Positions 1 to 64,000 of a stretch of DNA of 64,000 bases are shown here, one piece after another. This DNA is from Blepharisma japonicum. Lineage: Eukaryota; Ciliophora; Heterotrichea; Heterotrichida; Blepharismidae. The notes below the pieces were generated by a model. That model saw only the letters and a program-made list of their open reading frames with translations. It was not told the DNA's origin and did no database searches. Position 1 is the first letter of the stretch. Every line of letters begins with the position of its first letter. The DNA lies in assembly GCA_949751835.1 (NCBI GenBank), contig CATKHK010000097.1:89536-153535 (forward strand). Direction: 5' to 3'. Position numbers and translations under genes: made by a program.

Positions 1-505
1 TTCGATTAATCGAGTCTTATTATTTGCAATAGAGAAAAATATGATCTTTATTTTAAAAAATTGGTAAGAAAATTTAATTGTTTAAGGATCTTTTAAGCCT
101 CAATTGAACTCTTTTATCCATAATTAGCTCGCGCATTTATGCTCATTTATGAAATTTCGAGTATCCACTAGCATTTAAAGATTTAAGCTTGCTTTATGAA
201 TTCCAAAAAAAATTTTTTTAGGTTAATTAATAACGATATAAAGCTAAAATTTCACTTTTGGCAATGTAATCCGAATCACATATTTGTCCCCAGAAATTTT
301 TAAAAGAAATTCAATTAAGTCATTAATCGAAGCTGAAATTAATCATTAGCTATGTCATCAAATTAAATAATTTATGATCATAATATTTCAACATATGAGA
401 TTAGGCTTAATTCTGAAGAGATTTCTTTGATCTATACCTCTTAGTCAATAAATTTAAAAATATCAATAATATTTACTGACTTATTTATCAAAGGGACTGA
501 ATAAA
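1..505. other. intergenic, no gene seen
   Basis: AT-rich DNA upstream of the hybrid histidine kinase. No long open frame was seen on either strand when TGA is read as Trp, and no tRNA-like or telomeric repeat was noticed. It presumably holds the 5' flank of the downstream gene. Confidence 0.6.
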
Positions 506-2629
506 ATGGAACAATCTCAAGTAACCTGGTGGGAAGAAGAGTGCGAAGCAATTTACAAACTACTGCAAAAGTTTAGTTTAGTCATGGCCTGTTTTGCTGC
601 AATCGTATGACCTCTATTTATTTTTCTGGACGCTTCTGAATATTTTTGTGACACCCTAAAACTTGGCTCAATCATGAATATTATCTGAGCACCAATTATA
701 TGATTTTCATATAACCACAAGTCCAACTATAAAGCTGTACTATCAATTGTATATTCTGAATATCTTAATATCCTTTCCATCTCTTTGTCTCATAATGATT
801 TAAAGGATGAAAAACTGATACTATTACTGTTGACGTTTTTGGTCTGCTTAACTTTTCAATTTTCAATGATAAAACACATTGTTTGTTTCAATATTATGGT
901 GGTAAAATACCTTTATATGTGGTATGTACATGAGCATTTATTTAAGAACTCAGGAGAGGTCTGATATAGGCATTCCTCGTATTTTATACCTATGGCCGTT
1001 ATAATGTTGAACCTATTAACTTTACACGCAAGAAATATTTCTTTTGAAAGATTTTTGTATAGGAGTGAATTAGAGCACTCGAAGAATCGGCTAAATATTA
1101 TTACAGAGTCTTTTTCTGATGGAATTTTGATCATTTCTCAGCGCATGAAAATAGAGTTTTATAACCTTTGTGTTATCCAAAAATTGAGATCTGCGCCAGA
1201 TAAGTTGTTAGCTATGATAAGCTCTATGGTATTCTGTGAAAAGAAAAAGGTCTCCAATTTTACTTCGTCAAATTTCTTAATAGATGAAATTTCTTATCTT
1301 TTTAATAGCACATATAATGAAGAAATAACACTGGGCTTGACTTCTGGAAATTTAGAATGAAAAGCTCTTCACATGATTTGGGAAAATAATCCAGCCCTAT
1401 TCATAACAATAAGAGATGTGACCGATTCGGTAGAGCTTGAAAAAAAAGCTTCCTGTGACCAGATGAAAACTCTATTACTCCGTTCAGTTTCGCATGAACT
1501 TAGAACCCCTTTAAACTCAATTATACATTTTACCAATAAATTATTACAAAGCACCCATATTTGAGATGCTGAAGACATAAAGAAGTTGAAGATTATTTCT
1601 ATTTCAAGTACATTAATGCTTTCTTTAATAAACGACTTGCTTGATTATTCAAAGATCCTTACCGGCGTTTTTTCTATCCATAAAACACAATGTAATTTAA
1701 AAGACTTAATTAAAAGCTCTTGCAGTCTTTTTGAATACCAAGCGGCTAAAAAGAATTTGTACATTAACTTTAGAATTGATAAAGATTTACCTGATATCAT
1801 CTTCACTGATTCTTTAAGAATTAGTCAAATTATTTTAAATTTATTAAGGAATGCCTTTAAGTTTACCCAGGAAGGAAAAATTGAAGTCATTTGTCTCAAA
1901 ACAGCAAAAAATACGATGAAGTGTTGTGTTGAGGATACAGGGTCTGGTGTTAGCATAGAAGAAATAAGAAAAATGATAAAAGAAATTGACCCTTTAAATA
2001 TTCCTAATCTCGGGCCAAGAGGGCATGGATTTGGCCTGTACATATCAAATCTATTGCTTAATCAATTAGATGGAAACTCAATAAAAGTAGATTGCAATAT
2101 TGGAAAGGGTTCAATTTTTTATTTCAGTATTAGCATTTATGAGGACAAACCTTTAAGCCTTTCCATTGAAAATACCGAAACATGCACCAATGAGCGTATT
2201 TTACCTATAGCAATATCAAGTTATATTCATTCAAAAGGCTTTAAAAAAGACATTCTTATTGTGGATGATTTAGAATTTAATTTAGACGTTTTAGGGTCAA
2301 CATTAAAATCTTGTGATTTTGAGTATGATGAAGCAAATAATGGAAGAATGGCTGTGGAAAAAATAATAAGAAAAGATGTTTCTGATTGGCCATATAAAGT
2401 GGTTGTCATGGATTGCGAAATGCCTGAAATGACTGGATGAGAAGCATCAGCTTATATTGATCAGCAGTATCGGCAAGGGAAAATTCAGCATCTTCCTTAT
2501 ATAATTGGGTACTCTGCATACTGTTCTGAAGAAGATATAAAACTGTGCTATCAGTGCGGAATGATAGACTTTTTGCCAAAACCTTGCCCTCAAGAAAAAA
2601 TAATCGAAACTATTAAAAAATTTATATAA
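506..2629 (+). CDS. membrane hybrid histidine kinase with receiver domain
   Basis: A 707-aa frame is continuous only if TGA is Trp; it is crossed by TGA codons near 599, 962, 1358, 1562 and 2438 and ends in TAA. The N-terminus (about residues 25-185) has five or so hydrophobic segments, so the protein should sit in a membrane. The dimerisation/phosphoacceptor domain has the H-box SVSHELRTPLNSI (His330). The HATPase domain has an N-box (LNLLRNAFKF), a G1 box (EDTGSGVS) and a G2 box (GHGFGLYIS). The C-terminal receiver has the paired acidic residues (IVDD), phosphoacceptor Asp636 in MDCEMPEMTG and Lys692 in FLPKP. All catalytic signatures are present, so it should autophosphorylate on His and pass phosphate to its own receiver. 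The ligand is unknown. The chosen start is the first ATG in frame. Confidence 0.93.
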
Positions 2630-2679
2630 TTAATTTATTACATATTTTATATTATTTAAATTTTTGACGATTTTACTAC

Positions 2680-5583
2680 CTATTTTTGTTGTGATGAGAA
2701 ATCCAGCAACTTCCTATTTTTTTCACTAATAACAGTTCTAGATAATGATATATCATAAGCAACTAGTCCCCACTTCATTAATGATCACTCTAAGCAGTTC
2801 AAATTTTCTTCTTTTGAGTCATCATAAAGATGCCTTATATCCCAGCATTTTATTGTCATATCTTCGCTAGCAGATATAATTCTCTTACCACATAGAGAGA
2901 AATCAAATGAGTTGATCATTTTTAAATGCCCTTTCAAAGTATAAATCAGCATTCTTTTTTCGAAATCCCATAAATCAATAGTTAAATTCAAATTTATTGC
3001 AGCTAATAAAGATCCACAAGGAGAAAATTTAACTTGTGAGTAGTTCAGAGTGCTTGAGCCGTAAAGACTAATTATTTCTTCTGGAGAATTTATATGGCAA
3101 ATGCTAATTCAATTGCTTGGATTCATCGTAAAAGCAAGGTAATTTTGATAGGGAGCGAAATTAATTGAGGTTAAACTGAAATCAGGAAAAGAGGTTAAAC
3201 TGAAATCAGGAAAAGAGGTTTTTATTTCCAGCTCAGAGATAAAATATCCTGTTTTAACATTTCAAAACCTAATTATACCGCTGCTGGCAGATGCAAGTCT
3301 CATTGAATTGCAAGAAAATGAGAGAAATTGTATACCTTTGCAATGCGCGTATTTACTTGTGGAGGAATTTATTTTGCATATTAGCTTGTTTGAGTATAGC
3401 TCAGCAATTTCAATGGAGCCATCAGAGAAACCGAGGGCAATCAGACTTTCTCGAGAAATCGCAAATGAAATGACTCTCAATGGAAAATCTCTCACAAATT
3501 CTACTGTTGATCTATATAAATGGAAGCCACAATAGCTGGAAATAACAAAATGGTTTCCACAAGGAGAAAAACCAAAATTAGGATTTACGTCAAATCCAAA
3601 ATATCATTTAATTTCTCGCACCACTTTTTTTGTTTTATTGCTTCATATTTCAATTAGGCCGACAGCATTTTCTCTTGAAATTAATGCAAATTGATCTTCA
3701 TTTGGAGTTCATAAGACCATAAAATTGTATTTTCTATTGGTTGGCTCTGGATTTTTGGATAATGGAATTTTGTATTTTCATAATCTAGCATAATTATTAA
3801 TTTCAACAATTGCTAATTTATCGTCCTTAGGAGAAAAATCTAGCTTAGGAGCACTTGAAAGTTTCATCAGAAACTGAAATGTAAAGGTCTGCTTCTCTAT
3901 ATCATAGATTTGTATGAGACCTTTTTTATTTGAAACAGCTAAGAATTTTGTGCATGAGGATAGAGCTCAATCACAAAATTCATTGCTTGAATCGTTATAT
4001 AGTGTTTTTTCTTCTTTTTTTTCTAAATTTCATATAAAAATTTTTTGCTTGCTCGAAGCAAATATATATTTTTCATTTTTTGTTAATATGGCTCAAATGA
4101 GCTCATATCTTGATTTGAGCTTTCATACTAATTGCCTATTTTTGACAGTTCTAGGAACTCCTAAAATATCTATAACTATTTTGGTTTTTGGAAGTTTAAT
4201 ATTTCATATCAAAATCAAGCCTCAATCACTTGTAGATATCAGGTAGTTCTGTGTAAATGCAAGAGAAATTACAGGTCGATCATGCCCACACAAGTATCTC
4301 ACTTCCTTTTTTGTATTTGCATCTCAAATTTTGATATTATTATTGTAAAATCCTGCTGCAATCCATGTACTGCACAATGAAAATGCCAAAGAACAAATAG
4401 ATTCAGTGATGATGCCTATAGTATGGGCATCCAATTTAGAATTTTTTATGTTTAATAAAATTATTTGGTATTGATGAGCCACCGCCAAATAATTCCCACA
4501 AGGCGAAAATTGGCAATGGTAAATTTTTTGTTCAGTAGAATAGGTTCTCACTATTTCTTGGCTGTTGATGTCACATATGAGAATTTCGATTTGGTTTTCA
4601 TTACAGAAAACTATGTATTTTCCACAAGGAGAAAATTTTACTATAGTGCCAGCAGTTCTAGTTGGGCTTAAGTAGCTTTCGCCAAACTCAGCTTCGGCCA
4701 AATTGCAGTCGTCAAAATTGACGGAATAAAGATTTGAATTGGTAAAGTTTACATTTGTGAGGTCGCTTCCTTCGAAATTTGTACCAATGATAAGGGAGCT
4801 TGATAAATCTGCTCCAGGGATTTTTATGTTTCTTAAGTCTTTGTGAGATAATGGATAGTTAAGGCGATTCAAGATTGTTATTGCGTTGCTTGATCCTTGA
4901 GATACTTCTGAAGATTCTTTGGAGAATAATACTAAATTAAATAGGCCTTCCTGCAGCTTTTTTGATAGAATATTTTTTAAGATGCTACAAATTTCAGGGA
5001 ATTTTTTTATGTCAAACTTATTGAAATAAGAATTTTTCAAAATTTCAATGCTTTCTCATTTCAAAATATCTTGAGATATAAGATAAGCTAACTTCTCATT
5101 GAAATTATGTATAGTAAATTTGCATACTTTTTCTTGATTTTCAATAAAATGCATAAAATTACGCTTACATTCAGATTTGTTACCTTTTATGCAATGCTGG
5201 TTTTTTGATTTTAAGGAAATACTAAGTTCAATATTTTTAAAATTTCTTTTCTCGATAAGCCTTAATGAGAAGCTGCTTTTTAGCTTTATAATGCAAGATT
5301 GTATTTCTTTATCAATTTTATTCAATTCAGAATTAAGCTCTGACAATTTTGACTCATTTAATAAGTTTTCGAGGCCTGCATTTATTAAGGATTTATCGTT
5401 TTTCTTTGATTTTTCTTTAGCTTCTAAATTTGATGAGTCAAGTATAGAGTTCGCGATGTGTGGATATTTATTGATCTCTGATAAATGAGATTCAAAGTGA
5501 TTCTCACATATGAGGGTCCCTTTTATTGAACAGCTGCAGATTAAATGTGGGAAACTGCTACAATTTTCGATACAGCAGGCCAT
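2680..5583 (-). CDS. WD40 gene A: B-box-like zinc motif, pentapeptide repeats, WD40 propellers
   Basis: A 967-aa protein in one frame with many TGA=Trp codons, ending in TAG. Residues 3-42 hold a zinc-ligand pattern C-x4-C-x7-C-x-C-x7-C-x2-H-x3-H-x8-H resembling a B-box. A charged helical linker follows, then a pentapeptide block at about 253-302 (GADLSSSLIIGTNFEGSDL type). The rest is WD40 repeats, recognisable by FSPCGKYI and IKIWD motifs, probably enough for two propellers. No enzymatic domain was seen, so it is probably an intracellular scaffold or adaptor; its partner is unknown. A 24-bp in-frame tandem duplication lies at 3166-3215. The stop of gene B is only 22 bp upstream of this ATG. 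The 3' end converges on the histidine kinase with about 50 bp between stops. Confidence 0.88.
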
Positions 5584-5605
5584 TTTTTAATTATAAAATG
5601 ACTAT

Positions 5606-8137
5606 TTAGTTATATTTTTGCCAATCCCAAAATTTAACTGTGCAATTATTGACACCTGCAGCGATAATATTCTCGCTATAAGTAAACTCAAAGCAAGCAA
5701 TTAAGCCCATATTTTCCTTTATGCTGGCTAATAGTTCCCCTCTTTCAACATGCCATATAAAGATTTCTGACTTTGGCTTAGCATCAATACCTTTTGAGCT
5801 CAAAGCTGCAATATAAATTCCGCTTGGAGAAAATCTCAATGATGAGTAAGGATTACTGGCATCGCTTATCAATGTTTTAAATTCTCCAAACGAAAGGTTA
5901 AATTCATAAATAAAAATTTTTAAAGTGCTTTCCATTGTGTAAGCTATATATTGATTTGAAGGACAAACCTGCAGGATAGTATTTATCTTGGATCTTTTTT
6001 TAATAATATTAATTATTATCCACTTTTGATTGCCTATTAGTTTTATCTTATTGTCGGACCTGAAAGCAACAAGCATTTCTTTATATTGAGTGAAGCCTAG
6101 ATATCTGATGAAATTATTTTCGAAATTAAGAAATCGGGTCTTCACTATAGAGTTTATGAGATCTTTTACTTCTCAGAGTATTAGAATACTTATGCTTCCT
6201 GCTGCAATTATTTTTTCATTATGGGAAATGGCAATGCTTTTAATATTTTCAAAATTGACTAGCTCGTGAAGCATGTCTAAATGTGGAGAATATATACAGA
6301 CTGAGCTATTCTTAGGGACTGCTATATAGCTGCCATAGGATGAATAGATAATAACTTTTGCTGCATAATTAGGAGAACCGATATCAATATTTTTTATAGC
6401 TTTATGCTGAGCTAAATCTCATAACTCTATCTCTCCCTCTCCACAGTGTGTAACAAAATAGTTACTACATGGAGAAAATGAAATAGAGTTGAAAATATGA
6501 TTGCTTGCTTTTATTAATTTATTGTAATTTGGGTTTCAAATATTAAAAAATGAAATAACTCTTCCTTCACTAGCAGCAGCTATTGATTTTCCATCTTGCA
6601 AAAAGACAACTTTTTTTGATGTTTTGCATGGTTGGCAATAACTTTGATAAATAAAATCCTGAGTTTCTATATCAAAAGCTATGATTTTTCCGTCTTCTGC
6701 TCTAAATGCAAGTAAATTTATCTGATTGAAAGAAGCTGTTGAAATTATAAAAGTTGGGTCATATAAAAATATTTTTTCTCCTATATTAACGTTTCATATT
6801 GAAATTTTCAAAGCTAGGCAAACTATGAATTTCCCACATTTGCTGAGTATTAGCTTTGAGATTAGCCTATCTTCTTTAAAGCACTTAGCCAATTTTTGGG
6901 TGTATTTCCCTTTCTTTTTATAATATTTCAACGCTCTATGCTCATAATAAAATAGATCCCACATAAGAATAGACATGTCAGAGCCAGTAGAATACAGAAA
7001 ATTGCTACATAAAGAAAAAGTTATATCAATTACCTTGGATTTATTGCAACATATTCAGGCAATAAGCTCTTTGCTATTTATATTCCAAACTCTAATGCTA
7101 TTATCCAAACTCCCAGCTGCAATGCATGTTTCACATCAAGAAAACGCAACAGAATTAAACGATTTATGAAATCGTCCAAATATAATTTCATTGCAATTAT
7201 TTTGCAATTCATATAAAGCAACTTCTCATCCTCTAATTATTGAAATATATTTTCCATTTGGCGAAAAATTTAGCTGAGCTTTAGCTGAATTTATATCGAA
7301 ATATCAGATTTCCTTAAGCAATTTATCAGATGCTATTTCTCATACTCGTATTTTACTGTCATTGCAAAGCTCAGATGCCGCTAAATACCTTCCACAGCTA
7401 GAAACATTGAAGTTTAACCCAATTTTCTTATCTCCTCGAATTGGCTGACTTCTGAAAAATTTAGCATTTTCCATGTTGCAATTGCTAAAATTCACTTGAT
7501 AAAGGTTTGATTGATTAAAATTAGCTGAATTAAGATTGCTGCCTTTAAAATTTGTGTTGATTAAAAGAGAGTAAGACAAATCTGCATATGGGATATTTAC
7601 TAATTGAAGATCAGCATTATTAAAAGAGCAGCCAAGTTTGTTTAAAATGGAAATTGCATTACTTGCAGCTCTTGAAATTTCAGGAAACCCCCTGGAAAGA
7701 GTAATAATTTTAAATAGACTTTCTTGTAGATCTGTTGAGAATGATGATTTAATAAGCTCAAGACCTGCATAAAATGTTGAGAAGTCAATTAAATTGAAAT
7801 AAGAATTCCTAAGACTTTCAGCCCGAGTCCATTTGGGGATGTCTTTAGTTACAGTGTTTCATACCCAAAAATGTATATCTCTTAGGCATTCTATCTTATT
7901 ATTTTCTAGCTTATGGAGCTTAGAAGATATAAGTTCATTTGATTTATATCAAATACTTGATTTTCCTCTTTTCGTGATATGATTTTGTTCAATGATGCAA
8001 TCAAATTTATTTAAATAGCTAAAAGATAGATGCCTTAGATTTGATTTATATAATAAAAGTATTGATTGCTTTGCATTGCTTATATCATTCTTTTTCATAA
8101 TATTTATAGCAAAATTCTCTGTGTCTTCATCTTCCAT
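5606..8137 (-). CDS. WD40 gene B: pentapeptide repeats and WD40 propellers
   Basis: An 843-aa frame, checked codon by codon for TAA/TAG; TGA is Trp. It lacks the zinc motif of genes A and F and begins with a short charged helical region (MEDEDTENFAINIMKK). A conserved block ending in SNAISILNKLG and a pentapeptide stretch (YADLSYSLLINTNFKGSNL) follow, then WD40 repeats to the C-terminus (TVKFWDWQKYN). The ATG at 8137 is chosen because it matches the ATG of genes C-E; another in-frame ATG at 8161 would add eight residues. B is more diverged from C-E than they are from one another, so it is probably the older copy. Function unknown beyond a likely protein-interaction scaffold. Confidence 0.87.
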
Positions 8138-8299
8138 ATATAATAATTTATGCAATCTCATAAAAATAGAAAATAAAAAGATAATTTTTAGTCTAAAAAG
8201 CAAATAATACAATCCAATTAACCCAATTTCTAAAAAAAATTATAATTATTAAATATGTGTAATTAATTATCAAAGAAATTGCTCTTTTTGATGTCCTTG
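8138..8299. other. 5' flank of WD40 gene B
   Basis: AT-rich upstream flank of gene B between its ATG and the dispersed repeat. It contains the alternative in-frame ATG at 8161. No other feature was seen. Confidence 0.4.
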
Positions 8300-9188
8300 A
8301 TCTCAAGAATTATTAATGAAGAAATAGAATTTTTCTGAATAATTTAGCGATATTAAAATGCATTTAGCATATTAATATTTTGATGTCTAGAAAGAGAAAA
8401 AATAAAAATCTTCAGTCATAGAATTTTTAACTGAATAAATAAAAGCTAAATCTATGAAATAATTTAAATAAAATAAAAACATAATTAGTATTTAAGCAAA
8501 ATTTAACTTCTATTATAAAGATATTTATTTATAAAAAAGCGTTTATAAACCTATTTATTAGGCACATAGAATGGCCGTTGATATGCGACTCATTCTTACA
8601 GTGCGCGCGATTTTACTTGATGCAAAAAATTGCCCAAAGATTGGTTAAGATCGAGGCGATAGATTTACCCTCTGATAGTGGTCTATATCAAGCAGCAGCA
8701 TTTTGCATATTTTTGCGAGAAGCACCATAACAAATTTGGCTCCGAAAGATCGATCCGGGCAGAGCTACGGAGAAACTTAGGCAGGTAAGCCAATCTACTT
8801 TAGCCGCTGAGACTTTTTTGAGGATGATTCAGGGAAAGAGGGAAGGTTGACTTGATAAAGGCCAGTAAGACAGGGATAAAAAACTCTCCAGCTGAAAAGG
8901 GCTCCTTAATTTGGGTGATCTTAGGCTAAATTGGAGACATTAAAGCTTGGGTTAAAAATGAAGGTTCCCGCAATATTCTGTGTGATCGGAATCAGGAGAA
9001 AAATGCCTCACCTTAAAATGAGGGTTTTCGCCTGGAACACTAGCCTTGAGGGATCTCATCTCTCATAGCAGACGCTATGAAAAACATGATATTTAGTAAG
9101 TGGAAATGTTATTTCAAGAACAAATCTAGTCTAATAATTTTATATAATATAAGAATATTAGATTTATAGATGATAATACGTAATATAA
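8300..9188. repeat. intergenic repeat, longest copy (copy 1 of 3)
   Basis: This stretch recurs at 16345-17018 and, for its right end, at 13279-13558. Part of it (about 8560-9060) is clearly richer in G+C than the surrounding DNA. The best-conserved part is about 8915-9110. It contains two related 26-bp segments (AAAAATGARGGTTYYCGC core at about 8956 and 9018) and an inverted repeat CATAGC-AGAC-GCTATG near 9065. About 170 bp (roughly 8740-8908) are absent from copy 3; there a 45-codon + strand frame reads KLRQVSQSTLAAETF, which recalls retroelement RNase H. No intact gene is present. It could be a decayed mobile element or a non-coding transcript. Confidence 0.6.
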
Positions 9189-11765
9189 TTATTTTTTTAT
9201 TATATTTTGCCATTCCCAGAATTTAATTACGCAGTTTTTGATGCCTAAAGCAATTACTTTATCGCTAGCGGAAAATTCAAGGCAAGTAATTAAGTCCTCA
9301 GATTCCTTAAAACTGGCTAATAACTCTCTGCTCTCAACATCCCATACATAAATAATGTTTCTATGCTTTATCTCAGAGGTTACAATGCTCAAAGCTGCAA
9401 TATATTTTCCACTCGGGGAGAGCTTGATAAGTTTATAAGGATCATTTGCCTTACTTTTAAATATGCTTTCTAATCACATATCAGAATTTAGATCATAAAG
9501 AAAAATTTGATTCAAAGCTTCAGAAGTATAAGCAAAAATTTGGCTGAAAGGAGAATTATGGAGTATGATATTCTCTTTCAGATTTTTGATATATGACACG
9601 CATTTCATATCTCGGCAATTCCATATTTTGATTTTGTTATCTGCGGAGCAAGAGATTAGAGTTTCTTTATTTTGAGTGAATCCTAAGTACTTTGTGTGAT
9701 TAAATCTCGCATAAAGTATACCAATTTGCATTATGAAGTCTTGGCTTTTTACCTCTAAAAGATTAATTTGATCATACAGATCTCCAGTGGCAATTAATTT
9801 TTCATCATAAGAAATAGCTAGAGACCTGATATATTGGCCATTACCTGTAATTTCATGAAGTAAATCTAAATTTGGAGAGTAGATAAAAATTAAGCTATTG
9901 CTGGGCACTGCTATATAGCTGCCAGATGGTGAATATATAATAACTTTTACAGCATGATTTGGAGAACCTGTATCAATGTGTTTTATAACTTTATGCTGTA
10001 CTAAATCTCATAATTCTATCTCTGACTCTCCACAATGTGTAACAAAATAGTTACCACATGGAGAAAATGAAATAGAGTTAATAGTATTATTGCTTTTTTT
10101 TATTGGTTTATTGATGTCTAAACCAGAAATATCAAAAAATGAAATGCCTTTTCTTTTGCTAGCAGCCGCGATTGATTTTCCATTAGGCAAGAAGGCAATT
10201 TGTGAGGATTCTTTAAATATTTCACAATAGTTTTGATAAATAAAATGCTGAGTTTCTATATCAAAAACCAGGATTGTTCCATCTCCTGCTCTAAACACAA
10301 GTAAATTTATCTGATTGAAAGAAACTGTGGAAAATAAAAAAGTTGGGAAATATAAAAACACTTTTTCTCCAATATTTATGTTTCATACTGAAATATTACT
10401 TGAAACACAAACTATGAATTTCCCATTACTACTAGGTGTTATTGATTTAATTCATTTTTCATCCTTAAAGCGCTTTAAAAGTTTTTTTCCTTTCTTTTTC
10501 TTATTACGAATAAAAGTTGTTCCTTTATAGCACGGCACTAGCTTACTCTTTGCTAAAAAGTCTCATACTAGAATATAAGAATCGTAGCCAGCTGAATATA
10601 AGAACCTATTGCAAGGAGAAAATGACACATCTGAAACCTCTTCAGCGTGCCCATTCAGCATATGAATAAGTGATTTGCTTTTTAAATACCAAACTTTAAT
10701 GCTATTATCCATACTTCCAGCTGCAAAATATGTTTCACAAGAAGAAAATGCAAAGCAAAAGGCATATTTGCGAAACCCTTCAAATGTAGTTATTTTGCAA
10801 TCATTTTTCAAATCATATAAATTCACTATTCCAGATTTTATCGTTGCAATATAACGAGAGCTTGGTGAAAATCGTAATAAAGATAGAAGTCTTAAATCTC
10901 CGCAATAAATTTCTTTCAATAATTTATCAGATGCTATTTCTCATACTCGTATTGTTGCTTCATTTTCGAATCCAAAAGCTGCTAAATACCTCCCACATCT
11001 GGAAAAATCAAATTTTGCTCCGATTTTCTTATAACTTATAACCGGGTGATTGCTGGAAAACTTCGCATTGTTTAAGCTGCAATTTTTAAAATTCACTTTG
11101 TAAAGTTTTGATTGAGAAAAATTAGCTGAATTGAGACTGCTGCATTTAAAATTGGTGTTGATGAAAAAAGAGCGCGATAAATCGGCATATGGGATATTTA
11201 CTGATTGAAGATCAGCGTTATTAAATGAATAGCCAAGCTTGTTTAAGATAGAAATTGCGTTGCTTGCAGCTCTTGAGATCTCAGGAAGGCCTTTTGAGAG
11301 AGTTATGATTTTAAATAAGATTTCTTGGAGATTAGCTGAGAAATATTTTTTAAATAGCTCAAGACTTGGATAAAATGATACAAGATCAACTGAATTGAAA
11401 TAGGAATCTCTGAGAGTTTCAGCGTGGGTTCATTTAGGAATGTCTTTAATTATAGTGCTTCATATGCAAAAATGGATGTCCTTTAAGCATCCTGTCTTAT
11501 TAATAATCCGCTTATAAAGCCTGCAAGATATTAATTCTTTTGAGTTATACCTAAGGCTGTGTGCATTTGCATTTCATTTTCCTCTTTTCTCAATGCTATT
11601 TTGTGTAATAATGCAATCAAGATCATTTAAATATTTTAGAGCCGAAGATTTTGAGTGAGATTTATATAGTAAAAGCATCGATAATTTCCTATTGTGTATA
11701 TGATTCTCTTTTCTGCTATTAATAATAAAATTGTCTAAGTCTTCACGAGTTATTTCGTTCTCCAT
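9189..11765 (-). CDS. WD40 gene C: pentapeptide repeats and WD40 propellers
   Basis: An 858-aa frame without TAA/TAG until the stop at 9189, with TGA as Trp throughout. The ATG at 11765 (MENEITRED) is conserved in D and E; a TTG eight codons upstream is not needed. A helical N-terminus (about 1-70) is followed by a block with SNAISILNKLG, pentapeptide repeats (IPYADLSRSFFINTNFK type) and WD40 repeats ending in VIKFWEWQNIIKK. It is nearly identical to genes D and E over most of its length, so these three arose by recent tandem duplication. No catalytic motif is visible; probably a scaffold. Confidence 0.88.
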
Positions 11766-11924
11766 ATATTTTAATAATTTATAATTCAATGAAATAGGTC
11801 TGAAATATTACACTTACAAAATTTAAATTATAAACAACTCTTAAGTGGGTATTTCAAGCACAAATCTAATCTAATAATAATCTTGTATAATAAATAAATA
11901 TGGATATATAGATGATAATACGTA

Positions 11925-11975
11925 ATATAAGTATTATTTTATTATTTTTTGCCATTCTCAGAATTTAATTAATTC
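11925..11975 (-). pseudogene. 3'-end remnant of a lost WD40 paralog
   Basis: About 50 bp match the last codons of genes C-E (translating as IKFWEWQKIIK with a TGA Trp), together with the conserved post-stop sequence gatgataatacgtaatata. The similarity stops abruptly where the SET-domain pseudogene begins. It sits just beyond the 5' flank of gene C, the same place as the remnants beyond D and E. Confidence 0.7.
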
Positions 11976-13278
11976 TTGCTTCTCTTAGATCAGAGATCTC
12001 TTTGCTAAGGAGATTTTCTATTGAAATGTTTTTATCACCTTTGAAAATTGCCTTCAATCGACTTTTTATTGAAAAATCCTTGTTTCCTCATAAATAATCT
12101 AAAATTTCATCAGCTAAGATACAAATTGGACAGTGCAAATGATCATCTATATTTTGAATTATTTATTTTATTTTGTTCATCGTTATCATTAACTCCTTTC
12201 TTAGCACACAATAAAATTTTTGTACTTCCTCGTAAATATCTGTTGAGCCCATCTCTTTAAGTTTTTCTTTTTTATAACCACATAGGGCTTCAATATTCTT
12301 TAGAGTGAAATAAACTTAGCATTTTAGCCATTCTGGGCAATTAAAAAGCAAAGATGTACTTAGATTATACAGCCTTATGTAATCTTCCATAGATGATGAA
12401 TACTCGGTCTGTCATAAAAGACATAGAATATAAAAACTCCCAGAAAAATGCACTTGGCCAGTTTCGGCATTATTTAAATAGAGGTAAAATCCATTGCAAT
12501 TAGATTGTGAGCATAATCATATACTGTTTTTATGTTCTTCTTCAATTTCCGTATAAGATCCATAATTTCAACAAAGTTCTTCTCTTGGATTTATATTATT
12601 TATTGCGTATAGAGCCATTTTATACTGTCCACATGAGATAATTGTTCTAAGCTCACAATTGGACTTACAAGAATGGTTTATTTTTGGTACCCAGTTTCCT
12701 TTGACGCTGCTATCTATTAAAAATATTTTATAGCCTTTCATATCATCAGCTTCCCTTTCAAGCTCAACGTTGTAAAAATTTTAAAAGGTTGAGTTTCTCC
12801 ATATATACTTTTGACAATTTGCTTTATTATCATATCTTTCTCATAAAATTGAGTGGGGTTAAAAATCTATCCAATGTATTCTGCTAAGAATGCATTCTTT
12901 GAAATACTTTCTGGGCCATTATTAAATATCCCGAATCCTTTTTGGGAAACTATGAATTCTTAAGTATATTTTCTATTCCAAGAGAATAAAACACATTAAG
13001 CAAAGTTTTTGCAAAATTTTTCTCTTCGACATTGAAATCATTTACTTCAATAATTGTTGACAGACAGTGAATAAGGTCTTTGCTATAGTTGAAGAAATCC
13101 AATTTATTTCATTAAGCAAACTTTTGATTATAAGCAGCTTTGCTTTTTTGGTATTTCCTAAAATATAGCACAACATCATTACAGTTCGTTTGTCAAATCC
13201 AAAAGAGGGCCGTTCACTAAGATTTATTCCACATACATAATTCTCGTTTCTCTTTGAAACTTCTTGGTTGAAGCAATT
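11976..13278 (-). pseudogene. SET-domain methyltransferase pseudogene
   Basis: On the minus strand a degraded SET domain can be read in pieces. The N-terminal motif QKGFGIFNNGPESISK and AEYIG lies at about 12868-12945 and ends in TAG. After a frame change comes DSSVKGNWVPKINHSCKSNC (about 12655-12715) and then ALYAINNINPREELCWNYG. These match the G-x-G, NHSC and E-L-x-x-x-Y-G signatures of SET lysine methyltransferases. Two further in-frame TAAs interrupt the C-terminal part, and no 15-16 nt GT..AG intron removes them. It is inserted in the WD40 array between the remnant above and repeat copy 2. Confidence 0.75.
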
Positions 13279-13558
13279 TGTCTGAGTGATCTTAGGTTAA
13301 GTTGGATATACTGAAGCTTGGGTTAAAAATGAAGGTTCCCGCAATATTCTCTGTGATCGGAATGAGGAGAAAAATGCTTCACCTAAAAATGAGGGTTTTC
13401 GCCTAGAACAATCAGCCTGAGGGATCTCATCTCCATAGCAAACGCTATGAAAAACATGATATTTAGTAAGTGGGAATGCTATTTCAAGAACAAATTTAAT
13501 CTAATATTTTTGTATAATATAAAATTATTAGATATATAGATGACAATACGTAATATAA
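13279..13558. repeat. intergenic repeat, truncated copy 2
   Basis: Right-hand part of the repeat at 8300-9188, starting near TGAGTGATCTTAGGTTAAG. Its left end abuts the SET pseudogene. The inverted repeat CATAGC-AAAC-GCTATG and the duplicated AAAAATGARGGTT segments are intact. Confidence 0.7.
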
Positions 13559-15982
13559 TTATTTTTTTATTATATTTTGCCATTCCCAGAATTTAATTAC
13601 GCAGTTTTTGATGCCTAAAGCAATTACTTTCTCGCTAGTAGAAAATTCAAAGCAAGTAATTAAGTCTTCAGATTCTTTAAAACTGGCTAATAATTCTCTG
13701 CTCTCAACATCCCATACATAAATTATGTTTCTGTACTTTACCTCAGAGGTTACAATGCTCAAAGCTGCAATATATTTTCCACTCGGGGAGAGCCTGATAA
13801 GTTTATAAGGATCATTTGCCTTATTTTTAAATATGCTTTCTAATCATATATTAGAATTTAGATCATAAAGAAAAATTTGATTCGAAGCTTCAGAAGTATG
13901 AGCAAAAATTTGGCTAAAAGGAGAATTATGGAGTATGATATTATCTTCCAGTTTTTTGGGGTATCGCATGCTTTTCATTTCTCGGCAATTCCATATTTTG
14001 ATTTTGTTATCTGCGGAGCAAGAGATTAGAGTTTCTTTATTTTGAGTAAATCCTAAGTACTTTGTGTGATTAAATCTTGCATAAAGTAAACCAATTTGCA
14101 TTATGAAGTCTTGGCTTTTTACCTCTAAAAGATTAATTTGATCATACAGATCTCCAGTGGCAATTAATTTTTCATCATAAGAAATAGCTAGAGACCTGAT
14201 ATCGTGGCCATTACCTCCAATTTCATGAAGTAAGTCTAAATTTGGAGAGTAGATAAAAATTAAGCTATTGCTGGGCACTGCTATATAACTTCCAGATGGT
14301 GAATATATAACAACTTTTACTGCATAATTTGGAGAACCTGTATCAATGTGTTTTATAACTTTATGCTGTACTAAATCTCATAATTTTACCTCTGACTCTC
14401 CACAATGTGTAACAAAATAGTTACCACATGGAGAGAATGAAATAGCGTTAACAATATAATTGCTTTTTTTTATTGATTTATTGATGTCTAAACCAGGAAT
14501 ATCAAAAAATGAAATACCTTTTCTTTTGCTAGCAGCCGCGATTGATTTTCCATTAGGCAAGAAGGCAATTTGTGAGGATTCTTTACCTATTTCGCAATAG
14601 TTTTGATAAATAAAAAGCTGAGTTTCTATATCAAAAGCCAGGATTGTTCCATCTCCTGCTCTATATGCAAGTAAATTTATCTGATTGAAAGAAACTGTGG
14701 AAAGTAAAAAAGTTGGGGAATATAAAAACACTTTTTCTCCAATATTTATGTTTCATACTGAAATATTACTTGAAACACAAACTATGAATTTCCCATTACT
14801 ACTAGGTGTTATTGATTTAATTCCTTTTTCATCCTTAAAACGCTTTAAAAATTTTTTTCCTTTCTTTTTCTTATTACGAATAAAAGTTGTTCCTTTATAG
14901 TATGGCACTAACTTACTCTTTGCTACAAAGTCTCATACTAGAATATTAGAATCGTAGCCAGCTGAATATAAGAACCTATTGCAAGGAGAAAATGACACAT
15001 CTGAAACCTCTTCAGCGTGCCCATTCAACCTATGAATAAGTGATTTGCTTTTTAAATACCAAACTTTAATGCTATTATCCATACTTCCAGCTGCAAAATA
15101 TGTTTCGCAAGAAGAAAATGCAAAGCAAATGACACATTTTCGAAACCCTTCAAATGTAGTTATTTTGTAATCATTTTGCAAATCATATAAATTCACTATT
15201 CCAAATTTTATCGTTGCAAGATAACGAGAGCTTGGTGAAAATCTTAATAAAGATAGAAAACTGAAATCTCTTCAATTAATTTCTTTCAATAATTTATCAG
15301 ATGCTATTTCTCATACTCGTATTGTTGCTTCATTTTCGAATCCAAAAGCTGCTAAATACCTCCCACATCTGGAAAAATCAAAATTTGCCCCGATTTTCTT
15401 ATAACTTATAATCGGGTGATTGCTGGAAAACTTCGCATTGTTTAAGCTGCAATTTTTAAAATTCACTTGGTAAAGTTTTGATTGATAAAAATTAGCTGAA
15501 TTGAGACTGCTGCCTTTAAAATTGGTGTTGATGAAAAGAGAGTGCGATAAATCGGCATATGGGATATTTACTGATTGAAGATCAGCGTTATTAAATGAAT
15601 AGCCAAGTTTGTTTAAAATAGAAATTGCGTTGCTTGCAGCTCTTGAGATCTCAGGAAGGCCTTTTGAGAGAGTTATGATTTTAAATAAGATTTCTTGGAG
15701 ATTAGCTGAGAAATGTATTTTAAATAGCTCTAGACTTGGATAAAATGATGCGAGATCAACTGAATTGAAATAGGAATCTCTGAGAGTTTCAGCGTAGGTT
15801 CATTTAGGAATGTCTTTAATTATAGTGCTTCATACGCAAAAATGGATGTCCTTTAAGCATCTTATCTTATTAATAATCTTCTTATAAAGCCTACAATATA
15901 TTAATCCTTTTGAGTTATACCTAAGGCTGTGTGCATTTGCATTTCATTTTCCTCTTTTCTCACGAATTATATCGTTCTCCAT
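13559..15982 (-). CDS. WD40 gene D: paralog with in-frame N-terminal deletion
   Basis: An 807-aa frame checked for TAA/TAG. It aligns with genes C and E except that about 51 N-terminal codons are missing: the protein starts MENDIIREKRGKWNANAH, joining the first eight residues to the segment after NSIEKRGK of gene C. The deletion keeps the frame and its ends share a short match (ctca/ttca). The pentapeptide block and WD40 propellers are complete, ending in VIKFWEWQNIIKK. The gene may still be functional with a shortened N-terminal helix. The 3' flank carries repeat copy 2. Confidence 0.86.
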
Positions 15983-16124
15983 ATATTTTTATAATTTATA
16001 ATTTAATAAAATAGGTCTAAAATATTACGCTTACAAAATTTAAATTATAAACAACTCTTAAGTGGGCATTTCAAGCACAAATCTAATCTAATAATATATA
16101 GATGATAATACATACTATAAGTAT

Positions 16125-16310
16125 TATTTTATTATTTTTTGCATTTTCCCAGAATTTAATTTTGCAATTTTTGATTCCTATTGCAATTATTTTCTCACTA
16201 GCAGAAAATTCAAAGCAAGTAATTAAGTCCTCAAATTCCTTAAAACTTGCTAGTAGCTCTCTGCTCTCAACATGCCATATATAAATTATGTTTCTATATT
16301 TTATCTCACT
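16125..16310 (-). pseudogene. 3'-end remnant of a WD40 paralog
   Basis: About 60 codons match the final WD40 repeat of genes C-E (NIIYIWHVESRELLASFKE, then CFEFSASEKIIAIGIKNC). A one-base difference near the end replaces WEWQ with WENA and removes the stop. The similarity ends abruptly at about 16310. It lies beyond the 5' flank of gene D. Confidence 0.8.
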
Positions 16311-16344
16311 CCCCTCTTTAAACGATAAAATTTCAAATTTTGGG

Positions 16345-17018
16345 TAATAATTGCTTTAATGAAAAAATAGAATTTTTCGATATTCATATTAATATTTTGA
16401 TGCCTAGAAAGAGAAAAAATAAAAATCTTCAGTCATAGATTTTTTAACTGAATAAATAAAAGCTGAATCTATGAAATAATTTAAATAAAATTAAAACAAA
16501 ATTACTATATATAAGCAAAATTTAACTTCTATTATAAACATATTTACTTATAAAAAAGCGTCTATAAAACTATTAGGCACATAAAACGGCCGTTGATATG
16601 CGACTAATTCTCACAGGATGTGCGAGTTTTCTTGATGCAAGAAGCTGCACAAAGATTGGGTTAAGATCGAGCCGATTAGTTTAACTTCTGATAGTGGTCT
16701 ATATCAAGTAATACATTATGCATAGTTTTGCAAGAAGTAATACCAAATTTGACCTTAATTTGGGTGATCTTAGGTTAAGTTAGGTATACTGAAGCTTGGG
16801 TTAAAAATGAAGGTTCCCGCAGTATTCTCTGTGATCGGAATTAGGAGAAAAATGCTTCACCTAAAAATGAGGGTTTTCGCCTAGAACAATCAGCCTGAGG
16901 GATCTCATCTCCATAGCAAACGATATGAAAAGCATGATATTTAGTAAGTGGGAATGCTATTTCAAGAACAAATCTAATATAAAAATATTAGATATATAGA
17001 TGATAATACCTAATATAA
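16345..17018. repeat. intergenic repeat, copy 3
   Basis: Same repeat as 8300-9188, including the AT-rich left part (TGCCTAGAAAGAGAAAAAAT region), but missing about 170 bp in the middle. The right part is highly similar to copies 1 and 2. The inverted repeat near 16913 has one mismatch (CATAGC vs GATATG). No intact frame. Confidence 0.7.
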
Positions 17019-19598
17019 TTATTTTTTTATTATATTTTGCCATTCCCAGAATTTAACTACGCAGTTTTTGATGCCTAAAGCAATTACTTTCTCGCTAGTA
17101 GAAAATTCAAAGCAAGTAATTAAGTCTTCAGATTCTTTAAAACTGGCTAATAATTCTCTGCTCTCAGCATCCCATACATAAATTATGTTTCTGTACTTTA
17201 TCTCAGAGGTTTCTATGCTCAAAGCTGCAATATATTTTCCACTCGGGGAGAACTTGATAAGTTTATAAGGATCATTCTCCTTACTTTTAAACGTGCTTTC
17301 TAACCAGACATTAGAATTTAAAGCATAAAGAAAAATTTCTGTTGAAGCTCCAGAAGTATAAGCAAAAGTTGGGTGAGAAGGAGAAGCATGGATTATGGCA
17401 TTCAATTCTTTCAGATGTTTGAAGGACCACTTGCATTCCATTTCTTGGCAACTCCATATTTTAATTTCGTCATTGGCAGAGCAAGAGATCAGCATTTCTT
17501 TATTTTGAGTGAATCCTAAGTATTTGGTGCAAGTAAATTGCGAATTAAGTATAGAAAGTTGTTTTATGGAGTCTTGGCTTATTACTTCTCAAAGAATAAT
17601 TTCATCATCTATACTTCCAGCGGCCATTAATTTTCCATCAAAAGAAATAGCTAGAAACCTGATTAATATGCCACTACCTGTAATTTCCTGAAGTAAGTCT
17701 AAATTTGGAGAGTATATAAAAATGAAACTACTATTGGACATTGCTATGTAGTTACCAGATGGTGAATATATAATAACTTTTTCTGCATAATTACGAGAAC
17801 CTGTATCAATGTGTTTTATAACTTCATGCTGTGCTAAATCTCATAATTCTATCTCTGACTCTCCACAATGTGTAACAAAATAGTTACCACATGGAGAAAA
17901 TGAAATAGAGTTAACAATATAATTGCTTTTTTTTATTGGTTTATTGATGTCTAAACCAGAAATATCAAAAAATGAAATGCCTTTTCTTTTGCTAGCAGAT
18001 GCGATTGATTTTCCATTAGGCAAGAAGGCAATTTGTAAGGATTCTTTACCTATTTCGCAATAGTTTTGATAAATAAGATGCTGAGTTTCTATATTAAAAA
18101 CCATAATTGCTCCATCTTCTGCTCTGCACGCAAGTAAATTTATCTTATCAAAAGAAGCCATGGAAAGTAAAAAAGTTGGGGAATATAAAAACACTTTTTC
18201 TCCAGCATTTATGTTTCATACTGAAATATTTTTTGAAAGACAAACTATGAATTTCCCATTACTATTAGGTGTTATTGATTTAATTCATTTTTCATCCTTA
18301 AAACGCTTTAAAAGTGTTTTTCCTTTCTTTTTCTTATTACGAATAAAAGTTGTTCCTTTATAGTACGGTACTATTTTATCTTTTGCTGCAAAATCTCATA
18401 CTAGAATATAAGAATCATAGCCAGCTGAATACAAGAACTTATTGCAAGGAGAAAATGACACATCTATAACTTCATCTGTATGCCCATTAAGCGTATGAAT
18501 AAGTGCTTTGCTTTTTAAATACCAAATCTTAATGCTATTATCCTTGCTTCCAGCTGCAAAATATGTTTCGCACGAAGAAAATGCAAAGCAAGAGATATTT
18601 CTTTGAAACCCTTCAAATGTAGTTATTTTGTAATCATTTTTCAAATCATATAAAGTAACTATTTTAGATTTTATAGTTGCAATATAGCTGGAGCTTGGTG
18701 AAAATCGTAATAAAGATAGAAATCTTAAATCTCCGCAATTAATTTCTTTCAATAATTTATCAGATGCTATTTCTCATACTCGTATTATTGCTTCATTTTC
18801 GAATCCAAATGCAGCTAAATACCTCCCACATCTGGAAAAATCAAATTTTGCTCCGATTTTCTTATAACTTATAATCGGATGATTGCTGAAAAACTTCGCA
18901 TTGTTTAAGCTGCAATTTTTAAAATTCACTTGGTAAAGTTTTGATTGAGAAAATTTAGCTGAATTGAGACTGCTGCCTTTAAAATTAGTATTAATGAAAA
19001 GAGAGTGGGATAAATCGGCATATGGGATATTTACTGATTGAAGATCAGCGTTATTAAATGAATAGCCAAGCTTGTTTAAAATAGAAATTGCGTTGCTTGC
19101 AGCTCTTGAGATCTCAGGAAGTCCTTCTGAGAGAGTTATGATTTTAAATAAAATTTCTTGAAGATTAGCTGAGAAATGTATTTTAAATAGCTCAAGACTT
19201 GGATAAAATGATACAAGATCAACTGAATTGAAATAGGAATCTCTGAGAGTTTCAATGTGGGTTCATTTAGGAATGTCTTTAATTATAGTGCTTCATACAC
19301 AAAAATGGATATCCTTTAAGCATCCTATCTTATTAATAATCTGCTTATAAAGCCTGCAAGATATTAATTCTTTTGAGTTATACCTAAGGCTGTGTACATT
19401 TGCACTTCATTTTCCTCTTTTCTCAATGCTATTTTGTGTAATAATGCAATCAAGATCATTTAAATATTTTAGAGCCAAAGACTTTGAGTGAGATTTATAT
19501 AGTAAAAGCATTGATAATTTCCTATCGTGTATATGATTCTCTTGTCTGCTATTAATAATAAAATTGTCTATGTCTTCACGAGTTATTTCGTTCTCCAT
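17019..19598 (-). CDS. WD40 gene E: pentapeptide repeats and WD40 propellers
   Basis: An 859-aa frame, TGA=Trp, ATG conserved with C (MENEITREDIDNF). The order is the same as in gene C: helical N-terminus, SNAISILNKLG block, pentapeptide repeats, WD40 repeats, ending VVKFWEWQNIIKK. Differences from C and D cluster in the middle WD40 repeats (about 17300-17780), while the N-terminal half is nearly identical, suggesting uneven divergence or gene conversion. Probable scaffold; partner unknown. Confidence 0.88.
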
Positions 19599-19763
19599 AT
19601 ATTTTAATAATTTATAATTCAATGAAATAGGTCTGAAATATTACGCTTACAAAATTTAAATTATAAACAACTCTTAAGTGGGCATTTCAAGCACAAATCT
19701 AATCTAAATATAATTTATAATAGATAAATATAGATATATAGATGATAATACGTAATATAAGTA

Positions 19764-19950
19764 TTATTTTATTATTTTTTGCCATTCCCAGAATTTAATT
19801 ATGCAATTGATGATTCCTATTGCAATTATTTTCTCACTAGCAGAAAATTCAAAGCAAGTAATTAAGTTCTCAAATTCCTTAAAACTTGCTAGTAGCTCTC
19901 TGCTCTCTACATGCCATATATATATTATATTTCTATATTTTATCTCAGCA
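19764..19950 (-). pseudogene. 3'-end remnant of a WD40 paralog
   Basis: The last 60 or so codons of a gene C-type WD40 protein, including the natural end IIKFWEWQKIIK and TAA. The similarity stops at about 19950 (AEIKYRN). It occupies the same relative position, beyond the 5' flank of gene E, as the remnants at 11925 and 16125. Confidence 0.8.
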
Positions 19951-20039
19951 AAAGCTATTAAAATGAAATGCGACTAATCTAATTAAATTTAATTGAAAAG
20001 CTAATAAATCGTCATTCATTCTAATTTTAATTATATTTT

Positions 20040-22640
20040 CTAGATTCTGTATAGCTTGAATGTTCTATCAGCACTTACTGAAGCAAATTCAAGCTTTTTA
20101 TTATCGACAAACTGAAGAGAATTGACTGCATTGGAATGATATTTTAGTTCTTTTATAAGAGTTCCGTCCCACGTATTCCATAATTTTACGCAGCCATTTA
20201 AGCTTCCAGTTATCAAACAACCTCCACATAAAGACACAGCCATGGAGGGTATCATCCGGTTATCAGCTTGAATTTCTAAAATTTTCCATTGTGCTTCAAT
20301 ATCCCAAAGTATTACTTGCCCACCTATATCTGCTGAAATCAGATAATTAGCAGATTGAACGAAGCTAACACATAATAAATTATGCACATGACCATCCAAA
20401 GTCAACGATTTTTTGCTATCAAGATCTCATAAAAGCAGCTTTGTATTATCACTTGCAGTAGCAAGATATTTATCACATGGTGAAAACGCGATAGAGCTGA
20501 GCAATTCTGAGCTGCATTTTAAAAAAAAATAATTTGACGGTGTCGCTAGATCCCATACCTTAACTTCTCCATTGAATTGTCCAGCAGCTATAATTTTCCC
20601 ATTATAGGATACATCAATTGTAGAAATTTGAATATAACCCATAATGAATTCCTTTAAAAGATACTGATTTGCTACGTCCCAAACAGTGATATAATTCCTC
20701 GAGCACAATGATATAAGGAAATACCCAAATTTTAGAAACTTAACGTTAATGGCTATCCCTTTGTCGATTTGAAGCTTAAATTCATTTTTCTTTGTCTCAG
20801 TATCTTTAATCATGATGAATTTTGATGTGTCTGCAACTGCAATATATTTTCCATCATAAGAAAAAGATATAGAAGTGATTTGATTGCAAAAAGCAGGATG
20901 CTCTTCTAAAGATTTGATAGCTCAAATTTCTATTGATTTTTCTGATTTATCTGATTTCTTTATTGCTATATATTTTCCATTAGGAGAATAAGAGACTGAT
21001 AGCATACTGAAAAGTTGTTCATTGAATCATTTTACTTCTAAGTTGTTGTGTTTTGCTAAGAACTTAAGAAATGGTAATTGGTCTTCAGAATATAAGTGAG
21101 ATCTCTTAGAATATCTTAATAAATGCAATGAATTATAATCATTTCTAATTTCTTTATCTAGACGTCCAGTCTCTAGATCTCAGGTTCTAATAACTAAATC
21201 ATCACAGCTTGTTATTAAATATTTTGAGCATGGAGAAAATGAGACAGTCCTTACACAATCAGAGTGGCAAAATAGCCATTTATGGGAACTTATATCATCA
21301 ACATAAGAAACTATTGCAGAACAGTAGTTAGTTCCAAAAGCAAAGTATTTCCCACAAGTAGAATACGCAACTGAGTTTACAGTATCTTTATCATAGTTTA
21401 TACAGGCAGCTAACATATATGTTTCAATATTTCATATTCTTATGTGCTCATCATAGCTTCCAGTCGCAACGAAATTTCTGTTAGGTGATATAGCTATTGA
21501 AGTAATAGAGTCTGTGTGGCCTGTTAACTTTATAAGTCGCTTTTCAAGCTTAATGTCTCATAAATTCAGGATATAATTGCCATCAGCTACAGCAAGTAGA
21601 GTCCCATCTTTTGAAAAAGAAATGGCACTAATACTTGCATTGTGCTTGAATTCTTTGAATTTAAGACCTTTTCTAATATCATGCATAATCACAGTATTGT
21701 AACAATCATAGGCTAAATAATTCCCACAGGATGAGAAAGCTACAGAATGGGCAGGGTATGTACTTATAATTGGTGGAAGCTGCCCAAACCAAGCATCTGA
21801 TAAATCACAGTTGCTGAAATTAGAATCATATATATTTGCATACGAAAAATCGACTCCTTTTAAGTTGCTTCCTTCAAAGTCTGTGTTTATTATTAGTGCT
21901 TCTGATAAGTCTGCACCTTTAATTTGAATTCCTCTAAAATCTTTATCAATAAAATTGTATTTGGAATAATTTAAGATAGTTATAGCGTTGCTGGCTGCAT
22001 ATTTCAGATTTTTATTAATTTTTGAGTGTAAAATAATGCCTAAAAGCTTTTCTCTAAGTACATCAGTCATTATATCCTTGAAGCAGTTTAAAAAGTCTTT
22101 GTTGTTTCTGAAACTGATTTTATTGATATAGCTTTCATTGAGAGAGGAAGGACTGTTTATTTTGAGAATATGATCACTTAAGGATCTAGCAAGCTTATGA
22201 TTGAGCTCATTACATGTATAGATAACAACTGATCGAGTAATATTTGGTAATAAGATCTCAGGCTTGATTGTGTCACAGGGATTTTGTGGATATCAGCTGT
22301 CTGAAATACTTACATGAGTCTTTCTTTTTGATCAATTGAGAGAAAGAATTATGAGCTCAGCATACTGAATAATATATGCTAAAGTTTTACTAATATTGTC
22401 AGTAATTTTCTTATAGTATGAGTTCTGGCAGAAATTGCTTGCGAGTATATCCTCATAATCGCAATTATTGTTTGGTCAATAATTTCTTGGAAGCATGCAT
22501 ATACTTCTATGTTGGATTTTGCTCGAATCTCTTAAGTGCTTCATAAAATGCTCTTTACAAAGTAAATGCTCATTTGCTAAGCACACACAAACGAAAGCAG
22601 AAACATTTTTACACCACTTTATTTCACATTGCAAGGGCAT
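20040..22640 (-). CDS. WD40 gene F: B-box-like zinc motif, pentapeptide repeats, WD40 propellers
   Basis: An 866-aa frame ending in TAG, checked for TAA/TAG, with TGA as Trp. The start ATG (MPLQCEIKW) is the first ATG in frame. Cys5, Cys10, Cys18, Cys20, Cys28, His31, His35 and a later His44 have exactly the spacing seen in gene A. A helical linker leads to SNAITILNYSKYN, a pentapeptide block (IKGADLSEALIINTDFEGSNL) and WD40 repeats with canonical VKLWNTWDG and IRTWDLET motifs. It is well diverged from A-E. It is transcribed divergently from the kinesin gene across 118 bp, so the two probably share a promoter region. Confidence 0.88.
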
Positions 22641-22758
22641 ATTTATTTTAGATCCAGAAAACTTAATTGCTCTCACTTAAAGGAGAAATCTACTAAACAA
22701 TTTTGGCGAAACATTTTATTTAATTAAAATAACTCAAAAACAATCGAAATTTATAATT

Positions 22759-24996
22759 ATGGAACAAAGTTACGATCCCTCTCAAGATAACACCCTCGTC
22801 CTTTGCCGTTTCAGGCCTCACAATGACTTCGAGCGAGAATTCTCTAGCAAAGAGATCGTGGAAATTGCCCAAGACAATCAATCAGTAACTATCTTCCAAA
22901 CCAAAGAAAAAGGAGAGCCACTTTCCTTTCCCTTTGACTACGTTTTTGATGAAAACGACACCCAGTCCACTGTATATGAAAAAGCTGCTCGGCCAATTGT
23001 AGACGGCGTCATGGAAGGTGTAAATGGGACAATTTTCGCATATGGGCAAACCTCTGGAGGAAAAACCTATACAATGACAGGTCCAAATTTTGAAGACCCA
23101 GTTGACATGGGCTTAATTCCACGAATGATCACCAATGTCTTTTACCAAATCGAGAACTCCTTAGAACATTTAGAATTCACAGTAAGAGTCTCTTATAGTG
23201 AAATTTACATGGAAAAAATTAGAGATCTCCTTGCACCTGAACATGATAATTTAAAGATAAGAGAAAATAAAATCATGGGCGTCTATGTGGAAGGGATAAC
23301 AGAAAGTTACACGTCAACAGGAGATGAAGTTTTTGAATGAATGAAATACGGCACAAAAAACAGGACAGTTGGGGCGAATAATATGAATATGAAGTCATCA
23401 AGGTCCCATGCAATTTTTTCTATGACGGTAAGCCAGACAAATAAACTGGATTATACTACAAGGGTGGCTAAACTTCATATGGTTGACTTGGCAGGGTCTG
23501 AAAAAGTATCAAAAACTGGAGCTGAAGGTCTCAGACTTGAAGAAGCGAAATTAATAAATAAATCGCTAACAACTCTGGGAATCGTAATTACTGCTCTTAC
23601 AGAGTCAAAAAAAAGCCACGTTCCTTATAGATCTTCTAAGTTAACTCGGCTTCTCCAGCAGTCTCTTGGAGGGAATGGAAAAATGTCTCTAATTATCTGT
23701 TGTTCTCCATCACTTTATAATGAACAAGAAACAATCAGCTCGCTTAGATTTGGAGCTCGAGCTAAACTAATTAAAAATACTCCAAAAGTAAATAGAGAAT
23801 ACACCCTTGCTGAGCTAAAGCTACTTTTAGCACAGGCAAGAGAAGAAATCAGGAGAAAAGACAAAAGAATTAAAGTCCTTGAAGACCTTCTAAGACAAGC
23901 TGGAATTGCAATCCCAGAAATGGTTGACCTTGACGAAAGCGACTTTGAAGATGAATACAGAGATGGAGCTTATGCAGACGTGATACAAGAGCTAGAAGAC
24001 CTCAGGTCTAGGCTTTCAGAAGAAGTGGAAAATAGCTTAAAACTTAAAGAAGATGCAAAAGAAGCACAGACAGAGTCTGAAGAGTATAAAAGTGTCTATA
24101 GTGTCATGGAACAACATATCAAATATATGGACTCCCAAATTAAAAATTTCGAAAATTCTCAAAAAGAAAAAGATGACCTCATTGAAAAATTGACAGTTGG
24201 CAAAGAGTCATATGAAGCTGAGCTATCTGCAATTACAACAAAAATGCTTGAACAAGAACAAAAATTAAATGAAAGAGAAGTTGAAATAGAAATACTCAAA
24301 AATAAGTTGAAAAATATGAAAGGCGATGTGGTACAGCAACAAAGGACTGAAGAAGACCAAAGGAATGAGGTGAAAAAAGAAATTTATAGAAAATATACAG
24401 TAAGCCATCAGCTTCCTCCTATAAAAGAGTCTACTATTGAGTCAGTCAGCGATGAAGTCTATGATGAGCAGAAGTGGCGAGAAGAAAAAAGAAAAATGAT
24501 AAGAGACTTGCAAAAACGAATAGCTCAAGTTGTAGATCTCGAACTCGCCCTTGAAGAAGCTCGTGAAAACTATGCCACTTTAGAACTTACTATGTCTGAA
24601 GGAGAAAGAGCTCTTAAAAAGAAAACTGATGTGCTTGAGCGAAATCTAGAACAGTTAACGTTAATGTACCATCAGCTCGCAAGCCAAAAATCAGCATTAT
24701 CAGTAGACAAACAAGTGGCTGAAAGAAAAAGCCAAAGACTTCAAGAAAAAATAAGGCTCCTTGAAGATCAGCTTAAAAAGACCAATGTAGAGCTTGATAA
24801 ATGCCAGCGCGAAATTAAATATTTAACAGAAACTTTTGAAAAAACCTCAAAATTAAGCATGCTTGCGAACCCAGGCGGACTTGGTGCTATCGTCCCCAGT
24901 GGAAGAATTCGGAAATCAATCAAAGGTGGAGCTGGCTCTTTTAAGCCTCAAATCCCTGAAGTCACAAGAAATTACTCAGTTTCAATCAATATGTAA
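22759..24996 (+). CDS. kinesin-1-like heavy chain motor
   Basis: A 745-aa kinesin with an N-terminal motor (about residues 10-345). The P-loop is GQTSGGKT (96-103), switch I NMKSSRSHAIF, switch II DLAGSEKVSKTGAEG, and the motor ends with RFGARAKLIKNTPKVN. An internal TGA at 23338 must be Trp194, because the motor continues in the same frame with no gap. The N-terminal motor, the SYSEIYMEKIRDLL segment and the neck place it closest to conventional kinesin-1, a plus-end microtubule transporter. The rest (about 350-720) is heptad-rich coiled coil, with a short basic tail. It is about 200 residues shorter than animal kinesin-1. The 3' end converges on the next gene. Confidence 0.93.
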
Positions 24997-25085
24997 AATT
25001 AGGCGGCTTCTTAAAGTAAATAAGTATGTGCTGAATCGCCTCTTGCTCTTCCTTGTGTGTGTTTAAATGGAATTCTAAGTAAAGC

Positions 25086-26676
25086 TTACACAACGCTGAT
25101 ATCAGCTCTTTTTTCAGTCTCTTTTGTAATGGTTGTTTCGGAAACATAACCTCTCATGATCACTAAAAGAGTGTCAAATCCTGCCAGAGAAACGCCATAT
25201 CTTGTTATGTCTTTTATGATGCGGTTAAATGACCGTCGTTTTAGCTTCCCGCTCCTTGCTCTGAATATTTTGTCTAGATCTAGGTTTGATAATGATTTTG
25301 TTATAAAACTGATTTTATAACAAAGAGATATAGATCTTGCATTTGAGTCCTGAATAAAAAATTACGGTGACTGATAATGATAAATTTATAGCTCCAGGCT
25401 CACAGTGGTTTATTGCAAACTCTATGAGGCACCGGATAAGGAGAGAGTGTTTTTCAGAATCCCCAAGGATATAGGGAGGCAGGCTTGGGGATTTTGAGAG
25501 CTCGACAAATGAATTATGTTTGTCATTCCTTAAAGATAGCCCCTAAATCGCTATTACTTCAATAATGTCTTTTACTTCTTTTTCTGGAGAAAAATTTTCG
25601 CTTGAAAATTCGAATTTCCCATAAAATTGAGACTGCAGCACAAAAACCGACTGAAATCGGTATAGAACGTCTTTAGAAAACGCCAAAAGTTCTTTACAAG
25701 GCGATTGAGATTGGTAGCAAAATTTTTTAAGCTCGAAATTTAGAACATCTAACTTCGATCCAAAATCCTTATACAGCGAAGTTAAAAGTTTCCTTTGTTT
25801 GAAAAACTCTGAAATATCAGAAATACAAATAACAATGCATTCATCGTTATTTCACCTCAGCAATGAGGAAAATAATTGCAGTCCTTCTACATCATTTTCA
25901 TTTATAATCGAAATTTCTTCAAGTGTCAAGTCTTTTTTGTAAGTTTTTTGCAGAAAAGATTTGATTTTATACTGGTTGTCTTCGTCAAATAATTTCTCAA
26001 ATGGCTTTCCCTTAAGATCATTACTTGACAAAATTACTGACGCTTGTTTATTGTGATCCAAAACTTTTCAATTTTTCCCTAGAAAAACGATCCCACAAGG
26101 GAAGTTTTCAAGGAGTGCTTTTAAATCTTCCTGAAATTTGTCATCGTCTGAAATCTTGTAATAAAATCCTCTTAATGCATTTTCTATATGTAATGCAAAG
26201 AAAAAAAAAGTGACGCAAGCGATGACGATCCCTATAACGTCAAACTCAAAGCACAGTAATAATATCAATAATTTCAAAAGAAAAGTGAGGATCCACTTAT
26301 ATGGTTCACGAGCTGATAAAAAAACTAAATTAAAATTACCAACAACTAAGCATGGGACGAAATAGAGACAGCTGCTTAATATATTTGGTTTGAATTGAAG
26401 CCAAAAGCTGGCAGTTAAATGGGGAACTTGAGTTAAAATTCATATCTTCGAAGAATAATTGCGTAGCAAATACACAAATATCGCGGAAGTTGTGTAATAA
26501 ATTGCAGCTGATAAATCAATATCTTCTTTAAGAGCAAGTGCAAAGAAAATCGGAATATTAAGCAAAATAATTGTATAGGTTCATGGAATCAGTTGCTCAT
26601 TCAATTTATTTTCGTAGTCTTTGAATTTTAGATTGTTTTGTAAGAACTGAAAAGAGATGTCTAGGAATTTATCCAT
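25086..26676 (-). CDS. histidine-kinase-like membrane protein lacking catalytic residues (two tiny introns)
   Basis: The coding sequence is join(25086..25349, 25366..25542, 25558..26676) on the minus strand: 519 aa and an exact multiple of three after removing a 16-nt and a 15-nt intron. Residues 1-190 hold several membrane helices. A PAS-like stretch (ENFPCGIVFLGKNWKVLDHN) follows, then a helical region where a dimerisation domain would be, but with no H-box His. The C-terminal half has the outline of a HATPase domain (LIRCLIEFAINHCEPG; DITRYGVSLAGFDTLLVIM), yet the Asn of the N-box and the G1 and G2 glycines are gone. It is best read as a pseudo-histidine kinase related to the gene at 506-2629, possibly a sensor or dimer partner. 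Confidence 0.75.
25350..25365 (-). other. 16-nt intron
   Basis: Minus-strand sequence GTAATTTTTTATTCAG. Without splicing, the frame hits TAA shortly after. Removing it restores a frame that runs 85 codons to a TAA and contains the degenerate HATPase C-terminus. Confidence 0.8.
25543..25557 (-). other. 15-nt intron
   Basis: Minus-strand sequence GTAATAGCGATTTAG, containing an in-frame TAG that would otherwise end the protein. Length and GTA..TAG ends fit the 15-nt introns known from heterotrich ciliates. Confidence 0.8.
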
Positions 26677-27737
26677 TTATTATTAGAAAACAATTAAATA
26701 AATGTCTGGCTCAGATTTTAATTTAATTATCTCGCAAAATATTGAAAAATGAAGAATAAGAGGCTAGGAAAGTTTTATTTAAAAATTTAAACATAGTGGT
26801 CTAAATTGTGATTAAATGAGATTAGAATGTCATTGAGTATTTACTGCCCTATTTTAATAGCCTCATATGCAAATGATCAGTAAAAACTGACAGGAAGAGC
26901 ACTCTTATGGTCTTGTGTAAAACAATCTAAATATTGAGGGGTAGGCTGCTATTGATTTTGGATTACGAGAATCTGAAGAATTTTGTGTTTATTACTGAAT
27001 TGGTTTTATTATGTATTTACATATTTTAGCATATTTATTTTTGAATATTATAACAGAATTATTTATGAGAGCTGATATAATAGAGAAAGGAATGAATTAG
27101 GCATTATTAAGTGTATTTCATTTGTTATGCCATCCATTTTTTCAAATTAATTTTTGAACCCATTGAGAAGAAATTTAGGGTCTAAAACACAATCTTATTA
27201 TTGTTTTTGAATTTTAAACCCATTTGAGTATTAACTTAAATTCATTCAATTTAATAATGCAGGAGCCAAATTCGTCTAATTTAAACAGAATTTTTTAAAA
27301 GAGAGTAAAATTTAGAAACTTTTACAATTTGAATCTAGTATGCTATGAAGATTGCAATTGAAATTAAAAATACTTTGATAACTAATATTCATTTTTTAAT
27401 CTAATTAAGAAGTGTTTTTTACCTTCTCCAGCAATTATTTTAAGTTGCTCTAAGAAGAGATTTTTAGAATGATTGGATTGAATATCTATATTGAGTCCTA
27501 AGAGATATTTGTTAAAATAAATTACTACTTAAACTCGTTTTTGCATTAATAGTGCGATGCTACTTAGCAGGCTTTATAATTATTAACCTGTTTTCATTGA
27601 AAAATATAAAGATACCCCTAAAAAATCCTTTATTCGTCAATAATAAAACCAGCTATTGAATGATTCTAACTCACATGTGAGTTTTATATTTTTAAGGATA
27701 TCCATAATATAAAATTAAGATTCAATTAAGTTAATTA
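26677..27737. other. intergenic, no gene seen
   Basis: About 1.06 kb of AT-rich sequence between the pseudo-histidine kinase (5' side) and the first carbonic anhydrase (3' side). No coding frame, repeat or RNA gene could be supported. Confidence 0.55.
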
Positions 27738-28625
27738 TTATTCGAAATGAATAATTGACCTGTCATTCAAAGGTTGGGCTTCTCTATAGTTTCCTTTTCC
27801 TCCAGCAAAGCTATGGTTTCCACTCCAATGCCGTGTGAAAAATTCCAGCTGTTCACTATTGATTGAGTTCAGATGAGGATTCAAAAACCAAAGTACAGGC
27901 TCAAACAAAGGAGGAGTAGTCAATGACCCTTCATAGAAATACAAGCATTTCATCTTCGGGATCATCAAATTCATATCAATAGAAGTAGGTTCTGCTTCAC
28001 TTCTTATCACATTTTCCAAAAATGGGTTCGCCCTGCCGTCATTTCTGAAGAAAAATCCAAATACAAGGAGATTTTAAGGGTTTGACCTTTCTTTATGCAC
28101 AACGTGCATTTCTAGGTCATATCTCTGCCCATATAACAAGTGTTCGCTGCTTGCATGGAAGTGAAACTGCGCAATGTCGAAAGTACGAGGGTTTTCTTCA
28201 AAGAGCGAATTCACTAGAAGGCTGCCAAAGTTGCCTCTTACAATAAAGGTTCTTGGGTTGAACTCTCCTTTGGCTGTATGTGGAGCATAATTGATGTTGA
28301 GAGGAAAATACCAACGGTTCTTTAAGATGTCGGAGGCGTTAATCACTGCATGTGGGTCAATATTAATTGGAGATTGATGAGGACCGCAAGGCCATTCGTG
28401 TGCCCATTCAGCTTCTTTATGCTCGCCATATTCCCATTCATCCTCTTCGGGGAATTTCCCACTTTGAGTTTGGTGATGACCCAGTAACGTCAGAAGTCTT
28501 AAAACATTGTTGGCTTTGGATTCATTGGTAAGTTTTGCATGGTCCAATTTTTGCCTAAGGGCTTCATTAATTTCTACGTGTGCTGCTTCACGTCCGTGGG
28601 CTGTATGATGGTGCTCGTGCTCCAT
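27738..28625 (-). pseudogene. alpha-carbonic anhydrase 1 with in-frame TAA
   Basis: A 295-codon frame parallel to the neighbouring intact carbonic anhydrase, interrupted by a single TAA at 28074-28076. It aligns gaplessly with the neighbour across the stop (HKERSN-P-stop-NLLVFGFFFRNDG against HKERSNTNNIAVLGFVFKDDG), so this is a point nonsense change, not a boundary. QSPINIDP, the zinc histidines in AQFHFHASSEH and EMHVVH, and GSLTTPP are all present. No GT..AG intron of 15-16 nt covers the stop. The N-terminus is His-rich (MEHEHHHTAHGR). Options are a fresh pseudogene, an assembly or base error, or readthrough; TAA is a normal stop elsewhere here. Confidence 0.8.
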
Positions 28626-29061
28626 GATTGATTATAAACCAATCCTAATATGGCTGATTAAGTTCTCAGAAATAAAAGAAGCCTTTTAAGTTTGCGAAAT
28701 AGCCTTGGAATTATGAGAACGTTTTGGAATAAAGGAGATAAAGTTTGAATAGCCAATAAAATAGCAAATAAACTATAAAATTGTGATAGGTTGAGGAGTA
28801 GAAGAAAATGTTTGGGAAATTATAAATTTCATTTGTGTAAAAAGAGTTTCCAAAATAGGTGTTTATATATAAGTTTAACTGTAGTTATCTTCAATTGCTG
28901 CTAAATGCTATAATTTCAAGAGCATAATGCTTAGAGAGAAAAAGGAAATTTGTTGAAATATTAAATTTGACTTAGTGATTTAATAACCGTTTTGAGTTCG
29001 AAAACCAAAATGCCAAATGATTTTAACAGTATAAGAGCAGCTAATGTCTCTCTTACTTAAT
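28626..29061. other. intergenic, no gene seen
   Basis: About 436 bp between the two carbonic anhydrase genes, presumably the 5' flank of carbonic anhydrase 1 and the 3' flank of carbonic anhydrase 2. AT-rich with no recognised element. Confidence 0.55.
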
Positions 29062-29952
29062 TTATTCAAAATAAATAACTGACCTCCCATTTGGTGGCTG
29101 GAGCTCCCTATAATTTCCTTTTCCTCCTGCAAAGCCAGGATTCATCCCCCACTGTCTTGCAAAAAATTCCAACTGTTCTCTATTCACCGAAAGAACATGT
29201 CCTACAACAAACCAAAGTACAGTTTCAAACGCAGGTGGCGTTGTTAGTGATCCTTCATAATAAAACACTCCTGACTTCTGTGGAATTAATAAATTCATAT
29301 CAATATAAGTTGGTTCCAAAGAGCTTCTTATCACCTGATCAATAAACGGGTTTCTGACACCATCATCTTTAAACACAAATCCAAGGACAGCGATATTATT
29401 AGTATTGCTCCTTTCTTTATGGACTACATGCATCTCTAAATCATATCTCCGACCGTTCAGTAAATGTTCAGAAGGTGCATGAAAGTGAAACTGAGCCTCA
29501 TCAAAAACTCTTGATTGGTCCTGATGGATAAAAGTGTTAACTGCTAAATTCCCTAAATTCCCTTGGACTATGAAAGTCTTAGAATTAAAGGTCCCTTTTA
29601 GAGAAGTTGGGTGATAGTGAAGTCTAATTGGGAAATAAGGTCGATGCAAAAACTCTGCACTTTTAAAGGTGATGTCAGGGTCAATGTTGATAGGAGATTG
29701 GAAGTAGCCGATTTGGCAGATCCGACACCATTCAGCTTCGTGGTAAGCTCCATACTCCCATTCATCTTCTTCAGGCCAACGCCCAGTCTGAGTTTGGTGA
29801 AAATCCAGCGCTTTTAGAGGCTTTATTACTGCTTCAAGCTGATTTGGGTTCATAAAACTATTAGGTTTAATTTTTGCTTCAACTGCCAATCTATGCTGGT
29901 CAGTATCACTATAATTATAGCTTGGATATTGAATATATTGACCTTGATCCAT
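29062..29952 (-). CDS. alpha-carbonic anhydrase 2 (carbonate dehydratase)
   Basis: A 296-aa alpha-class carbonic anhydrase, which interconverts CO2 and bicarbonate. Zinc ligands are His156 and His158 in AQFHFHAPSEH and His175 in EMHVVH. The family motif QSPINIDP is at about 85-92 and the active-site Thr loop is GSLTTPP (234-240). The N-terminus has about 75 extra residues, acidic and aromatic (WPEEDEWEYG), with no signal peptide, so a cytosolic location is likely. It is a tandem paralog of the broken copy at 27738-28625 and shares the EEDEWEYG region with it. No internal TGA occurs; Trp is encoded by TGG here. Confidence 0.95.
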   Translation of the reverse strand: MDQGQYIQYPSYNYSDTDQHRLAVEAKIKPNSFMNPNQLEAVIKPLKALDFHQTQTGRWPEEDEWEYGAYHEAEWCRICQIGYFQSPINIDPDITFKSAEFLHRPYFPIRLHYHPTSLKGTFNSKTFIVQGNLGNLAVNTFIHQDQSRVFDEAQFHFHAPSEHLLNGRRYDLEMHVVHKERSNTNNIAVLGFVFKDDGVRNPFIDQVIRSSLEPTYIDMNLLIPQKSGVFYYEGSLTTPPAFETVLWFVVGHVLSVNREQLEFFARQWGMNPGFAGGKGNYRELQPPNGRSVIYFE

Positions 29953-30066
29953 TTATAATTTTATCTTACCAAAATAAATTTCCATTTATTCGACAACCTA
30001 ATTTCCTCTATTTCGTTATATTTTATGATAATTTCAGTGATTATTCTATTTAATTATTCTATCCAA

Positions 30067-31440
30067 TTAATTTATAAAACTTCCAACCCATTCTGAGCTT
30101 CGTGGTAGCTCCTCCCTTGTTATGATGTGAAACTCATCTGCAAAAGCTAAGGGATCTCTGGCTTCTAATTTGTTTATTAAGTCCATTCTTTCCATACATA
30201 CAAAAATACTATTCAAAAAGTTGTACAAGTGTTCGGCATCTGGATTTAATGAAAGAGCGCAGAGATAGTACCTTGCAGCGTTGCTGTAGTCTTTAGAATT
30301 TGCATAAGAAATACCTATGTTAGTTCATGTCCTCACATAGTCAGGCCTTATCTCTAGTGCTTTATAATAGCATTGTAGAGCTTCTTCCCATTTTCCTTGC
30401 TTTGCTATTGAGGCTCCTAAGCGATTTCATAATGCAGCATCATCAGGCCTCAGCAGCAAAGCGTCATGGAAAGAATGCTCTGCATCTACTAACTCACCAT
30501 CTAAAAATCGAAGCACTCCTAAAGCTTGGAACAAATCTGGATCTGTTGGATTTTTACCAATTGCATTTAAAAATGCAGCTTTAATCCCATCTTTTGTAGG
30601 CGAAAAAGGTAATTGAATGCTGCAGTAATCAGGGTGATTTTCAAGCCAAGCTTTCATATATCCTAAAGCTTCATCTTCCTCATACTCATTTGTGCAGCTT
30701 ATGCCTAGACTCATAAGTAAATCTAAATTATAAGGGTCTATTGCGATGCCTCTTTTCATTGCTGCTATTGCACGAGCATCTTCATCATTTTGAGCATGCA
30801 GCTTCCCTAGCATAGCCCAGGCTTCAGAATTTTCAGGATTTCTATGAAGTTCTGCCTCTAACATTAAAATTGCTTCAGGGGTTTGCCCAGTTTTTATTTT
30901 TTCTAATGCAGATTCAAAAGGACTGTTCTCCTCTAAAAAGGGATTTTCTTCGTCAAATGCATAGTCCGATGACTTCTTTTCCCAAGCTTTTCCTCATCTT
31001 GCCAGCATTTCTTGATATTCTGGGTTTGCCATATCCCATAAAGTCTCGAATTTTTCTTCTTCTTCAGCTGTGAGTCCTTCTCATACTTTTTCTAGTTCTC
31101 CTTTTTCTTCTTCTTTTCCCATATTTCATACTTCTTCAAGACCTTCTTCAGCCTTATTTTCCCATGCAGCTTGCATTTGTCCTTCTATTTCAGCTTGATA
31201 ATTAGAAGCTTGCTGCATATGTCACTGTGCTTCTAACTCAGCTTGGTGAGGATCCATTATCTCTGCGCCTTCTCATACGTCTTCGAAGTGATCATGCAAA
31301 TCGACATTGAATTGTGAATCTATTGTGTTCATTTGTCCAGCAATCATTAGGTTTTCCATTGCTTTCATTAGCGGATTTTGGATCATTTGGCCATCTGCTG
31401 AGCATGCTGCATTTCCGAATAAGTTGCTGGGTAAGTCCAT
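30067..31440 (-). CDS. PEX5: PEX5, peroxisomal targeting signal 1 receptor
   Basis: A 457-aa frame with TGA=Trp. The N-terminus (NAACSADGQMIQNPLMKAME) matches the PEX5 start: a conserved Cys (Cys13, the monoubiquitination site in yeast and animals) followed by NPLMK. The middle is an acidic, disordered region with about eight spaced Trp residues (W-E-G-A, W-D-M-A, W-E-K-K), the expected place of WxxxF/Y motifs for PEX14/PEX13 binding, although the aromatic partner is mostly absent. The C-terminal half is TPR repeats (ENSEAWAMLGKLHAQN; PDLFQALGVLRFLDG) forming the PTS1-binding domain. The protein cycles between cytosol and peroxisome. It is shorter than human PEX5 (about 600 aa) because of the N-terminal half. 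Confidence 0.92.
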
Positions 31441-31535
31441 TTATAAATTTGTAAAGAAATCAGGGTGGTTTTCTTTATAATAAAATGCGACTCTTAAATT
31501 TAATACAAAGGATAGACTTATTAATAAACATTTTA

Positions 31536-33884
31536 TTATTGCTTCAGTTTCATTAATTTTGCTGAAAGTTGAGATGCTAAATCGTCGGATTTACTTCTAT
31601 CCTTTTTTACTATATATCGATGAGCGATATCTACACTGCTCAATAGTCGTGGAACAGAACAAGTCATATCTGATCCTCTTGGAAACGATAAATCACTTCC
31701 AAAATCTCCAACAATGCCTTGTCCCCATCCATATGCTTTGCCACTTTTTGCTAGGCAAATCATGTGGCTCTCTCCACATTGAATGTCAATTATCATTTCA
31801 TTTCCCAAGCCGCTAATTAAAGTCGGAAAAGAGGCTCCTTTTACATTGATCCCTAAGCCAAGCTGTCCTTGCTCTCCATTACCCCATACATAAATTTCTC
31901 CAGACTCTGTTAAACAAGCTGAAAAAATAGAGCCAGCGGAAACTTTAATTGGCTTTTTATTAGGAATTTTCAGCTCTTTTATGGCTGTTGTCATAACTCC
32001 TTCCTTTAAGTCTGAGGCTGAAATTCCTAATTGTCCATCCTCAGCCCAGCCGAAGACATTTAGCTTCCCATTATTATCAAGCACCAACGTGTGAGCCTGA
32101 CCACACGCAATCCCTTTGCACTTTTTTAACTCTCTGATTTTCATAGGAATAAGTGCGACATGCCCAATCTCATCTTTTGCCATCCGGGATAGGCTGATAC
32201 CAAGCTGATGTACATCATTTCGGCCCCATACCCAAACTTGGCCATTTTCAGAAAGGGCGACATTGTGATAGCCTCCACACTCGAGATAAGAAATATTTTC
32301 TTGGAATAAAGTGTTTATTAATGTAGGAGTTGTGTATGAGTTTGTGTCTCCATGTCCTAAGCAGCCTGAAGAGCCATATCCCCATGTAAAAACTTTTCCA
32401 TCTCTTGTGACTGCTGCACAGTGTTCAAAGCCACAAGAAATCCATTTAACAGGGTTATGGCCAAATTCCCTCAGAATCTTTGCAGAAAATAAAGAATTTA
32501 GAAGTGAATTTTGGTCTTCTAGGTTGATTAAAACTCGACTTTTTCCTTCATAGTTAGAAAATTCCAATGTTGGGACTGTTGAAAACCCACAAGCAGCTAC
32601 AGAGAATTGTATTGAGAGTACAGTGAGTTCTTTATTGTTTTTCCTAGTATCAGATCCAGGGTCTACACTTTCTTCACAGATAACTAATTTTTGTAGGATT
32701 GGCGAATTCATGTCCTGATACTCAAAATCATTTCTTTTTTGCTGAAAAGTTGGCTCAGGATCCCAATCTTCAGATATATCTTTAGTATTAGTTGTCAATT
32801 TCGCTTTACTTGCAGTTTGTCCATTTAAAAATAGTCTATTTGCAGCACTAACTCTTATAGATCCTTCATCGCCTGGCGGGGGACTCGCATCACTTTCAGC
32901 AATCGAAAATCTTTCAATTTTCGCTTTTCTCAAAGCTTCAATTGACCTAAACAAAAACTCGCTATTTTCTCCATCTTCTTCAGGAAGCAATTCCGCGACA
33001 CAGCTTGGTGTGGTTTCATAATCCTCGTCTAGACTTTCAAAACTTTCTTTTCCTTCTTGAATTGCTATTGGCTTAATATTCCCATCAAATAAAATCTCGC
33101 TTGGCTCAATGCTGTCTTGGTTAAATAGGCTTTCTTCGCCTTGCATGCTGGCTCTTGCATCAAAAATTGGTCTACTGTCTCTAAAAGTTGTAGTATTTTC
33201 TTCGCTATCTTCATTGCTTCCTAATGAGCTTTCAGGAGTAATTGAATGCAAATGCATGTCGTTGTCTTGCTTACAAGCAAAGTTTCTTTGTAGCTGCATT
33301 ATAATTGCTTTTGAGTTGACTGAAATTTCTTGCTTATCGATTTCACTTAGGATTGCTGAAGATTCCATTGAGTTTTCCATTGTAAAAGAATCCTTTGCCA
33401 TCTCATCTACGAGGTTAAAAAGCTCGACTTCGCTCTGTAGAGAGGCCCGGGATAAGAGAGCCTGGGAATATGTACTGCCGTTGTTGATAGAATTTCTTGG
33501 GATTCCTATTGAGCTTTGGTCAGTTTCTAATGGATTTACAACATCTTGGGCGTTTCCGCGTCTAAAAGGACTTTTTTCATGAAGAAAGGTCAAGACTGAT
33601 TTTAAGCTGAGTAGGTCTGCAGATATAAAATCCTGACGATCCAGAATGGCTGTAAGGCTTCTTTCTTTTGATGAAGAAATTATTGGGAATTTGTATAGTG
33701 GGTCTACTGGAAATGATTGGAATTTAGAAGGAAGATTTGGGGAAACTAATAACCCGTTATATGTAGGAGAAGATTGAAGTAGGAGAGAAGAGAGAGAAAG
33801 GCAGGCATGCCGAGTGTAGTCTTCGATATGAGTGGGTTGGACAGATGATTTTTGGTTACGGTGAGCTGAATGTGATGGCTCCAT
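31536..33884 (-). CDS. RCC1-repeat protein with long disordered N-terminus
   Basis: 782 aa. Residues 1-420 are Ser/Glu-rich and low-complexity with no recognised domain. From about 440 there are five or so RCC1 repeats, recognised by CGFEHCAAVTRDGKVFTWGYG, CGGYHNVALSENGQVWVWG, CGQAHTLVL and WGNGEQGQLGLG, enough for one propeller. RCC1-fold proteins include Ran exchange factors and many regulatory scaffolds. The N-terminal extension argues against plain RCC1, so no exchange activity is assigned. It diverges from the helicase gene, with 224 bp between the two start codons that probably serve both. Confidence 0.87.
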   Translation of the reverse strand: MEPSHSAHRNQKSSVQPTHIEDYTRHACLSLSSLLLQSSPTYNGLLVSPNLPSKFQSFPVDPLYKFPIISSSKERSLTAILDRQDFISADLLSLKSVLTFLHEKSPFRRGNAQDVVNPLETDQSSIGIPRNSINNGSTYSQALLSRASLQSEVELFNLVDEMAKDSFTMENSMESSAILSEIDKQEISVNSKAIIMQLQRNFACKQDNDMHLHSITPESSLGSNEDSEENTTTFRDSRPIFDARASMQGEESLFNQDSIEPSEILFDGNIKPIAIQEGKESFESLDEDYETTPSCVAELLPEEDGENSEFLFRSIEALRKAKIERFSIAESDASPPPGDEGSIRVSAANRLFLNGQTASKAKLTTNTKDISEDWDPEPTFQQKRNDFEYQDMNSPILQKLVICEESVDPGSDTRKNNKELTVLSIQFSVAACGFSTVPTLEFSNYEGKSRVLINLEDQNSLLNSLFSAKILREFGHNPVKWISCGFEHCAAVTRDGKVFTWGYGSSGCLGHGDTNSYTTPTLINTLFQENISYLECGGYHNVALSENGQVWVWGRNDVHQLGISLSRMAKDEIGHVALIPMKIRELKKCKGIACGQAHTLVLDNNGKLNVFGWAEDGQLGISASDLKEGVMTTAIKELKIPNKKPIKVSAGSIFSACLTESGEIYVWGNGEQGQLGLGINVKGASFPTLISGLGNEMIIDIQCGESHMICLAKSGKAYGWGQGIVGDFGSDLSFPRGSDMTCSVPRLLSSVDIAHRYIVKKDRSKSDDLASQLSAKLMKLKQ

Positions 33885-34108
33885 TTAAAAAAGGTGATAA
33901 TATAGAAAATCATTTGCAAGTTTAAAAATGTTTTGAGAGGCAAAAGATTAAAAAATAATATTTTGCTGTTAATTCAAGGGAAAATTTTATAATAGATTAT
34001 AATAAAAATGATTTTCTGAGACATTGAAATCTAATATAATAAAAATTAGGAAGTATACTTTAAAAATAAAAGAGTAAATCTTATAATTTTTATTAGGATA
34101 ATTTGTAG

Positions 34109-37100
34109 ATGGAGAGCTCAAAAGATAGAAAAGATCAGGGAAATCTTCCACCTATGTCAGCATTTAAACTACCAAACAATCAAAATAGCCAAAATCCCCA
34201 ACGAGCTCAAACTCGAACAGCCAATAATCAAGAAGACACAAAGCAAATTCCAACTAAAAATCAAAATCCTCCCAGCCTTGCTGTAGTATCAAATATCCCA
34301 AAAAATCCAATGGCAGCTTACAAATCCCCACAATCGACTATCATAATTCCAAGCAGGCCAGAAACTCAAAATTCCCGAATTCCAATTGAAGAAACCAAAG
34401 CACCCGCGCCAACAATAACCCAAAATGAGCGAACCCTTGAAGCAAAAGAAAAAAGTACTCCTTATTCTTCCAGCAACCCCGCTACAAGAATAGAAGAAAA
34501 TAAATCATTTTGGGACATTAAGCCAACTAATACGAATGATTTAATAAGACCTTTAATTACAAAAAACGATGTTGAGCTAATTCAAAAAATTAGCCCTCCA
34601 GTCAAGAAGAGCACAAAACCCCCTGAAACAAATTCTTCTCAATATGTTCAAGTAAAACCTTCAACTGAGCCAGAAGTGCTTCCTATAAAAAAAAGCCAGG
34701 GAGAAGGAAATTATCAGCAAATAGTGAACAACGAAGAAATGAATCGGATTTTTTCAAGCGAAAACAAAATTTCTCAAGTTCGCAAACCACTTACTAAAGA
34801 TGCAACAAAGGATATGCCGATAAGCTCTCAAACGAAAGCTGAATCTAAAACACAATCTGAAATTACTCCAAATAGACTTTACTCAAGCGAGATTATACAA
34901 TCTAAAAATAAAAATCAAGAAATTAAGCAAAACAATAGTTTTAAAGCTCCTTCACAAACTCAAGTTTCTGTAAATCAGAAACCAGTCCAAATTGTACCAC
35001 CACCTCAGCTACTAGAACGTCCAATAGTTTCAAACCCACCGCCTCAGGCAGAAAGAATGCATTATTTTGCAAAGCCTGATCAATTTTCTCCTAATCCTCA
35101 AAGTGATAGAAAGGTTGCTCAAAGCGGCAATATTCAGGCTCAGCCACTGTTGCCGAGTAGCCAAAATTTGCAAGCTGGCCAATCAAAAGATAAAACCCCT
35201 TCTTTAAATGCAGTTTTGGAAAAATTGAAAAACCCTTCTCCAGTGATCAGCCAGCAGCCTACAAGCCAAACAAATACGCCTAATCCATATCCTGCCCCAA
35301 CAGTCAAGCCACAATCAAATAATCAAACTAATATTTGGAGTCCATCCCCTTCCTCAGCACCCAAGCAGCCTAATCCGAGTCCATTCTCAGTGCCCTCTCA
35401 GCTATCTTTTAATCAAAGCAATTTGTCTTATGCATCCCCATATCCAGCACCCAAGCAGCAGTCACCAAGCCAAAGCAATTTGGTGCCTAATTCACTTCCT
35501 TCGCAACCCAAGCCGCAGCCACTTCTTCAAAGCAACGTACCAAATGTATATTCTCCCTCAGTACCCAAACAGCAAGCAGCAAGTCAAAATGATGCTCCTT
35601 ATTGATATTCTTCTCAAGCACCCAAGCAGCCAACACCCAATCAAAACAACATTCCCAATCAATATGCTCCCCCAGCCCCCAAACAGATATCATCTATTCA
35701 AAGCAACGTTCGTAATTCTTCTCCAGCACCCAAACAGGCACCGCTTAGCCAAAGCAATATAAATGAAAAATCCTATAATGCAAATCCTTCTCCTGCACAT
35801 ATTCGGCCAATAAGCCAAAACAACTTTAAGAACGATATTGCTTCAGCTTCAAAGCCTCGCTCTGAAAGTTATAATAAACAAAATTTTTCATCAAATCCAC
35901 GTGACATTAGTCCAATTGTCTACAATCGAGAGCCAAGCCCCTTTAATAGATACTCAGCTCCAGTCCAGGACAATATAAGGTCTCCTCCAATTGGAGCACA
36001 GCCTCCTTATCAACTTGCAAACAATTATAGCCAGCCAACTCAAATTAATAAGGCTGAAATACCAGATTTATATAAGAGCTCAAATAATTTTGATAACCAA
36101 CGTCTTAGAGACTTAAGGCCGCCAATCAATATTCCACCCCCACCTCCCTATTCTCAGAACACATATCCCTATGACAGCCAAATGAGTCCTTATGAAGACC
36201 CCTGTTTTATTCAAAACCAAGCCATGCCTATTAATCCTCCCATAAAAAGAGCACTAAATTATGAGGAGCTCTTTAATTATGTGCTCGATTTTGAGTTCAT
36301 CAAATTAGGGCTAGATGCTATGGACCCTGAAGAAATTCCAAGTATCTTCAATAGCCCATATGAGTATGAGAAATGGTTTAAGCCTGCATTCTATGAAGAA
36401 TTTAATGCATATCTGATGAGAGCCTATAATGAAATAAATAAAACAAAGTATATCAAATCAATGCTAGAAATACATCATGATTATGGGAAAATCAGGAGAT
36501 CTTATTTTGAAGATTCACTTCAGAATCATGAAATTCTAATAATGATTCCTGAAAGCCTGCTGATAGGGCGTAGCAATAATCCTTTGCAATATATTGAGGA
36601 TAAGAACTTTTATAAAATTGGGATCATAAATAAGTTGCCGCCTCCCAAAGGGTGTAGAATCATATGAAAAAATGGGAGAGCACTCGAACCTTATAAAGAG
36701 CAAAACTTTCGCATTTATACTCTTGATAGAATGGTTTCGTCAAGCCGAGAATTTTCAATTTTCCAGCTTCTCCCTTTTTTTAAGCTTCAGCAGTATGTAT
36801 TGGCGCCGAATTTAGCACTAAAAGAGCCATTATCGGATGAATTAGAGGAATACTTAGCAAGTATTCACAATGAATTCAATGAATACCAATTTAATGCTAT
36901 CAGAGAAATCTTACAAGTAACTGAAGGAGTCTCACTGCTTCAAGGTCCTCCTGGCACTGGAAAAACTAAAACCATTGTAGGAATCCTTTCTGGATTTTTA
37001 ACAAGAACCAGGCTGAGAAGGTTTCCAAACATCCTGATATGTGCGCCAAGCAACATTGCTATTGATGAAATCGGCCTCAGGATTGTAAGAAATGGAATTT

Positions 37101-38386
37101 TTATAGGAGGCCAAGATCCTGATAGCATTATGATTATAAGAATTGGCAAAAGAAAACTTTGGGAAGGAAAAGATAGCAATAATGAAGAAGTAGACGAAAT
37201 CAAGTCAATGAGGCTGGAATTTCTAATTGATCAAAAGTTGAGAGAGCTAGGCAAAAAAGACACCAGAAAAGATATTGAAAAAGCAAATAAAGAAATTGAA
37301 GAATTTAAAGGCTTGCAGGGCTTGCAGGATTTAGGTGAAGAAACTGAAATTAATATGTATATTGAACAATTACAGCAGGATTTAGTCATGCTTAAAAGAA
37401 GATTAAAAGATTTTGAAGACGCAAAGAAAGCTATAAGAGCTGACTTAGTAAAAAGGGCTAATGTGATTTTAACAACCTTGAGCGGTGCTGCCTCTGAAAT
37501 GTTAAAAGCTAAAACTTTTGATTACGTAATTATTGATGAGGCTTGTCAATCAATAGAACTCAGCTCATTAATTCCATTTCAATACAACCCCAGACATGTA
37601 GTTTTAGTAGGAGACCCAGACCAGCTTCCATCAACAATGCTATCAGAAAAGTCCGAAAAAAATAAATTTGGCCGGTCTTTATTTGAAAGGCTTGCAAAAA
37701 ATGGCGCTGAATATAGTTTTCTTAACACCCAATACAGGATGAATCAAGAGATTTGCACTTTTCCTAGCAACAATTTTTACGAAGGAAGACTGGTGTGTGC
37801 TCCAGGATTTTTTGAAAACCGGCCAATTCCAGAATGAATTAATCCTTCAGGGATAATGTTTTTTGATTTAGAATCTTCTGAAGAGAAAAGAGAAGAAAGT
37901 GAAACAAGCTACTACAACCGAGAAGAAGCAGTATTTATAGAAGAAATATACCGTTACATAAAAATCAGATCTCAAAGCAAAAATATCGAAATAGGGATAA
38001 TCACACCGTATACAAAGCAAACTGAAACAATTCAAACACAGCTTACTAGATTTCATGAAAAAGAATGGGAGAAGCATGTAGAGGTTGGGACTATTGATGG
38101 GTTTCAAGGAAGGGAAAAAGATGTGATTATTTTATCGTTGGTAAGGACTGAAGGGATTGGATTCTTGTGGAATAAAAAGAGGATCAATGTTTCACTTACA
38201 AGAAGCAAGTTTGGGTTGTGGGTAGTTGGAAAGGCGGACTGTTTACAGGGAGATGAAACTTGGGGAGCGTTTATTCAACATTGCCGAGACCAGCAGAAAC
38301 TGGTGACTTGCTTTGGATTTAATGATGTTGCTCATTATTTTTCGAAGGAAAGTTCAAGCTCTGCTTGGAGTGGTTACTATGATTAA
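34109..38386 (+). CDS. Sen1/UPF1-type superfamily 1 helicase with Pro/Gln/Ser-rich N-terminus
   Basis: 1425 aa in one frame with TGA Trp codons at about 35603, 36665 and 37835. The helicase core is at the C-terminus: motif I GPPGTGKT (about 946-953), motif II DEAC (1143-1146), motif III VGDPDQLPSTML, motif IV NTQYRMNQEI, motif V TIDGFQGREKD and motif VI NVSLTRSK. The DEAC and QYRM patterns are of the UPF1-like group, closest by eye to Sen1/senataxin, which unwinds RNA-DNA hybrids and acts in transcription termination. The first roughly 690 residues are low complexity, with a degenerate tandem repeat around SAPKQPxPSQSN at 35300-35830. The conserved SEN1-type stalk insert is acidic and helical (37200-37440). 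Confidence 0.9.
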
Positions 38387-38894
38387 AATTAAGGAGGACT
38401 ATGGCTAATAATAGATAAAATTAAGATTTAGACTGATGAATGAAAGATAATTCAAATATGAATATGATCCTCAGCATTTTTGAAGAACCCTTTTCAAATA
38501 TTAAGAGCTCTGCAATCTTGAAATATATAAATCCATAAAAAAAGGGAAGATATTGAGAATGAAAAAAGATAAAAGGGGAAAATTTGAGAAAAATGGGCAA
38601 GAAAGAAAAAGAAAATAATCCTCACCCATAAGATATTTCTGTAGCTTCCCACAACTATTAGGCTAAACTCTTTAACTCTTCTGCATTTTTATATAGCCAA
38701 GACTTGCTTTGGCTTCAGAATATACCGAAAAAACCTAAAATTTTGAAAAACTCCAATAAAATACTGATTTGTCAGCATATGAGAGTTAAACATAACTAGG
38801 GTTATATTTTTTAAAAAGTTTTCACGCCAGACACAGAAGAGAATAATAGAGGATAATTAATGCACCAAATAGCGTTCATGAGCTATACTGATTA
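38387..38894. other. intergenic, no gene seen
   Basis: About 508 bp between the convergent helicase and Cys-rich genes. No supported frame or repeat. Confidence 0.55.
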
Positions 38895-40100
38895 TTAATT
38901 AGCTATGCTAAGCACAGCAAATATTAATAGAGCCCATGAAACTACGAAATTATTTCTAGACCCATTATTATTTTTCACACATTGAAGACCTTCAACAATC
39001 CAATTTTTCGGACAAGCACACATATGAGCTTTCTCATTAAATTCATACCCCGAATAAATGCACCTGCATTCTCCATTTCCTTCATTTGCCATATCCATAT
39101 CATCAAAGCAGGTAATACAGTTAGTTTCAGATAAGCATATTGAGCATCCTTTTCCACAAGGCGAGCATATTCCATTATTTGAGAAGAATCCACTATTGCA
39201 TTCACATTTATTATTATAAAAAACTGCGTTTGTGTCTTTACAAAAGCACATATTTTTGAATAGAAATGAATTTGGCTGATCATAGCATGCTAGACATAAA
39301 TCTGGCCCTTGGCACATTGAGCAACCTTCTGGGCAGGATAGACAGTTTGAATTTTTAAGATAATAGCCTGGCATACAAGAATTGCAAGCATTGTTTTCTG
39401 GGCAAGTATTACAATATGAAGAAATACAGCATTCATTGCCAAATGAATTTAAATAGTATCCAGAATTGCATTGATCACAGAGTTGAGGATTGGCTTGAGT
39501 GCAATTTTTGCATTGGCTTATTGTAGGATTGCAATCTTGTAAAAGTATTTCTGAATTCATAATCATTATCAGTTCATTTATGTTTATATGTTTAAAAACG
39601 ATTTCGTTTTCATGATAGCTTGCTATATTAAAATCTTTGCTGCCCAGAGTTTGTTTGATGCCATCAGTATTTAAAAATGCAAGGTAAATGCTAGGATCTG
39701 TGCATTTTTTTAGGATAATCATATCCTCTTGATTAATTTTGTCTAAAAGAATAAACAAAATTTTTACTTCGTTGCTTTCAGGTGAAAAACCTTTGCAATA
39801 TTTCTTACAAGATTTTTCTTCCCCAAGACTAAAATTATTAGTAAGTAGCTTAGAAAAAGCTAGTTTTGAAAGAGTTTCAGATAGGAAATCGATTTCAAAT
39901 CTTAAGTTCTCAGCTGAATTAATCTTATAAAGAGAATCCTCAAAAAAGAATACATGAATATTCATAGTCTGAATATCAAGGATTTTATTCGGGTTTTTCA
40001 GGTCATCTTGAATTTTATCTCTAAGATTCTCAATATTTGAATGTGAAGCAAATATGAATTTCAGGTAGAAGAGACAAAATATTACTTTACTTTTGATCAT
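38895..40100 (-). CDS. secreted Cys-rich (furin-like repeat) surface protein
   Basis: 401 aa starting with a signal peptide (IKSKVIFCLFYLKFIFAS). Residues about 30-190 are a Cys-poor ectodomain of unknown fold. Residues about 195-375 are furin/EGF-like Cys repeats (CKNCTQANPQLCDQCNSGYY; CPEGCSMCQGPDLCLACYD; CGKGCSICLSETNCITCFDD). The C-terminus ends in Asn/Gly/Ser plus a hydrophobic tail (NFVVSWALLIFAVLSIAN) that could be a GPI-anchor signal or a membrane anchor. No enzyme motif is present. A degraded piece of a paralog lies at 55221-55375 beside the third receptor gene, as this gene lies beside the first, so the Cys-rich and receptor genes probably duplicated together. Confidence 0.82.
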   Translation of the reverse strand: MIKSKVIFCLFYLKFIFASHSNIENLRDKIQDDLKNPNKILDIQTMNIHVFFFEDSLYKINSAENLRFEIDFLSETLSKLAFSKLLTNNFSLGEEKSCKKYCKGFSPESNEVKILFILLDKINQEDMIILKKCTDPSIYLAFLNTDGIKQTLGSKDFNIASYHENEIVFKHININELIMIMNSEILLQDCNPTISQCKNCTQANPQLCDQCNSGYYLNSFGNECCISSYCNTCPENNACNSCMPGYYLKNSNCLSCPEGCSMCQGPDLCLACYDQPNSFLFKNMCFCKDTNAVFYNNKCECNSGFFSNNGICSPCGKGCSICLSETNCITCFDDMDMANEGNGECRCIYSGYEFNEKAHMCACPKNWIVEGLQCVKNNNGSRNNFVVSWALLIFAVLSIAN

Positions 40101-40421
40101 TAAATTATAAATGGATCTTTATTATTTAAGGATACTTGAATACTATTTTTGATTATACTCAAATTTACGAAAATTTTGTGCATAAGACAGACTTTGATTG
40201 TAAATATATAGGAAATAATTAGTTTAAACTATCTATATTTATGAATGAGCTAATGAAAAGCTTATGCATAGGTATGAAATGATCAATGGTATTTCCTTGA
40301 TATATTTTGGCTCTAAATAATAAGTTCATTCAAGTATATTATCGTTTATTATAAATCTCTATGAGTGAATAATTTAATATTTCTAATAAAAAGAGTTTAA
40401 AAAATTTATTGAGACTAAAAA
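40101..40421. repeat. flanking sequence shared with the third receptor gene
   Basis: About 320 bp between the Cys-rich gene's start and the first receptor's stop. Its right half (TCTAAATAATAAG, then TTATAAAT...AAAGAGTTTAAAAAAT) is matched by 50700-50900 and partly by 51490-51640. It looks like a decayed copy of the receptor gene's 3' flank rather than a gene. Confidence 0.55.
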
Positions 40422-43400
40422 TTAATAAATTTCTTTTGCAATTGAAAAGTCCTTGAACATTAAATCGGTAGATGAGCGACGGTCTGGGACAATTTTTGCG
40501 AGGGCATTCTTGGAGTGCTTACCAAAAGTAAATGCGAATTTGAATAAATGAGTTGTATCCAAACCTTTTTTCTTATATAAAAGACTGGGATACATTTTTC
40601 TTTGCACGTAAACTCCGACAAGGGCAATTATTATTCATCCTATGCACACTACTGTAAAATAAATATATACATTTCCCCCAACATTTGACGAGATTGTCGA
40701 AATTACAGAAAGCCAGACCACACCAACTAAGCTCAAACCTTGCCATCAACAAAGTCTTGGATAATTATAGGGCTTATACCTAAATATATATCCAACGTAA
40801 GCAATCATTAGAACTGTAAAGAGGGCACCATGAACTGTGCTTTCAGTCCTTTTGACTGTTTTATTCATAACTATTAATATAACTTGAATGACAGTTTTTA
40901 CCATTAAAAACGGAGGGGCTGTATGTATATGCACCATATGCTGAAGTTCTTGTCACAAAGGTCTACAAAGGACAGCAAGTGGTTCATAGCATAATAGAGC
41001 AATAAAAGAAAAAATTGCATATATTAAATGCTCATCTTTTCAACAAAAATAATAGCAATCATCAGCAAGAAAACTGTCAGTAAAATTCTCTCCAATAGAT
41101 TGGTCACATATAAACACGTTCAAACACATTGAAATAAAAGGGATAAAACACAAATTGCCTAAAATAGGCATTAAATAATCTGCAAGTAAAGCTAATAATC
41201 TAAATATTGAGACTTTGGGAAATTTTTCATCTAAACTGAGCAGTATAACTAAACACAAAATTAGCCACAAAACAATAGCCGCATAGACTCCATCCATTAT
41301 AATTCAAAATACCCCTTTTTGTAGTGCAAAAATATTTTCGAGACTGAGAGAAAGAGAGCTGCTGATTTTCGCTAGGAAACTATTTATTGGAGTTATATCA
41401 GGCCCCATGGCTGCAAATTGGAAAAATTCAATAGCAACAGTTAATTCTACAATAATATCTTGAAGTGAAATCTCTTGTCTTTCTTTAAGCTCTTCAATTG
41501 TTATATTTCATCAATTTTTTCATATATACGCTGTAGCAATGAAAGACACTAAAGCAAATCCAAAGCAGATCGCAAAAACAAGGATTCTTCCTTTAGCGAA
41601 TGTTTTTACCTGCTTTTGAGGAAAAGGACATATATTATTTTGATTTCTCAAGTCATCTGGCTTTACAGTAGTCCCATCTCCATAAACAATAGGTGTATTA
41701 ATAATTAGCATTGTACCGCTAAACGGGTGAAATTCTCCCATTTTATATGAGATCACATCTCCTGAAATTGTGTCTATTTTGCTGACCATGACATCGAAAG
41801 AATCCATAACTCTGTCGTTACTGCTTTTATCAATAGAAACTATTCCAGTGCATCCAGTAAACTTTTGCGCTCTGATTGCCAAATTTATTTGATGAGGATC
41901 ATTATAATCACCTCCTTGATTTATCATGTAATCCAAAGCAAGCCCAATTAAATATGCTGCATCATAACTATAGCAAGTAGAAGGAAATGGCACAGTGCTA
42001 TATTGAGATGCTATTTGTGAGTAAGCTAATTCCCCAACTTTTCCGACTCAATTTCGCCCACTAATAGCCATCATTGGAACCCCAGTTTCTTTAAATTTAT
42101 TCTCATACAAAAAATCGTACTGTATCATTGTTAGCATTTCTTGGTTTGTAACAAAAACAAAAAGATCTCCTTTCCTTAGGCCCATATCATACAGCTCTTC
42201 AAGGACATAATATGCTGCAGGCGGCATCAATAGTAAAACCAGAAGTCTGGCTTCTGTATCAATGATTTCTTTCAATAAATTAGAGTATTGTTTTATATTA
42301 GTCCTATTTAGATCTGGACGAATTACCCTTGAGTTTTCAGAATTCAGAATTTCTAATTTGTAATGTCCTGCGTTATTCTTAATTGCTGAATATCCTGACC
42401 TTCCAGTTGCATCATCAGAATATAAAACACAAAATTTCCTTCAGCCTAAAGCTCTAAATAAAAGTGAAATCAACGAATAAAGGTAGCGGTTTGAAATAAT
42501 TACTCTTGTAAATAGAGGATATACTGCTGTAGAATTCAATGAATAGTCATCAGGCGTGAACCCAACAACTGGCAAGGTTAAATTTAAACTTTTAAAGAGA
42601 TTAATTTCTGCAATAGTCATTAAAGAGCTAGGTGCTGATAAGTGTGCTAATCCAAATTTATCTATGTCTTTCACAAAGCAGGATGTTGCAAAATCTTCAT
42701 CATAAGTAATGACGCCGCAATCAAAAATAAAGTGCTTTATTTGAAAATGCGTTAAAATTCCAAGTTTACCCTCATTAATTAAATTTCATGCTGTATAAGC
42801 GCCATAATATAAAAGGGGTGCAGCAGTTAGAGGAGGAGTTCCTGGGTTTGAAGCGCCTCCAGAAGCTGTGAGGTGTAAGATCTTTTTGTCTGACCTAGGC
42901 ACATCAATAGAATTTTGGGGAAAAATCAAACTTTTCAAGATTGTGACTGTTCCAGCAGATATTGACCCAACTATTTCTCTTTTATTGTCCTGTATATTTA
43001 CTATAGAAAATAGACTTTTCTCTTTATATATTTTTAGCAAAGACTTCAGCTCTTCTGCTGTTTCTACTGTGTGATTCAGTAAAAATAGTATTAAATTTTC
43101 AAAAGAGCTTAATAAAAAATTTTCTTGGGAGTTTGTATATTCTTGTCCTATAGCAGTAACAATGATTGCTCCATCAATTTTGGTTTCATAGCCACTGTTT
43201 TGACTTAGCAATAATCCGTCTCCTTTTGATAGGAGTTTTTTATATTTCAGCATTTCCTGAATTTTTGCCGAGAGAACAGAATTTGCAAAAATGTAATATA
43301 ATGTAGTACCTAAAGGCTTGATGATTCGGTTTACTAACCTTTCAAGATTTGCTGATGATTCTATAGTTATATAATCAAAAGCATCTGAATAATCTACAAA

Positions 43401-43892
43401 TTTCTGCTTGATAGATGCATTATCTTCATCTGTAATTACAAGTCCTTGAGTTCAATTGAAATATGCTAAAGTTGCAAAATATGCATTAGCCTGAGCTAAG
43501 CTTGATGGGACAATACTATATGTTCATTCATCGTAATAAGGAAATTCGCACTTTTTCTGAGGAACCAAATGGATTTTATTATTTTCTTCACATAGTTGAG
43601 AAAGACACAGTTGTACTTCGAAATTTTCAATTAAATCTAGAACAATTAAAGCATTTAGATGCATATTGATACACTCTGAAATTAGTAAATAATTGCAATG
43701 GGACCATTCGATGACTGACTCAAACTGTTTTTTCGCGTCTTCGATCCAAACTTGACTCAGTTTATTTATATCATTTTGAACAATAATAATTTCAAATGAA
43801 GAACACAAATCCAGCATTATTAAAACCAATCACATCCTTATTAATCAAATTCCAAAAAAGCTTTGATTCAGTATTTTAGATGTTTTGTTCAT
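40422..43892 (-). CDS. receptor 1: ANF-type ligand-binding ectodomain plus multi-pass membrane domain
   Basis: 1156 aa, checked for TAA/TAG; TGA is Trp at many sites. An N-terminal hydrophobic segment (about 15-35) serves as a signal. Residues about 35-765 form a large ectodomain. Its end, AQKFTGCTGIVSIDKSSNDRVMDSFDVMV, is typical of class I periplasmic-binding/ANF receptors, which bind small ligands such as amino acids. Seven to eight membrane helices follow from about 769 (RILVFAICFGFALVSFIATA). The layout recalls class C GPCRs, although the helices show no clear 7TM_3 signature. The cytoplasmic tail is short (GKHSKNALAKIVP, RRSS, IAKEIY). Confidence 0.83.
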
Positions 43893-44803
43893 TTTTTTAT
43901 CAATCAAATTTTCCTTATACAAAAAATGAATTTTGATTTATATTAAAGAAGCTTAATAGAGAGGAAACATAGCTCCCATATATTTCATATGGTTTTTAAA
44001 TATTAGCTCCCCCAGAATCGAAATAGTTTTATTGCATATCTCGGTACTTGAGCTATTTGTTTATTGATTTATATCTAAAATTTTACTTCTATTTCCTTGT
44101 TCTTAAGCCAAGGATTTTACTAAGTCTTAAGAATTTAGAACATACTTTTCAGGTCAGGTTTAGTAAGTTGTTAATGCTTGCTACTTAGGCATGTCTTTCG
44201 ATTTCTCATGAATTCTGTATACTCACTCCTTTGGGAGTTTACAGGTACTCTGGTTCTTACTTTTATTAGATTTGATAGCTTCTTTATGCTTTGCTTTTCA
44301 ATATTAATTTAGCAATTGCTTGCAATACTCTTAATATTATTGCTAATTATTTATTGTAACGGAGTCTCGTGCTGATGCCTAATTAGCATTAATAAATGAA
44401 TTATTACCTGGTATTTATAAATAGAGTATCATTAATGTTATGCTCAAAACTCGGATTAGATGCAGCTAATTATCAATACAATTGCTATAATCAAAAATTA
44501 TTGCGTAATAACTAGGAAAAGTTTATAGAATGAAAAATCAAGAAAAATACTCGTTAAGTTCTTTGAATTATTGACTATTTATTCTAATTTTTCAACCTTA
44601 AGAATAGGCTTTCAAACTACAGCTTTTCTTTTCAAGCATTGGGTGCGGATCCATTTATCCGAAATCACATTTTTGCAATTTCTTTATAAAAGGGCCTGAT
44701 AATTAGTTAAAAGAATTCGTTCTTTATGCAATACAATGATTTCTCATTTTAAAAATAATTTATTGAAATGGACAACAACTATCAATTTCTGAATTTTTTA
44801 CAA
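43893..44803. other. spacer between receptor genes 1 and 2
   Basis: About 910 bp. The first roughly 100 bp (TTCCTTATACAAAAAATG, then ATTAAAGAAGCTTAA) match the 5' flank of receptor 2 and are probably promoter. A stretch at 44340-44770 (TGCTCAAAACTCGGATTAGATGCAGCT region) is related to 50930-51420. The middle is unrecognised AT-rich DNA. Confidence 0.6.
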
Positions 44804-47800
44804 TTAATAAATTTCTTTTGCAATTGAAAAATCCTTGGACATTAAATCAGCAGATGAACGACGACCTGGGACAATTTTTGCAAGGGCATTCTTGGAGTGC
44901 TTACCAAAGGCAAATGCGAACTTGAATAAATGACTAGTATCTATACTTTTTTTCCTATATAAAAGACTAGGATACATTTTTTTTTGTACACAAGATCCGA
45001 CAAGGACAATTATTATTCATCCTGCACACACTATAGAAAAATAAATATATACACTTCCTCCAACATTAGATGAGATTATCGAAAGTATAGAAAGCCAGAG
45101 CACTCCTATCAAGCTTAAAGCTTGCCATCAGCGTAGCCTTGGATAATTATAGGGCTTATACCTAAATATAAATCCAATGTAAGCAATCATTACAACAGCA
45201 AAAAGAACTCCATGAATTGTACGATCACTCCTTTTAACTGTTTTATTCATGACTATTAATATGACTTGGATGACGGTTTTAATCATTAAAAACGGAGGGG
45301 CTGTATATATATGCACCATTTGCTGCAGTTCTTGTCACAAAGGCCTACATAGCACAGCAAGTGGTTCATAGCATAAGAGAGCGATGAAAGAAAAAATTGC
45401 ATATATTAAATGCTCATCTTTCCAGCAAAGATAATAGCAATCTGCAGCAAGAAAACTGTTATTAAAATTCTCTCCAATAGATTGATCACATATAAACACA
45501 CTTAAACACATTGAAATAAAAGGGATAAAGCACAAATTGCCTAAAATAGGCATTAAATAGTCTGCAAGCCAAGCTAAAAATCTAAAAATTGAGACCTTGG
45601 GAAATTTTTCATCTAAACTGAACAGTATAACTAAACACAAAATTAGCCACAGTACAATAGCCGCGTAGACTCCATCCATCACGATTCAAAATACCCCTTT
45701 TTGGAGTGCAAAAATATTTTCGAGACTGAGAGAAAGAGAGCTACTGATTTTCGCTAGGAAACTATTTATTGGAGCTATATCAGGCCCCATGGCTGCAAAT
45801 TGGAAAAATTCAATAGCAACAGTTAATTCTACAATGATATCTTGAAGTGAAATTTCTTGCCTTTCTTTAAGCTCTTCAATGGCTATATTTCATCAATTTT
45901 TCCATATATATGCTGTAGCAACGAAGGATACTAAAGCAAACCCAAAGCAGATAGCGAAAACGAGGATTCTTCCTTTAGCGAATGCCCTTATGAGTTTTTC
46001 AGGGAAAGGGCATTTATTATTTTGATTTCTCAAGTCATCTGGTTTTACAGTTGTCCCATCTCCATAAACAATAGGTGTATTAATAATTAGCATTGTACCG
46101 CTAAATGGGTGAAATTCTCCCATCTTGTAGGAGGTAATATTTCCAGAACTTGCTTCTATTTTGCTAACCATAACGTCGAAAGCATCCATAACTCTGTCGT
46201 TGCTGCTTTTATCAATAGAAACTGTTCCAGTACATCCAGTAAACTTTTGTGCTCTGATTGCCAAATTTATTTGCTTAGGATCATTATAGTCGTTTCCTTG
46301 GTTTATTATGTAATCGATAGACTTTCCAATTAAATATCCTGCATCCAAGCTATAGCAAATAGAAGGAAATGGTACATCCTTATATCGAGAAACTATTTGT
46401 GAGTAAGCAAATTCCCCAACTTTTCCGACTCAACTTCGCCCATTAATAGCCATCATTGGAACCCCAATTTCTTTCACTTTATAATCATATATAAAATCGT
46501 AATCTATCATTTTAAAGAATTCTTGTTTTTGAACAATGATAAAGAGATCTCCTTTCCTTAAGCCCATATCATACAGCTCTTCGAGGACATAATACTCTGC
46601 AGGTGGCAGCAATAGTAAAACTAGAAGTCTTGCTTCAGTATCAATGATTGTTTGCAATGAATTAGAGTATTCTTTTATATTGGTTCTATTTAGATCTGCA
46701 CGAATCACCCTTGAGTTTTCAGAGTTCATAATTTCTAAGTCGTAATATCTTGCGTTATTCATAATTGCTGAATATCCTGATCTTCCAGATGCATCATCAG
46801 AATATAAAACACAAAATTTCCTTCAGCCTAAAGCTCTAAATAAAAATGAAATCAGAGAAAAAAGGTAGCGGTTTGAAATGACTACCCTTGTAAAGAGAGG
46901 AAAAAGTTCTGTAGAATTTAATGAATAGTCATCGGGTGTGAATCCAATAATTGGCAAGGTTAAATTTAAGCTTTTAAAGAGATTAATTTCCGCTCCAGCC
47001 ATTAAATTGCTAAGTGCTGATAAATGTGCTAATCCAAATTTATCAATATCTTTGACAAAGCAGGACGTTGCAAAATCTTCATCATAAGTAGCCACGCCGC
47101 AATCAAAAATAAAGTGCTTTATTTGAAAATGCGTCAAAATTCCAAGCTTACCCTCATTAATTAAACTCCATGCAGTATAGGCTCCGTAATAAAAAAGGGG
47201 TGCTAAAGCAAAAGAAGGAGTTCCTGGGTTGAAGGACCCTCCAGAAGCTGTCAGATGCAAGATTTTTTTATCTGACCTAGGTATATCAAAAGCATTTCCA
47301 GGGTAAATCAAACTTTTCAAGATAGTTACTGTTTCAGCAGACACTGAGCCAACTATTTCTCTTTTATTTTCCTGTATATTTACTATAGAAAATTGATTTT
47401 TCTCGTTATATATCTTCAGCAAATACTTCAGCTCTTCTACTGTTTCTACTGTATGATTTAGTAAATATTGTATTAAATTTTCAAAAGAGCTTAATAAAAA
47501 ATTTTCTTGGGAGTTCGTATATTCTTGTCCTATAGCAGTAACAATGATTGCTCCATCAATTTTGCATTCATACCCACTGCTTTGACTTAGCAATACTCCG
47601 TCTCCTTTTGATAAGAGTTTTTTGGTTTTCAATGTGTCCTGAATTTTTGCTGAGAGAACAGAATTTGCAAAAATATAATACAGTGTAGCGCCTAAAGGCT
47701 TGATGATTCGGCTTACTAACCTTTCAAGATTTGCTGATGATTCTATAGTTATATAATCAAAAGTACCTGAATAATCTGCAAACTTCTGCTTGATATAAGC

Positions 47801-48274
47801 ATTATCTTCATCAGTGATCACAAGTCCATGAGTTCAGTTGAAATATGCTAAAGCTGCAAAATATGCATTAACCTGAGCTAAGTTTGATGGAACGAGGCTA
47901 TATGTTCATTCATCATAATAAGGGGATTCTCACTTTTTCTGAGGAACCAAATGAATTTTATTATTTTCTTCGCATAGCTGAGAAAGACTCAGTTGTGTTT
48001 CAAAATTTTCTAATAAATCAAGAACAATTAAAGCATTTGGATGTATATTTATACACTCCAAAATTATTGAATAATTGCACTGGTGCCATTCGATGACTGG
48101 CTCAAACTGGTTTTTTGCTTCTTCAATCCAAACTTGACTCAGTTTGTTTATTGCAATATTTTGAACAATTATAATTTCAAATGAAGAACATAAATTCATT
48201 GCTAAAATAGATCATATCCTTATAAATCCATCTCTATTAAGGCTTTGATTTGATATTTTAGATTTTTTGTTCAT
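44804..48274 (-). CDS. receptor 2: ANF-type ligand-binding ectodomain plus multi-pass membrane domain
   Basis: 1156 aa, the same length as receptor 1 and closely similar along its whole length. The order is a signal segment (GFIRIWSILAM), a class I periplasmic-binding ectodomain with AQKFTGCTGTVSIDKSSND, and membrane helices (769-793; VFWIVMDGVYAAIVLWLILC; NLCFIPFISMC; IYAIFSFIALLCYEPLAVL). Several Trp are TGA. The tail keeps GKHSKNALAKIVPGRRSS. Differences from receptor 1 are scattered, with some clustering in the ligand-binding half, as expected if ligands differ. Ligand and signalling partner are unknown. Confidence 0.83.
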
Positions 48275-48492
48275 CCTTTATTAAATATATTTTCCTTATA
48301 CAAAAAATGGAATTTTGATTTTTATTAAAGAAGCTTAAATTGATGATTGATGGAGAAAAGATATTTCTCATAATGATTTAAATGCAATTTCATATGTTTT
48401 TAAAGGACTAAAACTTTAATTAGAAAAAGAAGCGATTGCATCGAGCAAATTAAATGAAAAACTCCTAATTAATTCAAAAATCTCTTAAATAG
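48275..48492. other. 5' flank of receptor 2 and truncation point of the kinase gene
   Basis: The receptor 2 flank up to about 48400 resembles the receptor 3 flank at 55108-55215 (ctcataatgatttaaatgcaatttcatatgttttt against ctcataacgacttaaatgcaatttcttatgttttt). The similarity stops at about 48402, and the kinase frame opens at 48493 after an in-frame TAG. Confidence 0.6.
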
Positions 48493-50508
48493 ATAACAAG
48501 CACTTTTGAAGTTAAGGATCATCTCAATCTTGGAGGCTATGGGAACATCTATAGAGTCATAAAGAGAAGTAATTTTTATTCAGACAATCAAAAAATGTAC
48601 GTAATGAAGACTGTTGCTAGAGATATGGCAGGGTCAAGTTGAAAGGACATCGAAACCGAGATGCAAGTGCTCTCTTTGGCCAATCCATATAAGCTCCATT
48701 TAGACTGCTTTTTTGTGAGCGGCAATACTCTCTTTATGGTCATAGATTATTGTGGAAATGGTGATCTTCTTAAAGCCATGGCTGACAAGGTTAAAGATCA
48801 TGAGCTGTTTGAAGAAGATGAAATTTGAAAATATTTTATCCAAATTTGCTTTGGACTCGAGTCATTGCACTACAATGGATTTATCCATCAAGATCTTCAT
48901 CCACAAAATATCCTTTTAGACGAAAACAAAGATATTAAAATAGCTAATTTTGGCATTTCTAGCTCTTCACAGACAAAAACAGCTCAGGGAGATTTTTCTT
49001 ATCAGTCACCTAGGACTCATAGTGGAGATACCCAAGCCAAGGAAAGCAATATTTGGGCAGTGGGCTGCATTTTATATTATCTCTGCAGTCTTGACTATCC
49101 TTTTGGTGATAATGTGAATAAAAAGAAAGATGAGCCTCGTAAGCCAATAAGAGACGAGTACTCGAATGAACTGAGGGATTTCATTGATTGATGCTTAAAA
49201 AAGAAGCGAAAACAAAGGCCAACAATACTTGATATCCTAACCCACGAATTTATAGTTCACAAAACTCTAAGCTTAGGCATTCCAATCCCACAAACATCTG
49301 CTATGAATGCATCTACTTGTCGAATTGAACTAAGTGAAGAAAGGGAAAGAAGTGCGCAGCTTGAAAAGAAATTATCTAAATATAAAAAAAAGAACAGAGC
49401 CAAAAATAATGAAATTGAGTCACTTAAAAAAGAAATAGATAGCTTAAACAGAATAATAAATGAGAAAGGATTTGAAGGAGTAAAAGAGCCAACAGAAAGC
49501 GAGGTAAGTTTGCCTAATTCTCAAATAAGTATCGCCATTAATGATCTTAACAGAAAACTTGAAGATATAGACACCTTAAGAAATAAAGTAGCTGAGATCT
49601 TGAGTAAGCCAAACAATCCAGAATTAGAGATGGATTTTAGAGCGACTTGCTCAGCATATCAAAGCAATAATAGTTATGATCCACCGTTTATGCAAGCTTA
49701 CTACCAAGATTATCTTAATGCTTATCAACAAAGCTCATCCCTTTATAATCTTAAAATTGGTAGTGACAACAAAGTTAATTTATATATTTATAACACCGAA
49801 ACTGAAACCAAAGAAGTCAAAATCTTGCAGACTCTAGAACCACTAGGCTGAAGGACTTGCATAACTCAACTTCCAAATGGCAAGCTATTCTGTTTTGGTA
49901 AAGATTTGCCAGTTTCTGGGTTAACAATGCTAGTTGATTTTAATGGTGGAGTTGAAGTGCTGCCATCTGGAACTCCTTGCTGTGATTCATCAAGTATTTA
50001 TTTCAACAGCAGCGTCTATTGCTTTGGAGGATATGATGGAAAACATTTAGCTCTATCTAGTAGATTTGATTTGAATCAAAATCGATGAATTGAATTAAAG
50101 AAAATGCCAAAAGCTGATTTCCGCTGCAATAGTATAATATTTAATTGGAATATTTTGATTTCTGGAGAGAAGAATAGAAATCTCTTGCGATATTCAATTG
50201 ATAGCAACTCTTTCACAACAATTCCTTATAAGTTTACAGCAGATATGAGAAAGATTCTGATAAATGCAGAGAGACTGTATTTGATTGAATGCGATGTAGG
50301 ATCAATCTATGAAAGCGAAATTGGAAGTGACACAAATTGGAGACGAATAGCAGAATCATCGATCAAAGATTATCCTGCTCAAATGTATTTGTCATATAAT
50401 AAAGGAGGAATATACATAGGTTACATCAAGATTCAACCGTTATGGGGAATCGTTGTCGAATACTGGAAATTTGATTTGAATAAAACATTATTAAGCAAAC
50501 TAGTTTAA
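48493..50508 (+). pseudogene. protein-kinase-like/Kelch fusion, 5'-truncated, pseudokinase motifs
   Basis: The open frame runs 671 codons to TAA. It starts just after an in-frame TAG with no ATG before the glycine loop (LNLGGYGNIYRV); the first ATG (48595) would delete that loop. The VAIK-type Lys is present (YVMKT) and the catalytic loop is HQDLHPQN, but the DFG motif reads NFG and APE reads SPR, so phosphotransfer is doubtful. A coiled coil follows (about 300-380), then Kelch-type repeats (NGKLFCFG; YCFGGYDGKHLALSSRFD) to the end. Apart from the missing start it has no internal TAA/TAG. It is either a recently 5'-truncated gene or one with an unrecognised 5' exon. It lies between receptors 2 and 3 on the opposite strand. 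Confidence 0.7.
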
Positions 50509-51639
50509 GATAATATTTTTATTAATCGAATTGTTTTAATACTTTTATTATTCTTTCTTTATTTCTCTTGGAAGCTAAAAGCCTTTACTAATATGATTTA
50601 TTTGATAAAAATATATTAGACAAATATTAAAATTTTTAGGATTGTAAAATATAAGTGTTGAATTTATTTTAAAAATATTTCAAGTATCTCTAATTTAGTC
50701 AATGAAAAGCTCACGCATAGTTTGTTAATAATAAAATTGAATTTCCTTGACATTTTATTGCTCTAAATAATAAGACCTTCCAAATATATTATCATTTATT
50801 ATAAATTTTTATAAGAAAATCATTGAATATCTCTGCTAAAAAGAGTTTAAAAAATCATTGAGACTTAAAATTATTAATTTTTTTCAATTCTATGCAATAC
50901 TTTAATATATTGCAAAATAATGGTATGAGTATTTATTGTAATAGAATCTCATGCTGCTGCCTAATGAGAATTAATATATAATAATTCTCTAGTATTTATA
51001 GATAGCATTAGGTCAATCTCATGCTCAAAATGCGGATTAGATACAGCTGATTATCAAGTAATCACCAAAATAAAATATTTTGTGCTGATCTGATTGATAA
51101 CTAGGATAAAATTAATACAAACTATTTGGATCAAATTAAGAATTACTTTTTCAATTAATGAAAAATCAAGAGAAATACTCGTTAAGTTCGCAAAATCATT
51201 GAAGAAAGAAATATCTATTTCATTTTAACTTTCTCAAGCAGCAACCTTAATAGTAACAAACTTCAAAAAACAGCTGTTCATTTCAAGCTTGAGAAAATAT
51301 GGAATTCTATATAGCTGGAATCATATTTTGCAAGGATTTCATTATAATAGGGCCTAATATTTAGTTAAAAAAATCATTGGTTCTTTATGGAATGCAATGA
51401 TTTCTTATTCTAACAAAATGCTTATAGATAAACAAATAGTTTAAAGCAGGCTAATAGTTAATAAGCAACGAATTAATTTTAAAACATCTAGATTTATGAA
51501 TTGCCTAATGAAAAGCTATTATGCATAAGTCGGTAATTACACAATGGAATTTCCGTGATACTTTATTGCTCTAAATAATAAGAAATTCCAAATATAATAC
51601 CATTAATTATACATCTTTGAATATCTTTAAAAATTAAAA
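50509..51639. repeat. duplicated flanks of the receptor genes
   Basis: About 1.1 kb. 50700-50900 and 51490-51640 resemble each other and 40240-40430. 50930-51420 resembles 44340-44770. So this is a patchwork of copied intergenic DNA from the receptor cluster. No coding frame was found. Confidence 0.6.
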
Positions 51640-54600
51640 TTAATATTTTTTTGCAATTGAAAAGTCCTTGAACATTAAATCGGTAGATGAGCGACGACTT
51701 GGGACAATTTTTGCAAGAGCGTTCTGGGAATGCTTACCATAGCTAAATGCGAACTTGAATAAATGGCTTGTATCCAAGCCTTTTTTCCTATATAAAAGAC
51801 TGGGATACATTTTTCTTTGCACATAAACTCCGACAAGGACAATTATCATTCATCCCATACACACTACAGAAAAATAAATATATACATTTCCTCCAACATT
51901 TGACGAGATTGTAGAAAGTACAGAAAGTCAAAGCACACCAATCAAGCTTAAAGCTTGCCATCAGCAAAGTCTTGGATAATTATAAGGCTTATACCTAAAT
52001 ATAAATCCTATGTAAGCGATCATCACAATAGCAAAAAGGGCTCCATGAACAGTGCTTTCAGTCCTTTTGACTGTTTTATTCATGACTATAAATATGACTT
52101 GAATGATAGTTTTTATCATTAAAAACGGAGGAGCTGTATGTATATGCACCATTTGCTGCAATTCTTGTCATAAAGGCCGACATAGCACAGCAAGTGGTTC
52201 GTAGCATAAAAGGGCAATGAAAGAAAAAATTGCATATATTAGATGTTCATCTTTTCAGCAAAAATAATAGCAATCTGCTGCAAGAAAACTGTCAGTAAAG
52301 CTTTCTCCAGTAGATTGATCGCATATAAATACATTCAAACACATAGAAATAAAAGGAATAAAGCACAAGTTGCCTAAAATAGGCATTAAATAGTCTGCAA
52401 GGAAAGATAAAAATCTAAAGATTGAGACTTTGGGAAATTTTTCATCTAAACTGAGCAGTACAACTAAACATAAAATTAGCCATAAAACAATAGCTGCATA
52501 GACTCCATCCATTATAATTCAAAATACACCTTTTTGGAGTGCCAAAATATTTTCGAGACTGAGAGAAAGTGAGCTGCTGATTTTCGCAAGGAAACTATTT
52601 ATTGGGGTTATATCAGGCCCCATAGCAGCAAATTGAAAAAATTCAATAGCAACAGTTAATTCTACAATAATATCTTGAAGTGAAATTTCTTGTCTTTCTT
52701 TAAGCTCTTCAATTGTTATATTTCATCATTTTTTCCATATATATGCTGTGGCAATGAAAGACACTAAAGCAAACCCAAAGCAGATCGCAAAAACGAGAAT
52801 TCTTCCTTTAGCGAATGTCCTTACCAGCTTTTCAGTGAAAGGGCATTTATTATTTTGATTTCTCAAGTCATCTGGCTTTACAGTAGTCCCATCTGCATAA
52901 ATAATAGGTGTATTAATAATTAGCATTGTATCGCTAAACGGGTGAAATTCTCCCATCTTGTACGCTGCCACATTTCCGGAAATTACATCTATTTTGCTAA
53001 CCATGACATCAAAAGCATCCATGACTCTGTCGTTGCTGCTTTTATCAATAGAAACTATTCCAGAGCATCCAGTAAACTTTTGTGCTCTAATTGCCATATT
53101 TATTTGATATGGATCATTATAATCGTTTCCTAGGTTTATTATGTAATCCAATGCAATTCCAATTAAATATCCTGCATCATAACTATAGCAAGTGGTAGAA
53201 AATGGCACACTATTATAGTGAGATACTATTTGTGAGTAAGCAAATTCCCCAGCTTTTCCAACTCAATTTCTCCCACTAATAGCCATCATTGGTACTCCAG
53301 TTTCTTTAAATTTATACTCATACATAAAATCGTACTCTACCATTGTTAAGAATTCTTGTTTTGCACCAAATATAAAGAGATCTCCATTTCTTAATCCCAT
53401 ATCATAAAGCTCTTCGATAACGTAATATATTGAAGGTGGCCCCAATAGTATAACTAGAAGTCTTGCGTCTGTATCAATGATTGCTTGCAATGAACTAGAG
53501 TATTCTTTTATATTGGTTCTATTTAGATCTGTACGAATTGCTCTTGAGCTTTCAGGATTCAGAATTTCTAACTTGTAATTTTTTGCATTATTCATAATTG
53601 CTGAATATGCTGACCTTCCAGATGAATCATCAGGATATAAAATACAAAACTTTCTTCAGCCTAAAGCTCTAAATAAAAGCGAAATCAGAGAATAAAGGTA
53701 GCGATTTGAAACGACTATTCTTGAAAACAGAGGAAAAATTTCTGTAGAATTCAATGTATCATCATCAGCTGAGAACCCAACAACTGGCAAGGTTAAATTT
53801 AAGCTTTTAAAGAGGTTAATGTTTGAAATAGTCATCAAATTGCTAAGTGCTGATAAATGTGCTAATCCAAATTTATCTATATCTTTGACAAAGCAGGATG
53901 TAGCAAATTCTTCATCATAAGTAATAACGCCGCAATCAAAAGTAAAGTGTTTTATTTGAAAATGTGTTAAAATTCCAAGCTTGCCCTCATTAATTAAATC
54001 CCATGCTGTATAAGCCCCGTAATATAAAAGTGGCGCTACAACCAGAGGAGAAGTTCCTGGGTTGGAAGCGCCTCCAGAAGCTGTGAGGTGCAAAATCTTT
54101 TTGCCTGACCTCGGCACATCAATAGCGTTTTGGGGAAAAATCAAACTTTTCAAGATTGTTACTGTCTCAGCAGATATTGACCCAACTATTTCTCTTTTAT
54201 TGTCTTGTATATTTACTATAGAAAATTGATTTTTCTCGCTATATTTCTTTAGCAAATACTTCAGTTCTTCTGCTGATTCTACTGTGTGATTCAGTAAATA
54301 TAGTATTAAATTTTCAAAAGAGCTCAATAAAGACGTTTCTGGGGAGATTGTATATTCTTGTCCTATAGCAGTAACAATGATTGCTCCATCGATTTTGCAT
54401 TCATATCCAGTATTTTGGCTTAGCAATACTCCGTCCCCTTTCGACAGGAGTTTTTTGGATTTCAACGTGTCCTGAATTTTTGCCGAGAGAAAAGAATTTG
54501 CAAAAATATAATACAGTGTAGCGCCTAAAGGCTTGATGATTCGGCTTACTAACCTTTCAAGATTTGTAGATGATTCTATAGTTATATAATCAAAAGTTCC

Positions 54601-55107
54601 TGAATAATCTGCAAACTTCTGCTTGATATAAGCATTATCTTCATCAGTGATCACAAGTCCATGAGTTCAGTTGAAATAAGCTAAAATTGCAAAATATGCA
54701 TTAGCTTGAGCTAAGTTTGATGGAACGATGCTATATGTTCATTCATCGTAGTAAGGGGATTCTCACTTTTTCTGAGGAACCAAATGGATTTTATTATTTT
54801 CTTCACATAGTTGAGAAAGACTTAGTTGTGCTTCAAAATTTTCTAATAAATCAAGAACAATTAAAGCATTTGAATGCATATTGATGCACTCCAAAATTAT
54901 TGAATAACTGCACTGGTGCCATTCGATGACTGGCTCAAACTGTTTTTTTGCTTCTTCAATCCAAACTTGACTTAGTTTATTTATATCATTTTGAGCAATA
55001 ACAATTTCAAATGAAGAACATAAATCCAATATTGCTAAAATAGATCATATCCTTATAAATCCAATGCTATAAAAGCTTTGATTCAGTATTTTAGACTTTT
55101 CGATCAT
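51640..55107 (-). CDS. receptor 3: ANF-type ligand-binding ectodomain plus multi-pass membrane domain
   Basis: 1155 aa, checked for TAA/TAG, with many TGA Trp codons. The layout is the same as receptors 1 and 2: a signal segment (GFIRIWSILAI), an ectodomain ending in AQKFTGCSGIVSIDKSSND, and 7-8 helices from about 769 (RILVFAICFGFALVSFIATA). The C-terminus differs slightly (IAKKY). The N-terminal 330 residues match receptor 2 particularly closely. A decayed Cys-rich gene fragment follows beyond its 5' flank. Confidence 0.83.
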
Positions 55108-55220
55108 TTTTTTATCAAATGCTTCTTTACACAAAAATGAAATTCTGATTTGATTATTGAATGAGTAAAGATATCTCTCATAACGACTTAAATGCAATTT
55201 CTTATGTTTTTAAATACTTA

Positions 55221-55375
55221 GAAAAAACTAGTTTTGAAAGCATTTCAGACAAATGCTTGATTTTTAAATTTTAAGAATTAATATTATGAAAAGAATCCTT
55301 AAAAAGATAGGCATAAATATTTATTGTCTGAAACCATGGATTTTTATTTGTTTGAATTTTATTACTAAGGGAATA
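55221..55375 (-). pseudogene. fragment of a Cys-rich surface-protein gene
   Basis: About 150 bp on the plus strand (CTTAGAAAAAACTAGTTTTG onwards) match 39849-40020, the N-terminal part of the Cys-rich gene at 38895-40100, with base changes and indels. No Cys-repeat part was found beyond it. Confidence 0.7.
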
Positions 55376-55516
55376 GGAGATCGGGTAGCACAATCACCTA
55401 TATAATTACAATTTTTCATGGTGCAATAGGATCTGATAAAAAAACTGTCTAAATGAATCATTAATTATTTTTAATATTTATTACCATAAATAATTTACTT
55501 CATATTATATTTATAG

Positions 55517-56560
55517 ATGGAAAACTTTAAATGCTCCATTCCAACTTGTCTTTCTAAAGTTACCTATATTTGCTCTAGCAGATCTTCAAATGATTTTATT
55601 TGTGAAAATCATATTAATACACATCTTGAAGATTGTAACAATCAGCACGAAATCCTATAGAAGTAATTGCGATACTTGAGCAGCTATGTAAAGCCAAAAT
55701 CAAACTTGAATTGAAAAAAAAAAACTTAATTCAGTTAATTTCGAATCTGATGATTTGGTAAGTAAAGGTAGAGAGGAATTAATAAAGGATTAGCGCGAAC
55801 TTTAATAAATTATTTATAAATAATTTACATAAAAAAGACGCTGACTTGTCTGCACAAGATATTATGGAAGAAATTGATGAAATAAAAGAAAAATGCAACT
55901 TATATTGCTGGCTTTATTGCAGATATAAAAAATATATAAAATTCAATTGCAATTTAATAATGTAATGAATCGATTTATTATGCCCATTTTTTGAGTATGC
56001 AGATAAAAATATTTCAGAATAAAGAAATAATATCAGGAAAAATTTGAATTTATCCTAAGTGAAGCACTGATCAATAAGCCTTTATAATATTTCGATAAAA
56101 CTGTAAACTATCATTAGCTTATATAAATTAATAAATAATAGAATTATTATCAAATAATCGAATTCAATAAAGCAAACCAATAATAAACTCCTGCCAAGTA
56201 GTAATAAAATAAGAAGCTTCTGTCACTCAAATTGTGAATTTATGCCAATCTATAAGCACTTTATTGAAAATTAAAACAAAATATGTAAAAAAGTGATGGA
56301 TTGTTTTGAATATTTGAGAATCGAAAATCAATAATTTGACTTATTAGATATTTATATTAAAAATTTAAAAGCTTAAAAAGACTACACACCGTTTAGTGAG
56401 AGCAATGAAACTTCAGAAAAAATTCTATTTATTCCAATTTTGAAGCTTCCTAACAAATTATTTCTCTGCGGATATAATACAATTGAAATTATCGATATAA
56501 AGACCTTAAGTAAGTTGGCCCTGCAAATTACCTAATTTCTTCAAGATTTCTTCGATAGGC
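55517..56560 (+). pseudogene. B-box-like zinc motif/Kelch-type pseudogene
   Basis: The frame starts at ATG 55517 and encodes a zinc motif (C6, C11, C19, C29, H32, H36, H44) almost identical in spacing to genes A and F, then hits TAG at 55658. After a frame change there is a short coiled-coil piece (ILEQLCKAKIKLELKKKN). At about 56398-56517 a blade-like stretch reads KLPNKLFLCGYNTIEIIDI, resembling the Kelch part of the gene at 48493-50508. Many stops lie between. This appears to be a decayed B-box/coiled-coil/Kelch gene. Confidence 0.65.
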
Positions 56561-56639
56561 AAGCAAACTGAGTAAAAAACTTCACTCTAGGTATTAAAAC
56601 TGAACATTACCAGGACGTTGTTGTGGTTGGAAAATTTTT

Positions 56640-56970
56640 GGTCTAACTCATGTCTTTTAAATTAATGGAATTCCATATGAATAGCATTATTTAAGTTCTT
56701 CATCTAATACCATTGCAGTATCTAATTCATTGCCAATATTGATAGCATTTATTTATTGGATTCATTCCTTAATTTTAGACCACTCAGGTATTTGATTCAT
56801 AATTCTTCGCAAGAAAAAATAATCATTGTCAATATTTTCGTGTAATTCTTGGCATTTTGAATAGAGAATTTTTCAAATTTTTTTTCTGAGACTTTTGCAA
56901 GTTTTAAGATAGAAAAGAGTGCAGCTTCAATGAAATTGCATTTATCTCGTTCTTATTGATTTGTAAAGGA
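56640..56970 (-). pseudogene. unidentified coding relic
   Basis: On the minus strand a frame reads CQELHENIDNDYFFLRRIMN and then QIPEWSKIKEWIQ with a TGA Trp, followed by TAA codons and a further readable stretch (NIGNELDTAMVLDEELK). The composition is that of a protein, but it cannot be placed in a family and is broken by at least two TAAs. Confidence 0.4.
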
Positions 56971-57985
56971 TTTTTGAAAAAGGTTTTGATATTTAATAAT
57001 AGAGATTAAGCAATGGTTGATGCAAGAAACATAGAAAGAAGCAGAGCTGTATTTTTTAAAAAGATTTTTTTAATTAATTTTAAGAAAGCTCATGATGTTC
57101 TTTATATTTAAAGAAAATAAATTAAATTAGCTAATTAAAAAACTAAGAAATAATATTAAATTTTTATCTCTTACTTTTTAGCATTTATGAGGAAAATACA
57201 ATTTCTAGCAACTAAGACTAGACATTCAAAATAAATGCCGATTAAAAGATAGTTTAAAACTATTCAAAATTTAGCGATTTACATATTTTGTCAAGTTTCC
57301 ATATTGATGTCTTAACTTTTTATTATTTAATCACAAAGCTGATTTTTATGGTATTGGCAAATGCTTTTGCTATGGTATTGAACAAAGCACCAAAGCTCGT
57401 TCTTTAGGCCTGCTTTACTGAACCTTACTAAAAGGTAATAAAACTCTGCTATATGTTTGCATTAATTTGAAGATGAGGTGATATCGATGAAACTGCCTTT
57501 TTTATAAGCGCATATTAATAGGATCAAATATTCCAATTATTAATCGCCTGCTTTTAATAATTTTTCTATCTTGTACAATATTTTTGAAATATTTAAAAAT
57601 TGTCTTTACTGAAGGCTAGCACTAGGAATCATTTATCTGATGTTCTATTAGCATTTAGAGCAGGAATAGCTTCTGAAAAAATTATATTAAACATCAAAAA
57701 TTAAAAGACTTGCTGCTTATAAAGTCATACCTAAAATAATAAAATGCTAATCAAAATAATAAGTTTATAAAAATAAACCATTGAAGTCCTATTCAAAATT
57801 TAGGGGCAAATATAAGAATCTATTTAGTTTTATACTAAAAATAAACATAAAAATCACCGCTTATTGCCAAAGAGATAAATAAACTGATAATCAATCAATT
57901 AACTAAAATTCTTAAATTTAACTTAAAACCATAATATCTTTTATAATGGTTACAGATATTGAACTGTCATTTTATTCAGTATAAA
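56971..57985. other. intergenic, no gene seen
   Basis: About 1 kb of very AT-rich DNA ending in the 5' flank of the giant surface-protein gene. No supported feature. Confidence 0.5.
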
Positions 57986-60900
57986 ATGAAGCCAGAAGAT
58001 TTTATTTTATTAGCCTTTATTGCTCTAGTAAGCACAAATTCTCAGGATTTCGCTTCTAGAATAGATATTTTAGAAAACTCTATTGTTTATTCCAAAGAAT
58101 CAATAGCTTCAGAGACATCTTCTTTACTGCCTAATCGAAACCTTTCAAGTTGCTATTTAGGTTGCAATAGCTGTACAGATAGCTTCTTTGATGCCTGCAC
58201 CTCTTGTCAAGCGACATACAATTATCATAATGGCCAGTGTTTAAAGGAATGCCCAACTGGGTATTCGCAGTCTTCTGGAACTTGCACTTTGACTTCAAGC
58301 TTGCTTTTTGATATTTCTTTCAATCAAATTGTTGGATATTTCAACATTCTCAGTGAAAGCATGACATTAGTTTGCGGAAATGATCCTTATCAATTCTACC
58401 CAAACTATGATAATAATGATCCATACCCGACGAAGGAGAGTGGGTATTATTTCGATCCTTCTAGATCATACATGCAAATGCCACCTAACAGTTGGTCATC
58501 AACGAACTTTATATTGACTAGCCAAAATACTATTTCGTTTTGACTATGAAGAAATCCAGAGACTGAGTTAAGCTATCAGACACAAGATATAGTATTTTCT
58601 AAATCGTATAAAGGAGGAAGCTATGAATGATGCATTATTTTGACAGCAAACTTAGTAACCTATTCTTTCACTATAGCCAAAGATCAGCAAAGCTTATTCA
58701 AGGAATATGCATTTGTAATCAATGACCCCAGGCTATCTTGATATTCTTATACATTTGCATTAGATTATTCTGGAGGTATATATTCTCTCTCCTTTTACCA
58801 AAGTGGAGTGATTTTTTCAAAGAGATCTGAAAGTCTTCAAGGTTGAAAGTTTATGTGAGATCCTGAAAAAATATTCATTATAGGATTTAATAGCAATAAC
58901 AGCCGGGGCTTTGATGGCTGGATCGCTGAAATTGCGATTTATTCTGTTTTTATTACAGATTCCCAACTCTTTTTGCCAGGGTGTAGCGGTTCGAGCAGCT
59001 GTTTCTCCAGTTGCGGGCTCGGCCTTTTCAAAGATGGGACTGGATGCTCTAGTTGTCTTTATGATTGCCCAAACAGCTGTGCATACTCAGATCGGTGCAA
59101 TCTTTGCTACAGCCCAAGTTGTGAATACTGCAATGGATTCAAATCAGACCAGTGTCTAACATTAACTTGTATTGCAGGCTGCACCATGTGCTCAGACTCA
59201 TCATTTTACACCTGTCAAGCTTGCGATACAAGTTTAGGCTTATACGCCCATAAGGGGGTTTGCGTTTATCACTGCCCAGAAACATACTCAGTCGTAGACG
59301 GAATTTGTACAAGTGGAGTAAACTCAAGAAGTGTGTATGAATTTGTATTGGAGTCTACGACAGGAGATCAAATTCCGAATAAAAATTCTTTTGGCACTTA
59401 TAGCTTAACTCCAAGTAAACAATGACCAGAATTTATTCCGACTCCAAGTTACCAAAGAGGATTTTATTTTACAGGCAGCAACGACTGCTATTTGTACACG
59501 TCTTATGATGTAGTCTTTGATTTGGATCAAACTCATTCTTTTTGGATCAAGACAATCAGTACTAGCGCTCAAACGCTTATTCACAAATCAAATAGCGGCA
59601 GTGCTGGGCAATTTAGTCTTATGCTTTACATAATTGATCTTGAGCCATATCTTTACCTTCGATTGAATACTCCTGACTCCAGCTCCCCTTTAGTCGAGCA
59701 AGACCATGTTGTTACTGAAAATAGCTACGCAATTATTAAAGATGATTGGGTTATTTTTACTCTGATTATTCGGTTCATTGGAGGATCTACCTTCTACAAT
59801 ATCTGCATCTATGATTCTTGTAATGGACTAAAATGGTTTCAAACAGGTTTCTTCAGTGATGTGCCATCTAAAGCGATTTATGGGGCATCTTTACAAGGAA
59901 CATATATTAATCCCTTCAATGGCTTTATTTATCAAATTTTGTATTACTCCTATTATTTAGGCTCTACAGACATCACCAACTTATTTTCAAGAACTTGCAA
60001 TGGCTGCGATTATTGTACTGTCACAGGAATGTGCCTTGGAACTTGCGATTGAAATTCTTACTTAGATCAAGATACTGGAAGCTGCAATTCCTGCTTAAGT
60101 TCATGTCAATATGGCTGCATAAATGGTGATAATTGCAGTTTATGCCAAGTACCTGCGTGCCAGAAATGCAGCAATTTTAATAGCTTTTCTTGCAATAATT
60201 GCTATAGTGGCATGTGATGAGATGATAGCTCAAGCATGTGCAGATGCAATAATGGAGGGGATTTCAACTATGAAACACTTATGTGCGAAGTAACTTGCTT
60301 CTCATTGTGTGCTTCATGCGAAGGATTGCAGATGAGCCAGTGCACAACATGCAAATCAGGTTACAATATATATAATGGCCTCTGTGTATTGAATTGCCCA
60401 TTAGGCTATAAAAAGAATCAATCAGTGTGCGAGTTTCAATCACTTATGCTTGTCATCTCTTATAAGTTTACTCAGATTTTAAGTCCTCAATATGACTCAA
60501 TTAGTTCCTACCCTATAACTTTAAGCAGCGAAGGTAGCTATTACCCTAGCTATGGCTCAACTGACCCATGAACTCTTCCATATAGAGGGCTTTGGTTCCG
60601 TGAAAACTCATTTGCATTAATTAATACACCAGTGGGCGATCAATCGGATAGGATAACTCTTGGCCTGAGTCATCTAATTGACTTGTGGACAATGGTGGGT
60701 CCTCAAGATACTGACGGAACCATTCTTGCTGCTTATACTTCTGACTCATATCTTCTAATTCTGCAAACCTTACAGACTTCTTCAAGCTACTTTATTAAAG
60801 CTTGCTATATCGTAACAAACGAATTTGACAACGTATCAGCCAACTACTGCTTGCAAAGTCCAAGCTATGAGCACTATATTTGGCAAAGAGTGAGTTTAAC

Positions 60901-63900
60901 TTACTATTATTCAACATATATATCAGCAGCATCTCTTTTTGTTAATTGAGACAAAGTTGATTCATGGACACATGGTGATGCAATTTATAATGAAAATTAT
61001 TTATATCAGTTTGGCTTAGGGTCATGAAATTCTCAAGCGTCTTTTTATGGATACATATACTCATTAAAAATTTGCAATTATTATATATACTCGGTTCATT
61101 TATGATCGTCTTCTTGTGGCTTCCCTTTTTGCACTGAGGACGGAGAAGGGCTTATAAATTGTGAATTTAATGAGTATTATGATGGTGCTTCTAAGACCTG
61201 CAAGTCATGTGACCAAAGCTGCACTTTAGGCTGTGCCAGAGGAAACTCTTGCAATATCCATGAAAATCCACTCTGCGATACATTTACGAGCTTGGAATAT
61301 TCCAAATGTGAAGAATGCAAATTAAATGCTGTCAACACCCCTCCATGCACTTGTAGTGACTCTTCGCTGTATGATTCTGCATCGGAATCTTGTATTATGT
61401 GCACAAACAGCTATCAAATACTCAATGGTGTTTGCTTACCTTGCTTCAGATATATACAGCCTACTGAAATAAAGGGATATTTTACGTCAGCTTTCGTCAC
61501 AATAATTTTTGAGCTTAAAATACCTATCGATACTACAGATTTAACCTGTGAAAAGATTTTTCCCACCAATTTGCTAGTAAAATTTGGGAATGATTATTTA
61601 TGCTATTTTAATTTAGAAGCCACACAAATAATTATAGATCTTGGTAATGAATTTACTATAGTAAAAGAATCAATAGAGATCATCAAAGGAGCTTTAAAAG
61701 GAAAGAACCCTGAGTGTGGGCACTTTTGATACGATATAAGTGTCGCTTTAGACTACTCTGCTCCTCCATTGTATCCATCAGCCAAAATCGATGCCCCAAA
61801 CACTGTTCTCTACAATTGTCAGGATCTTGCTATTTCAGGGCATAAGTCCACCGGACATATAAAATCAGGCTTGTTTTATAAATGAAGCATAACATCAGAG
61901 CCATATATTCCTGCTTTGGTGAACTATAATACAGGCTTTTTAAAAGAAGCCACAAGAATTACTATACTAAGAACTGATTTATCAACTGCAAATATCACAA
62001 TTTCTCTAAGAGTAAAAAACCAATTTGGAAATGAGGATATTTCTTCTTTAGTTGTAGAAGCAGTTTCAGATGCAATTTCCATAAATTTTGACAGGGCAAT
62101 TGACTATGAGACACTATATACCGATAATGCAGAGTACGCAATTGGCTCAATCACATCTTGCGGAAAATTTCAAGAACCAAATTTCAAGTGGAAACTTTTA
62201 AATGCTATTGGTAATCATTCAAAAATAGATGAAAGTCAGCTTTGGAGCAGCCAAACATCTCAAACAACGTTAAATATTCCTCAAAGAGGTCTTTCTCCTA
62301 ACTTAAATGCAACATTCGCAATAGAAGTATTTGACTCATCCTCAAATCTGCAAGGCAAAACCACGATTGATGTCAGAATAAAAGCAGCCAGCCCAGTTAT
62401 TGAATTTTCACGTACAAGTGGGAGTGCAGACACTCGCCATCCTATATTTATTAATGCTAATCTTAGCTATGATCCTAACGATAACAAACCCCTTGATTTT
62501 CAGTGGACTTGCGCTCTTAAGAACTCAACTGACTGCAATTCTGTGATTTCTGATCCGACTTCGCCAAACTTGACTATTGCTTCGGATGCATTAACTCCAG
62601 GACAAATATATGAATTTACACTGACTTGCCTACTTGAATTAGGCTCCAAGAGACAGTTAAGTTCGATCCCCCCACAGAAAGGGCATGACAGGTGTTTAAG
62701 TAATGAATTTATACAATCTCAAAAAACTATAGCACTAAGCACTTTGAACTATGAAATTCCTACAGTTAGTATAACTAACACTCTAACTGGATCTCAGCCA
62801 GCTATATTTACTTTAAACTCTCCATTACGTTTTGAAGCTGACATCACTAGTGATTCAAAGAACGCTTACTCCTATGCATGAAGTATCCTTGGAAATCCAA
62901 ACATTCATTTCTTAACTCCTCTGGACCAGTTATTCCTCTCTATAAATCCAAATTCATTAAGTCCTGGACAGAGCTATACCCTCATCTTGACTGTCTCAGA
63001 TGGCAAAAATCTCTCATATTTTGAATACAATTTTTATTCGAACTCTCCTCCATACGCAGGAACCTTTAACGTAACCCCTATAACCGGCATTGAGCTGGAA
63101 ACACCCTTTAAGATGGAAGCACTTGAATGGGCTGATAAGGAAAGTAATTTTCCACTTTCTTATTCTTATGGATATGTAGCTGAAAACAGTGATGTCTACT
63201 TGAATCTCAAAAATCAGAGCTCGACACATTACTCCACATTTCCTTATATAGGAAACAACTTAGATGTTTTTATGATTGTTTATGACAGCTTAGGTGCCTA
63301 CACAAGAAAAAATAGCACTATCAGCATTTCGCAAAATTTTAATCTTAACCAGACAGAACTTTTCATAAATTATAAGGACTTTGCAAACTCAGAGATTAAC
63401 CCACAAATACTCCCTTGGATAATATCTACGCTATGCGACTCAATTTTAAATCGGGATTATTACTTAAAAGGAAAATATCAAGAGCCTTCTTCTGCAGATC
63501 TGCAACTATGACAAAATATTACACAGTTTACTCTTGAATCAATTGAATTTTTAATTGAAGTAAGTCAATTTGATAGTCATTCATTATCTGTTTTCTCATG
63601 CTTACTAAATCTAGTAACTGCTAATCCTTATTTATACACTAGCTCTCTTCAGTTTAAAGTATGTGGAATGCTTGATACGATTTTTAATAGTATTCCAATC
63701 TCTCAAGCCCTTGATGAACAGCAAATTAATGATTATTTTAAAGTGATAGACCAAGCTTATCAGTATAACTCCACAAGTCTTGTTACAAAAAACCAAGAAC
63801 TTGCAGCTGCAATACAGTCGATAAATAAAGTCCAGAATGTTACCCTTTCAAAGATGGTAATAAACGAAAGCAGAGAATCGAAAATGGCTAATATGGGAAT

Positions 63901-64000
63901 CACTATAGCAGTAATGAATTCAAGTGATTTAAATGGATATCAGTTTAACTCAAGTGATAGAAATGCTTCTGTGCTATTTCCAGATGATTTTTCAGCAATA
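57986..64000 (+). CDS. giant secreted LamG-like/Cys-rich/REJ-like surface protein (3' end outside window)
   Basis: The frame is open for 2005 codons to the window edge, crossing about 15 TGA Trp codons. It starts with a signal peptide (KPEDFILLAFIALVSTNSQD). Three cycles follow of a Cys-rich furin-like stretch (CYLGCNSCTDSFFDACTSCQ) and a concanavalin/LamG-like domain (WSSTNFILTSQNTISFW; GFDGWIAEIAIYSVF; FNGFIYQILYYS). From about residue 1270 it becomes Cys-poor with PKD/REJ-like beta domains (PVIEFSRTSGSADTRHP; FQWTCALKNSTDC; LTPGQIYEFTLTC) and a helical segment (ELAAAIQSINKVQNVT). REJ regions occur in polycystin-1-like proteins, so membrane helices may lie downstream. Start is the first ATG with a signal peptide. 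Confidence 0.85.

Follow-up and report, generated by a model that had tools for sequence, protein, structure and literature searches.

Gene structure

The gene interrupted by very short segments on the minus strand at 25011-26676 is best read as containing spliceosomal introns of the ordinary type, in the size class of heterotrichs. These would number four rather than two, in a gene of a Blepharisma-type macronuclear genome whose product is a membrane protein of PAS-like and histidine-kinase-like character (probability about 0.9, judged from sequence). The introns appear to be of a known kind, and the earlier prediction of two introns and 519 codons is replaced by one with four introns and 534 codons. 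The window, that is, the whole stretch of DNA analysed, corresponds to the final 64 kb of a 153.5-kb contig.

The minus-strand coding region runs from an ATG at 26674-26676 to a TAA at 25011-25013, with TGA read as tryptophan. Exon 1 (26340-26676) is followed by intron 1 (GTAATTTTAATTTAG, 26325-26339), which is 15 nt long, in phase 1 and without an in-frame stop. Between exon 2 (25558-26324) and exon 3 (25366-25542) lies intron 2 (GTAATAGCGATTTAG, 25543-25557; 15 nt, phase 0), forced by an in-frame stop, the TAG at its acceptor. Intron 3 (GTAATTTTTTATTCAG, 25350-25365; 16 nt, phase 0) is forced by the frame and leads into exon 4 (25090-25349). Intron 4 (GTAAGCTTTACTTAG, 25075-25089; 15 nt, phase 2) contains a TAA at 25086-25088, and exon 5 (25011-25074) includes the stop codon TAA. 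Thus the lengths are 15, 15, 16 and 15 nt, and all four introns have GT-AG ends and an A at position 10 (15-nt introns) or 11 (16-nt intron). Introns 2 and 3 both begin with GTAA and finish with AG. Counted from the sequence, A and U make up 46 of the 61 intron bases (75%).

Read from the ATG at 26676 with TGA as tryptophan, the raw frame was found to run for 377 codons before a stop. It reached 448 codons when intron 2 was removed and 519 codons when introns 2 and 3 were removed, ending at the TAA at 25086-25088 and including four TGA codons. This reproduces the starting point of a sequence-only reading of the same DNA, which had described a 15-nt and a 16-nt segment of intron character whose removal opens a 519-codon frame; each of the two segments (GTAATAGCGATTTAG and GTAATTTTTTATTCAG) occurs once in the window, on the minus strand. 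The in-frame TAG noted in the first segment is present, but it is the 3' splice site itself. That reading had taken the gene to hold two introns and to extend over 519 codons, neither of which was upheld: five of the 519 codons are intron 1, which is invisible to reading of open frames because it is in frame and stop-free, and the 3' end of the gene was misplaced because the apparent stop codon lies inside intron 4. Reading frames alone therefore overlook 15-nt introns, as two of the four were missed, one being stop-free and one hiding an apparent stop.

Removal of the introns would proceed by ordinary two-step splicing, with GTAA as the 5' site, a putative branch-point A at position 10 in the 15-nt introns and position 11 in the 16-nt intron, and AG as the 3' site, giving a very small predicted lariat of 10-11 nt. 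A transcript keeping intron 2, 3 or 4 would give a protein cut short, and one keeping intron 1 a protein with just five additional residues. In the four-intron model, 14 bases separate the stop codon of the gene from that of a kinesin gene converging on it from the plus strand (22759-24996).

Splice-site scans

Introns were searched for with our own gene finder, which relies on codon usage and considers both strands and all intron phases, in the window and in twenty 10-kb stretches (264 kb in total). In a length-blind run over these 264 kb, where gaps of 10-30 nt were allowed and only GT and AG were fixed, 28 gaps were called. The commonest length was 15 nt (11 of 28), and most of the 15-nt gaps displayed the pattern GTA......A...TAG. 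In the gene under study, intron 2 was called and intron 3 was placed as a gap of 22 nt starting at an upstream GT. The latter placement was rejected, since 16 nt fits better with the alignment and with the introns of the paralogues. Gaps of 11-12, 17-18 and 21-30 nt were treated as noise; four of them lie elsewhere in the window (11, 12, 21 and 30 nt), and some may hide real features.

In the same length-blind run no gap was called at introns 1 and 4. This agrees with a simpler model in which the gene has only two introns and 519 codons, stops at 25086-25088 and has no intron at 26325 or 25075, a model further favoured by the fact that its frame is open and complete, so that two cuts suffice. 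It is nonetheless considered improbable in view of the splice-site scores, the profile scores and the paralogue introns. A splice model was rebuilt from 15 introns outside the window and 14 paralogue introns, with the introns of the window left out, although the 15 had been picked using a model that still contained them. Across both strands of the window, the rebuilt model ranked the site at 25075 as the strongest and that at 26325 as the second-strongest 15-nt site, while 25350 was the strongest 16-nt site. The core of intron 2 was weak by the same measure (score 7.51, eighth among the 15-nt sites of the window), and the sites above it include four antisense and one intergenic site.

A pattern model was also seeded with 14 introns, five of them from paralogues and one from the window, and in this run 31 gaps were called in the 264 kb, 20 of which were 15 or 16 nt long. 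When GT..AG gaps were restricted to 15/16 nt, 22 were called in the 264 kb, versus 1, 4, 0, 1, 1, 5, 3 and 1 for eight control sets of end dinucleotides run at equal prior and core model. The 15/16-nt GT..AG calls exceed chance. Within the window the run gave four such calls; every one of them falls in this gene, and the remaining 22 gene models have none. The earlier statement that the window holds only two introns was thus revised to four, and its suggestion of a low intron density was borne out.

Of the sites scoring at least 9 in the 264 kb, gene models hold 22 in sense and 5 in antisense orientation, and 3 are intergenic. The sense count is partly circular, as introns of the model are among the sense sites, and the antisense count is not. 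A 15-nt intron-like site on the plus strand at 48569-48583 (GTAATTTTTATTCAG, score 11.02) was called intergenic. The site starts 35 bases ahead of the gene model at 48604 and may be an intron of a 5' UTR or the mark of a missed upstream exon.

Scoring of splice combinations

Each of the four segments can be kept or cut out, and the 16 resulting combinations were all scored against a profile made solely from paralogues. The four-intron form was the best of the 16, reaching 221.8 bits, compared with 206.4 bits for the 519-codon frame of the two-intron model and 100.3 bits for the raw frame. Removal of intron 4 improved the score by 12.3 bits over the 519-codon frame; when the kept form was read past the stop, the gain was 7.5 bits (from 211.2 to 218.7). 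Its removal joins a conserved VIPF segment, which aligns with an IP/LP segment of the paralogues.

For intron 1 the gain against the paralogue profile was 3.1 bits. Out of 1,596 deletions tested, 22 (intron 1 itself included) scored equally well or better. These were found at offsets 326-366 in 21 cases and at 236 in one, the former region being where the family lacks five residues. Moreover, intron 1 is the only one of four GT-AG 15-mers in the coding sequence whose removal does not cost 12-14 bits. The rows of the profile retained the receiver-domain introns and the counterpart of intron 1 in paralogue L015, which, if anything, biases the score against intron 1. Some 16-nt cuts within 7 bases of the borders of intron 3 scored up to 1.4 bits more, and for introns 2 and 3 alike the profile also tolerates borders shifted by a few bases. 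The profile alone does not fix them; the exact borders of these two introns are set by their GTAA and AG ends, together with the introns of the paralogues in the case of intron 3.

Comparison with paralogues

A protein search of the same genome returned 15 matches: the gene itself accounts for two, and the other 13 are paralogues with 19-29% identity. A second search with a single paralogue as query added only two weak short matches, on contig C4. The introns of the paralogues were removed and the 13 proteins were then aligned with the window protein. It was observed that intron 1 shares its column and phase with a 16-nt intron in L014, where it is frame-shifting, and with a 15-nt intron in L015, a coincidence that also argues against the two-intron model. 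Intron 3, with 16 nt, shares its column and phase with 15-nt introns in L009, L010 and L011; it is one column apart from the 15-nt introns in L014 and L015, where the alignment is uncertain owing to a gap. At the position of intron 3, an intron is therefore present in five of the 13 paralogues and absent in eight. For introns 2 and 4 no called counterpart was found in any of the 13 paralogues. All 13 align without gaps across the junction of intron 2, and the paralogues without introns at the positions of introns 2 and 3 continue straight through both junctions. In the family tree, which leaves out L014, the window gene forms a long branch (2.06 changes per column). One ancestral intron 3 followed by losses and several independent gains are indistinguishable in this tree, because the window gene and L015 are long branches that meet.

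A long branch, together with a protein that is shorter than most of its relatives and has no receiver domain, would also be compatible with assembly errors or with a decaying pseudogene whose frame was broken by chance. This is very unlikely, as the breaks coincide with 15/16-nt GTAA...AG segments, intron 3 lies at the intron position of five paralogues, and the frame is open over 534 codons outside the four segments. Least credible of all is that the segments are left-over germline-limited DNA (IESs): Blepharisma is described as having about forty thousand IESs, some 70% of them inside genes, but the median length given in the same source is 255 bp (PMC9942856), the segments found here measure 15/16 nt and have intron ends, and strong sites prefer the sense strand of genes (22 versus 5).

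The protein and its family

The protein encoded by the four-intron gene is likely to be a histidine-kinase-like sensor, as judged from its sequence. A PAS domain scored 16.7 bits in the window protein, below the Pfam cut-off of 27, and the family profile matched histidine kinases of the PDB weakly (best E 0.0052). The membrane segments were recognized by their appearance. Pfam gave no match to a receiver domain in the window protein, which ends before the aligned domain, as do L007 and L012. A receiver domain is present in relatives such as L010 (54.2 bits), and in five paralogues tested it was above the Pfam cut-off. For the 519-aa protein, the Pfam matches to PAS were likewise below the cut-off, and one match to a V-ATPase (E 0.016) was taken as chance.

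Eight of the paralogues (L004, L005, L008, L009, L010, L011, L013 and L016) carry a 15-nt phase-1 intron at one common position near the C-terminus. It is stop-free in all eight, each protein having exactly five residues more when unspliced than when spliced. Upon its removal, the score of the Pfam Response_reg domain rose from 55-60 to 66-70 bits in all five of these paralogues that were tested, a gain of 10-12 bits in each by a measure that does not depend on this genome. The removal also yields the motif GMDxFLxKP, which we take to resemble the usual receiver signature. An annotation based on open reading frames would retain five extra residues in these eight paralogues, and stop-free phase-1 introns in general, including intron 1 of the window gene, are invisible to it.

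The most useful new detail is the presence of matched 15- and 16-nt introns at common positions in paralogues, which makes the family a natural test set for the two lengths at one position. It could be proposed that intron positions are old in this sensor family, their lengths varying between 15 and 16 nt, and that the stop-free phase-1 introns are kept on purpose, giving rise to isoforms with five more residues. This proposal is regarded as unlikely. If it were true, the extra residues would lie in a membrane segment or beside the conserved lysine of the receiver.

Relation to known short introns

The size class assigned by the sequence-only reading was confirmed: length, GT-AG ends and an A near the intron end match those reported for Stentor (PMC9505925) and Blepharisma (PMC9942806). 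Specifically, introns of Stentor coeruleus are likewise 15 or 16 nt long with GT-AG ends and an A at position 10 or 11, and their AU content, 75.63%, compares with the 75% of the four introns described here (PMC9505925). According to that source, the branch-point A is at position 10 of 15 in 90.90% and at position 11 of 16 in 5.02% of all 8,806 introns. Stentor introns, 93% of which are 15 nt, are biased to the 5' end of genes (PMC9505925), whereas three of the four introns found here are located past the midpoint of the gene. In size, the introns of this gene belong with the shortest on record. For Stentor, the question has been raised of how a spliceosome of full size copes with a lariat measuring about 10 nt (PMC9505925). 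About 95% of heterotrich introns are given as 15 bp (PMC11441545). Loxodes magnus resembles the present case in that its very short introns are hard for gene finders, but their mode is 17 nt and the portion of introns shorter than 16 nt is described as negligible (PMC11441545), unlike the 15/16 nt observed here. The introns presented here constitute an in-silico model, while those of the Blepharisma sister paper were taken from RNA-seq (PMC9942856).

Genome context and intron density

Three tandem units of the telomere repeat CCCTAACA gave 77 forward and 91 reverse matches in the genome, many of those listed being at contig starts (for example C36:3-26, C47:8-31 and C80:2-25). The backward control gave none. 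TGA codons were found inside the window gene and its paralogues, and U2 and U6 snRNAs were detected at three places and at one place, respectively, all above the family cut-off. The telomere repeat, the reading of UGA as tryptophan and the U2/U6 snRNAs together point to a Blepharisma macronuclear genome, and the snRNAs also speak for a spliceosome encoded in it. Blepharisma is described as having the CCCTAACA telomere, UGA as tryptophan, a genome of 41 Mb with 66% AT and 'predominantly 15 and 16 bp introns' (PMC9942806). The length class, the genetic code, the telomere and an AT-rich, gene-dense macronuclear genome are thus shared with Blepharisma stoltei, although the assembly used here comprises 45.2 Mb in 224 contigs, compared with 41 Mb in 64 telomere-to-telomere sequences for that species (PMC9942806). 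No match was obtained in the window by a tRNA scan or by an Rfam scan at gathering scores.

Among gene models of at least 300 bp, a strong intron was found in 9 of 117 outside the window and in 1 of 21 inside, and none of the 117 had more than three called introns. These counts are likely to be lower bounds. In B. stoltei, 4,670 of 25,785 genes (18%) are multi-exon (PMC10946202, Table 1), and the low intron density here is as in the published Blepharisma data and is already known. The 22 called 15-nt introns were divided into nine in phase 0 (eight with a stop), ten in phase 2 (all with a stop) and three in phase 1 (one with a stop). The consensus GTAA...TAG means that a 15-nt intron left in place brings its own stop into the frame when in phase 0 (the acceptor TAG) or phase 2 (the donor TAA); phase 1 alone has no built-in stop. 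Phase-1 introns of 15 nt are probably under-called, as the cases found by homology show.

Several groups of related genes were also observed on the minus strand of the window. At 27738-29952 there are three short related models, the first of which has 72 codons, is 66% identical to part of the third and is possibly a gene fragment. Three related genes at 40422-55107 share an ANF_receptor ligand-binding domain and about 85% protein identity. Six related models lie at 2680-22496, and the four that were scanned are all WD40-repeat proteins. Two of the WD40 models (13559-15982 and 9189-11765) are 90% identical in protein, which points to a recent duplication.
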